Source: Catenulispora sp. MAP5-51 (GTDB lineage: Bacteria; Actinomycetota; Actinomycetes; Streptomycetales; Catenulisporaceae). From it: a DNA stretch of 64,000 nucleotides. The stretch is from contig NZ_JBGCCH010000019.1 in the NCBI RefSeq assembly GCF_041261205.1, positions 1 to 64,000 on the forward strand, given 5' to 3'. Positions within the stretch are counted from its first letter, which is position 1, and every line of letters starts with the position of its first letter. Positions 1-64,000 of the stretch are shown piece by piece. The translations under genes and the position numbers were made by a program. The notes under the pieces were generated by a model. That model was given only the letters and a program-made list of their open reading frames with translations. It was not told the origin of the DNA and did no database searches.

Positions 1-91
1 ATACGAACTCGACACTCGCATCCTTCCAGGCCAAGGGCACCTTTCGCATGTCAGGCTCCGAACTCACAACTCATCTGCTGAGTATCGGAGG
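1..91 (-). mobile_element. Terminal end of a second IS1380-type element, cut by the window edge
   Basis: Positions 5-96 align without gaps to 2359-2450, the outer end of the IS1380 element further right, at roughly 80% identity by eye. The matching stretch in that element lies just upstream of its transposase start. A related but non-identical copy, with its transposase off the left edge, therefore probably ends here. The similarity stops at about position 91, where TTAAC follows. No coding sequence of this copy is visible. Confidence 0.7.
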
Positions 92-118
92 TTAACGCCC
101 CAGAACGACCTGGAGTCC

Positions 119-715
119 GTGCGGAGCGATCTGGCGGCGAGCATCCCGGACTCCGAAATCAAGGACCGGGTCCTCGGGCTTTTGGAGGTCAACCTCAGCG
201 CGCCTGAATCCCTGGAGAGTCTTGAGGATGTCAGAGGCGACGTGGTCGCGAGCATCCCGGACTCGGACGTCAAGGCAACGGTTCTCCGTCTGATCGACAA
301 CCATGCTAGGGCGACTCGGGAAGCGACGGACAGGCGTGAACGGGAAGTCGCCCAGGCGGCCGAGGCCCGAGACGCCGCGGCAGCGGAGGCAGCGTCCTCT
401 CTCCAGAACTCGCTGATGAAACTGATGGTGAAGCAGAGAGTCGATGCGCAGCGTTCCGATATGTTCAAGTCTTGGTTCAATCGCGAGACCATCGCCAGCG
501 CCGTCGGTCCGATAGTCATGATTTCGCTGGCGGGATCGCTGATCGTCGCCATGTTCACCCATACGGCGATCGTGCCTGTCGTGTCGGACAGCTTCCTGCT
601 CATCCTCGGTTACTTTTTCGGGAATGCGACGTCTCGTGAGGCGCCCAAAGCCTCAGAAGCTTCCAACGCGGGAAATAACACAGGAGACGGCGGCTCCGAC
701 TCGGGTCTGGCTTAA
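119..715 (+). CDS. Small membrane protein with an internal sequence repeat, between two IS ends
   Basis: I do not recognise this 198-residue product. Two copies of a motif (residues about 1-20 and 39-60) share the core ASIPDS followed by K and V-L-x-L. An alanine- and arginine-rich, probably coiled-coil stretch covers about 65-110. Two hydrophobic segments near 127-147 and 152-168 end in a hydrophilic Ser/Gly/Asn-rich tail. This suggests a helical cytoplasmic region anchored by a membrane hairpin. The start used is GTG at 119 without a strong ribosome binding site. The frame stays open upstream into the IS end, so the native N-terminus may have been removed. The TAA stop lies in the TTAA flanking the next IS. 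Confidence 0.5.
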   Translation: MRSDLAASIPDSEIKDRVLGLLEVNLSAPESLESLEDVRGDVVASIPDSDVKATVLRLIDNHARATREATDRREREVAQAAEARDAAAAEAASSLQNSLMKLMVKQRVDAQRSDMFKSWFNRETIASAVGPIVMISLAGSLIVAMFTHTAIVPVVSDSFLLILGYFFGNATSREAPKASEASNAGNNTGDGGSDSGLA

Positions 716-2445
716 CCTGGATGACTCAGGGCTCTCAACTGCTTGATCCTCGGTTTCGCGGGTCTTCGTTTTGCGATCATCTGTCCGTTACTGATGTTCC
801 GGCGGGCGAGCCGCAGGCCCGAGGCGCTCGGGTGGGCGTCGCGGTTCCACGGCCGCGATGAGTTGTCCTTCCAGGTAGCAGGAGCGGGTCTGTACTGGTC
901 AGCCGGGGTTAGGCAGGGCGGTCAGGCGCATCCAGCACGCGGTGAAGGCTTCGGCCCAGAGCCAGCTGGCGGGGATCTTCAAGATGCGGCGGCGGGCGTG
1001 GGCGACGAGGCGGGCCGGGAGGTGCCAGAGTCGGTAGCGCAGGGTGTCCGGCTCGGCGGCTGCGAGGTCGGGATCGTCGGCCAGACCGAGCAACCTGGTC
1101 CAGTCGTGCAGGTCGGCGGCGATGTTCGCGGCCAGGACCCAGCCGACGTTGACGTTCCAGGTCTGCGAGGGCAGCCGGGTCAGTCCCATGGCCTTACCGG
1201 TGCGCACCGAGTGCTCGGCGGCGCCGCCGCGTGCACGATAGAGCACATCAAGGAACCAGCCGTGGTGGGAGCCGGGAACCTCGGCCAAGGCGATGACGTT
1301 GGTGGCGCAGATCTGGTAGCGCCAGCCGGTCGTCTTCTCGAAGTCGGTGAGCTTGCGCTCGTGACGTGCCGACGGCTTGGAGCGACGCACGATCAGGCGC
1401 ACACCCGACGGCCAGTCGGCGAGCCGGCTGTCCAGTCCGGTGAGCTCGGCGACCTGCGCCGCCTGTTGGACCTCGCCGTCCTGGTCGACCGCCGGGCTCC
1501 AGGCGTGCGCGGGCAGCGCGGCGATCGCCGCCTCGTCCTCTGGCGTGTGCTTCCAGCCGGTGACGAACAGCACGTCGCGCCGCGCCGACCACAGCGCGAT
1601 CATCGCTTCCATCAGCTCATGACTCGCCCCGGCCCCGTCGATACGGATCAGGATCCGCCGGCGCCACCGGGCCGGGATCTGCGCGATCGCCTCGCTCAGG
1701 ACGATCACATGATCGGCGGCGGTGTTTGCCCCGGCGTTGCCGGGCCGCAGCAGCATGGCCAGGGACTCGGCCGTGTTCTGACACCAAACGCCCAGCGGAT
1801 GGAAACCCCATCCGCGCTTGAACGTGGCCGCCGTACCCTCCTTGTCCGAGTGCGCGGTGATCAGCGTGCCGTCGATGTCAACGACGATCCACCCGGTCGG
1901 CACCCGTCCGGCCACCACGACCCACGGGAACCCCTGCTCGCGCGCGGCCAGCAGGCCCCACACGCGGTCTCGCACCCTGGCCCTGGCCTTGGCGATCCGG
2001 GTCCGGATCCGGGCGTCGAGCTCATCCAGCGACCGGCGCACTGTCGAGTCCGACGGCGGCGCTCCGAACAAGCCGCGCTGATGCTCCAACAGCGCGATGT
2101 CCACCATCGATGTCGCTCCAAGCGCGATCGCCACTGCAAGCTGCACCAGCACCACGCCCCGGTCCCAGCCCGGCAGCCGGCCAGGCCGCGCCATCGCCGC
2201 CGATAACGCCCCGGTCAGCCTTGCCTTGTCTGCGCACTGGCGCAGCAGTGCCGCACCGGCGTGGCCGATCAACCCCTTCGCATCGGCGGCCACTGACAGC
2301 CGCCGAGCCCAACCGATACCCTGCACCCGAAAGGTGCTCCTGCTCTCCTGGCGGAAACGAACTCGACACTCGCATCCTTCCAGGGCAGGGGCACTTTTCT
2401 CTTCTCAGGACCCGAACTTACAGCTCAGCCGGTGAGTATCCGAGG
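716..2445 (-). mobile_element. IS1380-family insertion sequence, apparently complete
   Basis: The element holds one full-length transposase gene. Imperfect terminal inverted repeats can be read at 716-733 and 2428-2445. Both begin CCT(C)GGAT and continue through an ACTCA block with one-base offsets. The outside flanks are TTAA on the left (712-715) and TCAA on the right (2446-2449), a near-match to a short target duplication. The right-end sequence recurs at positions 1-91. The boundaries are inferred from the repeats and from where similarity between the two copies ends. Confidence 0.7.
899..2326 (-). CDS. IS1380-family transposase
   Basis: This 475-residue protein has the length and organisation of IS1380-family DDE transposases, which are distantly related to piggyBac enzymes. 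Visible family features are an N-terminal helical region, the core IVVDIDGTLITAHSDKEG at about residues 148-165 carrying the first catalytic aspartate, an IRIDGAGAS block near 227 with the second, and a conserved SAxRHERKLTDFEK segment followed by the GWRYQI stretch. The gene lies wholly inside the element and appears undamaged. A long rightward ORF over the same bases is its antisense shadow. Confidence 0.88.
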   Translation of the reverse strand: MQGIGWARRLSVAADAKGLIGHAGAALLRQCADKARLTGALSAAMARPGRLPGWDRGVVLVQLAVAIALGATSMVDIALLEHQRGLFGAPPSDSTVRRSLDELDARIRTRIAKARARVRDRVWGLLAAREQGFPWVVVAGRVPTGWIVVDIDGTLITAHSDKEGTAATFKRGWGFHPLGVWCQNTAESLAMLLRPGNAGANTAADHVIVLSEAIAQIPARWRRRILIRIDGAGASHELMEAMIALWSARRDVLFVTGWKHTPEDEAAIAALPAHAWSPAVDQDGEVQQAAQVAELTGLDSRLADWPSGVRLIVRRSKPSARHERKLTDFEKTTGWRYQICATNVIALAEVPGSHHGWFLDVLYRARGGAAEHSVRTGKAMGLTRLPSQTWNVNVGWVLAANIAADLHDWTRLLGLADDPDLAAAEPDTLRYRLWHLPARLVAHARRRILKIPASWLWAEAFTACWMRLTALPNPG

Positions 2446-2469
2446 TCAACCTCTGAGGTACTGCGGATG

Positions 2470-3699
2470 CTATTCCGATACCGCAGCGGTATCGGGCGCC
2501 CGTCCCAGCTTGCTGATGCGTCGTGCGATGTCGAGTGAGTGTTCGGCGAGGCTCTGTCGGTTCAGGAGATCGTGGGTGTGGAGCAGGTAGCTCACGGCCA
2601 GTGCCTCGTGGGCCAGCTGTTCGCGCTTTCGCTGGGATTCCCGGCGGACGGCTATCAGCCCAAGGGCAACCGCAGCGGTGCCGGCGACGGCGGGATGGCC
2701 GGCCAGCAGCGGGCCGCCAGCAAAGGCGGCGGCTGAGGGAAGCTGCGTCTTGATATTGACGGCAATTGTCGTGGTGTCCAGCTTGAGGTCTCGCAGATGA
2801 CGGCGAAGGTCGGCCATGGGTTGTCTGAGACGGCGGGCGACGTCGTCTTCGAGGTAGCTCAGCAGTACCTGGTGGTCGCGGATGTCGGCCAGCGCGGCGG
2901 CGTCCTGGGCGATCTGGTCGACCAGGACGCCGAAGGCCAGAAACTCCGGTCCGAAGCGGCGGCGGATCTCGACGATTCGGCCGGCCGGGACCCGGTCCAG
3001 GTTGGCCGGGACGAGGAAGTCCAGGGCCAGCAGCGCCACGATCTCTCCGGTCACGGATGAGTCTGACGTCGGCTGCGGTCGGTCGAGGTCGTCGCCGAGC
3101 AGTACGTCGGCGATAACGTCAGTGTTCCAGTTCATCGTCGCCGCATAGGCGTCACTCTGGTCGGTGGTTGGGACGAGCTTGTTGGCACGTGCGAAGTCCT
3201 CGGCAAGGACGCTGCTGTAGATAGCGACGAGCGGCTCGCACATCACAAGCCATCGACGGTCGACCTCGTTTGACAGATCGACGCGTCCGTTCCTTGCGAG
3301 TCCGGCATCGACCAGGGCCGCAGCCAGTCCATGGTCGATCTGGCCCAGATGAACGGCGCTTCGCGGGTTGACGTCGCCGCCAGGAGCGAGGGTGGCGGAG
3401 CCCAAACCGTCGATGCGGTACCGTGCGCGCAGTTCAGGACCTCTGTCGGCGATGATGGCATGAAACATCGGCGCGACCGCGGCGACGGACGGGCCGGGCG
3501 GCTGGCGCTGGATCAGATGCAGCTCGCTCTCGAACCTCTTGACCGTCTCCGAATCCCGGGTCGCGTAGTCCTGGGGCGTCAATCGGATGATGCGAGGCCA
3601 GTACAGTGCCGCGACCTTCAGCCATCGGTCGTCGCGGACGTGGAAATACGGATAGTACAACCCATAGCGGCGCGTCTGGTTCACGCGATGGTCTCGCAC
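2470..3699 (-). CDS. DUF6236-like protein, last gene of the kdsA operon
   Basis: Near its N-terminus the product has a GLYYPYFHVRDDRWLKVAALYW block followed by I-I-R-L-x-P. I associate this pattern with DUF6236 proteins, which are uncharacterised but often sit in accessory defence-like loci. The remainder is mostly helical, with a short hydrophobic glycine/alanine-rich stretch about 70 residues from the end and then a basic segment. I place the start at GTG 3699, where GAGGG lies eight bases upstream; GTG 3708 is possible. A longer reading would overlap the upstream gene by 112 bp. The gap to the ADP-ribosyltransferase gene is 28 bp, so the two are probably co-transcribed. Biochemical role unknown. 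Confidence 0.7.
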   Translation of the reverse strand: MRDHRVNQTRRYGLYYPYFHVRDDRWLKVAALYWPRIIRLTPQDYATRDSETVKRFESELHLIQRQPPGPSVAAVAPMFHAIIADRGPELRARYRIDGLGSATLAPGGDVNPRSAVHLGQIDHGLAAALVDAGLARNGRVDLSNEVDRRWLVMCEPLVAIYSSVLAEDFARANKLVPTTDQSDAYAATMNWNTDVIADVLLGDDLDRPQPTSDSSVTGEIVALLALDFLVPANLDRVPAGRIVEIRRRFGPEFLAFGVLVDQIAQDAAALADIRDHQVLLSYLEDDVARRLRQPMADLRRHLRDLKLDTTTIAVNIKTQLPSAAAFAGGPLLAGHPAVAGTAAVALGLIAVRRESQRKREQLAHEALAVSYLLHTHDLLNRQSLAEHSLDIARRISKLGRAPDTAAVSE

Positions 3700-3727
3700 A
3701 TCTGCCACCCTCGTTCCATGTCGGCGG

Positions 3728-4885
3728 TCAGAACAGCCGGCTTGTGATGTAGGCCCGCTGTTCGGCCGCGACAGCCTCGTATTCCGCAGCGTCGTGCGGG
3801 GCGCTGTGCGCATGCGCGTATTCGGCGCACAGGCGTGCACGGTGGGTCAGGATCAAGGCACGGAACAGGTCGCGCATGTCGCGATCAGCGCCTTCGTTCG
3901 AGGCGATGGCGGTCAGGTGGTCCCTGTTGCTGTTGAGCATGACCGCGCGCACGACGAGCGCCGCACTCTCGCCACTAACGTGCCTCTGCTCGGCGACAGC
4001 CAGAAGCTGCAGGTGGGCTCCGCGCAGAAGGACTTCGCGCTCCTCCGGGTAGTCGGACAGCTTCTCGATGGGGACCGCACAGATCGAAGTGACGACGCTG
4101 GACGGATACTCGGCTCGGTAGTACCCCAGCAGTTCGGGATCCAGGCCGTGGACGTCGATCTCCCATACCAAGGGACGCGAGCCCGGGTGCCGGGCCGCCT
4201 GCTCGTCAGCGAACCGCAGTGCATGGTCACGGACAGCGGTGGCCGACGCCATCGACAACGGAATCGCCACATAGCGCTCGGCGATGGGACCGTGCACTAC
4301 CTGATGGAACGACTCGAGTTCGGTGGGCGTCACGCACATGCCGCGATATACGGTGCCCTCGTACCCGTCGGCTTCCGGTTCGCGAAGCCGGTAGTTGTAT
4401 AGATCGATGGTGAGGAGCTCGACCAGGAACGCCGCCGCTCGAAGCCGAATCGAGTCGCGCGCCAGATCGTCGCTTCGCAAAGCCGCGTTGATGACGCTGT
4501 AGATCCGCTGGTATCCGTCCTCCGACGTGTACAACTGGATCGCGCTGAAGTCGTCGCCGCGGTCCGTCGACCCGTCGAGCCAGGCCTTCCGGCTCGACAG
4601 CAATGCCTCCATCCGACGGCGGTCGGCATCATCGAACGCTCCGACGGCTTGCTCGGCTGCCTCGTCGGCCGCGGTGCTGAGCACGGCACGCAGCTCCTGC
4701 ATGAATTCCTCGTAGCGGTGCCAGTCTGTGCGGATCTGGTTGATGGCCCGGCGCACCTCGTCCATTCGGCCGTAGGCTTCGGTGCTGGAGTAGAAAGGTC
4801 GCAGACCGTTGATCGACCCGCTCACCAACCCCGACCGGATGTCCGACCAGTCAGCGAAGCGCCGCAGCCGCGCGTCAGCCTCCAC
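3728..4885 (-). CDS. Putative mono-ADP-ribosyltransferase of the R-S-E class
   Basis: The 385-residue product has no recognisable secretion signal. Its C-terminal half shows all three signatures of arginine-type mono-ADP-ribosyltransferases in order: YRG with R181 (NAD binding), IPLSMAS with S211/S214 (the S-x-S strand), and YPEEREVLL with E282-x-E284 (the catalytic E-x-E turn). The preceding helical block (INAALRS near 133) also resembles that family. Residues 1-130 are helical and acidic, with no visible domain. Such enzymes use NAD+ to modify protein targets, so this could be a cytoplasmic effector or a regulator. The GTG start at 4885 has GGAGG five bases upstream and follows the isomerase gene by 9 bp. 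The call is from motifs by eye. The nearby macro-domain protein is the natural functional partner. Confidence 0.68.
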   Translation of the reverse strand: MEADARLRRFADWSDIRSGLVSGSINGLRPFYSSTEAYGRMDEVRRAINQIRTDWHRYEEFMQELRAVLSTAADEAAEQAVGAFDDADRRRMEALLSSRKAWLDGSTDRGDDFSAIQLYTSEDGYQRIYSVINAALRSDDLARDSIRLRAAAFLVELLTIDLYNYRLREPEADGYEGTVYRGMCVTPTELESFHQVVHGPIAERYVAIPLSMASATAVRDHALRFADEQAARHPGSRPLVWEIDVHGLDPELLGYYRAEYPSSVVTSICAVPIEKLSDYPEEREVLLRGAHLQLLAVAEQRHVSGESAALVVRAVMLNSNRDHLTAIASNEGADRDMRDLFRALILTHRARLCAEYAHAHSAPHDAAEYEAVAAEQRAYITSRLF

Positions 4886-4894
4886 GACGCCTCC

Positions 4895-5533
4895 TCATTG
4901 TGACCGGTCGCGGGCCATCCGGCCGACGGCCCCGGCCGGGTGGATCCGCGCGACATCGGCGATCGTCCAGCCCCGCCGCCGACTCAGCTCGGCGGCGATG
5001 GCGTCGCCGATCGCCACGGCTACCGCGCTGCTGGCGGTGGGCACCGCGTTGAGCGGGCAAGCCTCGACGGACACCGAGGTGTCGATCACGACGGTCGCGG
5101 CCCCGGCCAGCCCGGAGTCCGGGCCTCCGGTGAACGCGATCACCGGCAGTCCGTCCCGGGCGAGTCCGGCAGCCACCGCGACGGTGTCCTCGGTTCGGCC
5201 GCTGTTGCTCACGCACACGGCGACATCGCCGTCCCGGACGATGCCAAGTCCGCCGTGCAGCGCCGTGGAAGCCGGGACGAACACTGCCGGGGTCCCGTAA
5301 GTCGTGAGTGTCGCGGCCAGTTTCGCGGCGACCAGGCCCGAGACTCCCGTGCCGGTCACGGTCACCAAGCGGGTGCACGCCTGCAGGATCTGAAGCGCCG
5401 CTTCGAGGGCGACCGGGTTCAGACGCTCCGCCGCCCGCTCGATGGCCTGGGCCTCGAAGCGCATCCATTGGAGAATCGATTCCACTGACTCATTCGACGC
5501 CCCCACCGTTCGCGAGATGCCCACTGTGGTCAT
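4895..5533 (-). CDS. SIS-domain sugar-phosphate isomerase, KpsF/GutQ (arabinose-5-phosphate isomerase) type
   Basis: This 212-residue protein is a single SIS domain. A glycine-rich GTGVSG loop lies at 61-66, SNSGRTEDT at 109-117 and HPAGAVGR at 198-205; the last matches the HPxGxxGR tail of KdsD/KpsF enzymes, whose histidine is catalytic. The CBS pair of full-length family members is absent, as in short versions. The lysine usual in the glycine loop (GxGKSG) is valine 64 here, so activity or substrate may differ. Its ATG overlaps the kdsA stop (ATGA), which implies translational coupling. The natural reaction is ribulose-5-phosphate to arabinose-5-phosphate, the co-substrate of KDO-8-phosphate synthase. 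Confidence 0.8.
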   Translation of the reverse strand: MTTVGISRTVGASNESVESILQWMRFEAQAIERAAERLNPVALEAALQILQACTRLVTVTGTGVSGLVAAKLAATLTTYGTPAVFVPASTALHGGLGIVRDGDVAVCVSNSGRTEDTVAVAAGLARDGLPVIAFTGGPDSGLAGAATVVIDTSVSVEACPLNAVPTASSAVAVAIGDAIAAELSRRRGWTIADVARIHPAGAVGRMARDRSQ

Positions 5534-6375
5534 GTCAGGCCTTTGGCGGTGGCGTCCAGGTCTCTCAAACGGATCAGCAGATCGGGGAGCGCGTCCAGCG
5601 CAAGGCAGTTGGAGCCGTCGCTCAGCGCGCGGGGAGGATCTTCATGGACCTCCATGAACAGGCCTGCGACTCCGACCGCGACCGCTGCCTTGGCCAGGGG
5701 AGCGATGAACCGCGGCTGCCCGCCGGTGCTCGACCCGGCGGCACCGGGCAGCTGGATGCTGTGCGTGGCGTCGAAGACCACCGGAACCCCGGCGTCATGG
5801 ATCTGGACCAGCGACCGATAGTCGACGACGAGGTTCTGATACCCGAAGCAGAAGCCCCGCTCGGTGAGCATGATGACGTCGTTGCCGCTCGAACGGGCCT
5901 TGTCCACCAGGGGCACCACCTCGGACGGCGAGATGAACTGGCCCTTCTTGATGTTCACGGGCTTGCCGGCGCCGCAGACCGCCAGAATGAAGTCGGTTTG
6001 CCGGCACAGGAATGCCGGAGTCTGCAACACGTCCGCCACCTCGGCGACCTGCGGAACGTCGTCCCGTTCGTGGACATCGGTGAGGACGGAAACGCCCACC
6101 TGTTTCTTCACCTCCGCGAGGATTTCCAAGCCCGCGTCCAGACCGGGGCCTCGAAAGGACTGGACCGAGGTCCTATTGGCCTTGTCATAGGAAGACTTGA
6201 AGATGTAGGGGATTCCGACCCGTTGCGCGATCTCAGCGATACGTTCGGCATGTCGTAGCGCGGAATCCCGGTTCTCGATGACGCAAGGCCCGGCGATCAA
6301 GGCGAACGGCAGTCCCGAGCCGATTGTCTGATCTCCGACCTTCACCGTTCGCTGACCAGTCGGCGCGGGATTCAC
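5530..6375 (-). CDS. kdsA: 3-deoxy-8-phosphooctulonate (KDO-8-phosphate) synthase
   Basis: This full-length 281-residue aldol synthase joins phosphoenolpyruvate and arabinose-5-phosphate. Family blocks are easy to read: AGPCVIEN (28-35), the KANRTS and RGPGL phosphate-binding region, TDVHE, QTPAFLCRQTD, NIKKGQF, the LTERGxxFGY block, DATHSIQLPG and MEVHEDP. Cysteine 31 is the metal-ligand cysteine of the metal-dependent class; the metal-free enterobacterial class has asparagine there. The GTG start has AGGAG a few bases upstream. KDO is a Gram-negative lipopolysaccharide sugar, so the gene is out of place in an actinomycete. It could serve a cell-wall teichulosonic acid, a capsule or a specialised metabolite. 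It heads the operon with the isomerase and the ADP-ribosyltransferase. Confidence 0.92.
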   Translation of the reverse strand: MNPAPTGQRTVKVGDQTIGSGLPFALIAGPCVIENRDSALRHAERIAEIAQRVGIPYIFKSSYDKANRTSVQSFRGPGLDAGLEILAEVKKQVGVSVLTDVHERDDVPQVAEVADVLQTPAFLCRQTDFILAVCGAGKPVNIKKGQFISPSEVVPLVDKARSSGNDVIMLTERGFCFGYQNLVVDYRSLVQIHDAGVPVVFDATHSIQLPGAAGSSTGGQPRFIAPLAKAAVAVGVAGLFMEVHEDPPRALSDGSNCLALDALPDLLIRLRDLDATAKGLT

Positions 6376-6738
6376 AGGTGTCTCCTAACTAGGATGACGT
6401 ATGCGTTGAAGGGTTTTCCCGAAGTCCTGGAAGAGCCGATGCGAGAGGTATTCCGGCGACCTTCGGCGGTACACTGACGCAGACGGTCCGAAGGAAGGAC
6501 CGGCGTGTACGCGGCGGCGCCGCCGGGTCGATGAACCGCACAAACGACGACTCACCGCCGTGTGCTCCCCTCCTGTGGTCCATCTGTTCGCCGAACCAGT
6601 ACAGCCACCTGCGACGGCTCGCTGAGCGGGCAGCGAACGCGAGCGAAAGGTCGCCATGCCGGACGTCCCCGAAGTGCCGTTTCGCCTCCGCACGGTCGAT
6701 CACGCCGAGAAGACCGGCGAAAGCATCGAGTGTGTCCG
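6376..6738. promoter_or_regulatory. Divergent promoter region between kdsA and the HTH-STAND-macro gene
   Basis: About 360 bp separate the two divergent starts. Promoters for both transcription units should lie here, and the HTH domain of the rightward gene suggests control of its own region. I see no convincing -35/-10 pair or long palindrome. A leftward frame at 6389-6775 crosses it and is listed separately as doubtful. Confidence 0.45.
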
Positions 6739-6775
6739 ATGACACGGGGTCGGCGGGGTCCGGCCGACCTGCCAC
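6389..6775 (-). CDS. Doubtful small ORF upstream of kdsA
   Basis: This 128-codon frame begins at GTG 6775 and stops 13 bp before the kdsA start. Its first half reads like protein, with a balanced helical composition (residues about 16-75). The second half is proline-, serine- and threonine-rich with relaxed third-position GC. It overlaps the first 37 bases of the divergent HTH-STAND gene as I start that gene. It could be a real first operon gene, a decayed one, or chance. I recognise no family. Confidence 0.25.
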   Translation of the reverse strand: MAGRPDPADPVSSDTLDAFAGLLGVIDRAEAKRHFGDVRHGDLSLAFAARSASRRRWLYWFGEQMDHRRGAHGGESSFVRFIDPAAPPRTRRSFLRTVCVSVPPKVAGIPLASALPGLRENPSTHTSS

Positions 6776-8484
6776 CGGGGCCGGCCACCGAACTTGTATC
6801 CCTGCTACGGCAGCTCCAAAGCCTCAAGCCGCGTACCCTCAAGCAGATCTCGGCGGCCAGCGGCATAGCGATCGGCCACGTCAGCGAGGTCTTGAACGGT
6901 TGGAAGGCCCCCAGCCCGGATGCGGCTGAAGCCCTCGCGACGGCATTGGGCGCCGACGACCGCACCGCGGCAAAAGCCCGCGACCTCGCCGATGACCTGG
7001 CGGAGCTCAACCGGTACACCCGGGCCAAACAACGGGGTACCGCGCCTGCCGGCACGTCCGCGGAAGCCCGGCCGGCAGGCGTGCCGGAGGCACGGTTCGA
7101 CGTACCGCCACCGCCTAGCCGCTTCATCGGCCGCGAAGCCGAGGTGGCTGCGATGCAGGCCGCGATCCACGGCTCGAAGACCCTCCACCGCGCGCCGGTG
7201 GTGCAGATCTTCGGCCCCGTCGGCATCGGCAAGACGGCGCTCGCCTCGATCGTCGCCCACGAGTTGCGCCCGGAATATCCTGACGGCTGCGTGTTCGTGG
7301 ACTTCGGCTTGCTGGGCGACGTGTCGGCCGCTCATGCGCGCCTGCTGAGCCGGTTCGGCTTCACCGCGGACATGCTGCCGGCGGAGCCCGCCGAACTGAG
7401 GGCGCTGTACCTGTCCTACCTCTACCGCAGATCGGTCCTGATCGTCGCCGACAACGTCGTAGCCCCGGAACAGGTCCTGGCCCTGGTGCCCGCCTCGCCT
7501 TCATGTGCGGTGGTGACCACCGGCCGGCGATTCCTCGACCACATCGACGAAGTATGTGCGATCGATCTCGGTCCGCTTACCGATGACGAGTCGCAGGCCC
7601 TGCTCACTGTGCTCATCGGAGCGACGAACGCGGAGACGGTCGAGGCTGCGAGCAGCAGTGCGGGCGTCCCGGCGGCAATCCGGGCCACGGCCGCCGGGCT
7701 TCGCGGACCCGGACACGGACCCAGAGAGCCGGTCAAGCCTCCCGAGCCGGCAGAAACCGGGGCGGCCGAAGCGAGACTACTCCCGTTCCCACCCGCTGGC
7801 CTGTCCATGGAACCCATCCCTGACACGATCACGTATCTCACCCCTCTGCGACGCTCTCGGAGCGCCGGTGTCAGGAACATAGGAATCGTCACTGGATACC
7901 TCCGTCGCGTCCACGACGTCGACATATGGGTCAACTCCGAGAACACCGACATGCGGATGTCCCGGTTCGACGACTACACCATTTCGGCGATCATCCGCTA
8001 CGACGGTGCGGTCCGGGACGCGGCCGGACGCGTCATCGAGGACACCATCGCGGACGAACTCGCGCTGAAGGCCGGCCAAGGCCCGGTGGCCGCCGGAACG
8101 GCGATTTTGACCGGGTCCGGCGCGCTCGCCGCCTCCCACAACGTGCGCGCGATCGTCCACGTTGCGGCGGTCTACGGGGAACCGGGCGCGGGCTACCGCC
8201 AGGTTCGCGATGTCGGTCGCTGCGTGACCGGCGCGCTGGCCGAGATTGACCGGTCGCTCGAGCGACCCAGGGAGGTCAGTGTCCTGTTCCCGATGCTGGG
8301 CACCGGCCAGGGCGGTGGCAGCATCGAGCGCACTGCGGCGGTGCTGGTCGGCACCGCCGCCGAATACCTCGCATCGGTTCCCGTGACCCGGATCGGCACC
8401 GTGTGGTTCCTGGCGCACGTCCACCGGGAACTGACGGCCCTGCACGCCGCCGTCGACGCCCACCCCCTGTTGAAAGGCGGCTGA
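6739..8484 (+). CDS. HTH / STAND NTPase / macro-domain fusion protein
   Basis: The 581-residue reading has three parts. Residues 16-75 form an XRE-like helix-turn-helix (LKQISAASGIAIGHVSEVLNG). Residues 120-315 are a STAND/NB-ARC-like ATPase with Walker A GPVGIGKT at 159-166, Walker B VLIVADN near 233 and VVTTGRR near 258. Residues 378-565 resemble a macro domain: VNSENTD at 398-404 in place of NAANxxL, a GTAILTGSGAL loop, AIVHVA, and the MLGTGQGGG loop at 519-527. Macro domains bind or hydrolyse ADP-ribose. A long ORF begins further upstream, but its extra N-terminus is low-complexity; ATG 6739 places the start just before the HTH. Four bases separate it from the WD40 gene. It could sense or erase ADP-ribosylation made by the enzyme at 3728-4885. 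Confidence 0.75.
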   Translation: MTRGRRGPADLPPGPATELVSLLRQLQSLKPRTLKQISAASGIAIGHVSEVLNGWKAPSPDAAEALATALGADDRTAAKARDLADDLAELNRYTRAKQRGTAPAGTSAEARPAGVPEARFDVPPPPSRFIGREAEVAAMQAAIHGSKTLHRAPVVQIFGPVGIGKTALASIVAHELRPEYPDGCVFVDFGLLGDVSAAHARLLSRFGFTADMLPAEPAELRALYLSYLYRRSVLIVADNVVAPEQVLALVPASPSCAVVTTGRRFLDHIDEVCAIDLGPLTDDESQALLTVLIGATNAETVEAASSSAGVPAAIRATAAGLRGPGHGPREPVKPPEPAETGAAEARLLPFPPAGLSMEPIPDTITYLTPLRRSRSAGVRNIGIVTGYLRRVHDVDIWVNSENTDMRMSRFDDYTISAIIRYDGAVRDAAGRVIEDTIADELALKAGQGPVAAGTAILTGSGALAASHNVRAIVHVAAVYGEPGAGYRQVRDVGRCVTGALAEIDRSLERPREVSVLFPMLGTGQGGGSIERTAAVLVGTAAEYLASVPVTRIGTVWFLAHVHRELTALHAAVDAHPLLKGG

Positions 8485-8488
8485 GACG

Positions 8489-10891
8489 ATGCCTCGGATA
8501 TCCCGGGTCACGAGCGTCGAGGTCGTCGGCTTCCTACCGACGCGATCCGTGGAATCCCGACAGCATCCCTTCAACGCAGCCGCTTTCCTGAGCCGCAACA
8601 AGATCTCCGGCGCGCGCGACAAGCCGGGTGGCGACCTTGAGGTCACGCTCAACCAGGTCGACAACCTCCTCAAGGGCCGCACCCCCGCCCGGGATGTGCC
8701 GATGGCCGCACAGTTCTTGGTCGACTTCGACATCCTGGCGGCCCGCACGGCCCTGTACGGCGGTGACGTGACAGCTGTCGTGACAGACCTCGACAACACC
8801 GCGCGACTGCTTGCCCCGATCCACGAACGCGCCGCGGCGCAGCTGCTGGTGCTAGCCCAGGCCCTTCGCCGCTCGGCCGGAATCCTGCGCCTTGCTCCTC
8901 ACCAGCTTCCCGAGCAGGTAATCCTCCGGCTCAACGGTGAAAGCGGCCATCTGCTGCGCCGCCTGGTGACCCGCGCCGAGCATTACAAGACCGGTCTTTG
9001 GATGCGCCCGATGACGCCAGCGGCTCGGAGCCCACACGAGATCGTCAAGCATCTGCAGGGGAACGCATCAGATGCCTGTTTCGCTCCGGACGGCCGGCTC
9101 CTGATCGTGGACAACCAGCGTTTGCTGGAGGTCCTGGATCTCGCCGGAGGCAGACCACGGCAGCCTTTCCGCCTCGGTGCGATCGAGCCGACTTCTCTGG
9201 CCTGTGACGGTACCTACGCGGCGATCGCGACGAGGGACGGCACCATCCGGATCGTCGAACTGGCCCGCGGCCAGCGTCCGCCGCTGGTGCCCTCCGGGCC
9301 CGGCGCCGCCCTCGCCGTCGCCTTCATCCGGCCGGGAATCCTGGTCTCGGCCAACACCCGTGGCCGGCTGACATCCTGGGATGTCGCGGCCGGAGCCGAG
9401 ATCGGCCGTATCGACATCGGCGACCGCACCATCTCGGCGCTGCTTCCTCTGGACGGGGACCGGATCCTGCTCGGTACCGACCCGGAAACCAGCACCAGTC
9501 CAGGGCATGCCCTGCAGATCTGGAACCTGTCGGCGGGCCGCAGGGAGGCGACGTTCGGCAGTCACGACTGGCCGGTGACAGCGCTCGCCCGCGCCGCTGA
9601 AGGCGGCGACGCCGGCTCTGGCGGTGCCACCGGCGCCGCGCCCGACCTCGTGGTCGCGGCTGCGAACGATCAGCTGTCTGCCTGGCGCCTGGACGATCTG
9701 AGCTGTGCGTGGCGGGCCACCCGCGAGCACGTCGCATTCCACTCGGTGCGTTGCCTCCCCGGACGCGCCGTGGTCGGCGACGGCATCGGAGCGCTGAGAC
9801 TGTTCGACATCCACGACGGCCGCGAGCTGCGCCGCCTGGCGCCGCACAGCGGTCTGATCCCGGCGATCGCGTCCGATCCGGAGCGGCGGCGGCTCGCCAC
9901 CGTCTCGTACGACCAGAGTGTGCGCGTGTGGGATACCTCCGCTTTGGAAGCCGCCGCGCCGATGAGGCACCAGCAGGAGGTGACAACGCTCGCGCTCACG
10001 GCGGATCGGGCTCACGTGCTCAGCGCGGGCAAGGATGGACGCGTTCTGGCATGGGACGCGGAAACCGGGGAATTCGAGGGGGAGCTCGGCGGCCACGCGG
10101 GGTGGGTGAGCCGGATCGTGCCAATGCCGGGTGCGGCAGCGGTATCCGCAGGCTGGGACGGAATGATCCGTTTCTGGGACCTTCGCCAAGCGGGCTGCTC
10201 CGCCGCGGTGAGATCGGATGATCCGCAGCTGACACAGCTCGCGGTCACCGCGGACGGGACGTCGGCGGTGACCGCAGGGGCCAAGGGCGTCATCCGAATC
10301 TGGGACCTAGCGCGCCGACAGCAGACCGCGATGACGGCCGCGGACGAGGACGACACGGTGGTGGCGGTGGCGATCGACGGCGGCGGTGTGCGCTGGCTCG
10401 CGGAGTCAGGGCGGCTCTGGTCGTGGCGTCCCGGAGCCGAACCCGTGCAGACCCCGTTCGTCGCGGGGCTGCCAGGCGGTGGCAGGGTTACCGCGTGCGA
10501 CTTCGGGCAGCACGGCGGCAGCTCTGTCATCGGGTTTGCGGACGGACGGATCGTCGCCGTGACCGACGACGGTGTCAGCGCGACAGTCTTGGCCGACGCA
10601 CCCTGCGGAGCAACGGCCATCGCGCGGGACGTTTCGGGCGAGATCGTGGTCGCGACGTTCGGCCTGCCATACACCGCCTCAGACAACACGGCACGGCTGT
10701 GGACCGCCGGCGGACATGGGCCGATCGCCGACCTCGTGGGGGACTCGCCCTGGACGGCGGCCGCCGTCTCCGACGACGGCCGGACGGTCTACTTGGGCGA
10801 GGAGTCCGGCGGCGTGCACGTTATCCAGGTGATGTCGCCAAGACTCAAGCGTCCAGGTCTACATCCAGATCCAAACCCAGCCCGGCGATGA
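8489..10891 (+). CDS. Large WD40 beta-propeller protein
   Basis: This 800-residue protein begins four bases after the macro-protein stop, with AAAGGCGG upstream, so the pair is almost certainly one operon. Residues 1-170 form a helical N-terminal region of unknown type. From about 185 to the end, WD-type blades recur. They are clearest between 440 and 620, where LATVSYDQSVRVWD, LSAGKDGRVLAWD and VSAGWDGMIRFWD are consecutive blade ends. The number of blades suggests two propellers. WD40 arrays are the usual sensor part of STAND proteins, and here the sensor is on a separate polypeptide beside a STAND NTPase that lacks one. No signal peptide. The last 47 bp overlap the convergent PNP-NACHT gene. 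Confidence 0.85.
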   Translation: MPRISRVTSVEVVGFLPTRSVESRQHPFNAAAFLSRNKISGARDKPGGDLEVTLNQVDNLLKGRTPARDVPMAAQFLVDFDILAARTALYGGDVTAVVTDLDNTARLLAPIHERAAAQLLVLAQALRRSAGILRLAPHQLPEQVILRLNGESGHLLRRLVTRAEHYKTGLWMRPMTPAARSPHEIVKHLQGNASDACFAPDGRLLIVDNQRLLEVLDLAGGRPRQPFRLGAIEPTSLACDGTYAAIATRDGTIRIVELARGQRPPLVPSGPGAALAVAFIRPGILVSANTRGRLTSWDVAAGAEIGRIDIGDRTISALLPLDGDRILLGTDPETSTSPGHALQIWNLSAGRREATFGSHDWPVTALARAAEGGDAGSGGATGAAPDLVVAAANDQLSAWRLDDLSCAWRATREHVAFHSVRCLPGRAVVGDGIGALRLFDIHDGRELRRLAPHSGLIPAIASDPERRRLATVSYDQSVRVWDTSALEAAAPMRHQQEVTTLALTADRAHVLSAGKDGRVLAWDAETGEFEGELGGHAGWVSRIVPMPGAAAVSAGWDGMIRFWDLRQAGCSAAVRSDDPQLTQLAVTADGTSAVTAGAKGVIRIWDLARRQQTAMTAADEDDTVVAVAIDGGGVRWLAESGRLWSWRPGAEPVQTPFVAGLPGGGRVTACDFGQHGGSSVIGFADGRIVAVTDDGVSATVLADAPCGATAIARDVSGEIVVATFGLPYTASDNTARLWTAGGHGPIADLVGDSPWTAAAVSDDGRTVYLGEESGGVHVIQVMSPRLKRPGLHPDPNPARR

Positions 10892-12878
10892 GCCGGTGGC
10901 CGACCAGCGAGCTGATCTCGCCGAGATCGACCCCTGCTGCCCGGACGGTCTCGTGCCGATTGAGATAGTCCGAGAAGGTCTGGTGGTAGAAGCTGTAGGT
11001 GGACCGACCGTCGGCAGTGCCATGGCGCAGGAACTGCGTCCAGTCGGCCAGGTATCGGACCACTTCGAGTTCCGTGATCCTCACCGCAACCGCCAGCAGG
11101 GAGGCGGACACCGGCTCGCGTAGTGCCGACAGGGAGTAAATGGTCCTCAGGCTGGCCGCGGCTCCGCCGTCACGGGACAGCATCTGTCGAAGGTGGCGGT
11201 CGTAGTACCCGGTCAGGCCCACGGGCAGGGTGTCGACGTCGTCCGGCTGCATGAGACCCCGCTCGATGTCGCCGAGGACGTAGACGAGGTACATGAAGTT
11301 GAGGTCGCTCCGCTCCAGCAGCCGGTCGATGAACTGTTCCTCGTCTGCCGCGGAGGAGAACTCGACCTTCATCTCGGGCTTGGCCAAGGAGTTGCGGATG
11401 AAGGCTGCCACGTCTGCGCGGCTCTCGTCCGGACGGTTCATCAGGTCGACGATGGTCCACGCACCGTCCGGCTGCAGCGCGGCGGTGCGCAGGCGCCTGC
11501 TTACCAAGAGGTAGACGCCGCCCGGGAGGGCGGTCGGCAGGAAGAGCGGGTTGGCGCCGGACTCCGTACGATCGAGCTCGTCAAGCGCATCGACGACGAT
11601 TACGAGTCTCGCACCGGGGGTCAGGCGGCCTGCAACCTCTTCAATCAGCCTGTTGACGTATACGCCGTCTCGGTCGGCGTCCGGGCCGGGAGCCGGAAGA
11701 TCCGCGCCGTACCGTTCGGACAGCTGCTCGTACAGGCTTTGCAGGAACGCACCGGTGGTGGTGACGCCGCCGCCCGCGATGTTGAAGTGCGCCGGCCAGT
11801 CGTTGCGGACGACTGCCTCGGCCAGCAACGCCGTCTTCCCGACTCCCGGCTCTCCCTGGACGATGAGATGGCCGCTGGGATGCTGGTCGAGGAAAGCCTC
11901 GATCTCCGCGAAAGCCGAGTCCCGGCCGACGAATCCGATCGTCTTGTCCCGGATGTAGGCGGCCTGGGGCCGCCGCGGCGAGATTCGGCCGTGCAAGGCG
12001 CCGGCAGCCGGTGCGGTCGGCGACGTCAATGTGATGTCGCCGCCTGTGCCCACGGCGCGACGCACCGGACCGTGGGCGGTCAGCACGGCGGCGGCGAAAG
12101 CAGCCGCGTTCGCCGCTGCCCGTTGCTGCCAACCGGCACCGTCGGCGTCGGTCTTGCGTCCGTCGGCGCGGTCGCTGATGCCGCGCACGACGAGAGTCGG
12201 CAAGTCGCTGAGGTGCGCGGCGTGGACGATGCCGGCGTCCTCCATGTCGATCGCCCCGGCGTCGTTGTGGTGCAGCACCAGATGCTCGAACAGCGTCGAC
12301 TCACGGCCGTCGAGCACGACCTCGCCAGCGGCGATCGGCCGGAAGTGCACACGGAATCCGGCCTGTCCACTCGTGTCCGGGTTCGCATTCGCCTCCGTAC
12401 CCGCCGTATCGGTCGGGCCGATCGCACCGCTCCAGGAGAGCTCGACGGCACGGGCCAACTCCTCCAGCCGGTACGGCATCGGCCAAGTCTGCGGTCGGGC
12501 CAGGAAGTCCTTCGATGCGGTGCCGCCGTGGTAGGCGTCCACCCGGGTGGCCACGACGACATCGCCCAGTTGCAGGTCTTTGTGCAGCGCTCCCGCCACT
12601 CCGACGCAGGTCAGCAGATCAGGGCGGAACTGGGAGACGATGCGTTCGGTGATCACCCCGGCCCGAACGTTACCCCGGCCTACGCATACCAGCGCGATCT
12701 CCTGGCCGGTCCCACGGAGCACACCTACGTCATACCGAGTGCCCGACTCGAGTTCGACAGTCTCCAAGATCTTGCAATGAGGCCGCATCGCGAGATACTC
12801 GACACGCAGCGCCGTCAGCAGCACGGTTCGCGGACGGTTGACTGACTTGGCCGATACTGGCACCACGATCTCCCGCAT
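10845..12878 (-). CDS. Nucleoside phosphorylase-like / NACHT-type STAND NTPase fusion (NLR-like)
   Basis: The 677-residue reading starts at ATG 12878; the frame allows 13 further upstream codons. Residues 16-270 are a PNP/MTA-nucleosidase-fold domain with VGVAGAL near 92, IDMED at 210-214 and GISDRAD at 233-239. These correspond to the Met-Glu and Asp of the nucleosidase active site, so it is probably catalytic. Residues 310-520 form a P-loop NTPase with GEPGVGKT at 342-349 and VIVVDALDE at 426-434, typical of NACHT/STAND switches. A helical region follows without obvious repeats. PNP-NACHT proteins are known in fungal NLRs and bacterial conflict systems, where the enzyme domain is the effector. 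It converges on the WD40 gene with a 47-bp overlap. Confidence 0.85.
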   Translation of the reverse strand: MREIVVPVSAKSVNRPRTVLLTALRVEYLAMRPHCKILETVELESGTRYDVGVLRGTGQEIALVCVGRGNVRAGVITERIVSQFRPDLLTCVGVAGALHKDLQLGDVVVATRVDAYHGGTASKDFLARPQTWPMPYRLEELARAVELSWSGAIGPTDTAGTEANANPDTSGQAGFRVHFRPIAAGEVVLDGRESTLFEHLVLHHNDAGAIDMEDAGIVHAAHLSDLPTLVVRGISDRADGRKTDADGAGWQQRAAANAAAFAAAVLTAHGPVRRAVGTGGDITLTSPTAPAAGALHGRISPRRPQAAYIRDKTIGFVGRDSAFAEIEAFLDQHPSGHLIVQGEPGVGKTALLAEAVVRNDWPAHFNIAGGGVTTTGAFLQSLYEQLSERYGADLPAPGPDADRDGVYVNRLIEEVAGRLTPGARLVIVVDALDELDRTESGANPLFLPTALPGGVYLLVSRRLRTAALQPDGAWTIVDLMNRPDESRADVAAFIRNSLAKPEMKVEFSSAADEEQFIDRLLERSDLNFMYLVYVLGDIERGLMQPDDVDTLPVGLTGYYDRHLRQMLSRDGGAAASLRTIYSLSALREPVSASLLAVAVRITELEVVRYLADWTQFLRHGTADGRSTYSFYHQTFSDYLNRHETVRAAGVDLGEISSLVGHRLIAGLGLDLDVDLDA

Positions 12879-13013
12879 TGAGGATGACTCGGTTCCACGA
12901 CACCAAAATCTTCGCACTCTGATCGCAAGATCGTGCGGTTTCGACGAGTTTTTGTCGCCGCCGCTCAGGCGTCATCTCGATGGCAGTTCCCAGCGGAGTG
13001 CGCCCCGCCCGAG

Positions 13014-14141
13014 TCACTCCATATTACCGACCTTCTTGCCGCGTCGCCCCTGCACATATTCGTGAATGGCGATGAACTTGACGCCGATGTCCAGGAGCTG
13101 CCCCTCGGCCGCCGCGACTGCGGCGGCCAGCTCGGCACTGATCGCGAAAGCGTCATGGACCTGAAGGAGCCGCTGCGCGCTGTTGCCGCGCGGCGCCTGA
13201 TGCTCCCCCGAATTGACGGGTTCGAGAGCGCCGAGGTAGGGCAGGCGGCCGATGGCAGCGATTCGCTGCGCGGTGTCGGTGACAAGGAACGGTCGGCTGC
13301 GGGAACCGACGGCCACGACTGCGACCGGGCGCTCGCTCCAGCCCCACGCGGCTAGGACCTTCACGATGCCGTCCAGCATCGGGGCGGGCAGCGGCTGGTC
13401 GGGGACCTCGTCGGCGAGCAGATCGCGCAGGCGCAGGCCCCAACCGCGGTCCGTCAGGCGGCCGAGGGCGCGGCCCGGCTTGGCGGCCGCAGCGCCACCG
13501 ATCTTGCCGGACAGCTCGATTCCGAGGGCCGCCATACCGGTTGGCCACAGTGTGCGGGTCTGGATCACGACGCCCGGCTTGGCCAGGGCGGCACGCGCCG
13601 CCTCGGCTCCCTCGCCCGTGACGCTCGCGGTGAACTTCGCGCCGGCGCAGTTGTCGCAGCGTCCGCAGGGGCCTTCGACGGCCGGGTCGTCGAGCTGGCG
13701 GCGCAGGAAGGTCATGCGGCATTCGTCGGTGGTCTCGTACTCGATCATCGAGCGCTGCTCGGCCTCGCGTGCTGCGGCGACCCGTGCGTATCGTTCGCCG
13801 TCGTAGTGCCAAGGTTGCCCGGTCGACTCCCAGCGGCCCTTGACCCGTCGCACCGCTCCGTCGACGTCCAGGACCTTGAGCATGGTCTCCAGCCGGGAGC
13901 GCCGCAGGTCGACCCGCGGCTCCAGGGCCGCGGTCGACAGCGGCCGGCCGGCGGCGGCCAGCGCGTCCAGAGCTTGGCGGACCTGCTGCTCCGGCGGGAA
14001 GGCCAGCGAGGCGAGCGGCGACACGATCAGCGTCGGCCCGGCGCCGCGGGCGCGCAGCAGGGCCGTCGCCACAAAGTAGACCGCCGACTTCCCCCAGCCA
14101 GTCCGCTGCACCACCAGCGCCCGGCGGCGGTGGACGGCCAA
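13014..14141 (-). pseudogene. Decayed RecQ-type DNA helicase gene with internal deletion
   Basis: The reading runs from the Walker A region (RALVVQRTGWGKSAVYF) through a short TLIVSPLASLAF segment and then straight into the C-terminal RQC-like part with the CGRCDNCAG zinc motif. Helicase motifs II to VI, normally a few hundred residues, are missing in frame. The N-terminus is also gone: the frame is closed by TGA at about 14174, where a different gene fragment begins. The last 30 residues (from about EGQLLDIG) do not look like the family, so the 3' end is probably replaced too. It cannot encode a working helicase. This suggests repeated deletion at a recombination-prone spot. Confidence 0.75.
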
Positions 14142-14177
14142 TGCCGGCTCATCGAACTTGGTCGTGACAGCAGGACT

Positions 14178-14453
14178 TCAGGTCTGCGGTTCGATCGATG
14201 AGGTCGGCTCGTCGGGAGGGAGGCCGAGTCGGCGAAGTGCTGCGCTGCGGACGTGGACTTTGACGGTGCGGTCCCAGTTGCCTTCTGCATCACGTCCGCA
14301 GGGGGCGATAACGAGGACGTCATCGACGCCGAAGGGCATCTCCTCGATGCCTCGCTCGCGCAGTCAAGCCTGCAGCGCCTCGACGGGTTTCGAATGTCCG
14401 GGGTCGAGGTCGTAGTCCAGGACGCGGACGAACTCGCCGGATGGTGTGTCCAT
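14178..14453 (-). pseudogene. Small gene with one in-frame UGA codon
   Basis: Starting at ATG 14453, the leftward frame reads MDTPSGEFVRVLDYDLDPGH and continues to a TGA at 14364-14366. It resumes without loss of frame as LRERGIEEMPFGVDDVLVIAPCGRD and then a lysine/valine-rich tail to TGA at 14178-14180. Both halves have coding-like composition, and TGG (Trp) to TGA is a single-base change. A nonsense mutation in a gene for about 91 residues is therefore the simplest reading. I do not recognise the family. It lies directly against the truncated recQ remnant. Confidence 0.5.
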
Positions 14454-14499
14454 GCCGTCCAGGATGCCGCATCACGCCTGTCTAAGGTGACTGTTGCTG

Positions 14500-14997
14500 T
14501 CAGGTTCTTGGGTGTCGGGGTTGGCTGTGGCGGCCGCTGGTGTGGGTGGTGAGGTGTCCCCGGGCGCGGCGGGTGGTGGCGCAGCGGGCACGCAGGCGCT
14601 GGTTGGCAGGGTTGCGGTAGCCGTAGGCGGCTCGGGCATCGGTCTTCATCGATCTGTTGATCCCTTCTGAGCCGGCGTTGCTGACGCCCGAGATGATCGC
14701 GGCCTCGATCTCGGGCCACCAGGTGTTGACCGTGGTGGCCCGGCGTTCCAGTTCCGGCAGGCCGGATGCGGCGCAGGACTCGTAGAACCGGAACAGCCGG
14801 TGCGCGATCGTCGTCCGTTCGGGGCGGGTGTGCATCAGAGCCAGGATGTCCATCAGGTCTTCTTTGGCGTTCCACGCGGTCGGGATCGGCACGCTGATCT
14901 TCACCGGGAGGTTCTGGAGGTCCTCGACCATCACCGCCATCACATCAGGGGTCGAGGGACCTTCGCCCGACACTTCAGGGTGATGCGATCTCGCCAC
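14500..14997 (-). pseudogene. ISL3-family transposase, C-terminal fragment
   Basis: The 165-codon frame carries the C-terminal signature of ISL3 transposases: WW-P-E-I-E-A-A-I-x-S-G-V-S-N-A-G-S-E-G, then INRSMKTDARAAYGYRN and the arginine-rich RARCATTRRARGHL end. The intact family is over 400 residues, so about two thirds is absent, including the first catalytic aspartates. No terminal repeats were found. It is one of several dead elements in the 13-16 kb stretch. Confidence 0.7.
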
Positions 14998-15036
14998 GAG
15001 CGGAAGAACCCCGGCGGACGCCGTGGCAGCGTTGGT

Positions 15037-15270
15037 CTATTCCAGCTGCTGGATCTGGATGGCCGGGCGGACTTTCGCGATTGCCGCGAAATCGTTGTCC
15101 GGGTGCAGCCCGGTCGGGCGGTGCTGTACGGCGATGAGGACTACCAGGATGTCGACGGCGCCTGGACCGCGGTTGTGGCCGATCTTGATGAGATCGTGCT
15201 GGGCCCCGATGACCTGCTGCCACGGGTTGTCCGGGAGGCCATAGTAGGTGGCCGAGTTTCTGATTACCAC
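15037..15270 (-). pseudogene. Probable VapC-like PIN-domain toxin remnant
   Basis: The 77-codon frame ends in a segment resembling the C-terminal half of VapC PIN ribonucleases: HNRGPGAVDILVVLIAVQHR, then LHPDNDFAAIAKVRP. This mirrors the D-L-L-I-A-A and LHYDxDFxxIAxV pattern, including the conserved aspartates. The first PIN half and the antitoxin partner are not visible, and no other frame upstream restores them. It is probably a fragment. The family call is tentative. Confidence 0.45.
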
Positions 15271-15424
15271 AGGCCTCGGTGTCGGTGAGCCTCGCTGTCA
15301 GAGCGTCGTCGGCCGAGTCCACAGGACAAACTCGCGACGGGTCCTGGTACTGTCGCACCGGCAAAAGTCGGCCATCGAAAACTCCCTCTCATGGCCGGCA
15401 GCCGGCGCTCACCCCAAAGCCGGG

Positions 15425-16084
15425 TCATTCAGTAGCCACGGGCATCGCTACATCCGACGCGGATCCCACCCTTCCTGCTTCCCGAGCTACGGGGTCCTCG
15501 GGAGAAGCGCTGGTGTCGCCTTCTGGTAGCCGCCACCTGCCGCGTCCGGCTTGTTTGGCGTGGTACAGCTCCTTGTCGGCGGCTCGCATCGCTTCGGAGA
15601 ACGTCTGCGTGCTCAGTCGGTTGACGATCACCGCCCCGATCGATGCTCCAGCCCGGAGAGTCCGGTCGCGGTATTGGACCGCCGCTGAAAGCTCGGTAGA
15701 CAACCTCTCGAGCTGGCCTGCGACGGGTGCGCCGTCGGCCACGCGGAGGAAAGCGGCGAACTCGTCACCGCCGAGTCGGCCGGCCAGTCCGCGGTCCCCG
15801 GCCCAGGCTCTGAGACGCTGTGCGAACGCGACCAGCAGTGCGTCGCCGGCCTCATGCCCGTACCGGTCGTTGATCTGCTTGAGGCCGTCGCCGTCGACGA
15901 TGAGGAACACCAGACCGCGCGGACGGCGGATCGCGCGTTCGGCCCGGGACGTCCACAGTTGCCGGGCTGGCAGGCCCGTCAGCGGGTCGTGGCGGGCCGT
16001 GTGCAGCCGGCGGTGCTGGAACAGGTTGAGGGTTCCGAGGGCGCCGGTGCCCGCGCCGGTCAGCATGAGCGCTGAGTCGATCAT
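15425..16084 (-). CDS. GGDEF-domain protein (probable diguanylate cyclase)
   Basis: The 219-residue reading has a short N-terminal hydrophobic stretch (MIDSALMLTGAGTGALGTL) followed by a complete GGDEF domain: HDPLTGLP near 33, VDGDGLKQIND, RLGGDEF in the active-site loop, and ADKELYHAKQAGRG at the end. An intact GGDEF motif predicts synthesis of cyclic di-GMP from two GTP. No sensor domain is attached. A longer ORF is possible, but ATG 16084 makes an ATGA overlap with the small gene upstream, which strongly favours this start. A decayed relative lies at 28985-29175. Confidence 0.85.
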   Translation of the reverse strand: MIDSALMLTGAGTGALGTLNLFQHRRLHTARHDPLTGLPARQLWTSRAERAIRRPRGLVFLIVDGDGLKQINDRYGHEAGDALLVAFAQRLRAWAGDRGLAGRLGGDEFAAFLRVADGAPVAGQLERLSTELSAAVQYRDRTLRAGASIGAVIVNRLSTQTFSEAMRAADKELYHAKQAGRGRWRLPEGDTSASPEDPVAREAGRVGSASDVAMPVATE

Positions 16085-16308
16085 CGCGGCGCCGCTTTCC
16101 GCACCGTGCACCGGCAGTCGTCCGGCGTCACGCGGTGGTCGTCCTCCCAGACGATCGTGCCGTCCGACAGCTTCCCCCACCCCTGCTCGGCGAGATGGTC
16201 GACGACGAGGGCGGCGCAGTCGGCGGCGCCGCAGGGAGATATAGGAGAGGTTCTGTGCTTGAAGTCGGTGGTTTCCGCCGGGACGGTCGCCAAAGCGAAG
16301 GTCATCAT
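16081..16308 (-). CDS. Small cysteine-containing protein coupled to the GGDEF gene
   Basis: This 75-residue product starts MMTFALATVP with GGAG upstream and ends in a TGA that overlaps the GGDEF start (ATGA). It contains four cysteines, including a PCGAADCAALVVDHL segment and DDCRCTVR near the end, plus a WEDDHRVTPDD stretch. I do not recognise the family. Coupled translation suggests it regulates or accompanies the GGDEF protein. Confidence 0.6.
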   Translation of the reverse strand: MMTFALATVPAETTDFKHRTSPISPCGAADCAALVVDHLAEQGWGKLSDGTIVWEDDHRVTPDDCRCTVRKAAPR

Positions 16309-16741
16309 GGGGTGCTCCTGTGGTGCGGGTGGATCCCCTGTCTCCAGGTGATCTCACAAATCCACTTCTGACCAGGCTCTGGACAAGCAGTTTCGATAAC
16401 GAAACGGACCGCTTCCGCGGGAATGGTGGGGGAAGAATAGGTAGTCTCGCAGGCGAGTCTTCACGCCATTTCGATGACCGCCTCGCTCTGCCGTACCGAC
16501 GCCTGAAGACGGCGAAGATTTCAACGGCCCCTTGAAGGCGTGCTGTACACCAATATCGGCCGAATCAATCACCGGGGCAACAGCACGAACGGTCACACCA
16601 GGCCTGGTCGTCTCACCGAGCCTGCGCGCGATAGGCGCACGGCCAACAGCGCGAAGAACACCCGGCCAGAAGCCACCTCCCCCACCGCAGCGCGTCTGCC
16701 GGACCGCGGTGGGGGAGGTGTTCTTGCTGGTCAGATGGCCA
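16309..16741. other. Gene-poor stretch between the GGDEF pair and the first GH3 gene
   Basis: No convincing gene is seen. ORFs crossing it have poor composition and overlap one another. The right part holds the terminator at 16674-16720, and the left part should hold the promoter of the leftward small gene/GGDEF pair. Confidence 0.6.
16674..16720 (-). terminator. Hairpin downstream of GH3 gene 1
   Basis: Perfect 15-base arms (16674-16688 and 16706-16720, CACCTCCCCCACCGC and its complement) enclose a 17-base loop. The hairpin lies 22 bp past the stop of the leftward GH3 gene. There is no U-tract, which is common in actinomycete terminators. Confidence 0.7.
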
Positions 16742-19700
16742 CTATCCGGCAAGTGCTGTTGCGAAGAGGTGGATCTGCGTGTTGCTTGGCAGTGTCACGT
16801 AGGCGAGCTGCTTTCCCGTCGACAGCGGCACGGATGTCGCGTACAGGCTCACCTGGTGATCTGCGGGGAGCCCGCTTCCGGCCGGGCGGTTCCAGTACGG
16901 CGCGGTGGCCGCGAGTGTGCACCCGGGGACGGCAGCGTCGGAGTACCAGTCGGCGACGGTGATCGGCGCCGAGGTGGTGGTGCCGTCGGTGTAGGTGACG
17001 GTGACTGTGCCGCTTTGGGTGCCGAAGGTGCCGGTGCCGAGGAACGACAGGCTTGAACCGGATCCGCTCAGGGCGACGATCTGGCCGTTCGTGCTGACCG
17101 CGTCCGGCTGCCCGGCTGGGATGTCCGGCCAGGTGAAACCTGCGATGCTCGATCCCGGAGCCACGCCGGCTGAGGCGAGGGCCTGTGCGGAGAAGCTGTA
17201 TCCGGAGCCGTCGAGGTTGCCTGCCGCCGGGTTGCTGTCGTCGCTGACGCCGACGGTGTCGTAGGTGGCGGCGAGGTTTGCGTATGCCACGTTGACCGTG
17301 GCTGTTCCCGGCTCATGGGTTCCTGGGCCGGCGTAGGCGGTCGATGCGGACAGTGTTGCCGAGCCGCCGTGCGCCGTGCTCGGTACGGTGACCGACCAGC
17401 TGGTCGTGACCGTCTGCCCGGGTGCGACGACCGGGAAGGTATTGGCGGTCGTGGCCTTGGCCGTCCAGCCGGCCGGAGCGGTCAGGGCGGTTTTCGCCTG
17501 TCGCACCGGCTGGGTGGCGCCGTTGGTGAACGTGGTGGACACCGACAAGGTGTCACCTGCCGAAGTCACCTTCGGTGCGGTGACGCTTGTGGAGCGCGGG
17601 CCGGTGGTGGTGGTGACCGCGAACGTGCCGCTCAGCGGCAGGCTGCGCGAGGAGTCTCCGACGCGCACGGTGTAGCTGCCGGTGCCGAGCGCCCACGCCT
17701 GTGCGGGGGTGTTCCAGTAGGAGGCGTCCTGGGCGGTCAGGTCGAAATGCACCTGCTTGGTCTGTCCGGGGGCGAGTTGAACCTTCTGGAATCCCTTCAG
17801 CTGGCTGTTCGGTTCGCCGGTGGAGGCGGGGTCGGTCAGGTACAGCTGCGCGACTTCGGCGCCGGCTCGGGTTCCGGTGTTGGTGACGTTTGCGGTGACC
17901 TGCAGGTGGCCGTTCTCGGTGAGGGTGGGTGCCGAGAGGTGCAGGTTGCTGAAGGCGAAGGTCGTGTAGGACTGGCCGTATCCGAACGGGAACAGTGGCG
18001 TCAGGTCCTTGGTGTCGTACCAGCGGTAGCCGACGTCCAGGCCTTCGGAGTACTGCACGGTGTTGTTGGTGCCGGGCCACTGTGCGGGTGTGGAGGCCGG
18101 TACCTGCGCGAGGGAGGTCGGGAAGGTCACCGGGAGCTTGCCGGAGGGGTCGGCGTCGCCGAACAGCAGCGCCGCGATGGCGTTGCCGGCCTGCTGGCCC
18201 GGGTACCAGGCTTCGAAGACGCCTTTGACCTGGTTCAGCCATGGCATGGTGACCGCGCTGCCGGTGTTCAGCACGACGATGGTGTTCGGGTTGGCCGCGG
18301 CCACGGCGCTGATCAGTTGGTTCTGTGATCCGGGCAGGTCGATGTCGGCGAGGTCGCCGCCTTCGGACTCGGGGTCGCTGGCGTACACGATCGCCACGTC
18401 GGAGCGGGCGGCGAGTGCCGCTGCCTGGCTGGTGGGCGTCTGGCCCGGGGCCAGCCAACCGAGGTTGACTGAGGCGTCGCCGCCGTTCTGGTAGTAGTCG
18501 ACCTCGACCTGGACCGGCTGTCCGGCGGTCAGCGGCACCTGCGCGGTCTCGGTGTTGGCTGCCTGGTCGCGCCAGTTGTCGATGACCTGTTGGCCGTTGA
18601 TGAACAGTCTGCTGCCGTCATCGCTGGTCAGGCCGAAGGTGTAGGTGCCGGTCGTCGGTGGGGTGAGTGTGCCGGTCCACTTCGTGGAGTAGTTCGTGGT
18701 GCCGAGCCCTGCTGCGGGGGAGGTGCCGGACCAGTTGAAGGAGACCTGTGCGTCGGTACGGGTGGCTACCGGGGTGCCGGACAGTGTCATGTTGTTGTAG
18801 TAGGCGCCTGACAGGCCGTGCCCGGTTCCGCTGGACGGGGTGAGGTACTGGCTGTCGATAGCCGGCAGCTGGCCGCCGAGTTGGCCGCCGGGGGAGTATT
18901 CGACGTCGATCCCCGAGCCGGCGCGAGCCTTGATCCCGGCGTACGGGGTGATGGTGCCGGTTCCGGCGACCGTGCCGCTGCCTCCGCCCGCGGTCAATGT
19001 GTCGTCGCCGATCACCGCGATGGAGTGCAGCTTGCCGGCCTGGAGCGGCAGGATGCCGCCGTCGTTCTTGAGCAGCACGGTGCCGTCTTCGCTGGCCTGC
19101 TGGGCGGTGGCCAGGTGCGCGGGGGTGGAGGCGTTCGCGTTGGGGGTGTCCGGCAGCGGGTGGTCGAACAGGCCGAAGCGGAATTCCTCGCGCAGGATGC
19201 GGGTGACCATGTCGTCCAGCCGGCTTTGCGGAACCTGGTTGAACTGCACGGCCTGCTTGAGCGCGGCGCCGAAGTAGGAGTCGTCCGGCATCTGCATGTC
19301 CATGCCGGCGTTGGCCGACGCCACCGTGGAGTGCGTGGCGCCCCAGTCGGAGGTGATGAACCCGGAGAAGCCGAAGTCGTCCTTGAGGATGGTGTTCAGG
19401 TACGCGTTCTCGCAGGCGTAGACGCCGTTGACGTTGCTGTAGGAGCACATCACCGACGAGGGCTGCGATTGGGCGACCGCCGCGCCGAACGCGGCGGTGT
19501 AGATCTCGTGGACCGTGCGGTCGTCGATGACGGCGTTGTCGGCGGGGGTGTTGCGGTTGGTCTCCTGGTTGTACACGGCCCAGTGCTTGACCTGTGCCAT
19601 GACGCCCTGGGACTGGATGCCGTTGATGTCGCCGGCGGCGATCTGCCCGGTGAGGTACGGGTCCTCGCTGTAGGACTCGAATGCGCGCCCCCACCGCGGA

Positions 19701-20149
19701 TCGCGCACGATGTTGATGGTCGGGCCGAGGTCGACCTCGGAGCCCTTGGTCTTGTCCTCGGCGCCGATCACGGCGCCGTAGGACGTGGCCAGCGACGGGT
19801 CGAACGACGCGGCCAGATCGGCGGCTGCCGGCAGTTGGGTGGTGTTGTCCATGCGGACGCCGACCGGCCCGTCCTGCATCTTCAGCGCGGGGATGCACAG
19901 CCTGCTGTCGCCGGGGATGTAGCCGGTGTACACGGAGCCGCCGGCTCCGTGCACCATGGCGATCTTCTCGTCGATGCTCATCTGTGCCAGCACCTGGGCG
20001 GCGCGGGTGTCGACCGGCGCGGTCGAGCCGACCCAGGGACAGGACGGGGTGGCGGCATGGGCGACGGTGGTGGGGGACGGGACGGTCAGCGCCGCGCCGA
20101 CGAGGACGAGCGGAGCGAAGGCGCGTAAAAACGATTTCACCGTACTCAT
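16742..20149 (-). CDS. Secreted GH3 beta-glycosidase with PA14 insert and C-terminal NEW3-type module
   Basis: The 1135-residue product has a signal peptide ending near 30-32 (VAHA|ATPS). The GH3 N-terminal barrel follows, with the nucleophile in GFITSDWG (D268), RDPRWGRAFES at 149-159 and KHWAVYNQET. The second GH3 domain contains a PA14 insert (GLSGAYYNN to SRLFINGQQVIDNW), a probable substrate-selecting module. A fibronectin III-like domain is next, then an NEW3-like beta-sandwich, and a final module of about 200 residues I do not recognise. Members hydrolyse beta-glucosides, beta-galactosides or beta-xylosides exo-wise; the substrate cannot be read here. Divergent ROK repressor gene upstream; terminator downstream. 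It is the first of three GH3 paralogues. Confidence 0.9.
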   Translation of the reverse strand: MSTVKSFLRAFAPLVLVGAALTVPSPTTVAHAATPSCPWVGSTAPVDTRAAQVLAQMSIDEKIAMVHGAGGSVYTGYIPGDSRLCIPALKMQDGPVGVRMDNTTQLPAAADLAASFDPSLATSYGAVIGAEDKTKGSEVDLGPTINIVRDPRWGRAFESYSEDPYLTGQIAAGDINGIQSQGVMAQVKHWAVYNQETNRNTPADNAVIDDRTVHEIYTAAFGAAVAQSQPSSVMCSYSNVNGVYACENAYLNTILKDDFGFSGFITSDWGATHSTVASANAGMDMQMPDDSYFGAALKQAVQFNQVPQSRLDDMVTRILREEFRFGLFDHPLPDTPNANASTPAHLATAQQASEDGTVLLKNDGGILPLQAGKLHSIAVIGDDTLTAGGGSGTVAGTGTITPYAGIKARAGSGIDVEYSPGGQLGGQLPAIDSQYLTPSSGTGHGLSGAYYNNMTLSGTPVATRTDAQVSFNWSGTSPAAGLGTTNYSTKWTGTLTPPTTGTYTFGLTSDDGSRLFINGQQVIDNWRDQAANTETAQVPLTAGQPVQVEVDYYQNGGDASVNLGWLAPGQTPTSQAAALAARSDVAIVYASDPESEGGDLADIDLPGSQNQLISAVAAANPNTIVVLNTGSAVTMPWLNQVKGVFEAWYPGQQAGNAIAALLFGDADPSGKLPVTFPTSLAQVPASTPAQWPGTNNTVQYSEGLDVGYRWYDTKDLTPLFPFGYGQSYTTFAFSNLHLSAPTLTENGHLQVTANVTNTGTRAGAEVAQLYLTDPASTGEPNSQLKGFQKVQLAPGQTKQVHFDLTAQDASYWNTPAQAWALGTGSYTVRVGDSSRSLPLSGTFAVTTTTGPRSTSVTAPKVTSAGDTLSVSTTFTNGATQPVRQAKTALTAPAGWTAKATTANTFPVVAPGQTVTTSWSVTVPSTAHGGSATLSASTAYAGPGTHEPGTATVNVAYANLAATYDTVGVSDDSNPAAGNLDGSGYSFSAQALASAGVAPGSSIAGFTWPDIPAGQPDAVSTNGQIVALSGSGSSLSFLGTGTFGTQSGTVTVTYTDGTTTSAPITVADWYSDAAVPGCTLAATAPYWNRPAGSGLPADHQVSLYATSVPLSTGKQLAYVTLPSNTQIHLFATALAG

Positions 20150-20358
20150 GAGGGGCTCCTGCGGTAGGCGGCCAACGGTGGAAGTTTCTGGAATCTTTCT
20201 CGCGTCGCACCAATCATGTCAATGGATCGCCGTTTTAATCCCGATCTAGATTAAAGAAGCAGACGAAGAGCTGGTGGTCGCGGGCTCGGCCCTCCCCGCA
20301 GGAGGTCTTTTGTCCCAAGCCATGGATTAATACCAGATGTGCTGCCTATGCTGCGAGG
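20150..20358. promoter_or_regulatory. Divergent GH3/ROK regulatory region with inverted repeat
   Basis: The intergenic region contains a perfect inverted repeat, TTTAATC at 20234-20240 and GATTAAA at 20249-20255, separated by eight bases. A second partly symmetric AT-rich site, TGGATTAATACCA, lies near 20324-20336, close to the ROK start. In such GC-rich DNA these AT-rich repeats between a hydrolase and a ROK gene are good operator candidates for the ROK protein. Confidence 0.55.
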
Positions 20359-21501
20359 GTGACTACGAGGGATGCGAACCTCAGACGTGTCTTCGATCTT
20401 GTGCGAGAGCGCGGGACCATCACCCGCGCCGAGGTCTCGATCCAAACGCAGCTGTCGCGAAGCGCCGTGTCGAATCTGGTTACCGAGTTGATCGACAGCG
20501 GCCGTATCGTCGAGCGCGCCGGTGCCGCCAAAGGCCCTGGATCCGGCAGCGGCCGGCCCTCGCTGGTGCTCGCGCCAGTGCTGCCAGACGGCGTCCTGCT
20601 CGCGATCGACTTCGGGCACAACCACCTTCGGGTCGCCGCCGCCGACATGGCCGGCGGCATTCGCGCCGAGCGCAGCGCGGAGCTCGACGTCGATGCGCAC
20701 GCCGCGCAGGCCATGGACCGGTGCGCGAACCTGATCGCCTGGGTGCTCGCCGACGCCGGCGTCGAACGAGGCGCGGTGCTGGCCGCGGCGGCCGGCATCC
20801 CAGGCCCGCTGGACAACGGGGCTCAGCGCAAGGTGCGCTCGCCCACGATCCTGGCCGATTGGGTCGACCTGTCCCCGGCCGTGGAGCTGGAACGCCGCAT
20901 CGGCCATCCGGTGGCCATAGACAACGACGCCAATCTCGGTGCCCTGGGCGAGCTGCACTACGGTGCCGGCCGCGATGCGGGCGATTTCATCTACGTCAAG
21001 GCCTCGCACGGCATCGGCGCGAGCATCGTGCTCAACGGACAGCCCTACCGCGGGGCGTCGGGCATCGCCGGCGAGATCGGGCACACCCAGATTCCGGGCG
21101 GCGCCCAATGGTGCCGGTGCGGCAACCGCGGTTGTCTGGAGACCGCCGTTTCGATCGAGATCGTGCGCGCCGAACTTCACCGGTTGCGGCCGGCACTGGT
21201 CGATCCCGCCGTCGCCGCCGAAGACCCGGTCGCCCGGCGCATCCTGACCGAGGCCGGCCGCACCATCGGCCGCGTCGTCGCAGACCTGTGCAACTGCCTC
21301 AACCCCGCCGCCGTCATCCTCGGCGGCGACCTGGGCGAGTACGGCGCGGCCGTCGTCGACGGACTGCGCGACTCGATCGACCGCTACGCCCAGCCCGCAG
21401 TCTCCGAAACGGTGACCGTGCGCCCCGCCGCGAACGGCCGGCGCGCCGAACTGCTCGGCGCGATCGCACTCGCCGCCCAGCACGCCACCTATCACCTCTG
21501 A
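20359..21501 (+). CDS. ROK-family transcriptional repressor
   Basis: The 380-residue protein has an N-terminal winged HTH (residues 5-55, TRAEVSIQTQLSRSAVSNLVTEL) and a C-terminal sugar-kinase-like ROK domain. IDNDANLGALGE is near 193-204, then the GEIGH motif and the zinc-binding CRCGNRGCLE (C-x-C-x4-C) typical of the family. ROK repressors leave DNA when a sugar binds. It is divergent from GH3 gene 1 with an AT-rich repeat between them, so it probably controls that enzyme and itself. GTG start at 20359. It is clearly less similar to the two ROK genes near 36 kb than those are to each other. Confidence 0.9.
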   Translation: MTTRDANLRRVFDLVRERGTITRAEVSIQTQLSRSAVSNLVTELIDSGRIVERAGAAKGPGSGSGRPSLVLAPVLPDGVLLAIDFGHNHLRVAAADMAGGIRAERSAELDVDAHAAQAMDRCANLIAWVLADAGVERGAVLAAAAGIPGPLDNGAQRKVRSPTILADWVDLSPAVELERRIGHPVAIDNDANLGALGELHYGAGRDAGDFIYVKASHGIGASIVLNGQPYRGASGIAGEIGHTQIPGGAQWCRCGNRGCLETAVSIEIVRAELHRLRPALVDPAVAAEDPVARRILTEAGRTIGRVVADLCNCLNPAAVILGGDLGEYGAAVVDGLRDSIDRYAQPAVSETVTVRPAANGRRAELLGAIALAAQHATYHL

Positions 21502-21589
21502 CCAGAACGCCGCGCTCGGCCTGTACCAAACCGGATTACGAGCACTGCGATGGGCGATGGTCATCCCTGTCGGCGTGTGACGCCGCTTG

Positions 21590-21987
21590 CTACCCGTCCC
21601 GGTTCTGTGCCTGGCCGTGGTACCCGGTCCTCTGGAGTTGCCTGCGGGTGGTGTGGAGTTTCTTGAGCACGTTGGTGACGTGGCGTTCGACGGTGCGCGG
21701 TGACAGGCCGAGCGCGTCGGCGATGTCCTGGTTCGCGGCGGAGTCGGCGAGCAGGCGGGCGACTTCGATCTCACGAGGAGACAGTTCGGTGCCGTAGCCG
21801 CGGCGGCCGCGGGGTCCAGCCGGGCCAGGCCGAGTTCGCGTTGGGTCCGTTGGCAGCGGCCTGTGTCGGCGGTGGCGCCGAGCCGTGTGAAGATCTCGAT
21901 GGCACGGTTGAGCTCATCTGCTGCGAGCAGAGGGCGGTCGTGCCGGTGGGCGGTGGCGGCGTGTTCCATCGCGTGGGCGCCCTGGTA
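21590..21987 (-). pseudogene. C-terminal fragment of a LAL/LuxR regulator, frameshifted
   Basis: Leftward frames here reproduce the last 130 or so residues of the intact LAL regulator at 48757-51690. They cover the RPLLAADELNRA/IFTRLGA region, RELGLARL, then, after a frame change near 21820, the GTELSPREIEVA and LSPRTVERHVTNVLKKLHTTR helix-turn-helix. The remaining 850 residues are missing and the copy stops abruptly near 21987, where a peptidase fragment on the other strand begins. It is therefore a truncated, frameshifted paralogue. Confidence 0.8.
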
Positions 21988-21998
21988 GGGGGGTCCGG

Positions 21999-22289
21999 CC
22001 CAAGGCCCAGGACTTCGGATTCGACGACGAACTCGCTGCCTTCGGCCTGCAGTTCGGCCACGGCCTCGGCCTGGGACTGCACGAGCGCCCGATCATCTCC
22101 CGGCTGAACAGCATGAAGGAGCCCGTGGAACTGCAAGAGGGCATGGTGTTCGCGCTGGAGACCTACTGCCCGGCCGACGACGGGTTCTCCGCCGCCCGGA
22201 TCGAAGAGGAAGTCGTCGTGACCGCCGACGGTCCGCGAGTGCTCACCCTCTTCCCGGCGCAGGACCTCTTCGTCGCCAACCCCTACTGA
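21999..22289 (+). pseudogene. C-terminal fragment of an M24 (creatinase/Xaa-Pro dipeptidase-like) peptidase
   Basis: The open frame without a start codon reads about 96 residues to TGA 22287-22289. It has GLQFGHGLGLGLHERPIISR, then VELQEGMVFALETY and a final VTADGPRVLT segment. This is the metal-binding C-terminal half of M24 peptidases (HGxGxxxHE and the E of ALE). The N-terminal two thirds are missing, cut at the junction with the LAL fragment. It ends 25 bp before an aldehyde dehydrogenase start, which looks like remains of a real operon. Confidence 0.75.
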
Positions 22290-22314
22290 ACAGCCCCGGC
22301 TGCCAAGGAGAACC

Positions 22315-22722
22315 ATGAGTCCCTTCGAGGACGTCGAAAGCATTTTGGGCACCATCCCCCGTGGACCGATCGCCGGCGGGCAGACGATCGACGGGGACGG
22401 CACGATCAGCGTCGTGGACCCGGCGACCGAGGAGGTCCTGGTCGACATCGCCGCCGGCACCGTGGACACGGCTCTCGTCGCGGTCGACGCCGCCGAGCAG
22501 GCGATGCCGAGTTGGGCGGCGGCCAGTCCCCGGCACCGCAGCGACGTCCTGCGCCGGGCGTACGAGTTGATGGTCGCGCGGTCCGAGGCGCTGGCCCGGC
22601 TCATCGTGCTGGAGAACGGAAAGGCGCTCGCCGACGCCCGCGGCGAGGTCGCCTACGCCGCGGAGTTCTTCCGCTGGGGTTTGGGCGAGGCGAGATGGTC
22701 GCGAGTCCGCGCGCCGGGCTGA
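22315..22722 (+). pseudogene. N-terminal fragment of an aldehyde dehydrogenase (succinate-semialdehyde type)
   Basis: From ATG 22315 the frame matches the start of NAD(P)-dependent aldehyde dehydrogenases: ISVVDPATEEVLVDI, ALVAVDAAEQAMPSWA, LRRAYELMVARSEALARLI and LENGKALADARGEVAYAAEFF. Similarity ends near 22685, where the frame runs into unrelated sequence and stops. Normal length is about 480 residues. The active-site cysteine and glutamate regions are absent, so it is non-functional. Confidence 0.8.
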
Positions 22723-22742
22723 AGGGAACAAGCCACGCCAGA

Positions 22743-22769
22743 ACCGCCCGGTCGCTGGGACCGGGCGGT
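22743..22769 (-). terminator. Hairpin downstream of GH3 gene 2
   Basis: Perfect 11-base arms, ACCGCCCGGTC at 22743-22753 and its complement at 22759-22769, with a five-base loop. It lies about 60 bp past the stop of the leftward GH3 gene. Confidence 0.75.
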
Positions 22770-22827
22770 ATCTCTCACTCAGCTGTCGGGCCGCTTCGTG
22801 GGCTGCCCTGGCTGATCTGGGTGTCGG

Positions 22828-25800
22828 CTAGGGCAGATTCCATTGCTGGTTGGATGTGCCGTAGCAGTCGAAGAGCTGCAGTTTGGTGCCGTTGTTCGTG
22901 CCCAAGCTGGTGGCGTCGAGGCACTTGCCGAAGGCTGTCAGCTGGTGGGTGGTCGGGTTGTAGGTCCATTGCTGGGCGGCTGTGCCGTTGCAGGTGGAGA
23001 TGTCTACCGGGGTGTTGTTGTTGCTGGAGGCTCCGGCCACGTCCAGGCACTCGCCCAGGGAGCGGATGGTGCCGTCGCCGGGCTGGGACCAGGTCTGCGC
23101 CGCGGTGCTGTTGCAGTCGTAGAGCTGCAGTTGCGGGGAGCCGGTGGTGTCGGCTGCGGGGATGTCGACGCAGCGGCCGCTGCCGACCCCGGTGATCGTG
23201 TGGATCGGTGATACCCAGGACTGGTTCGCGGCGCCGGTGCACGGGTCGATCACGACCTGTGTGCCGTTGGTCGCGGTGGACTCCGGGTCGGTCAGGCACT
23301 TGCCGGAGTTGGGGTTGAGCAGGGCGCCGTTCGCCTGGTGTTGCCAGATTTGGGCGCCGCTGCCGTTGCAGGTGTAGATCTGCACTCGGGTGCCGTCGTT
23401 GGTGCCGGCCCCTGCCACGTCCAGGCACGTGCCGCTCGCGCGGACGGTGCCGTCGGAGTACTCGGACCACTGCTGGGCGGTGGTGCCGTTGCAGTCGTAG
23501 ACCTCTACCTTGTTGGTGTCGTTGTTGTTGCCGCCGGCTAGGTCGAGGCACTTGCCGCCGGGGCCGATCAGGGGGGTGGCCACGGCCGCTTCGGCGGGCA
23601 CCACGGTCCACAGGAAGCTGGTCGTGGCCAGCGCTCCGGCGGAGTCGGTGGCGGTGATGGTGACGGTGCTGGTTGCGGGGGTGGTCGGGGTGCCGGTGAT
23701 CTGCCCGGTGGGGGAGATCACGGTGCCGACCGGGAGCCCGGTGGCGGTGAAGTCCGGAGTCTGTCCGCTGGTGGTGTCGGCGGCCGCGGCCTGCAGGGAC
23801 ACCGCGGTGCCGGTCGGGCCTTCCTGGGGGCCGGGGTTGGTGAGGGCGAGCGGCTGGCCGATCTGTGTGGGGGTGACGCTCAGCGTTCCCTTCAGCGGGA
23901 GGTTCGCGTCCGATGCGGCGTCGCCCACGGAGATGCCGTAGTCGCCGGTGCTGGTGGTCAGGGTGGCGTCGGTGGTGTCGTAGTGCTGCAGGTTGCGCTG
24001 GGTCAGCTCGAAGGTGACGGTCTTGCTCTGCCCGGCCTGAAGGTCGACGCGGTCGAAGCCCTGCAGTTGCCTGACCGGCTCGCCGGCGGAGGACGGCTGG
24101 GTGAGGTAGAGCTGGGCGACGTCGGCGCCGGCGCGTGCGCCGGTGTTGGTGACGGTGGCGGTGACGGTGGCCGCGCCGCCCTGCGGCAGCGTGCCGACGT
24201 GCAGGTTGCTGAAGGAGAAGCTGGTGTAGGACTGGCCGTAGCCGAACGGGAAGAGCGGCGTGATGTTCTTGGCGTCATACCAGCGGTAGCCCACGTCGAC
24301 GCCCTCGGAGTACTGCACGGTGCTGTTGGTGCCGGGCCACTGCGCTGTGGTGCTCGCCGGCACGTCGCTGAGCGACTTGGGGAAGGTCACGGGCAGGTGG
24401 CCGGAGGGGTTGGTGTCGCCGAACAGCAGGGAGGCGATGGCGTTGCCGTCCTCCTGGCCGGGGTACCAGGCCTCGAAGACACCGGCGACCTGGTTGATCC
24501 ACGGCATGGTCACCGCGGAGCCGGTGTTGAGGACGACGATGGTGTGCGGGTTGGCGGCGGCGACGGCGGAGATGAGCTGGTTCTCCCGCCAGGGCAGGTC
24601 GATGGAGGGCAGGTCGCTGCCCTCTGCTTCGAAGGTGCTGGCGAACACGACCGGGACATCGGAGTTGCGGGCGGCCGTGACGGCGTCATTGATCGGGCCT
24701 GTGCCGGGCGGTTCCCAGCCCAGGGAGAGGTTGGATCCACCGCCGTTCTGGTAGTAGTCGACTTCGACGGGGACCGGCTGCCCGGCAGTGAGTGTGACGG
24801 TTCCGTACGCGGTGGTGGAGGCGTGGTCGCTCCAGTTGTCCACGATCGTCTGGCCGTTGACGAGCAGCCGGCTGCCGTCGTCGCTGTTGAGCGAGAACGT
24901 GTAGGTGCCGGTAGTGGGTGCGGTGAGGGTGCCGGTCCACTTGGCCGACCAGCTGGTGCCGGCGATACCGGGTCCGGGGGAGTTGCCGCCCCAGTCGAAG
25001 TCCACGGCCGGGTCGGTACGGGTGAGGGCCGGGGCCCCGGACAGGTCCGTGGTCGGGTAGAAGGTGGTGGTGAGGCCGTTGCCGCTGCCGGCTGATGGGG
25101 TGAGGGCGCTGGACGGGACGGTCGGCAGCGCGGCGGTGACGCTGCCCGGCACGTACTGGGTTTTGATGCCCGCGCCAGCGCGGGCGGCGATGCCCTGGTA
25201 GGGCGTCACCAAGGTGTCCGCGTGGACCTCGGCGCTACCGCCGCCGCCGCTTTGGGCGTGGCTGCCGGCGTCGTCGCCGATCACCGCGATCGAGCTGGTG
25301 GACGCTGCCAGCGGGAGCGTGTTGCCGCTGTTCTTGAGCAGCACCGTGCCCTCGGCGGCGAGCTGGGTGGCGGCGCTCTGGTCGGTGGCGTTGGTGGCCG
25401 GTTGCGCGGGCGATCCGGTTGGTGCCTGGTCGAATTGGCCGAAGGCGAACATCTGGGTCAGGATCAGCGAGACGGCGTTGTCGATCGTGGACTTGCTCAC
25501 CGAGCCGTTGCCGTACGCCGTCTTCAGGGCGTCATTGTAATGGCTGGTGGGCGGCATGTCCTGATCCAGGCCCGCGTTCGCCGCGTTCTGGACGTACGGC
25601 TGATACAGGTTGTTGTTGTCGTCGACCAGGCCCCCGTCCCAGTCGGAGGTGATGAAGCCGGTGAAGCCGAACTGCTTGCGCAGCACGGAATCCAGAAGCT
25701 GCGTGTTCTGGCAGGCAGGGGTGTTGTTGATCCAGTTGTAGGAGCACATCACCGAGGAGGGTGCGCCCTGCTGCACCGCGGTCTGGAAGGCGGGCAGGTA

Positions 25801-26496
25801 GATCTCCTGCAGCGCCTGGTCGCTGATGATCGCGTTGTCGGGGGATTTGTTGCGGTAGGTTTCCTGGTTGTAGGCGGCCAGGTGCTTGAGCTGGGCCATC
25901 ACTCCGGTGGACTGCACGCCGCGGATGTTGGCCGCGCCCATCTGCCCGTTGAGGTAGGGGTCCTCGCCGACGGTTTCGAAGGCGCGGCCCCAGCGCGGGT
26001 CCCGCACGATGTTGATGGTCGGCCCGAGCTCGACCGTCGCACCCTTGGCGGCCTGCTCGGCGCCGATGACCTGGCCGTAGGTCTGCTCGGCGCCGGTGTC
26101 CCAGGTGGCGGCGATATCCACCGGTGCCGGAAGCTGGGTCGCGCCCGTCATCCCCCAGTCGTCGCCCACGCCGGCGGGGCCGTCGTTCAGGTTCATCGCG
26201 GGTATGCACAGCGAGCCGATCGCCGGTGTGGAACCGGGGTATCTTGTTCCGCCGGTCCCGGCCATCACCGCGATCTCCTGATCGATCGTCATCCGCGACA
26301 GCAGCTGGCTGACGCGCTGCGGGATCGGCGCACTGGAGTGCACCCATGGACACGCGGCGCTGATGCCGCTCGCCGAGGCGGTGCCGGCGCTCGCGGTCTC
26401 GGCGCCGGTACTCAGCACACCGGCGCCACCGGCAGCCAGGGCGAGGACAGCGAGGGCCGCGGCGCGTCTCTTTGCTTGCGTTCGAGACTTGTGCAT
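22828..26496 (-). CDS. Secreted GH3 beta-glycosidase with PA14, Ig-like and two ricin-type lectin domains
   Basis: Starting at ATG 26496 the product is 1222 residues, with a signal peptide in the first 35-40. The GH3 catalytic part has RDPRWGRAFET at 165-175 and nucleophile D285 in GFITSDWDG. A PA14 insert (SRLLVNGQTIVDNW), the GH3 fibronectin-like domain and a He_PIG/Ig-like module (VGTVISPTGQITGTP) follow. Two ricin-B/CBM13 domains close the protein, each with QxW-type repeats such as GKCLDLAGG, AQQW and GECLDVAGA. The lectins should tether the enzyme to an insoluble galactose- or xylose-containing glycan. A longer frame extends upstream, but the signal sequence fixes the start. A terminator-like hairpin separates it from the GH30 gene. 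Confidence 0.9.
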   Translation of the reverse strand: MHKSRTQAKRRAAALAVLALAAGGAGVLSTGAETASAGTASASGISAACPWVHSSAPIPQRVSQLLSRMTIDQEIAVMAGTGGTRYPGSTPAIGSLCIPAMNLNDGPAGVGDDWGMTGATQLPAPVDIAATWDTGAEQTYGQVIGAEQAAKGATVELGPTINIVRDPRWGRAFETVGEDPYLNGQMGAANIRGVQSTGVMAQLKHLAAYNQETYRNKSPDNAIISDQALQEIYLPAFQTAVQQGAPSSVMCSYNWINNTPACQNTQLLDSVLRKQFGFTGFITSDWDGGLVDDNNNLYQPYVQNAANAGLDQDMPPTSHYNDALKTAYGNGSVSKSTIDNAVSLILTQMFAFGQFDQAPTGSPAQPATNATDQSAATQLAAEGTVLLKNSGNTLPLAASTSSIAVIGDDAGSHAQSGGGGSAEVHADTLVTPYQGIAARAGAGIKTQYVPGSVTAALPTVPSSALTPSAGSGNGLTTTFYPTTDLSGAPALTRTDPAVDFDWGGNSPGPGIAGTSWSAKWTGTLTAPTTGTYTFSLNSDDGSRLLVNGQTIVDNWSDHASTTAYGTVTLTAGQPVPVEVDYYQNGGGSNLSLGWEPPGTGPINDAVTAARNSDVPVVFASTFEAEGSDLPSIDLPWRENQLISAVAAANPHTIVVLNTGSAVTMPWINQVAGVFEAWYPGQEDGNAIASLLFGDTNPSGHLPVTFPKSLSDVPASTTAQWPGTNSTVQYSEGVDVGYRWYDAKNITPLFPFGYGQSYTSFSFSNLHVGTLPQGGAATVTATVTNTGARAGADVAQLYLTQPSSAGEPVRQLQGFDRVDLQAGQSKTVTFELTQRNLQHYDTTDATLTTSTGDYGISVGDAASDANLPLKGTLSVTPTQIGQPLALTNPGPQEGPTGTAVSLQAAAADTTSGQTPDFTATGLPVGTVISPTGQITGTPTTPATSTVTITATDSAGALATTSFLWTVVPAEAAVATPLIGPGGKCLDLAGGNNNDTNKVEVYDCNGTTAQQWSEYSDGTVRASGTCLDVAGAGTNDGTRVQIYTCNGSGAQIWQHQANGALLNPNSGKCLTDPESTATNGTQVVIDPCTGAANQSWVSPIHTITGVGSGRCVDIPAADTTGSPQLQLYDCNSTAAQTWSQPGDGTIRSLGECLDVAGASSNNNTPVDISTCNGTAAQQWTYNPTTHQLTAFGKCLDATSLGTNNGTKLQLFDCYGTSNQQWNLP

Positions 26497-26633
26497 TGGA
26501 CTTCCCAGGGATTGGGTGGATTCGGGTTGAACCGGGACGGACTGCCCGTTTGGGGCTCGGTGGTGGTCCTGGATCCGCGAAAGCCGCAGGGCGCGCGGCG
26601 ATGCCGGGGCCACCATCAGGCAGATGAGAACTC

Positions 26634-26666
26634 GCAGGCGCTGATCCGAGGCGGCTCAGCGCCTGC
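26634..26666 (-). terminator. Hairpin downstream of the GH30 gene
   Basis: Perfect 11-base arms (GCAGGCGCTGA at 26634-26644, complement at 26656-26666) with an 11-base loop, starting six bases beyond the GH30 stop in the leftward direction. Confidence 0.7.
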
Positions 26667-26671
26667 GTCGG

Positions 26672-28549
26672 CTACGGCAGGTTCCACTGCTGGTTGTCGT
26701 TTTGCCAGCAGTCGAAGATCTGGGTGCGGGTGGTGCTTGCGCCCCCGCCGGTGTCGTCCAGGCACCGGCCGGACTGGGGGTTGTACAGGGAGCCGTCGCC
26801 TTGCGGTACCCAGGTCTGGGCGCCGGTGCCGTTGCAGGTGTAGAGCTGGACCGGGGTGCCGTTCGCGGTGGCGCCGCCCTGGACGTCCAGGCACTTGCCC
26901 AGGGCGTGGACGGTGTTGTCGGAGGGCTCGACCGTCCAGGTCTGCGCGGTGGTGCCGTTGCAGGTGTAGACCTGCACCGGCGTGGTGTCGGCGGGGTTGG
27001 CGCCCTGGACGTCCAGGCACAGGCCCTGGTGGCCGGTGATGGTGCCGAACCGGGTCGCGCCGCCGGGCCAGGTGAAGGTGGCCATGGCGCCGGCGGGCAG
27101 CGTGTAGCCGAAGGAGGAGCCCTTGTAGGAGACCTGGAAGGTCTGGGCGCTGGAGCCGGTGTTGTCGGCGATCAGGGCGATGGAGTGGTCGGGGTTCTCG
27201 AACGCCACGTTGTTGACCGAGCCGACGACGTTGGAGTCGATGCGCAGTGCGCCGGGCTTGACGAACTTGGAGAAGTGCCCGAGGACGTAGTACTCGGCGT
27301 TGTAGGTCACGTTGGCGCCGTCGGTGGTCACCGGGGCGGTGCACCCGCAGCCGTTGTCGATCGTCGGGCCGCCGTCGGTCTTCGGGCCGCCGTTGGCGTC
27401 GAGCGCGATGTTCCAGAAGGAGACTGTGCGCGACCAGTTGCGCAGGGCGTCGATCGCGGTGTCGCTGCCCTGGCCGGTGATCTCACCGGGCCAGTCCGTG
27501 CCACTGGTCCACGAGTGTTCGGTTTCCAGTACGTCCGTGCCCGGATACGCGTCGTGGACGGCCGTTTGGGCGTTCGGGTCGTGGGTGTCGTAGCCGTGCC
27601 AGGCCACGCCGGCGGTGTTCGCGCCGGTGGCGGCCAGGACCTGCTTGGGATAGCTCTGGTCGGGGTAGACGCCGGTGATGTCGTCCCAGTTGTCGTCCCA
27701 GGCCAGGAGCTTCGTGTTCTGGCCGGCGGCGGCCAGGTCGGGGGCGAGGTCGTTGATGACGGTGCTCTGCTGCTGCGGGGTCATCAGCATGCCCGGGTAG
27801 GTCAACGGGGGCCACGCCGGTTCGTTGGCGACGCTCAGGTAGCTGATCGGGATGCCCTGGGCCTGGTAGGCCTGCGCGAACTTCGTCAGGTACTGGGCGT
27901 AGACGGCTTCGTCTCCCGGTTGCAGAGCCGCGTCCTTGGTGCCGAGCATGCTGGCGTTGGTCTTCATCCAGGCCGGTGCGCTCCAAGGGGTGCCCATGAA
28001 CGTCAGCTGGGGGTTCAGCGAGCGCGCCTGCTGCAGCAGCGGGATGATGTAGGCCTGGTCCTTGGCGATGGAGAACTGGGACAGGGCCGGGTCGCTCGAG
28101 CCCGGGCCCACATCGTCCAGGCTGTAGAACGAGCGGGAGAAGTCCGAGGTCCCGACGGGCTGGCGCAGGAAGCTCAACGAGATCCCGTCGGGGCCCGAAC
28201 CGAACAGGTTGTCCATGATGGCGTCGCGGGACGGGGAGTTCCAGATGTTGTACGCGGACGCGTCGGTGAGCGAGCCGCCGAACCCGACGATCGACTGGTA
28301 GGTGGCGTCCGGGTTGACCGTGATGACGTCGCCGGAACCACCGACTCCGAAGGCGATCGGGCTCTGCGGGGTCAGCTTGTCCGCCTGGTCGGCGGTGGTG
28401 AGCCAGACGTTCACGCCCGTGTCCGCGAACGACGTCGTGGCCTGCGTCAACGCGACGCCCGCACTGGAGAGCACCAACACAGCGGCCATCGCCGTGCTCT
28501 GGAGCCGACCACGAGGTCTGCGCCGGAGACGGGTCGATCTTCTTTCCAT
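26672..28549 (-). CDS. Secreted GH30 glycosidase with C-terminal ricin-type lectin domain
   Basis: With ATG 28549 the product is 625 residues. An arginine-rich N-terminus and hydrophobic segment end at TTSFA|DTG (about 42), a Sec or Tat signal. The GH30 barrel shows GFGGSLTDASAYNI at 89-102, FLRQPVGTSDFS, TPWSAPAWMKT, acid/base E243 in SVANEPAW and nucleophile E344 in LETEHSW. This pattern is nearest the beta-1,6-glucanase/beta-1,6-galactanase side of GH30. The lectin part (about 500-625) carries GLCLDVQGAN, GKCLDVQGG and GRCLDDTGG repeats ending QQWNLP. Endo-cleavage of a beta-1,6-linked glycan would feed the neighbouring GH3 enzymes. Frames further upstream lack signal character. Confidence 0.88.
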   Translation of the reverse strand: MERRSTRLRRRPRGRLQSTAMAAVLVLSSAGVALTQATTSFADTGVNVWLTTADQADKLTPQSPIAFGVGGSGDVITVNPDATYQSIVGFGGSLTDASAYNIWNSPSRDAIMDNLFGSGPDGISLSFLRQPVGTSDFSRSFYSLDDVGPGSSDPALSQFSIAKDQAYIIPLLQQARSLNPQLTFMGTPWSAPAWMKTNASMLGTKDAALQPGDEAVYAQYLTKFAQAYQAQGIPISYLSVANEPAWPPLTYPGMLMTPQQQSTVINDLAPDLAAAGQNTKLLAWDDNWDDITGVYPDQSYPKQVLAATGANTAGVAWHGYDTHDPNAQTAVHDAYPGTDVLETEHSWTSGTDWPGEITGQGSDTAIDALRNWSRTVSFWNIALDANGGPKTDGGPTIDNGCGCTAPVTTDGANVTYNAEYYVLGHFSKFVKPGALRIDSNVVGSVNNVAFENPDHSIALIADNTGSSAQTFQVSYKGSSFGYTLPAGAMATFTWPGGATRFGTITGHQGLCLDVQGANPADTTPVQVYTCNGTTAQTWTVEPSDNTVHALGKCLDVQGGATANGTPVQLYTCNGTGAQTWVPQGDGSLYNPQSGRCLDDTGGGASTTRTQIFDCWQNDNQQWNLP

Positions 28550-28658
28550 AGTGCGGCCTTTCCATGGGGACCCAGGGGTGGGTGTGCGGGAGGTGAGGTT
28601 CGGGGCGCTGTCGACGAGCCGCGACCCGAGGGCGGGATAGCTGCCGGTGGCCGGTTTG

Positions 28659-28674
28659 TTGTTGGCCTCAACAA
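28659..28674. promoter_or_regulatory. Inverted repeat upstream of the GH30 gene
   Basis: TTGTTG and CAACAA flank GCCT, about 110 bp before the GH30 start. The core (GTTG-N4-CAAC) resembles the repeat at 38204-38221 before the sugar importer, so it may be an operator for the same type of ROK regulator. Confidence 0.4.
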
Positions 28675-28984
28675 GAGATTTGGTAACCGGGATGAAACAC
28701 CTGGGAAGCATTGCTGTCAATACCCCGAATAGATGGCCTGGCATAAATTCCGCGCAGCGGAAAGCGCCGTTGCCTGTGAAGATCCGCCGAGCGGGCGATA
28801 GTCACAGAAAACTGCGAAAATCTATTCCGCGACGCGATGACCAGCCACTGAAGAACGCCTTCGCGTCGGCCAGTCGCGCCTGGCACTGGAGGCAAGCAAC
28901 CCGACGCGCAATACGCTGATGAACGCTACGGCATGCGGCGCCCCGGCACCGAACAGCAATAGCGCGGGCCGCTGACAATTCAGT

Positions 28985-29175
28985 GCGGCGAGATAATCGA
29001 CGCAAGCCAGAGCAGTCAGCCGAGCGGACGTCGGCGACAACACGTCGCCGTCGGCGCGCCCGACCAAGCCGCGCGGTCCGCCCAGGCTTGGACTCGCTGG
29101 GCGAGCACAGCCAGGCGAGCGTCGCCCGCAGCATGCCTGAGCCGATCGTCGACCTGCTTGAACCCGTCGCCGGCG
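28985..29175 (-). pseudogene. Decayed GGDEF-domain remnant
   Basis: In the leftward direction one frame reads GDGFKQVDDRLRHAAGDARL followed by AVLAQRVQAWADRAA. A shifted frame then continues as GLVGRADGDV. These align with GDGLKQINDRYGHEAGDAL, FAQRLRAWAG and GLAGRLGGDEF of the intact gene at 15425-16084. The GGDEF motif itself is ruined. No start or remaining domain can be traced. The rest of the stretch between the GH30 start and the terminator at 29234 shows no other gene. Confidence 0.65.
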
Positions 29176-29233
29176 GTGATCCGATCCGCAGCTTGCCCAG
29201 ACCCGGCGATGACCGCCGGTTTTGACGCGAGGA

Positions 29234-29267
29234 GCTGCGGCGGGCTGAGGAGGGAGCCCGCCGCAGC
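29234..29267 (-). terminator. Hairpin downstream of GH3 gene 3
   Basis: Perfect 13-base arms (GCTGCGGCGGGCT at 29234-29246 and complement at 29255-29267) with an eight-base loop, seven bases beyond the leftward GH3 stop. Confidence 0.8.
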
Positions 29268-29273
29268 GGAGGG

Positions 29274-32258
29274 TCAGGGAATGCGCCAGGCTTGGGCGGC
29301 AGTTCCGTTGCAGTCGAAGATCTGCAGTTGGGTGGGGTCGAGGACCGCTCCTGGATCGTCCAGGCAGCGTCCGGATTGCGGGTTCTTCAGTGCCCCGTTG
29401 GGCTGGGGCACCCAGCGCTGTGCACCGGAGGGGTTGCAGGTGTACAGCTGTACCAGGGTGTAGTTGTCGGTTGCTCCGTTTTGGACGTCGACGCACTTGC
29501 CGAGGATGTGCAGGGTGACGGTCCCGTCTGTCGCATCCGGAATCACCTGAACGTTCTGGGCTCCGGTGCCGTTGCAGGCGTATATGTAGATGGGGTTGTT
29601 GTCCTGGGTGGACGCCCACTTGTCGTCCAGGCACAGGTTGGCGGCGACGCCGGCGATGGTTTCGCCGCTGGGGTTGGTGCCGTTGACGGTGAATGTGCCG
29701 GTCAGGGGCAGGTTGCGGGAGGAGTCGCCGACGGAGACGGTGTAGGTTCCGCTGGGGGCGATCCAGCCGTTGGTGGCGGTGGACCAGCTGCTGTAGTCCT
29801 GTTGCGACAGGGTGAAGCTGACCGTTGTCGAGTCACCGGGGTTCAAGGTGACACGGGAGAAGCCCTTGAGCCGTTTGGGCGGCTCGCCGGCGCTGGCCGG
29901 TGAGGTCAGGTACAGCTGTGCCACTTCGGAGCCTGCGACCGGGCCGGTGTTGGTGACGGTGGCGGTCGCGGTGATCGTGCCGGAGGAGTCCGGGCCGGTG
30001 ACGTTCAGGTTGGAGAACCCGAAGCTGGTGTAGGTCAGGCCGTAACCGAAGGGAAACAGCGGGGTCTTATTCTGGGCGTCGTACCAGCGGTAGCCGACTT
30101 GTGAGCCTTCGGCGTACTGCACCTGATCGCTGGTGCCGGGCCACTGTGCCGCAGTGGAGTCCGGGATGTCGGTCAGGCTGGCGGGGAAGGTCACCGGCAG
30201 TTTGCCGGAGGGGTTGACGTCGCCGAACAGGAGGGCGGCAATAGCGTTGCCGCCCTCCTGTCCCGGATACCAGGCCTCGAAGACCCCGGCGACCTGGTTG
30301 ATCCACGGCATCGTGACGGCGGAGCCGTTGTTCAGGACCACGATGGTGTGCGGGTTCACGGCGGCGATCTGCTGGATGAGGTTGTTGTCGTTGGCGGACA
30401 GGTCGATGGAGGCCAGGTCGCCTCCGGAGCCGCCGACGGCGTCGTACTCCGCCTCGTAGGTGCCGGCGAAGACGACTGCGACGTCGGCGCTCTGCGCGGC
30501 GTTCTTGGCCTGGGTCAGTGCATCAGGGGTGCCCGGCGGCTGCCAGCCCAGAGTGACGTTGGAGCCGCCGCCGCCCTGGAAGTAGTCGACCTCGATGGAC
30601 ACCGGCTGCCCCGCGGTCAGCGAGATGGTGCCGGTCCTGGTGGTGGAGGCCTGGTCCTGCCACATGTCGATCACCTGCTGGCCGTTGACGTACAGGCGGC
30701 TGCCGTCGTCGCTGGTCAGGGAAAAGGTGTAGGTGCCGGTGGTCGGCGGGGTCAGGGTGCCGGTCCACTTCGCCGACCAGTTGCTGTTGCCCAGGCCCGG
30801 AACAGGGGGTTCGCCGTTCCAGTTGAAGTCGACGGTGTCGTCGGTGCGGGTGGCCAGCGGCGTGCCGGACAGGTCGGTGCCGTTGAAGTACTGACCGGTG
30901 ACGCTACCCAGGGCACTGGCCGGGATGTCCGGCAGGGCTCCGTTGTTCCGGGGACCCGACGCGTAGCTGACGCCGATCCCGGAGCGGGCGGCCCGGTTCG
31001 CGATGCCCTGGTACGGGGTCACCACATACGGCGGGATGACCTCGGCGGACCCGCCACCGCGGGAAAGGGTCTGGGGACCCGCGTCATCGCCGATCACCGC
31101 GATCGAGTGCGTCGTGGATCCCAGCGGCAGTACGTTGGAGTTCTTCAGCAGGACGGTGCCTTCTTCGGCGACTTGCAGCGCGGTGGCGGTGTGGGCCGAG
31201 CTGGTGACGGTGGCGTCTGGGGATCCGGTCGGGGGCCGGTCGAACAGGCCGAAGGCGAACATCTCGCGCAGGATGCGGTGCGCCATGTCGTCCAGCCTGG
31301 ACTTGGGCACCTGCCCGGAGTTCACCGCGCTGGTCAGGTTCGAGCCGAAGAAGCCGGCGCCGGGCATCTCCATGTCCAGGCCGTAGTTCGCAGCCTGGGC
31401 GGTGGAGTGGGTGGCCCGCCAGTCCGAGGTGATGAACCCGGGGAAGCCGAACTGGCCTTTGAGGACCGTGTTCTGCAGGTAGTTGTTCTGGCAGGCCCAG
31501 TCCGATTCGTTGCCAGGTGTGGTGGTGGTGACCTGGTTGTAGGAGCACATCACCGAAGCAGCCCCGGCGTTGACCGCGGCTTGGAACGCCCCGAGGTAGG
31601 TCTCCTGCATGGTGCGGGTGTCAACGACCGCGTCGTCCAGCGGTGAGGAAGTATTTTCGCGGTTGGTCTCCTGGTTGTAGGCGGCCAGGTGCTTGACCTG
31701 GGCCATCACGCCCTGGTTCTGGACGCCGGTGATCTCGGCGGCGCCGATCTTCCCGGCCAGATACGGATCCTCACCGAAGGACTCGAAGGCCCGGCCCCAG
31801 CGCGGGTCGCGCACAATGTTGACCGTCGGGCCCAGCGAAACGTTCCCGCCCTTGCCGGCCACCTCCTGTCCGACGACCGTGCCGTATTGCTGCTCGGCGG
31901 CGGTGTCGAAACTCGCGGCGCCGGCCACCGGCGCGGGCAGCTGGGTGACACCGAACGAGGAGTGCCCGATCCCGGCCGGACCGTCCATCAGGTTCAGCGC
32001 CGGGATGCACAAAGCGGGGTTCGCGGCGATGTTCCCGGTATATGCCCCGCCGGTGCCGGTCACCAGGTTGACCTCGTCGGTCACGCTCATCGCGGCGATG
32101 ACCTGATCAGCCTTCTGGTCCGGTGAGGCGGTCGAGCCGACCCACGGGCAGCTTGCGGCGTGCGCGGTGGTCGGTGCCGCGATCATCGCTGAGGCGGCAA
32201 GCCCAGGCGGGGCTACGAGGAGGCAGGCAACAATCAGGGGTCTGATTCTACTCTTCAT
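29274..32258 (-). CDS. Secreted GH3 beta-glycosidase with PA14 insert and ricin-type lectin domain
   Basis: From ATG 32258 the product is 994 residues with a signal peptide cleaved after TTAHA (about 34). The GH3 barrel has RDPRWGRAFES at 150-160 and nucleophile D279 in GFITSDWR. A PA14 insert (GQYFNGTDLSG to SRLYVNGQQVIDMW) sits in the second domain, then a fibronectin III-like domain. One ricin-B/CBM13 domain ends the protein, with repeats including LCLDDKW, GKCVDVQNG and GRCLDDPG. It is about 230 residues shorter than GH3 gene 2, mainly through one lectin and the Ig-like module. The ORF extends upstream, but only this start begins a signal peptide. The beta-helix gene lies upstream on the same strand with a 169-bp gap. 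Confidence 0.9.
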   Translation of the reverse strand: MKSRIRPLIVACLLVAPPGLAASAMIAAPTTAHAASCPWVGSTASPDQKADQVIAAMSVTDEVNLVTGTGGAYTGNIAANPALCIPALNLMDGPAGIGHSSFGVTQLPAPVAGAASFDTAAEQQYGTVVGQEVAGKGGNVSLGPTVNIVRDPRWGRAFESFGEDPYLAGKIGAAEITGVQNQGVMAQVKHLAAYNQETNRENTSSPLDDAVVDTRTMQETYLGAFQAAVNAGAASVMCSYNQVTTTTPGNESDWACQNNYLQNTVLKGQFGFPGFITSDWRATHSTAQAANYGLDMEMPGAGFFGSNLTSAVNSGQVPKSRLDDMAHRILREMFAFGLFDRPPTGSPDATVTSSAHTATALQVAEEGTVLLKNSNVLPLGSTTHSIAVIGDDAGPQTLSRGGGSAEVIPPYVVTPYQGIANRAARSGIGVSYASGPRNNGALPDIPASALGSVTGQYFNGTDLSGTPLATRTDDTVDFNWNGEPPVPGLGNSNWSAKWTGTLTPPTTGTYTFSLTSDDGSRLYVNGQQVIDMWQDQASTTRTGTISLTAGQPVSIEVDYFQGGGGSNVTLGWQPPGTPDALTQAKNAAQSADVAVVFAGTYEAEYDAVGGSGGDLASIDLSANDNNLIQQIAAVNPHTIVVLNNGSAVTMPWINQVAGVFEAWYPGQEGGNAIAALLFGDVNPSGKLPVTFPASLTDIPDSTAAQWPGTSDQVQYAEGSQVGYRWYDAQNKTPLFPFGYGLTYTSFGFSNLNVTGPDSSGTITATATVTNTGPVAGSEVAQLYLTSPASAGEPPKRLKGFSRVTLNPGDSTTVSFTLSQQDYSSWSTATNGWIAPSGTYTVSVGDSSRNLPLTGTFTVNGTNPSGETIAGVAANLCLDDKWASTQDNNPIYIYACNGTGAQNVQVIPDATDGTVTLHILGKCVDVQNGATDNYTLVQLYTCNPSGAQRWVPQPNGALKNPQSGRCLDDPGAVLDPTQLQIFDCNGTAAQAWRIP

Positions 32259-32427
32259 GGCGGTCTCGTGTCCTTTCTGTTCGATGGGGTGAAGCCATGG
32301 CCTTTTCTGGATCGGTGATCGTGATGGGTTTGAAGGCCGACATGGGCATGCCGCGTCGGCTGGCGCGCTGTGCGGTGGCATGCGCCGTCTGACCCTTTTG
32401 GCGGCGTACGCCACGAGGGGGTTTCCG

Positions 32428-35034
32428 TCAGCTGGAAGCGGTGTAGCTGTCGAGGCTGACGTAGGTGCCGCTGCTGCGCGGGTCAGACTGCCCGGTGCAG
32501 GTGATGGTGACGGTGTGGCTGCCGTAAGTGAGACGCGGGCTGGTGAACACCAGTTGGCCGAAGACGGCGGAGCCCGGGGTGTACAGGTTCACGTTCACGG
32601 CCGGGCCGCCGTCGATGGACACCGCGGCGATGCCGTTGTCCGAGGTTTGCGAGGCGAACACCGAGATGGTGGATCCGGTGACCGTGGTGCTCGCCGCGGC
32701 GCCGGTGGAGTTGGTGTAGTGGTTGGCTCCGCCGTAGCAGCCCGCGCAGCCGGCGTTGCCCCAGGAGCCGGTGTAACTGGCTGCGGTGTCGTCGATGCGG
32801 GTCGGCGCTCCGGTGCCTGCGCCGGAGTAGGCGCCACGGTTGGGGACCGTGCCGTTCAGGTTGCCCCACAGGTCCTGGCCGTCGTTGGCGGGTATCTCCT
32901 GGCCCCAGTTCGGGACGACCGTGCCGCTGGCCAGTGCCGGGGATCCGGCCGAGAGCTGGTAGCCGCCGAGCGTGGCGATGCCGTAGGCGTCCCCGGTGGG
33001 GCCGACGAACTGGGGGTCGGCGGTGGAGGCGTTGTAGCCCGCGGCGGCGAAGCCGATGAAGGTGTTGTTCGCGTAGGTCGGTCCGGACGGGACCCATACG
33101 GCCGATCCGGACGGTCCGCGGAAGATGTTGTTGTCGAACTCGGCGTAGGACGGGGCGGGGCTGCTCGTGTCCCAGGTCTTGGTCCCGCAGTCGATGGTGT
33201 TGTTGGAGAACCGGTACGAGGCGAGGTTGCCGCTCATGTTGATGATGCGGCAGTCGTTGACCGAGACGTTGTGCCGGTAGACGATCACGGTCGCCTCGGC
33301 ACCGCCGCACCCGACGCAGTCCAGCAGGATGCCGCCGGCGTTGTCGTGGTCGTAGTTGTCCTGATAGGTGCAGGTACCGGTGATGTAGCCGTCGCAGTCC
33401 CAGGCCTCGCTGTCGTGGCTCTGGAGGGTGATGTTGGAGACCTCGTTGAACTGGAAGGTGGGGTTGGTGTCGCCCCAGCCCCAGATCCCGGCGATCAGGA
33501 CGGCGTTGACCGCGGTCCAGCCGAGCTGGTCGGCGGTGTTGTGGTCGATCAGCGGCGAGTCCGAGACGCACACGACAATGCCGTCGTTGGAGATGTCCTT
33601 CAGGGTGTTGCCCTGGATGAGGACTTGCTGGTTGCGCACCGCGTTGTTGTTGTTCCCGGTGTCCTGGTCACCGTAGAGGCCGATGCCGTTGCCGTGCAGG
33701 TCGTGGACGTAGTTGTCGGCGATGGTCAGGCCCTTGACGAAGCCGCCGTCATAGGGCAGGTCCACGCCGATGCCGTGCGAGAGGTAGAAGTCCTTGTAGT
33801 TCGCGCCGCGGTCGGAGAATCCGGTGACGTCGGTGACCTCGGTGTCGCGGATCGTGATGCCGTCGTGCTCGGTCTTGTCGTCGACCAGGATGTCGATGCC
33901 GGAACGGCGGGCCTCGGCGCCGGCGTGGTTGGTGACCTTCAGGTTCTGGATGATCCAGTAACTCTGGTCGGTCAGCTGCACCGCCCCGCCTCCGAGGGCC
34001 GGGCTGCCGGCGGCCGCGACGCCGTTGCCTGCGACCGTCGGGTTGGCGCCGGTGCCGTAGGCGTCGAGGGTGATCGGCGCGGCGGCGGTGCCGCTGCCCC
34101 GGGGTGCGAGCTGCCCGGTGCAGGTGGTTCCGCGCTTGAGCAGCAGGCTGTCACCGGGGGCGAAGGTGTGGGCGTCCGCCGAGGCCACGGTGTTCCAGGG
34201 CGAGCCCTGGCTGCCGTTGCCGCCGGTGGCTGCCGAGCAGTCCAGATACCAGGCGGTGCCGCTGCTGGGCGCGGAGACGGTCCAGGTGAACGTGGTGCTG
34301 GCGATCGCACCCTTCAGGTCGGTCGCGGTCAGGGTGGCGGTGTAGGTGCCGGGGGAGGTCGGTGCTCCTTGCACGGTGCCGTTGATGTAGTTCATCGCCA
34401 TGCCGGGGGGCAGGCCGGTGGCCGACCAGGCGTACGGGGCCGTGCCGCCGGATCCGGTCGGTCGCAGACCGGTCGCCGCGCCCACCACGGCGTTCTGGCC
34501 GGATGGCGCCGACACCGCCAGGGCCAGGCCGTCGGGCAGCGACCACTGCTGCGCAGCGGTGAGGTTGCAGTCGTAAATGTCCAGCTGCAGGCCGTTGGTC
34601 GCGCTTCCGCCGGGGGCGTCAAGACAGCGGCCGGAGGCGGTTCCGACCAGTCGCCCGTTCGCATCCGGCGTCCACTTCTGGCTGGAGCCGCCGGTGCAAT
34701 CCGACAGGTCGACGCCGATTCCGTTCGTCGTGCCCTGGCCGGCAGTCTCCAGGCACTTGCCGTTGGGTCCGCCGAGGTGAAGGGTTCCGTCAGAACCGAC
34801 ATACCAGGATTGCGCCGAGGTGCCGTTACAGTCCCACACCTCGATCTTGGTGCCGTTCTGGGTGGAGCCGCCGGCATCATCGACACACTTGCCGGCGATG
34901 CCGACGATCTCGCCGGTGGCCCCGGCCGCCGCCTGGGCGGCGGGGGCCGCGGCGATCGTGGTGAACGCGGGCGCCGCGGCGACCGCTAGCGCGACGGCCC
35001 ATCGGGCCGATCGCTGAGTGAGGGTCAGGGACAC
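32428..35034 (-). CDS. Secreted right-handed beta-helix protein with N-terminal ricin-type lectin
   Basis: The 868-residue product has a signal peptide ending AAQAAA (about 37). A ricin-B lectin occupies about 40-170 (GKCVDDAGGS, GKCLETAGQG, GRCLDAPGG repeats). A putative Ig-like/He_PIG domain (GLPPGMAMNYINGTVQG) covers about 175-265. From about 275 to 660 it is rich in short Asn/Gly/Ile repeats typical of pectate-lyase-like parallel beta-helices (NGIGLYGDQ, NNTIDCG). The last 100 residues look like a galactose-binding beta-sandwich (VYVSLDSYTASS-like end). No classical lyase or GH28 active site stands out, so the activity is open: polysaccharide lyase, glycosidase or a binding protein. Its promoter lies next to the ROK gene, and it heads the leftward secreted-enzyme series. 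Confidence 0.85.
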   Translation of the reverse strand: MSLTLTQRSARWAVALAVAAAPAFTTIAAAPAAQAAAGATGEIVGIAGKCVDDAGGSTQNGTKIEVWDCNGTSAQSWYVGSDGTLHLGGPNGKCLETAGQGTTNGIGVDLSDCTGGSSQKWTPDANGRLVGTASGRCLDAPGGSATNGLQLDIYDCNLTAAQQWSLPDGLALAVSAPSGQNAVVGAATGLRPTGSGGTAPYAWSATGLPPGMAMNYINGTVQGAPTSPGTYTATLTATDLKGAIASTTFTWTVSAPSSGTAWYLDCSAATGGNGSQGSPWNTVASADAHTFAPGDSLLLKRGTTCTGQLAPRGSGTAAAPITLDAYGTGANPTVAGNGVAAAGSPALGGGAVQLTDQSYWIIQNLKVTNHAGAEARRSGIDILVDDKTEHDGITIRDTEVTDVTGFSDRGANYKDFYLSHGIGVDLPYDGGFVKGLTIADNYVHDLHGNGIGLYGDQDTGNNNNAVRNQQVLIQGNTLKDISNDGIVVCVSDSPLIDHNTADQLGWTAVNAVLIAGIWGWGDTNPTFQFNEVSNITLQSHDSEAWDCDGYITGTCTYQDNYDHDNAGGILLDCVGCGGAEATVIVYRHNVSVNDCRIINMSGNLASYRFSNNTIDCGTKTWDTSSPAPSYAEFDNNIFRGPSGSAVWVPSGPTYANNTFIGFAAAGYNASTADPQFVGPTGDAYGIATLGGYQLSAGSPALASGTVVPNWGQEIPANDGQDLWGNLNGTVPNRGAYSGAGTGAPTRIDDTAASYTGSWGNAGCAGCYGGANHYTNSTGAAASTTVTGSTISVFASQTSDNGIAAVSIDGGPAVNVNLYTPGSAVFGQLVFTSPRLTYGSHTVTITCTGQSDPRSSGTYVSLDSYTASS

Positions 35035-35261
35035 TGCTCCTCCTAGGGGGCAGGCTCAGAGCGGAGTTGATGGGATCGCATCGTGATCCCCCCCGTCATG
35101 ATGTGTCAATACTTTGGACATAAATCCGCGGTAGAGAGCCCTGGGTGTCCTGGCAAATCGGCTGGCAGCTACCCTGTGGTGGGAGGGGAGCCGCGAAGGC
35201 GCCTCGCCGTGTCATGTCTTTGGACACACAGGGGAAACTCACCATCAAAGGGGTGCAGGTC
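35035..35261. promoter_or_regulatory. Divergent beta-helix/ROK region with two related inverted repeats
   Basis: Two sites share the half CTTTGGACA. One is TGTCAATACTTTGGACA at 35104-35120, with TGTC/GACA arms; the other is TGTCTTTGGACA at 35215-35226. Both lie between the divergent promoters, so the ROK product probably binds here to control the secreted-enzyme genes and itself. Confidence 0.45.
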
Positions 35262-36455
35262 GTGACCGGAAGCAGGACCGGTGGAGCGCTCAAGTTGCTG
35301 CGCCGCACCAACCGCGAGCGGGTCCTCGAGCTGCTGCTGACCAGCGGGCCCATGCACCGGGCCGAGCTGGCCCGGCGTGCCGACGTGTCCCGCACGACCG
35401 CATCCACGCTGGTGGCCGAACTGATGGAGCAGGGCCTGGTCGTGGAGACCGACGAAGCCTCGCCGTCGGCCGACGGCCGGGCCAAGGAGTCGCTGGCACT
35501 AGCGCCGGGCGCGGGGCTGATCCTGGGGATGGACTTCATCTTCGACCGGGTCTGGATCCATCTCACCGACTTGAGCGGCAAGGAGATCGCCAGTCGCGGG
35601 GCGGTCCTGGACGAGGGTATGGCCTGGCTGGAGCGGGTAGATGCCGCGATGTCCGTCCTGCACGAGATGCTCGCCGAGCGGCACCTTGACGCCGACTCGA
35701 TCCTTGGCGCCGGGATCGGCGTGCCGGGTCCGGTGGACAAGGCGACCGGTCATGTCGGCGTCTCGCTGCCGGGGCAGCCGTGGTCGCACGTCCACGCCGC
35801 TGAGGAGTTCGAACGGCGGCTCGGCATCCCGGTGTCGATCGAGAACGGCACCCGGTTGGAGGCGGTGGCCGAGGCCAACTGGGGTGCCGGTCGCGACATC
35901 GACAGCCTGCTGTACGTCAACCTGTCCAGCGGAATCGGCTCCAGCTTGATCGTGGGCGGCCGCGCCTACAGCGGAGCGGTCGGCGCCGCCGGGGAACTGG
36001 GACACGTCTCGGTCGACATCAACGGTCCGGCCTGCGGCTGCGGCAACCGCGGCTGCCTGGTCCTGTACGCCGGGATACCGGCGATCTTGGCTGCGCTACG
36101 TCCGCACCTCGGCGAGCAGACCACTATCGAGGATGTCCTTCGCCACTGTGCGCAGGGGGACCGCGCCTGCGCCGGTGTGCTGGCCGACGCCGGCGCGATC
36201 GTCGGACGCGCTCTGGCCAGCTTGTGCAACCTGCTGAACCCGGAGCGGATCGTCATCGGCGGCGAGTTGGCCGGTGCGGGGGCGGTGCTGTTCGAGCCGC
36301 TGCGTGAGGCTATCCACCGCTACGCGCTCTCGCTGGTCCGTGAAGTCGAGGTGGTCCCCGTGCAACTGGACCTGGGCGTGCGTGCCGGCGCCGTCGGCGG
36401 GGCGGCGCTGGTGCAGAGCGACACCGCAGCCTTGGCAGCCGCACTCGCCCGGTAA
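35262..36455 (+). CDS. ROK-family regulator, copy A of a tandem pair
   Basis: The 397-residue reading begins at GTG 35262, with AAGGGG about eight bases upstream; the frame is open to 35145. The HTH (residues about 12-60, HRAELARRADVSRTTASTLV) is followed by a ROK domain with GIGVPGPVDKATGHVGVSLPG, the GELGH motif and the zinc-binding CGCGNRGCL. It is a close paralogue of the gene at 36746, sharing most blocks (for instance GQPWSHVHAAEEF). The two probably arose by tandem duplication and answer to related sugars. Position suggests control of the divergent beta-helix/GH3 genes. Confidence 0.88.
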   Translation: MTGSRTGGALKLLRRTNRERVLELLLTSGPMHRAELARRADVSRTTASTLVAELMEQGLVVETDEASPSADGRAKESLALAPGAGLILGMDFIFDRVWIHLTDLSGKEIASRGAVLDEGMAWLERVDAAMSVLHEMLAERHLDADSILGAGIGVPGPVDKATGHVGVSLPGQPWSHVHAAEEFERRLGIPVSIENGTRLEAVAEANWGAGRDIDSLLYVNLSSGIGSSLIVGGRAYSGAVGAAGELGHVSVDINGPACGCGNRGCLVLYAGIPAILAALRPHLGEQTTIEDVLRHCAQGDRACAGVLADAGAIVGRALASLCNLLNPERIVIGGELAGAGAVLFEPLREAIHRYALSLVREVEVVPVQLDLGVRAGAVGGAALVQSDTAALAAALAR

Positions 36456-36712
36456 CTACTCAGGACTCTGCTTTCACCCGAAGATGATCCGGATGCCTCC
36501 GGCGTCTGTGTCCATGGGCCGGACAACAAGGCAAGCAGCCTGTGCTGGATCTCGCGATCCACCCTGGCGACTCTCGTGGGGCCGCCGGGCCGTGCGCCAT
36601 GCCCATCGGTGCCGCGACCGTCGACCCTGAAGTCCGTTGCGTCAGAAGAGCAGACAAAGATGCGCGCGGCTGCGGCGGTGACTCCGCACCGACAAGGCAT
36701 TGCGTCCGATTC

Positions 36713-36737
36713 GTTGACACTGTTATGAATGTGTAAC
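36713..36737. promoter_or_regulatory. Imperfect inverted repeat before ROK copy B
   Basis: GTTGACAC and GTGTAAC lie as imperfect inverted arms around TGTTATGAAT, ending nine bases before the ATG of the second ROK gene. The position fits an autoregulatory operator or promoter. The rest of the 290-bp gap to the previous ROK gene shows no convincing gene. Confidence 0.4.
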
Positions 36738-36745
36738 CTGTTCAG

Positions 36746-37963
36746 ATGAGTGAGGCCGTGGGGGTTGGAAACGTGGATCGTAGCGGTGGAGCAGCGCGCA
36801 AGGTGTTCCGTCGCAGCAACCGGGAGCTGATGCTCGAGGTGCTGCTCACGGACGGTCCGATGCACCGTGCGGAGCTGGCTCGGCGTGCCAACGTGTCGAG
36901 GACCACCGCTTCGATCGTCGTCACCGAGTTGCTCGAGCGCGGTCTGGTCGTCGAAACCGACGAGTCGGCCGAGAACGCCGACGGCCGCGCCAAGGAGAGC
37001 CTTGTCGTGAATCCGGCGGCGGCACTGATCGTCGGGATGGACTTCACATTCGACCGGGTCTGGGTCCACATCGGCGACCTGGGCTGGAACGAGGTCGGTA
37101 GCGAGGGGGCCACCGTGGACATCGGTCTGAGCTGGCTGGACCGGATCGATGTGGCCATGGAGATCCTGCACAAGCTGCTGGCCGAGCGCGGCCTGGAACC
37201 CTCGCTGATCCTGGGGGCCGGTATCGGAGTGCCGGGGCCCGTCGATCGGGCCACCGGCCATGTCGGGGTGTCACTGCCGGGTCAGCCCTGGTCGCACGTG
37301 CATGCCGCCGAGGAGTTCCAACGGCGTCTGGGCGTGCCGGTGTGGATTGAGAACAGCACCCGACTGGAGGCGATCGCCGAGGCTCGCTGGGGCGCCGGCC
37401 AGGGCGTGGACACGTTGCTCTACGTCTGCCTGTCCAGCGGGATCGGTTCGGGTCTGATCGTCAACGGGCGGCCTTTCAGCGGTGCGGTCGGGGCGGCGGG
37501 CGAGTTGGGACACGTCTCGGTGGACATCAACGGACCGGCCTGCGCCTGCGGCAACCGCGGCTGCTTGGTCTTGTCCGCCGGGATTCCCGCCGTGCTGAAC
37601 GCGCTTCGTCCCCACCTGGGCCCGGATGCCGTGATCGGCGACGTCCTGAGCCGCTGCGCCGCCGGCGACCGGGCCTGCGCCGGGGTGCTCGCCGACGTCG
37701 GACAGGTCGCCGGGCAGGTTCTGGCCGGCCTGTGCAACCTGCTCAACCCGGGCCGCATCGTCGTGGGCGGTGAGCTGGCCGCCGCCGGTGACGTGTTGCT
37801 GGACCCGATGCGAGCGGCGATCCGTCGCTATGCGCTTTCCCTGGTCCGCGACGTCGACGTCGTGCCCTCAGGGCTGGATCTGGGCGTACGCGCCGGGGCC
37901 GTGGGCGGTGTCGCGCTGGTACACGGAGACACGGCAAACCTGGTGGCCATGCTCGCGAACTGA
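36746..37963 (+). CDS. ROK-family regulator, copy B of a tandem pair
   Basis: This 405-residue protein has an HTH at about 18-68 (HRAELARRANVSRTTASIVV). The ROK domain carries GIGVPGPVDRATGHVGVSLPG, GELGH and the zinc motif CACGNRGCL. It precedes the sugar importer, from which it is separated by a terminator and a perfect operator-like repeat, so it is the likely regulator of the importer/catabolic operon. Compared with copy A the N-terminus is slightly longer (MSEAVGVGNVDRSGG). Confidence 0.9.
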   Translation: MSEAVGVGNVDRSGGAARKVFRRSNRELMLEVLLTDGPMHRAELARRANVSRTTASIVVTELLERGLVVETDESAENADGRAKESLVVNPAAALIVGMDFTFDRVWVHIGDLGWNEVGSEGATVDIGLSWLDRIDVAMEILHKLLAERGLEPSLILGAGIGVPGPVDRATGHVGVSLPGQPWSHVHAAEEFQRRLGVPVWIENSTRLEAIAEARWGAGQGVDTLLYVCLSSGIGSGLIVNGRPFSGAVGAAGELGHVSVDINGPACACGNRGCLVLSAGIPAVLNALRPHLGPDAVIGDVLSRCAAGDRACAGVLADVGQVAGQVLAGLCNLLNPGRIVVGGELAAAGDVLLDPMRAAIRRYALSLVRDVDVVPSGLDLGVRAGAVGGVALVHGDTANLVAMLAN

Positions 37964-37987
37964 CCCACCGCCAGCGCCCGCCCACGC

Positions 37988-38031
37988 AACGCCCTTGGTC
38001 AACCCATTGTCATCGGGAGGCCAAGGGCGTT
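37988..38031 (+). terminator. Hairpin downstream of ROK copy B
   Basis: Perfect 11-base arms (AACGCCCTTGG at 37988-37998, CCAAGGGCGTT at 38021-38031) with a 22-base loop and a T-rich run after it, 24 bp past the ROK stop. Confidence 0.75.
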
Positions 38032-38203
38032 TGCTTGTGTCTGCACGACGCCTGGCGCCGGGACGGACAAGCACGCTGGTGAGCCTTCGACGGGAGCGCC
38101 TGTACTTCCGACATCATGCGCCGCCTGCCACCCGCTCCCCAACACCGCGCACCACTTGGTCAATATTAAAGACGAAGTAACGGCCATGTCTCGGTTCGCG
38201 TTG

Positions 38204-38221
38204 CATGTTCGTCAACATGCT
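38204..38221. promoter_or_regulatory. Perfect operator-like palindrome before the sugar importer
   Basis: GCATGTT and AACATGC flank CGTC, followed by TTGACA at 38222-38227, which reads as a good -35 element. A repressor bound here would cover the promoter. The adjacent ROK gene is the obvious candidate. The remaining leader to 38540 contains no convincing gene. Confidence 0.6.
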
Positions 38222-38540
38222 TGACACACTTTCGAGGCCCGGCCTAGAGTTCCGGCACGAGCGGTTCTCCTCTCCTGGTTCAGCGCGAACCTGCTGATCC
38301 AGGCGGCGGCTGCCCGGTGCAGGCGCGAGTAGGACTCCACCACCACGGTCCGGTCGCGCAACCCGCTGGAAAACCGGAAAAGGCAGTGACGGTTCCCATC
38401 TGTCGGGGGCGAGTCGCGTCCGGGGTCGTGTACCTGCAGGAGCCCTCTCGACGGCAGTTCGCCCCCGTCGCCGCCGGGTTCTTCAACGAATCCACGGTCG
38501 TTCTCGGGCCGCAGCCCGGCCCATCTGAAGGAGGAAGCGC

Positions 38541-39821
38541 ATGCGCAACAAGGCTTTCGTGACGCTCGGCGTGCTGGCCGCCACAGCGGCGCTCACCGTG
38601 TCGGCCTGTTCCAGCTCCAAGAGCTCCGGATCGACCGGGTCGAACGGCTCCGGCGGGCAGGTGACGCTGAAGGTGGTCGGCTGGAAGGGCGGCACCGCCG
38701 AGCCGGCCCACATGAAGGAGATCAACGCGGCGTTCGAGGCGGCGCACCCGAACGTCAAGATCGACTACACGTTCGCGCCGTCGAGCGCCTACACCCAGAA
38801 GCTGAACGCGGAGTTCCTCGGCGGAACCGCCGAGGACGTCGTGATGGCCAGCACCGCGGACGCGCCGCGCTGGGCCAAGTCCGGTTATGTGGCCGACCTG
38901 TCGGACCAGCCGTGGGTGTCGGACCTGTCGGCGCCGGTGAAGCCGCTGGCGACCGTACAGGGCAAGGTGATCGCCGAGCCGAACGAGCTGACCGGCATCG
39001 GCCTGTTCAGCAACATGAAGCTGCTCAAGGCCGCCGGCATCGACAAGGCCCCGGCGACCTGGAGCGAGCTCATATCCGACCTTCAGGCGCTGAAGAAGGC
39101 AGGGCAGCCGGGGCTGGCTCTGCCGGACAAGAGCGGCTGGACCGTGTACGCGGCGATTAACGCCACCGCGGCTTCGAACGTGTTCGCCGCGAACCCCACG
39201 TGGACCGACGACCTCGTCTCCGGCAAGGCCACCTTCGCTGCCGACGCGGGCTGGAAGAAGTCCGTGCAGCAGGTCCTCGACCTGGGTTCGCAGGGGCTGA
39301 TCGACTACAAGGCGCAGCTGGGCGTGGACGAGTGGTCGCAGGGCACCCAGGACTTCAAGGCCGGCAAGTCCGCCTTCCTGCTGCAGGGCTCCTGGTCGAT
39401 GAGCGACCTCGCCAAAGGGGTGGACCAGCTGCAGTTCTCGCCGTGGCCCGGAGGGGAGGCCGCGGACGCTCCGATGGCCACGACCGCGGTCGGGACGATG
39501 TGGACGATCAACGCCGCGACCAAGCACAAGGCCGAGGCCGAGGAGTACCTGAAGTTCTGGGCCGCCTCGGACAACCTGACCCAGTACCTGAGTGCCGAGG
39601 CCGCGGTATCGCCGTTCAAGTCGGTCAGCACCCCCGCCATTCCCGGGGCGGAGGCTTTCATCAGCGCTGTCGGCGCCGGGCACTTCTGGGTGCTGCCGGA
39701 GAACGGATGGGCCGGCGGCAAGGCGCAGACCGCGATGACGAGTGCTTCGCAGGCGCTGCTGCTGGGCCAGGCCTCGGTCGACAAGACCCTCGCGGCCTAC
39801 GACGCCGCCGCCAAGGGCTGA
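38541..39821 (+). CDS. Sugar ABC transporter substrate-binding lipoprotein (family 1)
   Basis: The 426-residue protein has a lipoprotein signal with lipobox VSAC (Cys about 23) and a Ser/Gly-rich linker. The body is a typical family-1 extracellular sugar-binding fold: VTLKVVGWKGGT, EINAAFEAAHPNVKIDY, LNAEFLGGTAEDVV, FLLQGSWSM and the C-terminal helices. AAGGAGGAA is directly upstream of the start. Two permease genes follow, but no ATPase gene is present. As in streptomycetes, a shared MsiK-type ATPase encoded elsewhere would energise uptake. It should bind the oligosaccharide released by the secreted GH30/GH3 enzymes. Confidence 0.92.
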   Translation: MRNKAFVTLGVLAATAALTVSACSSSKSSGSTGSNGSGGQVTLKVVGWKGGTAEPAHMKEINAAFEAAHPNVKIDYTFAPSSAYTQKLNAEFLGGTAEDVVMASTADAPRWAKSGYVADLSDQPWVSDLSAPVKPLATVQGKVIAEPNELTGIGLFSNMKLLKAAGIDKAPATWSELISDLQALKKAGQPGLALPDKSGWTVYAAINATAASNVFAANPTWTDDLVSGKATFAADAGWKKSVQQVLDLGSQGLIDYKAQLGVDEWSQGTQDFKAGKSAFLLQGSWSMSDLAKGVDQLQFSPWPGGEAADAPMATTAVGTMWTINAATKHKAEAEEYLKFWAASDNLTQYLSAEAAVSPFKSVSTPAIPGAEAFISAVGAGHFWVLPENGWAGGKAQTAMTSASQALLLGQASVDKTLAAYDAAAKG

Positions 39822-39958
39822 TCCTTGCGACTGCGGGCGGCCACCTGAGCGGGTCGCCCGCAGTCTGACGACCCCATCCATCTGTCTTCGGGCGGTCCGC
39901 CCGGACGACCGAACCCCCGGTGCCGCAGCCTGCGGGGATTCGGCGAGAGGAGCCACCG

Positions 39959-40843
39959 GTGAGGATGCCAACCCTGACGCGCAGCCGAAGTCTGGTGCCG
40001 TTCGCGGTGCCGGCGATCGCTTTGTACACGTTGCTGATGCTGTACCCCCTGGTGAAGGCGATTCCGCTGAGCCTGACCGACTCCACAGGCGGCCCGACGG
40101 CCGACAACGTGGGGCTGGCGAACTATCGCGCGATGGCGCACGACGTCAATCTGGGGCCGGCCCTGTGGCACACCCTGGTGTTCACCGTCGTAGTGGTCGT
40201 GGTCCAGAACGCCATCGGCCTGGGCCTGGCGTTGATGCTGCGGCGCTGGGGCGCCTACGGCAAGGCTCTGGCGGTGGTGCTGCTCACCCCGGCGCTGCTG
40301 TCGGGGGTCATGGCGTCCTATATCTGGTCCTCGCTGTACCAGCAGGACGGTGCGATCAACTCGCTGCTGAAAGCGGTCGGTCTGGGTGCCCTGAGCCAGG
40401 TCTGGCTCGGCGATCCCTCGACCGCGCTGTATGCCATCGCGTTCGTGAACATCTGGATGTACGCCGGCTTCTCCGCGTCGATCTTCGCCGCCGGGCTGCG
40501 GACTGTCCCCCAGGACCTGGCCGAGGCGGCCCGGCTGGATGGTGCCACGCGGGCGCAGGTGTTCTGGCGGGTCGAGTGGCCGATGCTCGCGCCCTCGGTC
40601 ACGGTCGCGGTGACGTTGTCGCTGATGGGCTGCCTGCGGGTGCTGGAACTGCCGCTGGTAATGACCAATGGCGGCCCGGCCGGCTCCACTGACACCCTCG
40701 GTCTGCTGATCTATCAGACGATCTTCACGGACGGTGAGCTCGGTTACGGCACCGCCTTGTCGGTGCTGCTGCTGGCCGTGGTGGTCGTGCTGGCGACCGG
40801 TACCAACACCCTGCTTCGTCGTCGTGAAGGGCATGTCCTGTGA
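39959..40843 (+). CDS. Sugar ABC transporter permease (MalF type)
   Basis: I start this at GTG 39959, with GAGAGGAG just upstream, giving 294 residues; the frame is open 13 codons further. Six membrane segments are evident. The cytoplasmic EAA loop reads EAARLDGATRAQVFWRVEWP, characteristic of MalF/UgpA-type subunits that contact the ATPase. Its TGA overlaps the GTG of the next permease by four bases, so the two are translated together. Confidence 0.92.
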   Translation: MRMPTLTRSRSLVPFAVPAIALYTLLMLYPLVKAIPLSLTDSTGGPTADNVGLANYRAMAHDVNLGPALWHTLVFTVVVVVVQNAIGLGLALMLRRWGAYGKALAVVLLTPALLSGVMASYIWSSLYQQDGAINSLLKAVGLGALSQVWLGDPSTALYAIAFVNIWMYAGFSASIFAAGLRTVPQDLAEAARLDGATRAQVFWRVEWPMLAPSVTVAVTLSLMGCLRVLELPLVMTNGGPAGSTDTLGLLIYQTIFTDGELGYGTALSVLLLAVVVVLATGTNTLLRRREGHVL

Positions 40844-41745
40844 GCACCTTGAGCAAGCCCGCCGCCGGTCGCCGGGTCGCGCCCGCGCGCCGCCGGACGC
40901 CGCAGCCGTCGCCGAACCGGAAGCACGCCGACGTGGCCGGGATGCTTCGCAAGGCCGCCGGAACTGTGCTGGTGGTCGTCTTCGTCGCGCCGTTCCTGTA
41001 TGCGTTGGGCACGTCGCTGCGCACGCCCGAGGACGTCGCGGCGCATCCGATCGGATTCCCCACGCATGTGACCTTCAGTAACTTCTCCCGGGTGATCTCG
41101 GCGATGCAGTATCCGCACAGCGTGTGGAACACGGTGCTGATCACCGGCGGCGCCTGTCTGGTGGTCGTGGTGCTCGGGTCAATGGCCGGCTACGCGCTCG
41201 GGCTGACCACCCGGGGCTGGTCGCGCTGGACCTATCGGCTGTTCATGGCGGGGATGGCGGTGCCGCTGTTCGTGTTCGTCGCGCCTCTGTATCTGCTGAT
41301 GCGTGACCTGAACCTGCTGGGCACCACCCAGGGCGTGATCCTGATCTACGCGGCGATGAACCTGCCGGTAGCAGTGTTCTTCTACACGAGCTTCGTCCGC
41401 ACCATCCCCGGAGCCCTGCGGGAGGCAGCAGAGATAGACGGCGCCGGACGGCTGCGAACCTTCTTCTCGATCTACTTCCCGCTACTGTGGCCGGTCACCG
41501 CGACGCTGCTGCTGTTCGTGACCCTCACTGTCTGGAACGACTTGCTGGTCCCGCTGATCTTCTTGCAGGACCCCGGCCAGCGCACCGTCATGGTGAACGC
41601 CTACGCCTTGATGGATTCCAAGATCGTGCAGCCGACCGATCTGTTCCCGGCTGCCCTGCTGGGTATAGCTCCGCTCCTGGTCCTGTTCGCGCTGTTCCAG
41701 CGCCGGATGGTCGAGGGCATGAGCGGCGGCGCCGTCAAGGGCTGA
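40840..41745 (+). CDS. Sugar ABC transporter permease (MalG type)
   Basis: This 301-residue product has a basic, proline-rich N-terminus (residues 1-35) before six membrane segments. The EAA loop, REAAEIDGAGRLRTFFSIYFP, and the final FALFQRRMVEGMSGGAVKG tail match MalG/UgpE-type subunits. It begins in a GTGA overlap with the other permease. The galactonate dehydratase gene follows after 67 bp in the same direction. Confidence 0.92.
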   Translation: MSTLSKPAAGRRVAPARRRTPQPSPNRKHADVAGMLRKAAGTVLVVVFVAPFLYALGTSLRTPEDVAAHPIGFPTHVTFSNFSRVISAMQYPHSVWNTVLITGGACLVVVVLGSMAGYALGLTTRGWSRWTYRLFMAGMAVPLFVFVAPLYLLMRDLNLLGTTQGVILIYAAMNLPVAVFFYTSFVRTIPGALREAAEIDGAGRLRTFFSIYFPLLWPVTATLLLFVTLTVWNDLLVPLIFLQDPGQRTVMVNAYALMDSKIVQPTDLFPAALLGIAPLLVLFALFQRRMVEGMSGGAVKG

Positions 41746-41812
41746 CCATGCGGGCGCGCTGCCTGTCCCGACACCGAAACCGCCGACGGCGACTGACGTT
41801 CTTGGAGTTCGC

Positions 41813-42961
41813 ATGAAGATCACGGGGTGGGAGACCTTCCTTGTCGCACCGCGCTGGCTGTTCCTGCGCGTCGACACCGACGAGGGGGTCAGCGGCTGGG
41901 GCGAGCCGATCGTGGAAGGCCGGGCCGAGGCTGTCCGCGCCGTCGTCGACACCTTCTTCGAATACCTCATCGGCAAGGATCCCCGGCGGATCGAGCAGCA
42001 CTGGCAGGTGCTGACCAAGTCCGGTTTCTACCGGGGGGGCCCGATCATGTCCAGCGCCGTGGCCGGTATTGACCAGGCGCTGTGGGACATCGCCGGCCGC
42101 GCCCTGGGCGTTCCGGTGTACCAGTTGCTCGGCGGCGCCGTCCGGGAGAAGGCGCGGATGTACACGTGGGTACACGGCGACACCCCAGAGTCCCTGGCGG
42201 CCGACGCGCGGGAGAAGGTGAGCCAGGGCTTCACCGCGGTAAAGGTCAACCTCACCGAGGCCGCCGCGCCGCTACCCTCGGCCGCCGACTTCGCCGCCTG
42301 GGCCGAGCGGATGTGGGCGCTGCGCCAGGCAGTGGGAGAGCGGGTCGACATCGCCGTCGACATCCACGGCAGATTCAGCACCGCGGCATCCTTGGTCATG
42401 CTGCCGCTGCTGGAGCCGATGCGGCCGATGTTCGTCGAGGAACCGGTTCTGCCCGAGCACTCCGGCAACCTGCGACGGATCGTCGCCTCGACGTCCATCC
42501 CGATCGCGACCGGCGAGCGGCTGTTCTCCCGCCGGGAGTTCGCTGAGGTGCTCGCCGCCGGTATCGCGGTGGCTCAGCCCGACTTGTCGCACGCCGGCGG
42601 TATATCCGAGGTGCGCCGCATCGCCGCCGCTGCCGAGACATTCGACGTCGCCCTGGCCCCGCATTGCCCGCTCGGGCCGATCGCACTGGCCGCGAGCCTG
42701 CAAGTGGACTTCGCCGCCCCGAACTTCCTGATCCAGGAGCAGAGCCTGGGCATCGGGTACACCGATGACGACAATCGGCTGCTGGGCTACCTCAAAGACC
42801 CGTCGGTGTTCGCGATGGCCGACGGCTGTATTGCCCGGCCTACTGCTCCGGGGCTCGGTATCGAGATCAATGAGGAGGTCGTGAAGGAGGCCGCCGCAGC
42901 CGGACACGCCTGGCGACCTCCGATCTGGCAGCACGCTGACGGTTCATACGCCGAATGGTGA
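41813..42961 (+). CDS. dgoD: D-galactonate dehydratase (enolase superfamily)
   Basis: This 382-residue enzyme closely follows the DgoD pattern. VDIHGRF supplies D183 and H185, FVEEPVL supplies E209, TGERL supplies E235, and LAPHCPLGPIALAASLQ supplies H284. QPDLSHAGGI and IQEQSLGIGY are also characteristic. It removes water from D-galactonate to give 2-keto-3-deoxy-galactonate. ATG 41813 has GGAG six to nine bases upstream. With the neighbouring lactonase, dehydrogenase, kinase and aldolase it completes a De Ley-Doudoroff route. Gluconate or another sugar acid remains possible, because specificity within this superfamily shifts easily. Confidence 0.88.
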   Translation: MKITGWETFLVAPRWLFLRVDTDEGVSGWGEPIVEGRAEAVRAVVDTFFEYLIGKDPRRIEQHWQVLTKSGFYRGGPIMSSAVAGIDQALWDIAGRALGVPVYQLLGGAVREKARMYTWVHGDTPESLAADAREKVSQGFTAVKVNLTEAAAPLPSAADFAAWAERMWALRQAVGERVDIAVDIHGRFSTAASLVMLPLLEPMRPMFVEEPVLPEHSGNLRRIVASTSIPIATGERLFSRREFAEVLAAGIAVAQPDLSHAGGISEVRRIAAAAETFDVALAPHCPLGPIALAASLQVDFAAPNFLIQEQSLGIGYTDDDNRLLGYLKDPSVFAMADGCIARPTAPGLGIEINEEVVKEAAAAGHAWRPPIWQHADGSYAEW

Positions 42962-43055
42962 GCCGGCAGAACGTGGCGAAGTCGGCAAAACGACCGGGCC
43001 GCGTGATATCTGGGTCACGGATCGCTGCTCCCTAACCCCTGGAGGCCAGGAACTC

Positions 43056-43817
43056 ATGACAGACACCGCCGCAGGCCGGGTCCGCCGCGTCGCCCTGGTT
43101 ACCGGCGCGGCCGGTGACATCGGCCGCGCCACCGCCGCGCTGCTGGGCGCGCGGGGCTGGACGCTGATCCTGACCGACATCGACGACGCCGGTGGTGCCG
43201 GTGCCGCGGCGCAGTTGCGCGAGGGCGGCGCCGATGCGCACTACCACCACCTGGACGTCGCCTCCGAACAAGGATGGCAACAGCTCCAGGCCGAGATGAC
43301 GGCCACCTGGGGCAGACTGGACCTGCTGTATTTCAACTCCGGAACCAGCGCCCGAACACCGCTGAACGCCGACGGCCTCCAGGATTGGGAAAACCTGCTG
43401 GACGTCCACGTCATCGGGGCGTTCCAAGGCGTGCGGGCCTGCCGGGCCCTGCTCGATCAGGCCAGCGGATCAGTCGTGGTGACCACGTCGATCCACGCCA
43501 GATCCGGGTTCAAGGATCACGCCGCCTACGCCGCTGCCAAGGGCGCCCTGGAAGCCCTCACCCGGCAGCTGGCCGTCGACTGCGCCCCGCAGATCCGCGT
43601 CAACGCGATCTGCCTGGGCAGCATTTACACCACCCCTTGGGACCTGGCCACCGAAGCCGAACTCACCGCAATCCGCAACCGCATCCCGCTGGGACGCATC
43701 GGCAACCCCGGCGATGTCGCCCCAGTCGTCGAGTTCCTGGCCTCCGCAGGAGCGGCCTACATCACCGGACAGACCATCGTCGTCGACGGCGGCCGCACCG
43801 CCTGGTCCGGCGAGTGA
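43056..43817 (+). CDS. Short-chain dehydrogenase, likely hexose 1-dehydrogenase
   Basis: The 253-residue Rossmann enzyme has TGAAGDIG at 16-23, the aspartate of TDIDD at 40-44 and the triad S145, Y158 and K162 (YAAAK). The C-terminal YITGQTIVVDGG segment is standard for classical SDRs. An acidic residue after the second strand favours NAD+. By position it would oxidise the imported hexose to the lactone in the first step of the pathway. A keto-acid or alcohol dehydrogenase role cannot be excluded from sequence alone. Confidence 0.85.
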   Translation: MTDTAAGRVRRVALVTGAAGDIGRATAALLGARGWTLILTDIDDAGGAGAAAQLREGGADAHYHHLDVASEQGWQQLQAEMTATWGRLDLLYFNSGTSARTPLNADGLQDWENLLDVHVIGAFQGVRACRALLDQASGSVVVTTSIHARSGFKDHAAYAAAKGALEALTRQLAVDCAPQIRVNAICLGSIYTTPWDLATEAELTAIRNRIPLGRIGNPGDVAPVVEFLASAGAAYITGQTIVVDGGRTAWSGE

Positions 43818-43831
43818 ACGAAGAAGGACAC

Positions 43832-44470
43832 ATGCCGGACCTGCTGAAAACCCTGACCGCCCACCGAATACTGGCGATCGCCCGCGCCTCCACCGGTGAC
43901 CATCTGGTGTCGGCCCTGGAGACCCTCATCGACGCTGGGGTGCGCTGCCTGGAGGTGACGCTGCCGACTCCGGGGAGTTTGGCCGCGGTGTCGCACATGC
44001 GCGAGCGATTCGGTGCCGACGTGTGCGTGGGGACCGGCACAGTGCTCACCGTGGGGCAGGCACGGCAGGCGATCGACGCCGGTGCGGAGTTCCTGGTTTC
44101 CCCCCATCTGGACCCTGACATCGTGGCCGAAGCCGTACTCCACGGCGTCGGCATGCTGCCAGGAGTGTTCACCCCCACCGAAGCGATCACCGCGTGGCGA
44201 GCCGGCGCGACTGCCGCCAAACTCTTCCCAGCCTCAGTGGTCGGACCGCGATACCTGACCGCGCTCCAAGGCCCACTCCCGGACCTGCCGTTCGTGCCCA
44301 CCGGCGGCGTCGGCCTGGACGACGTTGAACAATGGCTCGCCAGCGGCGCCATCGCGGTCGCAGTAGGGTCACCGTTGATCGGCGATGCCTTGACCGGCGG
44401 GGACCTTTCCTGGCTACGCCGGCGGGCCACGGCGTTCGTCGGCGCGTCCGAAGGGTCCGACCATGCCTGA
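43832..44470 (+). CDS. 2-keto-3-deoxy-6-phosphogalactonate/gluconate aldolase
   Basis: The 212-residue class I aldolase has LEVTLPTP (E41), GTGTVLT near 68-74, SPHLD and the Schiff-base lysine K130 in AAKLFPAS, followed by FVPTGGV. It cleaves the phosphorylated keto-deoxy acid to pyruvate and glyceraldehyde-3-phosphate. ATG 43832 has AAGAAGGA upstream; a GTG in the SDR stop codon is an alternative. Its end overlaps the kinase start by eight bases, so the two are co-translated. The sequence does not separate Eda-type from DgoA-type specificity. The dgoD neighbour favours the galactonate version. Confidence 0.88.
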   Translation: MPDLLKTLTAHRILAIARASTGDHLVSALETLIDAGVRCLEVTLPTPGSLAAVSHMRERFGADVCVGTGTVLTVGQARQAIDAGAEFLVSPHLDPDIVAEAVLHGVGMLPGVFTPTEAITAWRAGATAAKLFPASVVGPRYLTALQGPLPDLPFVPTGGVGLDDVEQWLASGAIAVAVGSPLIGDALTGGDLSWLRRRATAFVGASEGSDHA

Positions 44471-45395
44471 CCTGGTCACTCTCGGCGAGGCCATGGCCGC
44501 GCTGTCCCCGGGTCGGATCGGACCGCTAAGGCACTGCCGTCACCTGGATTTATCGATCGCCGGCTCGGAGGCCACGGTCGCGATCGGCGTGCGGCGTCTG
44601 GGTCACAGCGCCGCGTGGATCAGCCGGCTCGGCGACGACGAACTCGGCGCACTGATCCGCTCGGACCTCCAAGCCGAAAGCGTCGAGGTCCACGCGATAG
44701 CCGACACGCAGGCGCCCACAGGGCTGATGCTCAAAGAGCGCCGAACCGCCGACATCCGGCGCGTCCACTACTACCGCGCGGGATCAGCAGCATCCCGGCT
44801 TCAACCGGCCGACCTGCCTGAAGGCCTGGTCGAATCTGCGAAGATCTTGCACGCCGGGTCCATCACCCCCGCACTGTCACCCAGCGCGGCAGCCACCGTC
44901 AACGAGGCAATACACCGCGCCTCGTTCGTCTCCTTCGACGCCAACTTCCGCAGCAAACTGTGGTCCGCCCAGGAATTCCAGGACTGGGTTTTGCCTCTCC
45001 TGCCATCCATCGACCTGCTGTTCGCAAGCATCGAGGAAGCCCGAATCCTCCTGGCCCAAGGCGACGACGACCCGCCAGCACTCGCCAAAGCGCTTCGCGA
45101 ACTAGGACCTCGCACCGTAGTGCTCACCATGGGCGCGCAAGGCGCGGTGTCCACCGACCCCGAAGGGGTCCACGAGGCCGCGGCCGTGCAGGTGACCGAG
45201 ATCGACCCGGTCGGCGCCGGCGACTCATTCGTCGCCGGCTACCTCGCCTCCCTGCTGGACGGCGCCGACGCCGCGACCCGGATGAGGAGCGCCACCCGCG
45301 TCGCGGCCTTCTCAGTGGCAGCCCACGGGGACTGGGAAGGCCTGCCGACCGCCGCCGAACTCGCCACAGCGACGACATCCGATATCAACCGCTGA
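44463..45395 (+). CDS. PfkB-family 2-keto-3-deoxy-galactonate/gluconate kinase
   Basis: This 310-residue sugar kinase has an N-terminal LVTLGEAMAALSP segment, the GSEATVAIGVRRLG motif and SRLGDDELG. The C-terminal PfkB signature EIDPVGAGDSFVAGY lies near 247-261, its aspartate being the catalytic base. It phosphorylates the keto-deoxy acid made by the dehydratase before aldol cleavage. The start overlaps the aldolase stop. The next gene, a lactonase, begins 16 bp after its stop. Confidence 0.9.
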   Translation: MPDLVTLGEAMAALSPGRIGPLRHCRHLDLSIAGSEATVAIGVRRLGHSAAWISRLGDDELGALIRSDLQAESVEVHAIADTQAPTGLMLKERRTADIRRVHYYRAGSAASRLQPADLPEGLVESAKILHAGSITPALSPSAAATVNEAIHRASFVSFDANFRSKLWSAQEFQDWVLPLLPSIDLLFASIEEARILLAQGDDDPPALAKALRELGPRTVVLTMGAQGAVSTDPEGVHEAAAVQVTEIDPVGAGDSFVAGYLASLLDGADAATRMRSATRVAAFSVAAHGDWEGLPTAAELATATTSDINR

Positions 45396-45411
45396 ATACC
45401 AGGGGCTGCCC

Positions 45412-46299
45412 ATGAAGATCTGGCACGACGATCCCCAGCCACTGGCCCACGAGCCACTGCTGCTGGGCGAAGGCCCCGCATGGGACGCCGAGACCGGGAC
45501 GCTGTCCCTGGTGGACATCGACGGCCGTGCGTTCGTCACCATCGCCGAGCGCCGCATCACCCGCACCACGACCCACGACATGATCGGCTGCGCCGTGCCC
45601 TGGACCTCGCAGCTGTGGCTGGCAGCAGCCGGCACGAAGGTTCTCGGACTGGCACCAGACGGCGGCACCGTCGCATTCGCCACACTCCCGGGCAACGCCT
45701 CGCTGTACCGCGCCAACGACGGCAAATGTGACCCGGCCGGTCGCTTCTGGGTCGGCGTGATGGCCCGAGACGCCTCCGCCGGCTGCGGGACCCTGTGTGT
45801 GGTGGACGGCGACGGCGACGTGCGCACGATGCTCAGCGGACTCACCATCCCCAACGGGCTGGGCTGGTCACCAGACGGAAGCACCATGTACGTCACCGAC
45901 ACCGCTCCCGGCACCATCACCGCCTACGACTTCGCCATCACCACCGGTGCGCTCACCAACCCCAGAACCCTGATCACCATCGATCCTCGCTTCGGCGGGC
46001 CGGACGGCCTGACCGTCGACACCGACGGACACGTGTGGAGCGCTTTGTGGGACGGCGGCGCGGTCCTCCGGATCGCCCCGGACGGCGCGGTCGTCGCCGT
46101 GGTGGAACTTCCCGTACCCCGACTGGCCAGTTGCTGCTTCGCCGGACCGGACCTGACCGAGCTGATCGTCACATCGGCATCGGTTGCTCTTGAACCAGAC
46201 GTACTCCACCGGTATCCCCTGTCAGGCAGCAGCTTCCGACTGCGCACCGATTTCCAAGGGCTGGCGGCGACGCGGTTTCAGGGACGCGTCCCGGCATGA
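45412..46299 (+). CDS. SMP-30/gluconolactonase-family sugar lactonase
   Basis: The 295-residue six-bladed propeller shows LGEGPAWDAETGTLSLVDI at the N-terminus with the metal-ligand glutamate. NDGKCDPAGRFWVG near 102-115 and IPNGLGWSPDGSTMYVTDT near 146-164 supply the Asn and Asp ligands. It should open the aldonolactone produced by the dehydrogenase to galactonate or gluconate, using a divalent cation. It closes the tightly spaced catabolic operon. The 187-bp gap downstream contains no visible gene and precedes a GH1 gene with its own strong ribosome binding site. Confidence 0.9.
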   Translation: MKIWHDDPQPLAHEPLLLGEGPAWDAETGTLSLVDIDGRAFVTIAERRITRTTTHDMIGCAVPWTSQLWLAAAGTKVLGLAPDGGTVAFATLPGNASLYRANDGKCDPAGRFWVGVMARDASAGCGTLCVVDGDGDVRTMLSGLTIPNGLGWSPDGSTMYVTDTAPGTITAYDFAITTGALTNPRTLITIDPRFGGPDGLTVDTDGHVWSALWDGGAVLRIAPDGAVVAVVELPVPRLASCCFAGPDLTELIVTSASVALEPDVLHRYPLSGSSFRLRTDFQGLAATRFQGRVPA

Positions 46300-46486
46300 C
46301 TGCAACGTGCTGCGCATCCGGCTACGGCTTCGTCGTGCAGATGCGCGCCCCGTTCGCTGACGTCTACGTGCGGGCGTCCGGACCGACGCCGATGGATCGT
46401 CCGCTGAGCCGGTACTTCGTTCCCTATCCTTCCCACCTGCCGCACGTCCTTCCACCATCTCCATCTCTTTCAGAGGAGGATCATCC

Positions 46487-47659
46487 GTGCTCACCTTCCC
46501 CGAAGGCTTCTTGTGGGGTGCCGCGACCTCTGCGCACCAGATCGAGGGCAACAACGTCAACAGCGACTGGTGGGTCCGGGAGAACGCCCCGGACACCCGC
46601 ACGACCGAGCCGTCCGGCGACGCCTGCGACAGTTACCACCGCTACCGCGAGGACATGACCCTGCTCCGCGACGCGGGCCTGGACACGTACCGGTTCAGCG
46701 TCGAATGGGCCCGCATCGAGCCGGAGGAGGGCATGATCTCGCACGCGGCGGTGGCCCACTACCGCCGTATGGTCGAAACGGCGCTGGAGCTCGGTCTCAC
46801 CCCGTCGGTCACGCTGATGCACTTCACCGTCCCGCGCTGGTTCGCCGACGACGGCATGTGGCGCAGCCCGAAGGCGGCCGACCGGTTCGCCCGGTACACC
46901 GAGCTGGCGCTGCCGATCCTCGGCGACGACGTCCGGATGGTGTGCACGATCAACGAGCCGAACATCGCGGCGATGCTCGCCGGCGGCGAGGACCCGGCCG
47001 ATCTGGTCGCGTACGGCTTGCCGGCGCCGGACTTGGAAGTGGCCGACACCTTGTTGGAGTGTCACCGGCGGTCGCGGGAGATTCTCGGCGGGGTCGGGGG
47101 GATTCAGTCGGGGTGGACGGTCGCTACCCAGGCCTTCCAGGCCGAACCGGGCTGCGAGGAGGTGGCGCACGAGTACGGCTACCAGCGTGACGATTGGTAT
47201 CTGGAGGCCGCGCGCGGGGACGATTGGCTCGGCGTCCAGGCTTACACGCGCACGATCATCGGCCCGGACGGACCGCGTCAGGTTCCTGATCACGTCGAGA
47301 AGACGCTGGCCGGCTGGGAGTACTACCCGGAGGCTGCGGCGCTTGGCGTGCGGAGTGCCTGGGAGAAGACCGACGGGGTGCCGATCTACATCACGGAGAC
47401 CGGGATCGCGACGGCGGACGACGCGCGTCGGATCGACTATCTGCGCGGGTCGCTGGCCGGCGTGCATGGTGCGATCGCGGACGGCGTGGACGTGCGCGGA
47501 TTCTTGGCGTGGAGTCTGCTCGACAACTTCGAGTGGTCTGCGGGGTATCGGCCGACGTTCGGGTTGATCGCGGTTGATCGGGAGACGTTCGTTCGGACGC
47601 CCAAGCCTTCACTGGGGTGGCTGGGGCAGGTGGCTCGGAACAACGGGCTGACTGAGTAG
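46487..47659 (+). CDS. GH1 beta-glycosidase (intracellular)
   Basis: This 390-residue GH1 protein has FPEGFLWGAATSAHQIEG at the N-terminus, YRFSVEWARIEP, acid/base E157 in TINEPN and nucleophile E304 in YITETG. It ends in the usual NFEWSAGYRPTFGL block. Family members are often 440-480 residues, so it is on the short side but all key blocks are present. No signal peptide, so it acts on imported beta-linked di- or oligosaccharides. GTG start with AGAGGAGGA nine bases upstream. It supplies the free hexose for the oxidative pathway encoded upstream. Confidence 0.93.
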   Translation: MLTFPEGFLWGAATSAHQIEGNNVNSDWWVRENAPDTRTTEPSGDACDSYHRYREDMTLLRDAGLDTYRFSVEWARIEPEEGMISHAAVAHYRRMVETALELGLTPSVTLMHFTVPRWFADDGMWRSPKAADRFARYTELALPILGDDVRMVCTINEPNIAAMLAGGEDPADLVAYGLPAPDLEVADTLLECHRRSREILGGVGGIQSGWTVATQAFQAEPGCEEVAHEYGYQRDDWYLEAARGDDWLGVQAYTRTIIGPDGPRQVPDHVEKTLAGWEYYPEAAALGVRSAWEKTDGVPIYITETGIATADDARRIDYLRGSLAGVHGAIADGVDVRGFLAWSLLDNFEWSAGYRPTFGLIAVDRETFVRTPKPSLGWLGQVARNNGLTE

Positions 47660-47752
47660 AGGATCTGATCGGCCATGACGGTCCGGCCGGTGTCTTCGGA
47701 CACATGAGATGAGGGTGCCGACAATCGCTGCGAGCTGGGATGATGCCATGTC

Positions 47753-47955
47753 GTGGGGTTGAAGCTGATCCATCTGGTCGTGGCCCGGATGTTCTCGTGG
47801 CTGTGGTTGGGCGGGCGGGATCCGGCGGCGAAAGACGTCGAGATTTTGATGCTGCGTCATCAGCTTGCTGTGGCACAGCATCGTGATCGCGCCTGGCTCG
47901 TAAGCTGACCTGGGCCGATCGTGCATGGCTGGTGTTGCTGGCCGGGGGGCGCAGA
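47753..47955 (+). pseudogene. N-terminal remnant of an IS481-like transposase
   Basis: The frame from GTG 47753 reads LKLIHLVVARMFSWLWLGG, then DPAAKDVEILMLRHQLAVAQH, and stops at 47906. After a frame change it continues as KLTWADRAWLVLLAG. These align with [36 protein letters not shown] and [13 protein letters not shown] of the transposase at 52077. The remaining 250 residues are absent, replaced by an ISKra4 remnant on the opposite strand. Confidence 0.7.
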
Positions 47956-47959
47956 TGAA

Positions 47960-48670
47960 TCGGAGTGACTTCGTCGATCAGGCTGTGAGCTGGTTTTGCT
48001 GCTGGTAGCGGGTTGTGTGGTTGCGGCGGTGTTCGGCAACGAGATGGCGCCAGTAGGCGTCGAAGCCGAACGTTGGAAATCAGGGCCCGGAGTTTTAGGA
48101 CGGCTTCGGTGCCGGCCAGTGACCAGCGGGCTCCGGTGATGTCCAGGCGGTCGGCGATAAGGTGGCGGGCTGCGCCCTCGACGATGCCGGTGGCGATCGG
48201 CCAGCCGGCCGTGAGGGCGGTGTCGTACCTCAGGTAGTCGTTCTTGTTCCGAAGGTAGGTGACGGTCTCGCCGATCTGCTTGCGGTCCTCGGGGTTTGTG
48301 CCGTGTTTCGGCCGCGGCGGCGAGCAGGTCGGCGATGTCGGCTGATCTGCCGTTCAGGATGGTCAGGGCCCATTCGGCGACCGCGGCGTCGGTGTCGTCG
48401 CCGTGCAGGATGCGGGCGGCGGCGTGCAGGTATTGCAGGACGTGTATTACGTCGATCACGATGTGGATCGGCGAGTTCCGCTTCGCGGCCTCGGCGCGGA
48501 TGGCGTCGATCTGCGCGATCGCACCGCCCTCCAGGACATCACCCCGGCCAGTTCGACGCCGCGAACCTGTTTCGCCGTCGCGGCTGTCTCCGACCGTTGC
48601 GCCTGCTCCGGCGCCGCCGGGCAATCGGTCCTCGTCAAGACGGCGCGCCGGAAGTCGGTAGTATAGTTTG
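47960..48670 (-). pseudogene. ISKra4-type transposase, frameshifted C-terminal remnant
   Basis: Leftward frames give RNSPIHIVIDVIHVLQYLHAA, then a helical DAAVAEWALTILNG stretch. After a shift they give RKQIGETVTYLRNKNDYLRY, AGWPIATGIVEGAARHLIADR and LDITGARWSLAGTEAVLKLRAL, the conserved C-terminal half of ISKra4-family transposases. At least two frame changes (near 48300 and 48080) show it is dead. The N-terminal half and the element ends were not found. Boundaries are approximate. Confidence 0.7.
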
Positions 48671-48756
48671 TCTTGTTTCCAAGCTGTAGACGAGGTGGGA
48701 GCACGGCGGCTCCGCCAGTTGCGTGCCTGCTGTTTAGAGCGGGGCGAATCGAATCC

Positions 48757-51690
48757 ATGGGATGGTCGGCCAAGGGTGAGAACTCGGGTGGCCAAGGCGT
48801 GACGCCAAGCCGCGGCTTCGCAATGGTGGGGCGCGAGGATGAGTTGGTTCTCGTGTGTGGGGCTTTGGCCAGCCCGCCAGCTGTGGTGCTGGTGGATGGT
48901 GAGGCGGGTGTGGGTAAGTCCCGGCTGGTGTTTGAGGCCGGTCGGCAGTTGTCGCACAGTGGGTTGCGGGTGCTGACCGGGTTGTGCCACCGGTTGCGTG
49001 AGCCTCTGCCGTTCGGCCCGGTGCTGGATGCATTGCGCCTGGTAGGGCCGTGGCTGCCCGAACCGAAACAGCTTGCCTCGCAGGCCGGTGCGCTCGGGGT
49101 GCTGCTGCCGGATCTGGCCGGTCGTCTCCCCGATGCGCCTGCGGTTCCGGAGGATCCGCGGGCGGCGCGGTTTCAGTTGGTGGGGGCGGTGCGCGCGATC
49201 CTGGATGCGCTTGGCCCGGTGGTGCTGGTGGTGGAGGATGTGCACTGGGCGGATGAGGCCACCCGGGATTTGCTTCTGTTCTTGGCTCGGGACCTGCCCC
49301 GTCGAGCCGGGCTTTTGCTGACCTACCGGCGCGAGGACCTGCCGGATCGCGATGCGGTGCTCGGCTCGGCCTACCGTCGGCCGGTCGGCACCGGTGGCGC
49401 GGAGGTGCACCTCGGGCCTCTCACGCGTGCCGAGGTCGACGAACTGGCCGGTAAGGTGCTCGGATCTCGCGGGAACCCCACGCTGGGGAGGGCGCTGTTC
49501 GAGCGTAGCGGCGGACTGCCGCTGGTGGTGGAAGAGGACCTGATCACGCTGACCGAACCGGCTCATCGCGCCCGCCTGCTCACTACCGACGGTTCAACCC
49601 TCGCCTCGACAGGGGGCGAGGCTGCGATGTTGGCTCGGGCGGGGGTGCCACGCGGACTGCACGAGGCGGTCACCGCCCGTATGCACGGGCTCGGCCCCCA
49701 GGCCACGGCAATCGTGCAGGCCGCGGCGGTGCTCGCGGTCCCGGCCGCACGGGCGCTACTTGGTGCGGTCGCCAGTCTCGGCCCTGTGCAGACTGATGAG
49801 GCGTTGATCGAGGTTCTGGACGCGATGGTGCTGAGCGAGCCGGCGGCGGCGCGGTACGGTTTCCGCCACGCACTAGCTCAACAGGCGGTCTACCGGGCGA
49901 TACCCGGACCGCGCCGCGAGGACCTGCATCAACATGCGGTTAAGGTACTTTCGGCCCAGTCGCCGCCCCCGCTGGTGCAGATCGCTTACCACACTCGCGC
50001 CCTCGGCGATACCGAAGTGTGGCTGGAGCGGGCTGAGCAGGCCGCCGACCAGGCCATCGCACTCGGTGACCAGGGCACTGCCGCGGTGCTGTTACGCGAA
50101 ATCCTAGATCAACCCAACCTGCAGGTGGAGCTCCGCACCCGAGCCGCCCTGGCCCTAGCACGTTTCGCCGTCTTCAGCACCGAATCCTCGGCCAGCATAG
50201 CCACCCTGCGTCGGATCCTGTCCGACCCGCACCTGCCTACCAAGGTACGCGGTGAGGTCCGCCTCACCCTCGGCCTGCTCATGACGAACAATGCGCTCGA
50301 TGCCAGAGGAGGATATCGCGCGGTCGAGCGCAGCGTGCGGGAACTTGAGGGTGCTCGCCCCGAACTATTGTTGCGCGCGATGGTTGCGCTGGCGACGGGC
50401 AGCGAAACATACGCGGAGGGGCAACAATGGATGCGCCGCGCCGAAGCCGCCGCGAACGACAGTCCCGACCAAGTGGCCCGCGCCGCAGTGCGGGCGAGCA
50501 GCCTGACTCTCATGGCTCTTCATGGCGATCCCGCCGTATGGGAGTCGGTGCGCGACCTGCCAAGAAGCTCGAAGGACCCGGCCGTCCTGCGGCAAGTCGC
50601 CCGCGCTCTTTACAACGTTGGCTCGTCCGCCTTCGAGCTCGGGTGCGACGCGCGCGTCCCCGATTTACTTGAGGAGGCCATGGAACTCTCGCGGCAGGCC
50701 GGCTATCTCGGTCTGGTGGCCATGGGGGGTGACTGCATGCTGGCGTTGGACTTGCGCGCCGGCCGCTGGTCCCGGCTGGACGAACGTGCCTCAGCGCTCG
50801 CAGCCGAGTTCCCCGAAATGGCCACGGTAGTACGTGGCGCCGAGCAACTCCATGGAAGCCTCGCAGCTGCCCGAGGGCAGTGGACGCGAGCGCTCGAGCA
50901 CCTGGGGCGGGCTGCCGACATGGTCAAGAACTCAGATGGCACCGGGCTCAATGACGTGCTTCGCATAGCTGCCGACACCGCCCGCATCTACCTGAGTCTC
51001 GACAAGCCTCAGGCCGCCTACACCGCCATCGCGCCGCCCGTAGAACGCCTGCGCCGCACCGGTCGCTGGGCGCGCGTGGATGACGTACTAGCGGTCGCCG
51101 TCCAAGCCGCGCTGGCCACCGGACACGAAGCTGACGCCCGGCAACTTCTGAGTGAAGCCGAGCACGGCCTGAACGGCCTCGATGCCCCAGGCGCCACCGC
51201 CGACCTGCACCTGGCACGCGGCATCCTGCAACTACACGAAGGTGATTCCAAAAGCGCCGCCGACGACTTCGACCGCGCACGCATCATGTACAACGCCATT
51301 GGCCGCCCCCACCAAACCGCCCGCGCCATCGAACACACCGCTGCCGCCCACCAAACCCAACAACCCCTGCTCGCCGCCGACGAACTCACCCAGGCCGCCG
51401 AGATCTACACCCGCCTCGGTGCCCCCGCCGATGCGGCCCGCTGCCAACGCGCCCAACGACAGCTCGGCCTGACTCGACCCCAGCCCCGCGGACGACGCGG
51501 CTACGGCACCGAACTGTCCCCCCGCGAAACCGAGGTCGCCCGCCAACTCGCGGACGGCGCCACCAATCAGGACATCGCCCACGCCCTCTCCCTCTCCCCC
51601 CGCACCGTCGAACACCACGTCACCAACGTCCTCAAAAAACTCCACACCACCCGCACACAACTCCAGAAGTCGGGCTTCCATGTACCCTGA
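48757..51690 (+). CDS. LAL-type (large ATP-binding) LuxR-family transcriptional regulator
   Basis: From ATG 48757 this is a 977-residue protein. The N-terminal AAA-like ATPase begins MVGREDEL, has Walker A GEAGVGKS at 48-55 and a Walker B VLVVEDVHWAD near 142-152. A long TPR-like helical middle follows. The C-terminal LuxR helix-turn-helix reads ELSPRETEVARQLADG, then LSPRTVEHHVTNVLKKLH. Such regulators activate sugar-use or antibiotic clusters in response to a ligand. Its neighbours on both sides are IS remnants, so its target is not evident; the glycan locus to the left is possible. GTG 48799 would be a shorter alternative start. A truncated paralogue lies at 21590-21987. Confidence 0.9.
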   Translation: MGWSAKGENSGGQGVTPSRGFAMVGREDELVLVCGALASPPAVVLVDGEAGVGKSRLVFEAGRQLSHSGLRVLTGLCHRLREPLPFGPVLDALRLVGPWLPEPKQLASQAGALGVLLPDLAGRLPDAPAVPEDPRAARFQLVGAVRAILDALGPVVLVVEDVHWADEATRDLLLFLARDLPRRAGLLLTYRREDLPDRDAVLGSAYRRPVGTGGAEVHLGPLTRAEVDELAGKVLGSRGNPTLGRALFERSGGLPLVVEEDLITLTEPAHRARLLTTDGSTLASTGGEAAMLARAGVPRGLHEAVTARMHGLGPQATAIVQAAAVLAVPAARALLGAVASLGPVQTDEALIEVLDAMVLSEPAAARYGFRHALAQQAVYRAIPGPRREDLHQHAVKVLSAQSPPPLVQIAYHTRALGDTEVWLERAEQAADQAIALGDQGTAAVLLREILDQPNLQVELRTRAALALARFAVFSTESSASIATLRRILSDPHLPTKVRGEVRLTLGLLMTNNALDARGGYRAVERSVRELEGARPELLLRAMVALATGSETYAEGQQWMRRAEAAANDSPDQVARAAVRASSLTLMALHGDPAVWESVRDLPRSSKDPAVLRQVARALYNVGSSAFELGCDARVPDLLEEAMELSRQAGYLGLVAMGGDCMLALDLRAGRWSRLDERASALAAEFPEMATVVRGAEQLHGSLAAARGQWTRALEHLGRAADMVKNSDGTGLNDVLRIAADTARIYLSLDKPQAAYTAIAPPVERLRRTGRWARVDDVLAVAVQAALATGHEADARQLLSEAEHGLNGLDAPGATADLHLARGILQLHEGDSKSAADDFDRARIMYNAIGRPHQTARAIEHTAAAHQTQQPLLAADELTQAAEIYTRLGAPADAARCQRAQRQLGLTRPQPRGRRGYGTELSPRETEVARQLADGATNQDIAHALSLSPRTVEHHVTNVLKKLHTTRTQLQKSGFHVP

Positions 51691-53155
<1,465 letters not shown>

Positions 53156-53182
53156 TCCCAGGTCAGCGCCTCGGCAGGGTTA

Positions 53183-53344
53183 TTGAACCCCACAGGCCTG
53201 GTCGTGGTCAACTCTGTGATCTTTCGCTCCACCAACGCCACCCTCACCGGCGCGGGCACCTGGATCGCGATCGTCAGCCGCATCGGCGAACCCATTCTGC
53301 TCGCCCTCGCCGTACTCGCCGCCCGCGGGCGCGTCCACCGCTGA
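53183..53344 (+). pseudogene. C-terminal remnant of a small membrane protein
   Basis: A start-less frame immediately after the transposase reads NPTGLVVVNSVIFRSTNATL, then TWIAIVSRIGEPILLALAVLAARG and ends RVHR. It has one clear membrane helix and a basic end. It is probably the distal part of a gene interrupted by the adjacent IS. Family not recognised. The following 280 bp hold no convincing gene. Confidence 0.4.
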
Positions 53345-53626
53345 GCAGGTCCGCCTGCGGCCTCACCTCACGCAACGAATCCTCGCCAGGTGAGGATCCG
53401 CCACGCCTGCCGAAGAACCCTTATGACAACCCTGGCACCTGGATCACTCAGGAAATTGCAGTTCCAGGCCTTGTTGATCGATTCTTACCCGAGTTCCCAG
53501 TCCTGGATGAACTCACGCGCTCTTGTGCAGCACAGGCAGAATTGCTGCAGCAGCGGTGACACTCAGACGGATCATCGCCCACATCGCGCTTTGGCTGATC
53601 GAATGAGAACCGTAGGGTCAGTTTGA

Positions 53627-53986
53627 CACGCTTTCCACTCGGTCGAGGGCACGCTGGACAACTACGGTGAGAACCCCCGCACAGTGGGCTTCCATGACGG
53701 GGTGACAGCCGCGGTCACCGCCTATGCAGGGAAGCGGGGGCTGCTGACGAAGACCGACCCCGATCTCAGCACCGACCGGATCAGCGAAGGCTTGACAGCG
53801 ATCGTGTCGGTGAAGCTGGAACATCCCGAGTTCGAGGGCTCTACACGCGACGTGCTGGGCAACGCCGCAGTGCGTGCCAGTATCCGACAAGCCGTTGCGG
53901 ACCACCTCGGCAACTGGCTGGAGGAACACCCGCAACAGGCCGCAGCCGTTCTCGACTTGATCATCCAAAAGGTTCCCCACAACTGA
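53627..53986 (+). pseudogene. Fragment of a DNA gyrase/topoisomerase IV B-subunit-like gene
   Basis: The open frame reads HSVEGTLDNYGENPRTVGFHDG, AVTAYAGKRGLL, ISEGLTAIVSVKLEHPEFEG and DVLGNAAVRASIRQAVADHL. This is the transducer-domain pattern of GyrB/ParE (DxxEGLTAVxSVKxxxPxFEGQTKxxLGN). The ATPase and TOPRIM parts, over 500 residues, are missing. The lysine usually present in the QTK loop is replaced (EGSTRD). The frame is open from 53627 without a strong start. An orphan regulatory domain is conceivable, but a relic is more likely. Confidence 0.6.
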
Positions 53987-54078
53987 TTCGGCACCGCTGG
54001 CCGGCGACCACGCCGATGACCGACACCTGTCAGTCGACACCGGAATAGACGCGACGGCCCGCGGCACCGTGATCTACC

Positions 54079-54552
54079 GTGTCGACGGTGAACGCTCTGC
54101 ACTTCGACTCCGATGCGATGACCCTGGTCATCCGCTGTCCGGACACCGAGACGGTTGTGCGTCTGTGCGACCGCTGGCAGTTCGACGCGGACAGCGTCCA
54201 CTACGCCGTTGAGGCGTCCACTCTGGGAATGACCGCCCGAGTGGACGAGGCTATCGCGGCGATCTGGGAGCCGCACCCGAACCTTCCGGCCTTCCTGGAC
54301 GAACTCGCTGGGGACTTCCACGGCTGGCCTGGCGAACGCAGCTGGCGGTCGCTCGAAAACGACCTCGGCGTCAGCGCGGTGTTCCGCTCCGGCGGCGACG
54401 TCGGGCTGACCTGGACGCTGCGCCCGTGGCCTGCACGACACGGAGGCTGGAGCGCGTCGGTGACGACCTGGTTGGAGGCCGGCGAGCAGATGACGGCCTT
54501 GGCCGCCGACGTCCGAGCGTTCCTGCGCCTGGAGCCGGACGTCAATGTCTGA
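54079..54552 (+). CDS. DUF6228-like small protein
   Basis: The 157-residue product has a pattern I associate with DUF6228: an N-terminal beta-rich region, LPAFLDELAGDFHGWPGERSW near 76-96, then FRSGGDVGLTWTLRPWP near 109-125 and a WSASVTTWLEAGEQM segment. Function unknown; such proteins are often orphan or immunity-like genes in actinomycetes. It starts at GTG 54079. Its stop overlaps the next small ORF, so they form an operon. Confidence 0.65.
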   Translation: MSTVNALHFDSDAMTLVIRCPDTETVVRLCDRWQFDADSVHYAVEASTLGMTARVDEAIAAIWEPHPNLPAFLDELAGDFHGWPGERSWRSLENDLGVSAVFRSGGDVGLTWTLRPWPARHGGWSASVTTWLEAGEQMTALAADVRAFLRLEPDVNV

Positions 54553-54712
54553 GTTCCAGCTGGGCTGGACGCTGAGCGGCACCGGCTGGGTGGACTGCAC
54601 CGTCACCGGTCTCGACGTAAGAACAGTCATAGTGGCCTCCTTCGTTACCACAGCTCCCAGGGACGTCGCCGACATCGGCTATCCGCAGCAGGAGGCGGCC
54701 GTTGATGCCTGA
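54545..54712 (+). CDS. Small overlapping ORF, possibly a truncated gene
   Basis: A 55-codon frame from ATG 54545 overlaps both the DUF6228-like stop and the start of the next gene (eight bases). It reads MSEFQLGWTLSGTGWVDCTV, then VIVASFVTTAPRDVADIG and ends EAAVDA. The tight overlaps support translation. The TAPRDVADIG region looks like the middle of a longer domain, so it may be shortened. Family not recognised. Confidence 0.45.
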   Translation: MSEFQLGWTLSGTGWVDCTVTGLDVRTVIVASFVTTAPRDVADIGYPQQEAAVDA

Positions 54713-55247
54713 GGCGAACCTCGTGGCGCTGGAGTTCCTCGCACGACAGGCCAGAGCGCGCGGCATCACCGATGTGCTGTGGCGTGGCACGTTGTGGACT
54801 CCGCACGGCGTCCCGGAGTACTTCACCAGCGACTTCGAAGTAGTCCTCGAGGTAGGCGACACGGACTACTTCCTCATCGAGACCGACGGCCAGAGCGGCC
54901 ACATGCGCATCTGGCACTATCTGACGGCTGCGGAACTCGTGGCACATCACTGGGATTACGGCGACGAGGGTGTCCAGGAGGAGGTCGGGCTGGTCCGAAT
55001 GGGCTTCCCGTTCCTGGGCAGCCGACGCAACGTCCGCTGCGTTCGGGCGTATCACCGCTCATGGGAGCACGAACCTGCACGTCAGGACGTCGTGACGTGC
55101 TTCGTTCTCTCCTTCGACATCGGCGCGTCGTTGCAGATCGACGCCGAGTACGTCGACGGCATCAAACTCGACTGTCTGCCGGCAGGCTGGAGCCCGCCAG
55201 ATGCGGGCTGGTTCACCGTGGATCTGGACAGCCCCAGCGCCGAGTAG
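54705..55247 (+). CDS. Uncharacterised protein of about 180 residues
   Basis: ATG 54705 begins eight bases before the previous ORF ends. The protein is acidic, with VPEYFTSDFEVVLEVGDTDYFLIETDG near 37-63, a RIWHYLTAAELVAHHWDYGDEG segment and a C-terminal beta-rich part. No signal peptide or membrane segment. I do not recognise it. Size, acidity and company (DUF6228-like gene, small overlapping ORF) are reminiscent of immunity-protein clusters, but no toxin gene is visible. Confidence 0.6.
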   Translation: MPEANLVALEFLARQARARGITDVLWRGTLWTPHGVPEYFTSDFEVVLEVGDTDYFLIETDGQSGHMRIWHYLTAAELVAHHWDYGDEGVQEEVGLVRMGFPFLGSRRNVRCVRAYHRSWEHEPARQDVVTCFVLSFDIGASLQIDAEYVDGIKLDCLPAGWSPPDAGWFTVDLDSPSAE

Positions 55248-55288
55248 CCGCGCGCTCAGGGCGATGCGCGGTTCGGCTGAGGGCTCGC

Positions 55289-56848
55289 TCAGTTGCTTGC
55301 GTGACCGGTGATGGTCCTTCGCATCCACTCGACCGGAAGCGACGGGTTCGTGGCAGCGGTGTAGGCATCGCGACGGTCTGGGCCTTCGGCGAGGGCGATG
55401 AGCGCGTCGACCGGCAGGGCGGGGTTGGCCGCGGCCTGTTGACGTGCTTCCTGGTCGTTCAGGCACAAAATCAGGGTCCGTGGTTCGGCGGCCGGATGCC
55501 GGGCGATCTCGCGCAGTGCCTTCTGCACGGTCTGGCTGTTGCGGGCCATGGTGTGCAGCAGCTCCGGCGGGCAGTTCGGATTCCGGGCGATCGCGCTGTA
55601 GAGCCTGGGGCCGTGGCGGGCCGCGAGTAGCCGCAGGTCGTCGGCGTTGAGGCGGGGACGATCTGCGAGGTGCTTGGCGACACCGGGGTCCGGGTCATCG
55701 GCGAGTGTCGCGGACAGGTCGTCGGGTAGATCCGGTCGGGCGGCTGCCAGAGCGCGGACTCGGGCGCTGCGGGAGACGGCGATACCGCGCAGCTCGCGCT
55801 CGGTGGCACGGTCGATCCGGGGGCTGCGCAGCGGCAAGCGGGTGTGCTGGGAGAGGTCGAAGAGCAGGTCCAAGGGGATGTTCGGGTTGCTGCCGACGGC
55901 GCGCCGCACGTTCGCGGAGGTGTCGCGGGCCAGTGTTCGGAGCGTGTCTACCGGGGTGCTGGGGTTCTCGGCGACGGTGGTGCGGACGAAGTCCTCGACG
56001 TCGTTGGCGAGCCGGGCGAGCAGGGCCGGTGGCAGGTCTTCGCGGGCTGCGACGGCTGCCCGATCAGAGGCGTTGTCGGCGTCGGCGTAGTCGAGGAGCG
56101 CCGCGAGGGGGGTCGATTCGTTGCGCAGAGCGTAGGAACGGATGACGTCAAGGCCGGCCGAGTGCGTGTGGCAGCGCTCGTTGGGTGAAGGATTCGCGCG
56201 GCATGCTCCGCACGTCGTGATCGGCGCGTCCCCGCCGCTGGTGAGCAGCTCGGCCAAGACGTCCGGCGGAACGGTGCCCGACGGGTTCGACGCCAGTTCC
56301 GACCGGACTTCGCGATCGGGATGGCGGGCCAGTGCGCGAGCGACGTCGGCTGGAAGCTCGCCCCAGCCCGCGACAGCGGCAACCAGCCGAATGTCTGTGC
56401 CGGCGGCAAAAATTCGGGTGATCTCATAGGGCAGGGGCCTGACCTCGTCTGCGACCAGTCGCCTGATCGCCGGGTCCGAATCGTGTGCCAGCCGAGCCAG
56501 GATTTCGGGAGTGCCCAGCCCGCCGCTGATCAGCTGGATCGCGATGGCAGGATCGTCGAAGTGCCGGGGTTCGGCTTCGGCAAGCCCGTGCCGAACAAGG
56601 AGCGCGATCATCCTCGGGTCGCAGCGGACCACGAGCGACATGGTCTGCGCCCTGGTCAGGTCGGTGCGCTCGACCAAGTCGGTGAGGATCTCGTCGTCAC
56701 CGTCCCGGATCAGGACGTCAACAAGTTCGGGCGGTAGCGATGGGTTCGTCGCAAGGCCGCACAGCACGGGGGTGTGTTCGATCTGTTCGGGCACACCCGC
56801 GATCGTGCCAGGTCGGGGCGCTACGGCGCGATCGGATTCAGACGTCAC
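55289..56848 (-). CDS. Leucine-rich-repeat-variant (LRV) repeat protein
   Basis: The roughly 519-residue reading consists mostly of short helical repeats of about 24-26 residues with NPSLPPELVDVL, NPSGTVPPDVLAELL, NPSTPVDTLRTLA, NPNIPLDLLFDLS, NPNCPPELLHTMA and NPALPVDALIALA as recurring elements, the LRV pattern. Near the middle CGAC and a later C and H residues suggest a metal or iron-sulfur site like that reported at the N-terminus of some LRV proteins. It should be a cytoplasmic scaffold or binding protein. The start is uncertain: GTG 56848 or GTG 56794 fit best, and the frame is open to 57094. Convergent with the gene at 54705. Confidence 0.75.
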   Translation of the reverse strand: MTSESDRAVAPRPGTIAGVPEQIEHTPVLCGLATNPSLPPELVDVLIRDGDDEILTDLVERTDLTRAQTMSLVVRCDPRMIALLVRHGLAEAEPRHFDDPAIAIQLISGGLGTPEILARLAHDSDPAIRRLVADEVRPLPYEITRIFAAGTDIRLVAAVAGWGELPADVARALARHPDREVRSELASNPSGTVPPDVLAELLTSGGDAPITTCGACRANPSPNERCHTHSAGLDVIRSYALRNESTPLAALLDYADADNASDRAAVAAREDLPPALLARLANDVEDFVRTTVAENPSTPVDTLRTLARDTSANVRRAVGSNPNIPLDLLFDLSQHTRLPLRSPRIDRATERELRGIAVSRSARVRALAAARPDLPDDLSATLADDPDPGVAKHLADRPRLNADDLRLLAARHGPRLYSAIARNPNCPPELLHTMARNSQTVQKALREIARHPAAEPRTLILCLNDQEARQQAAANPALPVDALIALAEGPDRRDAYTAATNPSLPVEWMRRTITGHASN

Positions 56849-56939
56849 GCCCGGTGCCAGCCGCGGTGGCGGCATCGGCGGGCTTGCCAGGCGGCGTTCT
56901 CGACCGGCATGATCCCAGGCATGACGACACGAAAGGGCC

Positions 56940-57716
56940 ATGCCGCGTAGGCGCCCCAAGGATTTGCCCTCGGCTCGGGGGTACCGCGACATCCGCTGCC
57001 CCGCGTCTGCGGTGCACGTCAGCGATCTGGCCGTCCAAGTCACGGATCCAGACCCGGACAACGGGTTCGACAACCAGGTCGTCGTCGAAGTCAATGGCGT
57101 TCAGTTCCTGGACAAGGATCTCGAGCACATCCACGGCGGCGACCCCGAGGTACTCCTCGGCCCGGCCGGTCTCCTGCTGCCCGGCGACGATGCGCACCAA
57201 GCACCTCTCGGTGCGCCTACCTGGTGCGTCGCCGAATGCTGCGGCGTGGCCGCGACCGTCCTCCGCGACAGCGATCTGATCGTCTGGCAGCTCCACGGGG
57301 ACCGGTGGAACCACCGCCTATTGCCGCAGACCATTTACTTCGACGCCGAGCAGTACCTGTTCGCGGTGGAAAGCGCGTGGGATGACAGGAGCTGGGAGCG
57401 GCCAGCCCGCGCGACGGCTCGTCTAGTGGTCGAGCAACTCAGGGCACACGATCCACTCGGGGCGATCGGCTGCGAACGGTACGAGGCGTCGGCGTCCATC
57501 CGTAGCGACACCGTCGACGTCCGCCTCTACTTCCCGACCGAAGACCCGCAAACAATTCCGCCATGGCGGAGCTGCCACTTCATCTTCGCTGACGACGCGA
57601 AACCTCCCGAGGCGCGCGCTGCTCGCATCGTTGCGGTGCTGACCGCAAGCGACCCCCGCGGCCGGCTTCCAGACGCTGACGCCGACGACCAGATGCAGTT
57701 CTGGCGCACCTGGTAG
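56940..57716 (+). CDS. Uncharacterised protein of 258 residues
   Basis: This acidic soluble protein shares a divergent promoter region with the LRV gene. Readable stretches include FDNQVVVEVNGVQFLDKDLE, EVLLGPAGLLLPGDD, a cluster WCVAECCGVAATVLRDSDLIVWQL and DVRLYFPTEDPQTIPPW. No signal peptide and no motif I can assign. The next gene begins 36 bp downstream on the same strand. The third-position GC bias supports it as a real gene. Confidence 0.6.
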   Translation: MPRRRPKDLPSARGYRDIRCPASAVHVSDLAVQVTDPDPDNGFDNQVVVEVNGVQFLDKDLEHIHGGDPEVLLGPAGLLLPGDDAHQAPLGAPTWCVAECCGVAATVLRDSDLIVWQLHGDRWNHRLLPQTIYFDAEQYLFAVESAWDDRSWERPARATARLVVEQLRAHDPLGAIGCERYEASASIRSDTVDVRLYFPTEDPQTIPPWRSCHFIFADDAKPPEARAARIVAVLTASDPRGRLPDADADDQMQFWRTW

Positions 57717-57752
57717 CCGTTTCCCAACCCCTGATCCCGAGGTGATACTACC

Positions 57753-58763
57753 GTGCTGAGCCGAACCTTTACCCTGCGTCCCTGGTCGGCGCTCGACACC
57801 CGTTACGACCAGCTCGAGGTGCTGGCCACCACGGTGAACCCGGCTGGCACACCGGTAACGCTGCTGGCCGACACCGCGAACGCGGCCATCGCCCGCCCCG
57901 AACCGCGCGGAATCCCATTCCCGCCGGAGCAGCCCTACGACGCGCTCCTCGTCATCGGCCAAGGCGACGACAGGACCGAGATCCCCGTGTCCGGGCTGCT
58001 TTTTCGGTTCCCGCATCTCGATGCGTGGAGCGGCGGATTCGCCGTCGCCAAGGCTCGCAACCTTGCCCAGAGGAACTACGATCCGGTCAAAGGCGACGCC
58101 GGCCTCCTGCCGCACAACATCGCCACCTTCGATCTCGCCGGCGCACAAGACGGCTCGTTCTACGCCGGCGACGGAATCGAAGTCCTCTCCTTCGACGAGG
58201 GAGGCACGATCTGGACCAGCTACTTCGACGAGGCCTCGGCATGGCTGCCGGTACGACAGCGTCGGGGCCGAAGCGAAACCTTCGAGTTCGGCAAGGACCG
58301 TGTCCTGGTCCACATGCCAGGGCTGATTCGGTGGAATCGGCACGGCGAGATCCTCTGGGCGGCCGTCCATGATCCGATGAAGGTCGACTGGTGCGACTGC
58401 TACGCGCTCAACGTCGGAACCCATAGAACCTGGGCATGCCCGTACACAGGCTTCCCGCTCGTCGACATCGATGAAGCGGGCATACGACTCGTCCGTCGCA
58501 ACCCCATCCGCTCCTCCGGCGCGATCGCGGTCGACGGGAGTCGGGCCGCCTTCGTCGGAGCGACCGCCGACCGGATCCCGGGCCGCTACGTAGTGACCGA
58601 GTGCCACCTCGGCGACGGAGCAGTAGAGCCGGTCGTTGCAGGCCCGCTGGCCATGCCCGACGGAACGAACCCGCCGTGTTGGTTCAGGCGCAAGGTGGCA
58701 CGCGGCGGCAGGATCTGGGTCCAATTCGACGACCCGCGCGTTTGGTACCTTCTCCAACTCTGA
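57753..58763 (+). CDS. Uncharacterised protein of 336 residues, possibly a beta-propeller
   Basis: ATG or GTG at 57753 follows a GAGGTGA-like site. The sequence has alternating beta strands with recurring small blocks (DALLVIGQGDDRTEI, FAVAKARNLAQRNY, YAGDGIEVLSFDEGGTIWTSYFDE, GEILWAAVH) that suggest a propeller, without clear WD or kelch signatures. A DWCDCYALNVG segment holds two cysteines. No secretion signal. It probably forms an operon with the gene at 56940. The 276 bp after it contain no convincing gene. Confidence 0.6.
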   Translation: MLSRTFTLRPWSALDTRYDQLEVLATTVNPAGTPVTLLADTANAAIARPEPRGIPFPPEQPYDALLVIGQGDDRTEIPVSGLLFRFPHLDAWSGGFAVAKARNLAQRNYDPVKGDAGLLPHNIATFDLAGAQDGSFYAGDGIEVLSFDEGGTIWTSYFDEASAWLPVRQRRGRSETFEFGKDRVLVHMPGLIRWNRHGEILWAAVHDPMKVDWCDCYALNVGTHRTWACPYTGFPLVDIDEAGIRLVRRNPIRSSGAIAVDGSRAAFVGATADRIPGRYVVTECHLGDGAVEPVVAGPLAMPDGTNPPCWFRRKVARGGRIWVQFDDPRVWYLLQL

Positions 58764-59039
58764 ACAGGACGACGATCCACCGTCGCGAAACCCGCGTTGG
58801 GCTGGGCGGCCCGCAGAACAACGAACGACATCTTCAAACCCACGCGCGTACCACCGAGGTAGGCCCTGACAGCACTAGTGACGACGCTCGTCCATGCCGC
58901 TGAAAGGGTCGACCGGGCGATTCGCTTCGATGCCGCCAGCCGACGCCATCGTGCGCCCGAATTGCCGACGGATCTGGGCTCTGAGACACCACGAACAAGA
59001 GAGAATATCAGCCTGACCAGCGGTGATTGGTGGTGCCCG

Positions 59040-60574
59040 ATGCCGGACCGACAGCGGACTCCGGGCGCTTCACCGCCCCTGTTCCCGTTGACCGATCTGT
59101 TGCCTGGAAGCGCTCCGCGCGATTACTCAACGCTTCCGGCGCCGGCATGCCAGCCTGGTGACTTGGCTGACTGGGCTGCGCGTCTACGGAAACCGTCGGC
59201 CCGACCGGTCGCTGGCGGCGGGCTGCGGTTCGCGTTCTACTGGCGGGTGTCCACCGAGGACCACCAGGATCCGGTGACATCCCGCACCTGGCAGTTGGAG
59301 CGGGCGCTGGCCACGATCTTCGGTGAGGGCCGGATCGTGGTGGAGTTCTTCGACGTCGGCCAGTCCCGCTCGACGTCCTGGCAGCGACGTCCAGGCGCTG
59401 CGGCGCTGCTGGCGGCGCTGGCCGACCCGGCTCGCGGCTTCGACGCGGTGGTGATCGGCTCGCACGAGCGCGCCTTCTACGGAAACCAGTTCTCGCTGAT
59501 CGCCCCGCTGTTCCACCTGCATGGCGTGCCGTTGTGGATGCCGGAGCTCGCCGGCGAGGTCGACCCATCGATCGGATCCGTGGAGGAACTGCTCACCCTG
59601 CTGGGAATCATCGCCAAACGAGAGATCATCCGAGCCCGGCAGCGCGTCACCCACGCGATGACCGTGCAGGTCCGCGACCAGGGCCGGTGGCAGGGCGGGC
59701 GTGTGCCCTACGGCTTGCAGCTCGTCGATGCCGGCCCGCACCCGAACTGTGCCGACGCCCGCCGGGGACGGCGGCTGCTGCGCTTGGACGCCGACCCGGA
59801 CACCGCCCCGACGGTGCGCTGGATGTTTGCCGCGCGCCTGGCCGGGGCCAGCCTCTCCCTGATCACCCGCGCGTTGAACGAGCAGCAGATCCCGTGCCCG
59901 TCCGGAGAGGACCCCGAGGCCAACCCGCACCGCTCAGGACGGGAGTGGACCCTAGGCACGGTACGTGAGGTCCTGTCGAACCCGGTGTACACCGGACGGA
60001 TGGTCTGGGGCCGCTCCCGCGCCGACTACGAACTGGTCGACCCCGACAACACCGGCCTCGGGCACCGCCGCACCCGGCACCGCCCCGACCCCGACCAGTG
60101 GGTCATCTCCACGGAAGTGACTCACGCGGCCCTGGTGAGCGAGGCCGATTTCATCACGGTGCAGAACATGCGCGCCGACCGCGCCGACGCCCGACACGAC
60201 TACCGCCTAAAGGCCTGTTGCGCTGCGGGATCTGTGACCGCGCGTTCGAAGGACACTGGGTCAATCGTGTGCCTGGCTACCGCTGCCGCCACGGACACGC
60301 CAGCGCCAAGAACCCGGCCGCTCCTCGGCCGAAGAACGCCTACCTACGCGAAGACCGCGTCCTGGCCAAGCTGCCGCTGCTTCACCACGTGCTCACCGCC
60401 GCCGAACTGGCCGCGGTCATCACCGGCGCATCTGCCAGCGCCGCCCGCCCCGTCGCACCGAGTCCTGAGGAGGTGATCAACCACCTGCGCGCGAGCGCAC
60501 TCGTGCTTCGCTACGACCCCAGAACTCGGACGCTGGAAACGGGCGGCGAGCACCCCGTGCGCATCACCATCTGA
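59040..60574 (+). pseudogene. Large serine recombinase with a single frameshift
   Basis: From ATG 59040 the frame carries a serine-recombinase catalytic domain. FAFYWRVSTEDHQDP holds nucleophile S71, followed by SRSTSWQRRPG, VIGSHERAFYG and KREIIRARQRV. The recombinase domain reads GGRVPYGLQLVD and WTLGTVREVLSNPVYTG. Near 60210, after DYRLK, the frame breaks. Restoring one base lets it resume as GLLRCGICDRAFEGHW, with the zinc-ribbon cysteines and the C-terminal coil to 60574. Joined, it is about 511 residues. It is probably the integrase of a former mobile element and is likely inactive unless the frameshift is an assembly error. No attachment sites were identified. Confidence 0.8.
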
Positions 60575-60743
60575 ATGGAACGCACACTTCGGACAGTCAG
60601 AAACACGACCAGGAAGGAGGAGCCGGAGCAGTACGACCCGCCGTCACACGATGGCCGTCGTCAAGGAACGCATTCGCTGGGAGGTGATACGAAGCACGAC
60701 CAGCGCCCGGGATAGCAGGAAAAGAAGCCTGGGTGCCAAAAAG

Positions 60744-60761
60744 GCTGCCCGAAGGCAGCCC
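60744..60761 (-). terminator. Strong Rho-independent terminator for leftward transcription, no gene attached
   Basis: GGCTGCC (60744-60750) and GGCAGCC (60755-60761) enclose CGAA. On the plus strand five A residues precede the stem (60739-60743), so leftward RNA would read a GC stem with a UUCG loop followed by five U. The surrounding 60575-61139 interval holds no gene I can support, so the transcript it ends is unknown. Confidence 0.75.
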
Positions 60762-61139
60762 GATATGGGGTAGTTGTGTGTCCGAGGGGGGTTTGATTCC
60801 ATAACCCCACGAAATCCCTGGGTATTCTGTGACGATCTGCACCTGACATATTCCTCACCGTGACACTCCTGGTGAGGGCGTTACAGGTTCAGGTCGATCG
60901 GTCACGCTTGGGACACTTAGAGCATCGCGCTTCCGAGTCTCAGTGTCAAGCGAAGCGCGATTTTGACGAGAGATCTTTTCAGGGCCGCGACCAGCTCGCG
61001 ATGGTTCGGAAAGAAATCACGATACCGCTGTCGCCAGCATGCTCCGCAAGTTTTCTGGTGTATTTATGAAGGCTGGGATGGAACGTGAAAGCGCGGCGGT
61101 CGGCGGAGTCACATTCGCATCGAGGCGCAAGCTGCGGTT

Positions 61140-61265
<126 letters not shown>

Positions 61266-61949
61266 CTACCGTCTCCGGGGCACGAGTCCGGTCTCGAAGG
61301 CGATGATCGCCAGGTGGACCCGGTCCCGGGCCTCGAGCTTGGTGAACAGCCGCCCGACATGGGTCTTCGCCGTCGCCGCGCTGATCACCAGCCGCTCGGC
61401 GATCTCACCGTTCGACAGTCCCTGTCCGACCAGGGCCAGCACTTCGCGCTCCCGGTCGGTGATCCCCGCGAGGGGACTCGGGTCCGCCGCGGGCTCGGCC
61501 TCCGGTCCGGGGGCGGCGGGGCCAGGCGTCCCGGCGAAGTCCGCGATCAGCCGCCGGGTGACGCTCGGTGCGATGAGCGCGTCGCCGGCGGCCACCACGC
61601 GGATCGCGTCCAGGATCGCGTCGAGGGCCATGCTCTTGAGCAGGAATCCGCTGGCCCCGGCGCGCAGTGCGCCGTAGACGTACTCGTCGTCGTCGAAGGT
61701 TGTCAGCACCAGCACCTTGGGTGGGTCCGGCTCGGCGGTGGCCTGCCGGGTCGCCTCGATCCCGTCCACGCCGGGCATGCGGACGTCCATCACCACGACG
61801 TCCGGCCGCAGCTCGCGCACCAGGCGCACGGCCTCGCGGCCGTCGCCGGCCTGGCCGACCACCTCCAGGTCGTCGGTGTCGCCGATCAGGATCCCGAGGC
61901 CGACCAGCATCAGGGGCTGGTCGTCGGCCAGCAGCACCCGCACGCTCAT
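61266..61949 (-). CDS. NarL/LuxR-family response regulator
   Basis: With ATG 61949 the product is 227 residues. The receiver domain has VLLADDQ (acidic pocket), phosphoacceptor aspartate in [10 protein letters not shown] (about residue 54), T in VLTTFDDD and K in GFLLKS. The LuxR HTH near 160-220 reads LTDRE-type [25 protein letters not shown], then [17 protein letters not shown]. Its start overlaps the histidine kinase stop (ATGA), so kinase and regulator are coupled. The divergent ABC-transporter genes are the likely targets. Confidence 0.93.
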
Positions 61950-63154
61950 GCCGGGAGCCTGGCCGTCACCCGGAAGCCGCCCTCCGGACGGCGGCCGGCG
62001 CTGAACTGGCCGGACAGCAGTGTCACCCGCTCGCGCATGCCGAGCAGGCCGAAGCCGCTCCCGCCGGCCGTCGTCGGGGGTCTCGGGCGGCCCCGGCCGC
62101 CGAGGCCGTCGTCCCCGTCGTCCACCACCTCGATCGTCACTGCCTTCGGCTCGTAGCCGACCGCGACTCGGCACGTCCGCGCCCCGGAGTGGCGTACCAC
62201 GTTCGTCAGCGACTCCTGAATGATCCGGAACGCCGACAGTTCGATCTCCGGCGGCAGCGGCCGCCGCTCGCCCTGCCAGGTCACCTGGACCCGCACCCCG
62301 GCGCCGGCCGTGCGCTCGGCGAGCTGCGGGACGTCGGCCAGGCTGCTGGCCGGCGCCAGCGGAGCGGCCTGCGGCATGGCGTCGTCCGGCTCGGCGCGGC
62401 GGAGCGCCCCGAGCATGCGCTGCAGCTCGAGCAGCGTCTCCCGGCTCGTGGTCTCGATGCCGGCCAGCGCCTGCCGCGCCTGCTCGGGCTTGGCGTCCAC
62501 GACCCGCGCCGCCGCTCCCGACAGCACCGTGATGATCCCGATGCTGTGCGCGACGCTGTCGTGCAGTTCGCGGGCGATCCGCAGCCGCTCGGCCATGACA
62601 ACGCGCGCCGCGATCTGCTCGCGGAGGGCTTCGAGGTATTCACGTCGTTTGAGATACACCGCCCCGAAGGCCCACGCGACCGCGGACCACGCCGCGTACT
62701 GCGCGGCCCACCCGGCCGCGTCGCGGATGGAGCCTTCGGGGTTGACGTGGGTGGAGTTGACGAACACGGCCGCGACGGCGGCGACGGAGCCGACGGCGGC
62801 GGCCTTCGGCTGCCGGGCGGCGAGGTGCCCGCCCAAGGCGACGAGCAGGAGAAACAAGATCAAAGGCCGCATGCCGAGAAGGCCGCCGAGGACCGATTCG
62901 CCCAGGATCGCCGCGAAGGCCGCCGCCGGCAGACGGCGCACCAGCAGAAGCGGAAGGGCGAGCACGACGTAGAGACCCGTCGTCAGGAAGGGCCCGAGGC
63001 CTGCGAACCGGAACATGCCGTCGAAGTGCCCAGCCTCGGGGATCGGCATCGTCAACCAGAGTCCCAGCGCGCAGAAGCAGCCGAACACCACGGCCTGCGA
63101 CCTCAGCCAGGTCATGCGCTCCGATGTCGTGGGACGCTGGAGAAGCTCTTCCAT
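61946..63154 (-). CDS. Sensor histidine kinase (HisKA_3 type)
   Basis: The 402-residue protein has five or six membrane segments in its first 165 residues, with little extracellular sequence. The dimerisation motif [15 protein letters not shown] carries the phosphoacceptor histidine near 199. The HATPase domain has [15 protein letters not shown] and [14 protein letters not shown]. It is of the kind paired with NarL-type regulators, which in actinomycetes often sense membrane or antibiotic stress and control adjacent ABC exporters. Divergent from a (broken) MacB-like ATPase gene. Confidence 0.93.
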
Positions 63155-63186
63155 AGGGAAAACATATTCGGCGGGTCGGCTCCACG

Positions 63187-63229
63187 CGTCGCCCCGGGGG
63201 TGTACGCGGCGTACACCCCCGGGGCGACG
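63187..63229. promoter_or_regulatory. Perfect 43-bp palindrome between kinase and ABC genes
   Basis: Left arm 63187-63207 and right arm 63209-63229 are exact reverse complements of 21 bases around a single G. The centre reads GTGTACGC-G-GCGTACAC. It lies in the 141-bp divergent intergenic region, so it is either an operator for a dimeric or tetrameric regulator such as the adjacent response regulator, or a bidirectional hairpin. Confidence 0.7.
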
Positions 63230-63295
63230 GCCTGGGGAGAGGTGACATCCGCCGGCCGACGCGACGGATCATGGTCCGTTCGTAGGTTCGTGGTC

Positions 63296-63514
63296 ATGAC
63301 GACTGCACCGATGATCGATCTTCGCGATGCGACGAAGAAATACGATGACGGCCCGCCGTCGCTGGCCGGTGTGACCTTGTCCGTGGAGTCCGGTGAGTGC
63401 GTGGCGATCCTCGGCCATTCCGGCAGCGGGAAGTCCACGCTGCTGAATCTGATCGTCGGCCTGAACCGGCCCTCCAGCGGCAGTGTCACCGTCGACGGCG
63501 CGCGCGTCGACTAA
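63296..63514 (+). pseudogene. ABC transporter ATP-binding protein (MacB/LolD type), truncated
   Basis: The frame from ATG 63296 reads [37 protein letters not shown] (Walker A), [20 protein letters not shown] and then stops at TAA 63512-63514. Beyond the stop the same frame continues LGEAGSAKYRSR, the usual next block of this family, before losing similarity around 63555. A nonsense change plus a downstream deletion therefore removed the signature motif and Walker B. It cannot be a working ATPase. Confidence 0.75.
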
Positions 63515-63592
63515 CTCGGTGAGGCCGGTTCGGCGAAGTACCGCTCGCGGGCTGGAGGACGCGAAGGGCCACCAGTACGGCGAGGAGAAACC

Positions 63593-64000
63593 ATGAGCGT
63601 CATCGACCGGTCAGCGGCGAAGGCGCAGTCCGATTCGAGTCACGACAGCGCCGTTGCGGGCAGGCAGCCCGCGCAGCGTCGGCGCTGTTTTCCTTGCCGG
63701 TGGCCTGGGTTGGCGCTCATCGGCTGCGGAGTCGCAGTACTCGCCTGGGCGTTCGTGCTCTGCATCGCCCTGCCGTCCACGGCGACTGCCGCGCATTGGT
63801 CGGCCGCCTGGGCCGGGTTGGACGTCATGGAGGCGCTCGGCTTCATCGGCACCGGGGTCCTGGCAGCTCGTGGCGATCTCCGACGGGTCCTGTCTGCCGC
63901 GGCCACGTCGGCGCTGTTGCTGGTCGACTCCTGGTTCGACATGGTGACAGCGGGGTCTGGCCGCGATTTCGCCGTGGCGCCGGCCATGGCGTGCTTCGGC
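63593..64000 (+). CDS. Membrane protein, cut by the window edge
   Basis: From ATG 63593, with GAGGAG upstream, the frame is open to the end of the window (136 codons). A basic N-terminus with RRRCFPCRWPGLALI leads into a membrane segment (VAVLAWAFVLCIAL). HWSAAWAGLDVMEALGFIGTG, a short loop and LLLVDSWFDMVTA follow, a pattern seen in uncharacterised multi-spanning actinobacterial membrane proteins. The C-terminus lies outside the window. It follows the broken ABC ATPase gene. Confidence 0.7.
   Translation, partial: MSVIDRSAAKAQSDSSHDSAVAGRQPAQRRRCFPCRWPGLALIGCGVAVLAWAFVLCIALPSTATAAHWSAAWAGLDVMEALGFIGTGVLAARGDLRRVLSAAATSALLLVDSWFDMVTAGSGRDFAVAPAMACFG

Follow-up and report, generated by a model that had tools for sequence, protein, structure and literature searches.

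The gene at 6739-8484 (plus strand) in the 64,000-nucleotide stretch of Catenulispora sp. MAP5-51 analysed here (the window) encodes a 581-residue protein in which a helix-turn-helix (HTH) domain and a STAND NTPase precede a macro domain. Conserved alongside it are genes for a WD40 protein and for a STAND protein carrying a PNP-type nucleosidase (PNP-STAND), neither of which figured in the original prediction for this DNA. The reading that we favour, with a probability slightly below one half (roughly 0.48), is that the HTH-STAND-macro protein is the regulator of a mobile, defence-type module formed by these three genes, in which PNP-STAND would be the effector, the macro domain would sense a ligand and the HTH would provide the output.

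Domain architecture of the HTH-STAND-macro protein

The protein starts with an XRE-type HTH (HTH_31, residues 18-76, positions 6790-6966, plus strand), which scored 26.7 bits in Pfam against a cut-off of 27 (E 7e-06), and in which the segment HVSEVLxGWKAPSP is invariant across the three orthologues. This is followed by an NB-ARC/AAA_16-type NTPase (residues 122-322, positions 7102-7704, plus strand; AAA_16 E 1e-06) that comprises the nucleotide-binding domain and ARC1 only. The Pfam AAA_16 match covers residues 128-224 with 29.8 bits (cut-off 32.6), and the NB-ARC score is weak for the window protein (17.4 bits) and reaches 49.1 and 31.3 bits in the orthologues from Catellatospora sp. KI3 (L011) and Actinomadura sp. 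CNU-125 (L012), respectively (cut-off 23.5). The STAND motifs are GPVGIGKT (Walker A, 7213-7236, plus strand, inside the NTPase), VLIVADN (Walker B), TTGR and AGVP (GxP), and the closest PDB match for the N-terminal part of the protein is the AfsR NTPase. In L011 and L012, the NB-ARC profile alignment ends at position 205-206 of 248, and the STAND part stops past the GxP motif of ARC1, after which come a low-complexity linker and the macro domain. As judged from the NB-ARC profile match and the architecture, neither a winged helix nor a C-terminal repeat sensor was found in this protein, thus the macro domain substitutes for more than the sensor. The actinobacterial HTH-NB-ARC-repeat regulators (AfsR-type and FxSxx-TPR proteins) have the same kind of NTPase, often behind an HTH, but the window protein has a macro domain where their winged helix and repeat sensor would be. 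Identity with both orthologues is higher in the macro domain (65-66%) than in the NTPase (52-56%). Since the open reading frame is conserved in three genera, a pseudogene or chance reading frame was ruled out.

Predicted fold and pocket of the macro domain

The C-terminal domain (residues 376-577, positions 7864-8469, plus strand) matched Pfam Macro (PF01661) over residues 422-535 with 26.9 bits in the whole protein and 29.3 bits when the C-terminal part was taken alone, against a cut-off of 22. Using an alignment of 17 relatives as input, AlphaFold2 predicted a macro fold spanning about residues 376-577, with a pLDDT of 93.8 and a pTM of 0.91. Foldseek matched this model to macroH2A (E 6e-11), and VIA-align superimposed it on macroH2A1.1 (1zr3) with a Z score of 22.7 and 2.2 A over 179 residues. 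In both comparisons the best fold matches were macroH2A1.1/macroH2A (Z 22.7-23.0, about 2.2 A, about 180 residues), with PARP14 macro domains also among the nearest folds. The ThsA macro domain was absent among the 50 fold matches listed, which has no bearing on relatedness. The original prediction had placed a macro domain at the C-terminal end of the HTH-STAND protein and had listed the absence of a macro fold among its grounds for refutation; the Pfam score and the confident model both confirm this domain. A Pfam scan of the genome returned only one further macro domain above the cut-off, a canonical one on a different contig.

The macro fold usually binds ADP-ribose-type molecules. Profile alignment against the canonical macro domain encoded elsewhere in the genome paired WVNSENTDM with IVNAANSSL and GTGQGGG with ISTGIFG, which places VNSENTD at the position of the canonical NAAN motif. 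These segments belong to loop 1 (VNSENTDMRMSR, from 7930, plus strand) and loop 2 (GTGQGGG, 8299-8319, plus strand), and both the second Asn of NxxN and the GxG of loop 2 are kept. Canonical loop 1 cradles the diphosphate and the distal ribose, but its glycine-rich part (GGGGVDGAIH in the aligned canonical domain) has no counterpart in the window macro domain. The MacroD-type catalytic loop 1 (NAANxxLxGGGGVDGAIH) is missing throughout the subfamily, as 17 of 17 members are of the SENTDMxMxR type without the glycine run, and on this alignment MacroD-type hydrolysis is without its loop in the subfamily. Residues E42, N43, M46, M48, R50, R61 and D76 are invariant or near-invariant (alignment A1), and H115 stands with E42, N43, R61 and D76 among the subfamily's own invariant polar residues. 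In the numbering of the window protein, E42, R61 and D76 are E401, R420 and D435. The Asp that contacts adenine is a Tyr in the window protein (GYL versus GDI) and an Asp in many relatives, including both orthologues. In the ThsA pocket, an Asp holds the adenine and Asn114 the distal ribose, and the second loop takes up the diphosphate (PMC11204291). On sequence grounds, the window macro domain could plausibly bind an ADP-ribose-like ligand. However, new invariant residues stand where the glycine-rich loop would be, so that free ADP-ribose is uncertain as the ligand and what is bound may not be plain ADP-ribose.

A conserved three-gene module

The same macro subfamily turned up at 19 loci when 84,980 species genomes were scanned. 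The full three-gene set recurs in L011 and L012, and the order and orientation of all three genes are kept between these loci and the window, which represent three actinomycete genera. Identities to the window are 54% (L011) and 57% (L012) for the HTH-STAND-macro protein, 48-54% for the WD40 protein and 60% for PNP-STAND. The WD40 gene (8489-10891, plus strand; WD40 82.8 bits) begins 4 nt past the end of the macro gene and encodes a beta-propeller preceded by a conserved N-terminal domain some 200 residues long. Its position is unchanged at the two orthologous loci, with an apparent mid-gene frameshift in L012. The N-terminal domain is present in 1 of 395 genomes of the class, and structure prediction for the protein was poor (pLDDT 56, helical). 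The protein might be the broken-off half of a known NB-ARC-WD40 paralogue, but neither its N-terminal 211 residues nor the whole protein had a paralogue in its own genome.

The third gene (10845-12917, minus strand) is convergent with the WD40 gene, and their 3' ends overlap in the window and in L011. It encodes a PNP/MTAN-type nucleosidase (PF01048, 82.9 bits) fused to a STAND NTPase (AAA_16, 47.3 bits). The catalytic Glu, Met-Glu and Asp of the nucleosidase are kept as VEY, IDMED and RGISD in all three orthologues, and the closest solved relatives of this part are MTA/SAH nucleosidases. The NTPase has a full STAND core (VVDALDE), and the protein stops shortly past the winged-helix region (FYHQTFSDYL), without a repeat sensor. 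PNP-STAND is the probable effector of the module, and the WD40 protein is probably a sensor in trans and may be the only sensor of the module. PADLOC matched the PNP part to a generic effector model (81.6 bits); it gave no system match for the module, no model match for the macro domain, and weak P-loop matches for the full-length HTH-STAND-macro protein. A parallel to the PNP-STAND and WD40 pair was seen in another actinomycete (L061, 7744-13580), where a TIR-STAND protein ends after the winged-helix region and its gene overlaps by 4 nt with that for a 1429-residue protein without a Pfam match.

The divergent operon and the genomic setting

Divergent from the macro gene, and outside the conserved module, lies an operon at 2470-6375 (minus strand) with genes for a KDO8P synthase (5530-6375; NCBIfam equivalog, 393.6 bits), a KpsF-like SIS sugar-phosphate isomerase (4895-5533; Pfam/NCBIfam), an ADP-ribosyltransferase (ART, 3728-4885; PF01129, 25.7 bits versus a cut-off of 22.3) and a DUF6236 protein (2470-3840; Pfam/NCBIfam), all on the minus strand. 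The KDO8P synthase and KpsF-like genes (4895-6375) are unexpected in an actinomycete operon with ART and DUF6236. The neighbouring ART operon of the original prediction is thus real. However, no homologues of the ART, KpsF, KDO8P synthase or DUF6236 genes were found near the macro gene in L011 or L012, and ART occurs in 1 of 14 genomes of the family, so that it was dropped as a conserved partner and appears to be an incidental neighbour.

In L011 (3660-6675) and L012 (4361-6790), the divergent place is occupied by genes for a radical-SAM/SPASM enzyme, a precursor-like ORF and a glycosyltransferase, which look like a cyclophane-type peptide cassette; the small, Trp-rich precursor-like ORF ends in DFSDWSQFNQWPQSW and DWSDWTQWNQWPQSY, respectively, and the L011 cassette also contains a methyltransferase-like ORF. 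The upstream regions of the window, L011 and L012 have no 9-mer common to all three, and a search of the region between the divergent promoters for a conserved operator turned up inverted repeats of chance-like quality only.

The region is flanked by a DDE transposase gene (899-2326, minus strand; PF13701, 158.6 bits) and an ISL3-type transposase fragment (14500-14997, minus strand; PF01610, 68.4 bits). Next to the latter lies a truncated RecQ-like helicase ORF (13014-14141, minus strand) with weak DEAD and RecQ zinc-binding matches. Neither the macro gene nor the ART gene was found in any of the 13 other genomes of the family, and both look like accessory cargo. A search for phage carriage gave no match, and the plasmid matches were distant Streptomyces macro domains only.

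The macro subfamily in other loci

The VNSENTDMxMxR macro domain proved to be a portable and constant C-terminal module whose N-terminal parts are swapped. Besides NB-ARC (L011, L012), it is fused to TIR_2 (L013, L014, L016, L044), HTH_31 (L015, L028, L029) and NUDIX (L026). TIR/DRHyd-like fusions were assigned in L019, L023 and L027 from Pfam CAP12-PCTIR_TIR matches below the cut-off, and in L017, L025 and L046, which have no N-terminal Pfam match, from sequence likeness; the DRHyd-like label itself comes from sequence motifs. In L045, the N-terminal part reads as a membrane segment. Related enzymes are also encoded nearby: PNP_UDP_1 proteins near TIR-macro genes (L013, L014, L016, L018), NUDIX proteins (L017, L045), SIR2_2-CHAT proteins (L019, L023) and a SIR2_2 protein (L027). 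NUDIX enzymes can cut ADPR-like molecules. Since the 10.9-Mb genome contains no more than four PNP-superfamily genes, the repeated adjacency of PNP and macro genes is unlikely to be due to chance.

A tree built from 21 macro domains places those of the window, L011, L012 and L024 in one group (99/99), and those of L015, L028 and L029, whose HTH is of another type, in a second group (98/97); one change each accounts for the TIR fusions and for the DRHyd fusions. The HTH-macro fusions involve three dissimilar HTH types with 21-31% identity between them, and together with the separate groups this indicates that the coupling of HTH and macro arose or was rebuilt more than once. Moreover, the L024 protein, encoded on a truncated contig, is an HTH-macro protein without NTPase within the clade of the window, which suggests that the NTPase is optional. 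The recurrence of HTH-macro proteins and the dispensable NTPase favour a ligand receptor that feeds a DNA-binding output. The HTH-coupled sensor of the original prediction is thus plausible, given the recurrent fusions and the links of the subfamily to NAD+/ADP-ribose or PNP enzymes, but its readout of the adjacent ART is not supported, with the operon absent from both orthologous loci and no 9-mer common to the upstream regions.

Several of these loci have features of their own. In L013 (5236-9457), a CATRA-PNP fusion, the TIR-macro gene and a second PNP gene are consecutive. In L045 (6982-10450), a NUDIX gene, the membrane-segment-macro gene and a gene with a GAGVS motif form one tight operon that resembles a Thoeris-like TM-macro effector; the GAGVS gene has no Pfam match, and SIR2-like is a label based on its motif. 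A second, distant macro family occurs in actinomycetes (L039-L041, L047-L050), with a RES-domain gene (67.7 bits) located one gene downstream in L039; L040 and L041 look alike.

Discussion

We consider it most likely that the constant macro domain serves as receptor for a nucleotide of the NAD+/ADP-ribose type and that the HTH is one output of the module. The following course of events is conceivable. The WD40 protein and the STAND ATPases would detect an intrusion, upon which PNP-STAND would cut a purine nucleotide or nucleoside, with ATP as the best guess by analogy with the PNP effector of Detocs. The macro domain would read the level of a NAD+/ADP-ribose-type nucleotide, and the shortened STAND ATPase would relay its state to the HTH switch, which would probably set the transcription of the module itself, in the simplest case at its own promoter region. 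The domain architecture, the confidently predicted macro fold, the conservation of the three genes and the recurrent genomic coupling of the subfamily to NAD+/ADP-ribose or nucleoside enzymes are observed, and from there on we infer sensing rather than catalysis by the macro domain, binding of the HTH to DNA, the substrate of the nucleosidase and a role in defence.

By analogy, type II Thoeris is the closest precedent for the receptor step. Its TM-macro protein ThsA binds ADPR and IAD through the macro domain and then oligomerises (PMC11204291), and, as related in PMC12847820 with reference to Sabonis et al. 2025, His-ADPR made by the TIR protein acts on ThsA. As in ThsA/ThsB, the macro domain of the subfamily would be a C-terminal nucleotide receptor of an immune effector and is linked to TIR, and L045 reads as a membrane segment plus macro. 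However, the window macro domain belongs to another sequence family, no TIR or TM-macro gene lies beside 6739-8484, the output consists of HTH and STAND, and the partners are the WD40 and PNP-STAND proteins. The Detocs effector, which cuts ATP (PMC11249213), likewise joins a PNP-superfamily domain with its catalytic residues kept to a signalling module, but this is a two-component system instead of a STAND NTPase, and the substrate of the window nucleosidase is suggested by this analogy. More broadly, the module resembles the NAD+- and nucleotide-centred conflict systems described by Aravind and co-workers (PMC7159879, PMC9503650, PMC8195603), in which STAND, PNP, TIR, DRHyd, SIR2, NUDIX, macro and HTH domains occur and effectors are swapped in a fixed context. 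No description of the three-gene set or of the VNSENTDM macro subfamily was found in the open-access papers searched.

Other roles of the HTH-STAND-macro protein have to be weighed against this reading. The macro domain might be an enzyme that hydrolyses or modifies an ADP-ribose-type signal or adduct, thereby ending the response or protecting the cell. Macro domains in conflict systems are mostly thought to process ADPr derivatives (PMC9503650), and the subfamily's own invariant polar residues (E42, N43, R61, D76, H115) and the fused (L026) or adjoining (L017, L045) NUDIX domains are compatible with catalysis. Yet the catalytic loop of MacroD hydrolases (GGGVDGAIH) is missing, macroH2A1.1 and the PARP14 macro domains, which do not hydrolyse, are among the closest folds, and the HTH fusions without any other enzyme (L015, L024, L028, L029) fit a receptor better, so that we consider an enzymatic role unlikely.

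It also seems rather unlikely that sensing falls to the WD40 protein and that the HTH-STAND-macro protein is a structural or adaptor partner of PNP-STAND, with the macro domain as docking surface and a non-regulatory HTH. Such an arrangement would fit with a PNP-STAND protein that has no repeat sensor of its own and a repeat protein encoded beside it, with the similar split in L061 and with the co-occurrence of the three genes in all three known loci, but the macro subfamily occurs elsewhere without WD40 or PNP-STAND partners, and the recognition segment of the HTH is among the most conserved parts of the protein. Far less credible is the model of the original prediction, in which the protein senses ADP-ribose or ADP-ribosylated protein produced by the ART at 3728-4885 and controls the ART operon. 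The two divergent promoters do have 6376-6738 in common, and the ART domain scores above the Pfam cut-off, but at both orthologous loci the radical-SAM peptide cassette stands in place of the ART operon, and the three upstream regions have no common operator.

Thus, a regulator of a three-gene, defence-type module remains our preferred reading. A wider proposal, which we put forward tentatively and regard as possible rather than likely, is that bacteria share the VNSENTDM macro domain as a receptor for an immune nucleotide that derives from NAD+ but is not free ADP-ribose, and that this receptor drives interchangeable TIR, DRHyd-like, NUDIX, membrane and HTH outputs across bacteria. The HTH-STAND-macro protein would then be an NLR-like protein with a transcriptional response, in which a small-molecule sensor replaces the repeats. 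If true, bacterial STAND proteins can exchange their repeat sensor for a nucleotide receptor, and a single macro subfamily would listen to NAD+-derived signals on behalf of several outputs, transcription among them. With one receptor domain and six kinds of partners, the subfamily offers a compact and testable set for finding the ligand, and the window adds a module of three genes, with a nucleosidase as its effector, for which PADLOC has no name.

What the first reader, a model, noticed from the sequence alone, without database searches (positions are those of the whole stretch)
21590..22722. Three truncated genes fused end to end inside the glycan locus
A LAL C-terminus (minus strand), an M24 peptidase C-terminus and an aldehyde dehydrogenase N-terminus abut within 1.1 kb. 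The LAL piece matches the intact regulator at 48757-51690 on the opposite strand, so recombination between inverted LAL copies or a deletion/insertion may have reshaped the 22-48 kb segment.
Basis: partly seen in the sequence, partly recalled or inferred. Interest (0 to 1): 0.5.

Follow-up and report, generated by a model that had tools for sequence, protein, structure and literature searches.

The report
Ordinary gene-debris scar between sugar-enzyme genes
Between two groups of sugar-degrading genes in a Catenulispora soil bacterium lies a 1.1-kilobase graveyard holding the tail of a dead regulator gene and a leftover slice of a lost two-gene operon; it is a real but ordinary trace of past DNA loss and reshuffling.

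Summary
In detail: a LAL-type regulator C-terminus (minus strand, frameshifted), an M24 peptidase C-terminus and an aldehyde dehydrogenase (ALDH) N-terminus abut in the convergent gap between a ROK gene and a GH3 gene. It is not "three genes fused". M24-then-ALDH is a natural operon order: C. rubra has both intact, 11 bp apart, and 17 of 80 retrieved M24 loci have an ALDH next. So the scar is two pieces with two junctions: LAL|M24 near 21993-21998 and ALDH|GH3 flank at 22680-22694. The intact LAL (48673-51690) is the nearest relative found for the LAL piece, but only 78% identical in DNA, and it sits between repeated, transposase-like sequences. Homologous exchange between inverted copies would neither truncate genes nor make a LAL|M24 joint, so that mechanism is not supported; deletion or other illegitimate joining fits. 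C. rubra carries the neighbouring GH3-ROK pair (85% identical) with no scar beside it, on another contig than its M24 operon. The closest relative by rpoB shows no near-identical match left of 53.7 kb in the searches made. The M24 piece shows no excess protein change, suggesting a recent break. Reads were not available, so an assembly fault is not strictly excluded.

The parts
16742..20149 (-). GH3 beta-glucosidase-type gene (left flank module)
   Evidence: Pfam GH3 N and C, PA14, Fn3-like; block 16641-21490 is 85% identical to C. rubra G001:C567 44273-39419
20359..21501 (+). ROK-family regulator, intact, left neighbour of the scar
   Evidence: PF00480 E 1.9e-48; 84% aa identity to the C. rubra neighbour; homology to C. 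rubra stops at 21490
21590..21996 (-). LAL regulator C-terminal remnant, frame change near 21811-21814, 5' part missing
   Evidence: tblastn to the intact LAL E 1.8e-43; 78% DNA identity over 375 bp; frames
21993..21998 (.). junction 1, LAL | M24, with a short GGCC-type overlap
   Evidence: base-level comparison of window, intact LAL and M24 homologues
21993..22289 (+). M24 peptidase C-terminal remnant, open frame with its own stop, about four fifths of the gene missing
   Evidence: PF00557 E 1.1e-12; aligns to residues 389-484 of 484 of the C. rubra protein
22315..22694 (+). aldehyde dehydrogenase N-terminal remnant; homology ends between 22680 and 22694, out-of-family residues to a stop at 22720-22722
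   Evidence: PF00171 E 6.9e-23; alignments
22680..22694 (.). junction 2, ALDH | downstream flank of the GH3 gene
22828..26616 (-). GH3 gene with ricin-type lectin domains, right neighbour of the scar
   Evidence: Pfam
48673..51690 (+). intact LAL regulator (AAA_16 + LuxR-type HTH), nearest relative found of the LAL piece
   Evidence: Pfam
47710..48526 (.). multi-copy sequence upstream of the intact LAL, read as transposase remnants (inference, no family call)
   Evidence: repeated in the genome and genus at 75-90% identity
52002..53198 (+). multi-copy insertion-sequence remnant just downstream of the intact LAL
   Evidence: 86-90% identical copies on G000 contigs C7, C44, C32; rve_3 and HTH_32 domains

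Best explanation
A non-functional deletion scar. A LAL regulator gene (relative of the intact LAL in the same window) and an M24-ALDH catabolic operon were both cut down to short remnants by at least two illegitimate joining events: one joined the LAL 3' part to the M24 3' part, removing the LAL 5' part, the M24 5' part and whatever lay between; the other cut the ALDH gene after about 121-126 codons and joined it to the downstream flank of a GH3 gene. Whether the second event was a deletion or the arrival of a glycoside-hydrolase module is open. The debris persists because it lies between the 3' ends of two convergent genes. Shown: the fragments, their borders, the natural M24-ALDH order, the mosaic surroundings. 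Inferred: the mechanism, the number and order of events, lack of function.
For: Fragments and borders. M24-ALDH intact and 11 bp apart in C. rubra (L029), ALDH next in 17 of 80 M24 loci. 0 of those 80 loci held a LAL match at E 1e-5. Rest of the operon (VOC, E1, LacI-type genes of L029) gave no DNA match in the own genome; the only M24 match there is the piece itself (40 of 1307 candidates scored). GH3-ROK is 85% identical in C. rubra, with no match there to window 21491-22913. The closest relative by rpoB, G008 (99% nt), gave no listed match over 90% left of 53.68 kb but 85-97% collinear blocks from C19:68783 on. LAL piece frameshifted. Short GGCC-type overlap at junction 1, weak in GC-rich DNA.
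Against: No relative with the pre-scar arrangement (LAL beside M24) was found, so neither deletion nor its partner sequences are shown directly. The M24 piece shows no relaxed selection: mean pN 0.106 to 13 intact homologues, against 0.104-0.140 for those among themselves; fits a recent break but would also fit retained function. The weak tree pairs the M24 piece with a Mycolicibacterium, not C. rubra (82/86, unresolved), so it may have arrived horizontally, already cut.
Confidence: 0.85

Rival explanations
1. Recombination between inverted LAL copies (21.6 kb and 48.7-51.7 kb) inverted the 22-48 kb segment and made the scar.
For: The two LAL copies are inverted and are each other's nearest relatives found: 78% DNA identity against 72% for the next.
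Against: Reciprocal exchange would leave both copies full length and make no LAL|M24 joint (inference). Identity is low and the piece is about 380 bp. Copies differ by 34 of 127 residues. Nothing of the M24/ALDH piece lies near the intact LAL.
Confidence: 0.04
2. Assembly artefact: the 0.7-kb M24/ALDH slice or the joint with the LAL piece was misjoined in this 87-contig draft.
For: Draft assembly of 87 contigs; LAL-type and ALDH genes are multi-copy in the genome; no reads available.
Against: Two joints 0.7 kb apart would both have to be false. The M24 sequence has no second copy in the genome to be misjoined from. The contig is 179,748 bp and completeness/contamination is 99.97/1.69.
Confidence: 0.06
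3. The remnants have been kept for a function: for example the LuxR-type HTH frame (74 codons, 21814-21590) or the M24 tail frame as a small protein or regulatory RNA.
For: The M24 frame is open with no excess amino-acid change; the HTH part is 83% identical to the intact LAL.
Against: LAL frame broken; no promoter-like site in 21480-22860 (sigma-70 consensus only, poorly suited to actinomycetes); M24 and ALDH lack, respectively, the N-terminal and C-terminal catalytic parts.
Confidence: 0.04

Closest known systems
Gene remnants (pseudogene fragments) left by deletion or illegitimate recombination in bacterial genomes
   Same: Truncated, frameshifted homologues of intact genes, in an intergenic gap of a mosaic, transposase-rich region
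   Different: Nothing in kind; only the particular genes
M24 peptidase - aldehyde dehydrogenase operon of actinobacteria and proteobacteria (C. rubra G001:C224)
   Same: Order, strand and tight spacing of the M24 end and ALDH start
   Different: Here only the M24 tail and the ALDH head remain; the downstream VOC and E1 genes were not found in the genome
M24 tail remnant before an intact ALDH in G010 (same family, another genus; L033 8478-8591)
   Same: M24 reduced to its C-terminal end just before ALDH; no full M24 in that genome at E 1e-40
   Different: Only 38 aa of M24 are left and the ALDH is full length; a different break, hence a separate loss

Membership tests
Pseudogene remnant / deletion scar | Homology to only part of a longer conserved gene | tested here: met
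   PF00557 148-208 of 208, PF00171 7-105 of 461; LAL residues 877-1003 of 1005
Pseudogene remnant / deletion scar | Disrupted reading frame | tested here: met
   Met for LAL (frame change 21811-21814) and for ALDH (family homology lost after 121-126 codons, stop at 22720). Not met for the M24 piece, whose remaining frame is open
Pseudogene remnant / deletion scar | Relaxed selection since inactivation | tested here: inconclusive
   M24 piece: no excess pN. ALDH: mean identity 62.9% to nine intact actinobacterial ALDHs, against 62.4-71.4% among them. LAL: piece less like 10 of 12 outgroup LALs than the intact copy is, equal for 1, more for 1
Pseudogene remnant / deletion scar | Relative with the intact ancestral arrangement | tested here: not met
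   M24-ALDH intact in C. rubra, but no locus with LAL beside M24 in 80 loci
Inversion by inverted-repeat recombination | Two long, near-identical inverted repeats | tested here: not met
   78% over 375 bp
Inversion by inverted-repeat recombination | Segment orientation differs from relatives | tested here: inconclusive
   No relative with the whole segment found among 9 genus genomes
LAL regulator (the intact gene) | N-terminal AAA ATPase and C-terminal LuxR-type HTH in about 900-1000 aa (definition recalled) | tested here: met
   AAA_16 52-216 and GerE 947-993 of 1005 aa
M24-ALDH operon | ALDH directly downstream of M24 on the same strand | tested here: met
   17 of 80 loci and the window
DddP DMSP lyase or DoeA ectoine hydrolase (for the intact C. 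rubra M24) | NCBIfam curated score | tested here: not met
   DddP 90 bits against a cut-off of 600, DoeA 56 against 613

The most novel reading that the evidence does not exclude
The M24-ALDH operon is lost repeatedly in Catenulisporaceae by breaks inside M24 that spare the M24 3' end, possibly because that end carries signals for ALDH translation; the window would then be a second step of such loss, after a G010-like stage. Two cases (window and G010) are seen.
Probability: 0.07. Interest if true: 0.25.

Novelty: new member of a known kind. Interest (0 to 1): 0.12.

Why it matters
It shows that the region between the two glycan modules was rearranged, probably recently, and names the lost genes. 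That helps anyone annotating the locus: no gene should be called at 21590-22722, and the intact LAL should not be taken as having been split. It does not change any general view.

Tried and rejected
Inverted-LAL recombination: rejected as the cause (see rivals), not excluded as an unrelated later event. Triple fusion: rejected, because M24 and ALDH are operon neighbours with their own stop and start. Missing halves of M24, ALDH or LAL elsewhere in the genome, as a reciprocal rearrangement would leave: not found for M24; for ALDH only more distant full-length paralogues such as C1:630070-631403 at 67%; for LAL only the intact copy and other paralogues. These searches scored a part of the candidates (40 of 1307, 26 of 186, 30 of 1038).

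Vertical or horizontal origin of the M24/ALDH slice: unresolved. dS to C. rubra is 0.89 for M24 and 0.90 for ALDH, against 0.45 for ROK, 0.37 for GH3 and 0.12 for rpoB, which leans to separate acquisition, but a tree of 96 columns is too short. In the rpoB table one row (L152, G007) was dropped because the script took a wrong frame (31% aa identity); G003 and G005 had no rpoB match, so six of nine relatives were compared. The 80 loci vary from 3.4 to 20.3 kb, so a LAL further away would be missed.

Sigma-70 and terminator scan: one weak terminator-like site, no more than shuffles give. Papers: two searches gave listings and starts of abstracts only; nothing on this locus among the 20 listed; no paper was opened.

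Full report
What is there. Window 21501-22828 is the gap between the 3' ends of a ROK gene (20359-21501, plus) and a GH3-lectin gene (22828-26616, minus). It holds three partial genes. On the minus strand, 21996-21617 matches residues 877-1003 of the intact LAL, in two frames that change near 21811-21814. On the plus strand, 21999-22286 matches residues 389-484 of the 484-aa M24 protein of G001, and 22315 to about 22680 matches the first quarter of an aldehyde dehydrogenase. G001 is Catenulispora rubra DSM 44948: its contig C224 has the length (64,516) of the named record that brought L075, and the ALDH there is 100% identical over 480 aa. The window is thus from a Catenulispora (same genus).

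Two pieces, not three. In C. rubra M24 (L029 4426-5880, minus) is followed after 11 bp by ALDH (2972-4414), then a VOC protein and a fused E1 alpha/beta dehydrogenase, with a LacI-type gene upstream. In 80 retrieved M24 loci, 17 have an ALDH start within the set range (-50 to +600 bp) after the M24 end, in actinobacteria and proteobacteria. In the window the M24 stop and ALDH ATG are 25 bp apart. The M24/ALDH part is therefore one slice of an operon. Only two joints are abnormal.

Joint 1. The last LAL-like codon is 21996-21994; M24 homology begins at 21993-21999. The window reads CGGCC where M24 homologues read TGGCC (a conserved Trp codon) and the intact LAL reads CGGCC on the same strand. 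This fits a break inside a short overlap, but such overlaps are common in GC-rich DNA. Joint 2. ALDH homology is clear to the Trp codon 22677-22679 and doubtful to 22694; then comes the flank of the GH3 gene.

The LAL pair. The intact LAL is the nearest relative found for the piece: 78% DNA identity over 375 bp; the next best are 72% in 60 relatives and 72% in 394 genomes sampled from the class, where 3 of 394 matched at E 1e-25, the own genome included. Outside the window the intact LAL itself has at best 51% aa identity in 31 genomes searched. Upstream (47710-48526) and downstream (52002-53198) of it lie sequences repeated in the genome; the latter encodes rve_3/HTH_32 domains; calling the former transposase remnants is my inference. 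The pair is therefore an old paralogous pair, not a recent duplication, and too short and divergent a repeat for efficient homologous exchange (inference from general knowledge).

Relatives. C. rubra C567 carries GH3 and ROK at 85% identity over window 16641-21490; similarity stops there and window 21491-22913 has no match in C567 20000-46796. Its M24 operon is on contig C224; both are draft contigs, so their distance is unknown. G008 is the closest by rpoB among six usable comparisons (99% nt). Its best listed matches to window 1-32900 and 35000-53680 are at most 90%, and the higher of these lie in the repeated element at 52-53.2 kb; 32,901-34,999 was compared only with G008:C7 40000-99999. 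At 53680-55303 the two are 99% identical, and from C19:68783 on they run collinear at 84-97%. So the scar lies in a stretch that differs between sister species: gained here or lost there, not decided. C19 begins at window base 1, so the left border is not visible.

Age. The M24 piece has mean pN 0.106 to 13 intact homologues, whose own means are 0.104-0.140: no sign of long neutral drift. The ALDH piece is at the low end of the intact range (62.9% against 62.4-71.4%). The LAL piece is slightly more diverged than the intact copy against 10 of 12 outgroups. A recent break is the simplest reading; retained function is possible but has no positive support.

A parallel case. In G010 (same family) a 38-residue M24 tail stands before a full-length ALDH, and no M24 match at E 1e-40 was found in that genome. 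G012 and G013 have the ALDH; I saw no M24 tail in the 300 bases upstream, by eye. Losses of M24 thus happened more than once in this family, unless G010's tail and the window's share an older history.

Verdict. Real, correctly located, mis-described as a triple fusion, and ordinary: debris of a regulator gene and of a catabolic operon in a mosaic region.

Noticed in passing
L033 8478-8591 (G010:C328): 38-aa M24 C-terminal remnant directly before an intact ALDH in another genus of the family, a separate loss of the same M24 gene.
   Followed up: partly
window 53680-55303: Only block of the window found near-identical (99%) to the closest relative G008 (C7:68964-70589); flanked by non-matching DNA on both sides.
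   Followed up: partly
window 52002-53198: Degenerate multi-copy insertion sequence (86-90% copies on several contigs) just downstream of the intact LAL.
   Followed up: no
window 899-2326: DDE transposase (PF13701) near the contig start; with 58878-60476 (serine recombinase) it marks a mobile-element-rich contig end.
   Followed up: no
window 41813-46299 and G000:C32:102854-107215: The sugar-acid catabolism genes (mandelate-racemase type, SDR, KDPG aldolase, PfkB, SMP-30) have a second, 69-78% identical cluster in the same genome.
   Followed up: no
L029 262-5880 (C. rubra): Operon M24 - ALDH - VOC - fused E1 alpha/beta beside a branched-chain-type ABC transporter; M24 is far below the NCBIfam cut-offs of DddP and DoeA, so its substrate is unknown.
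   Followed up: partly
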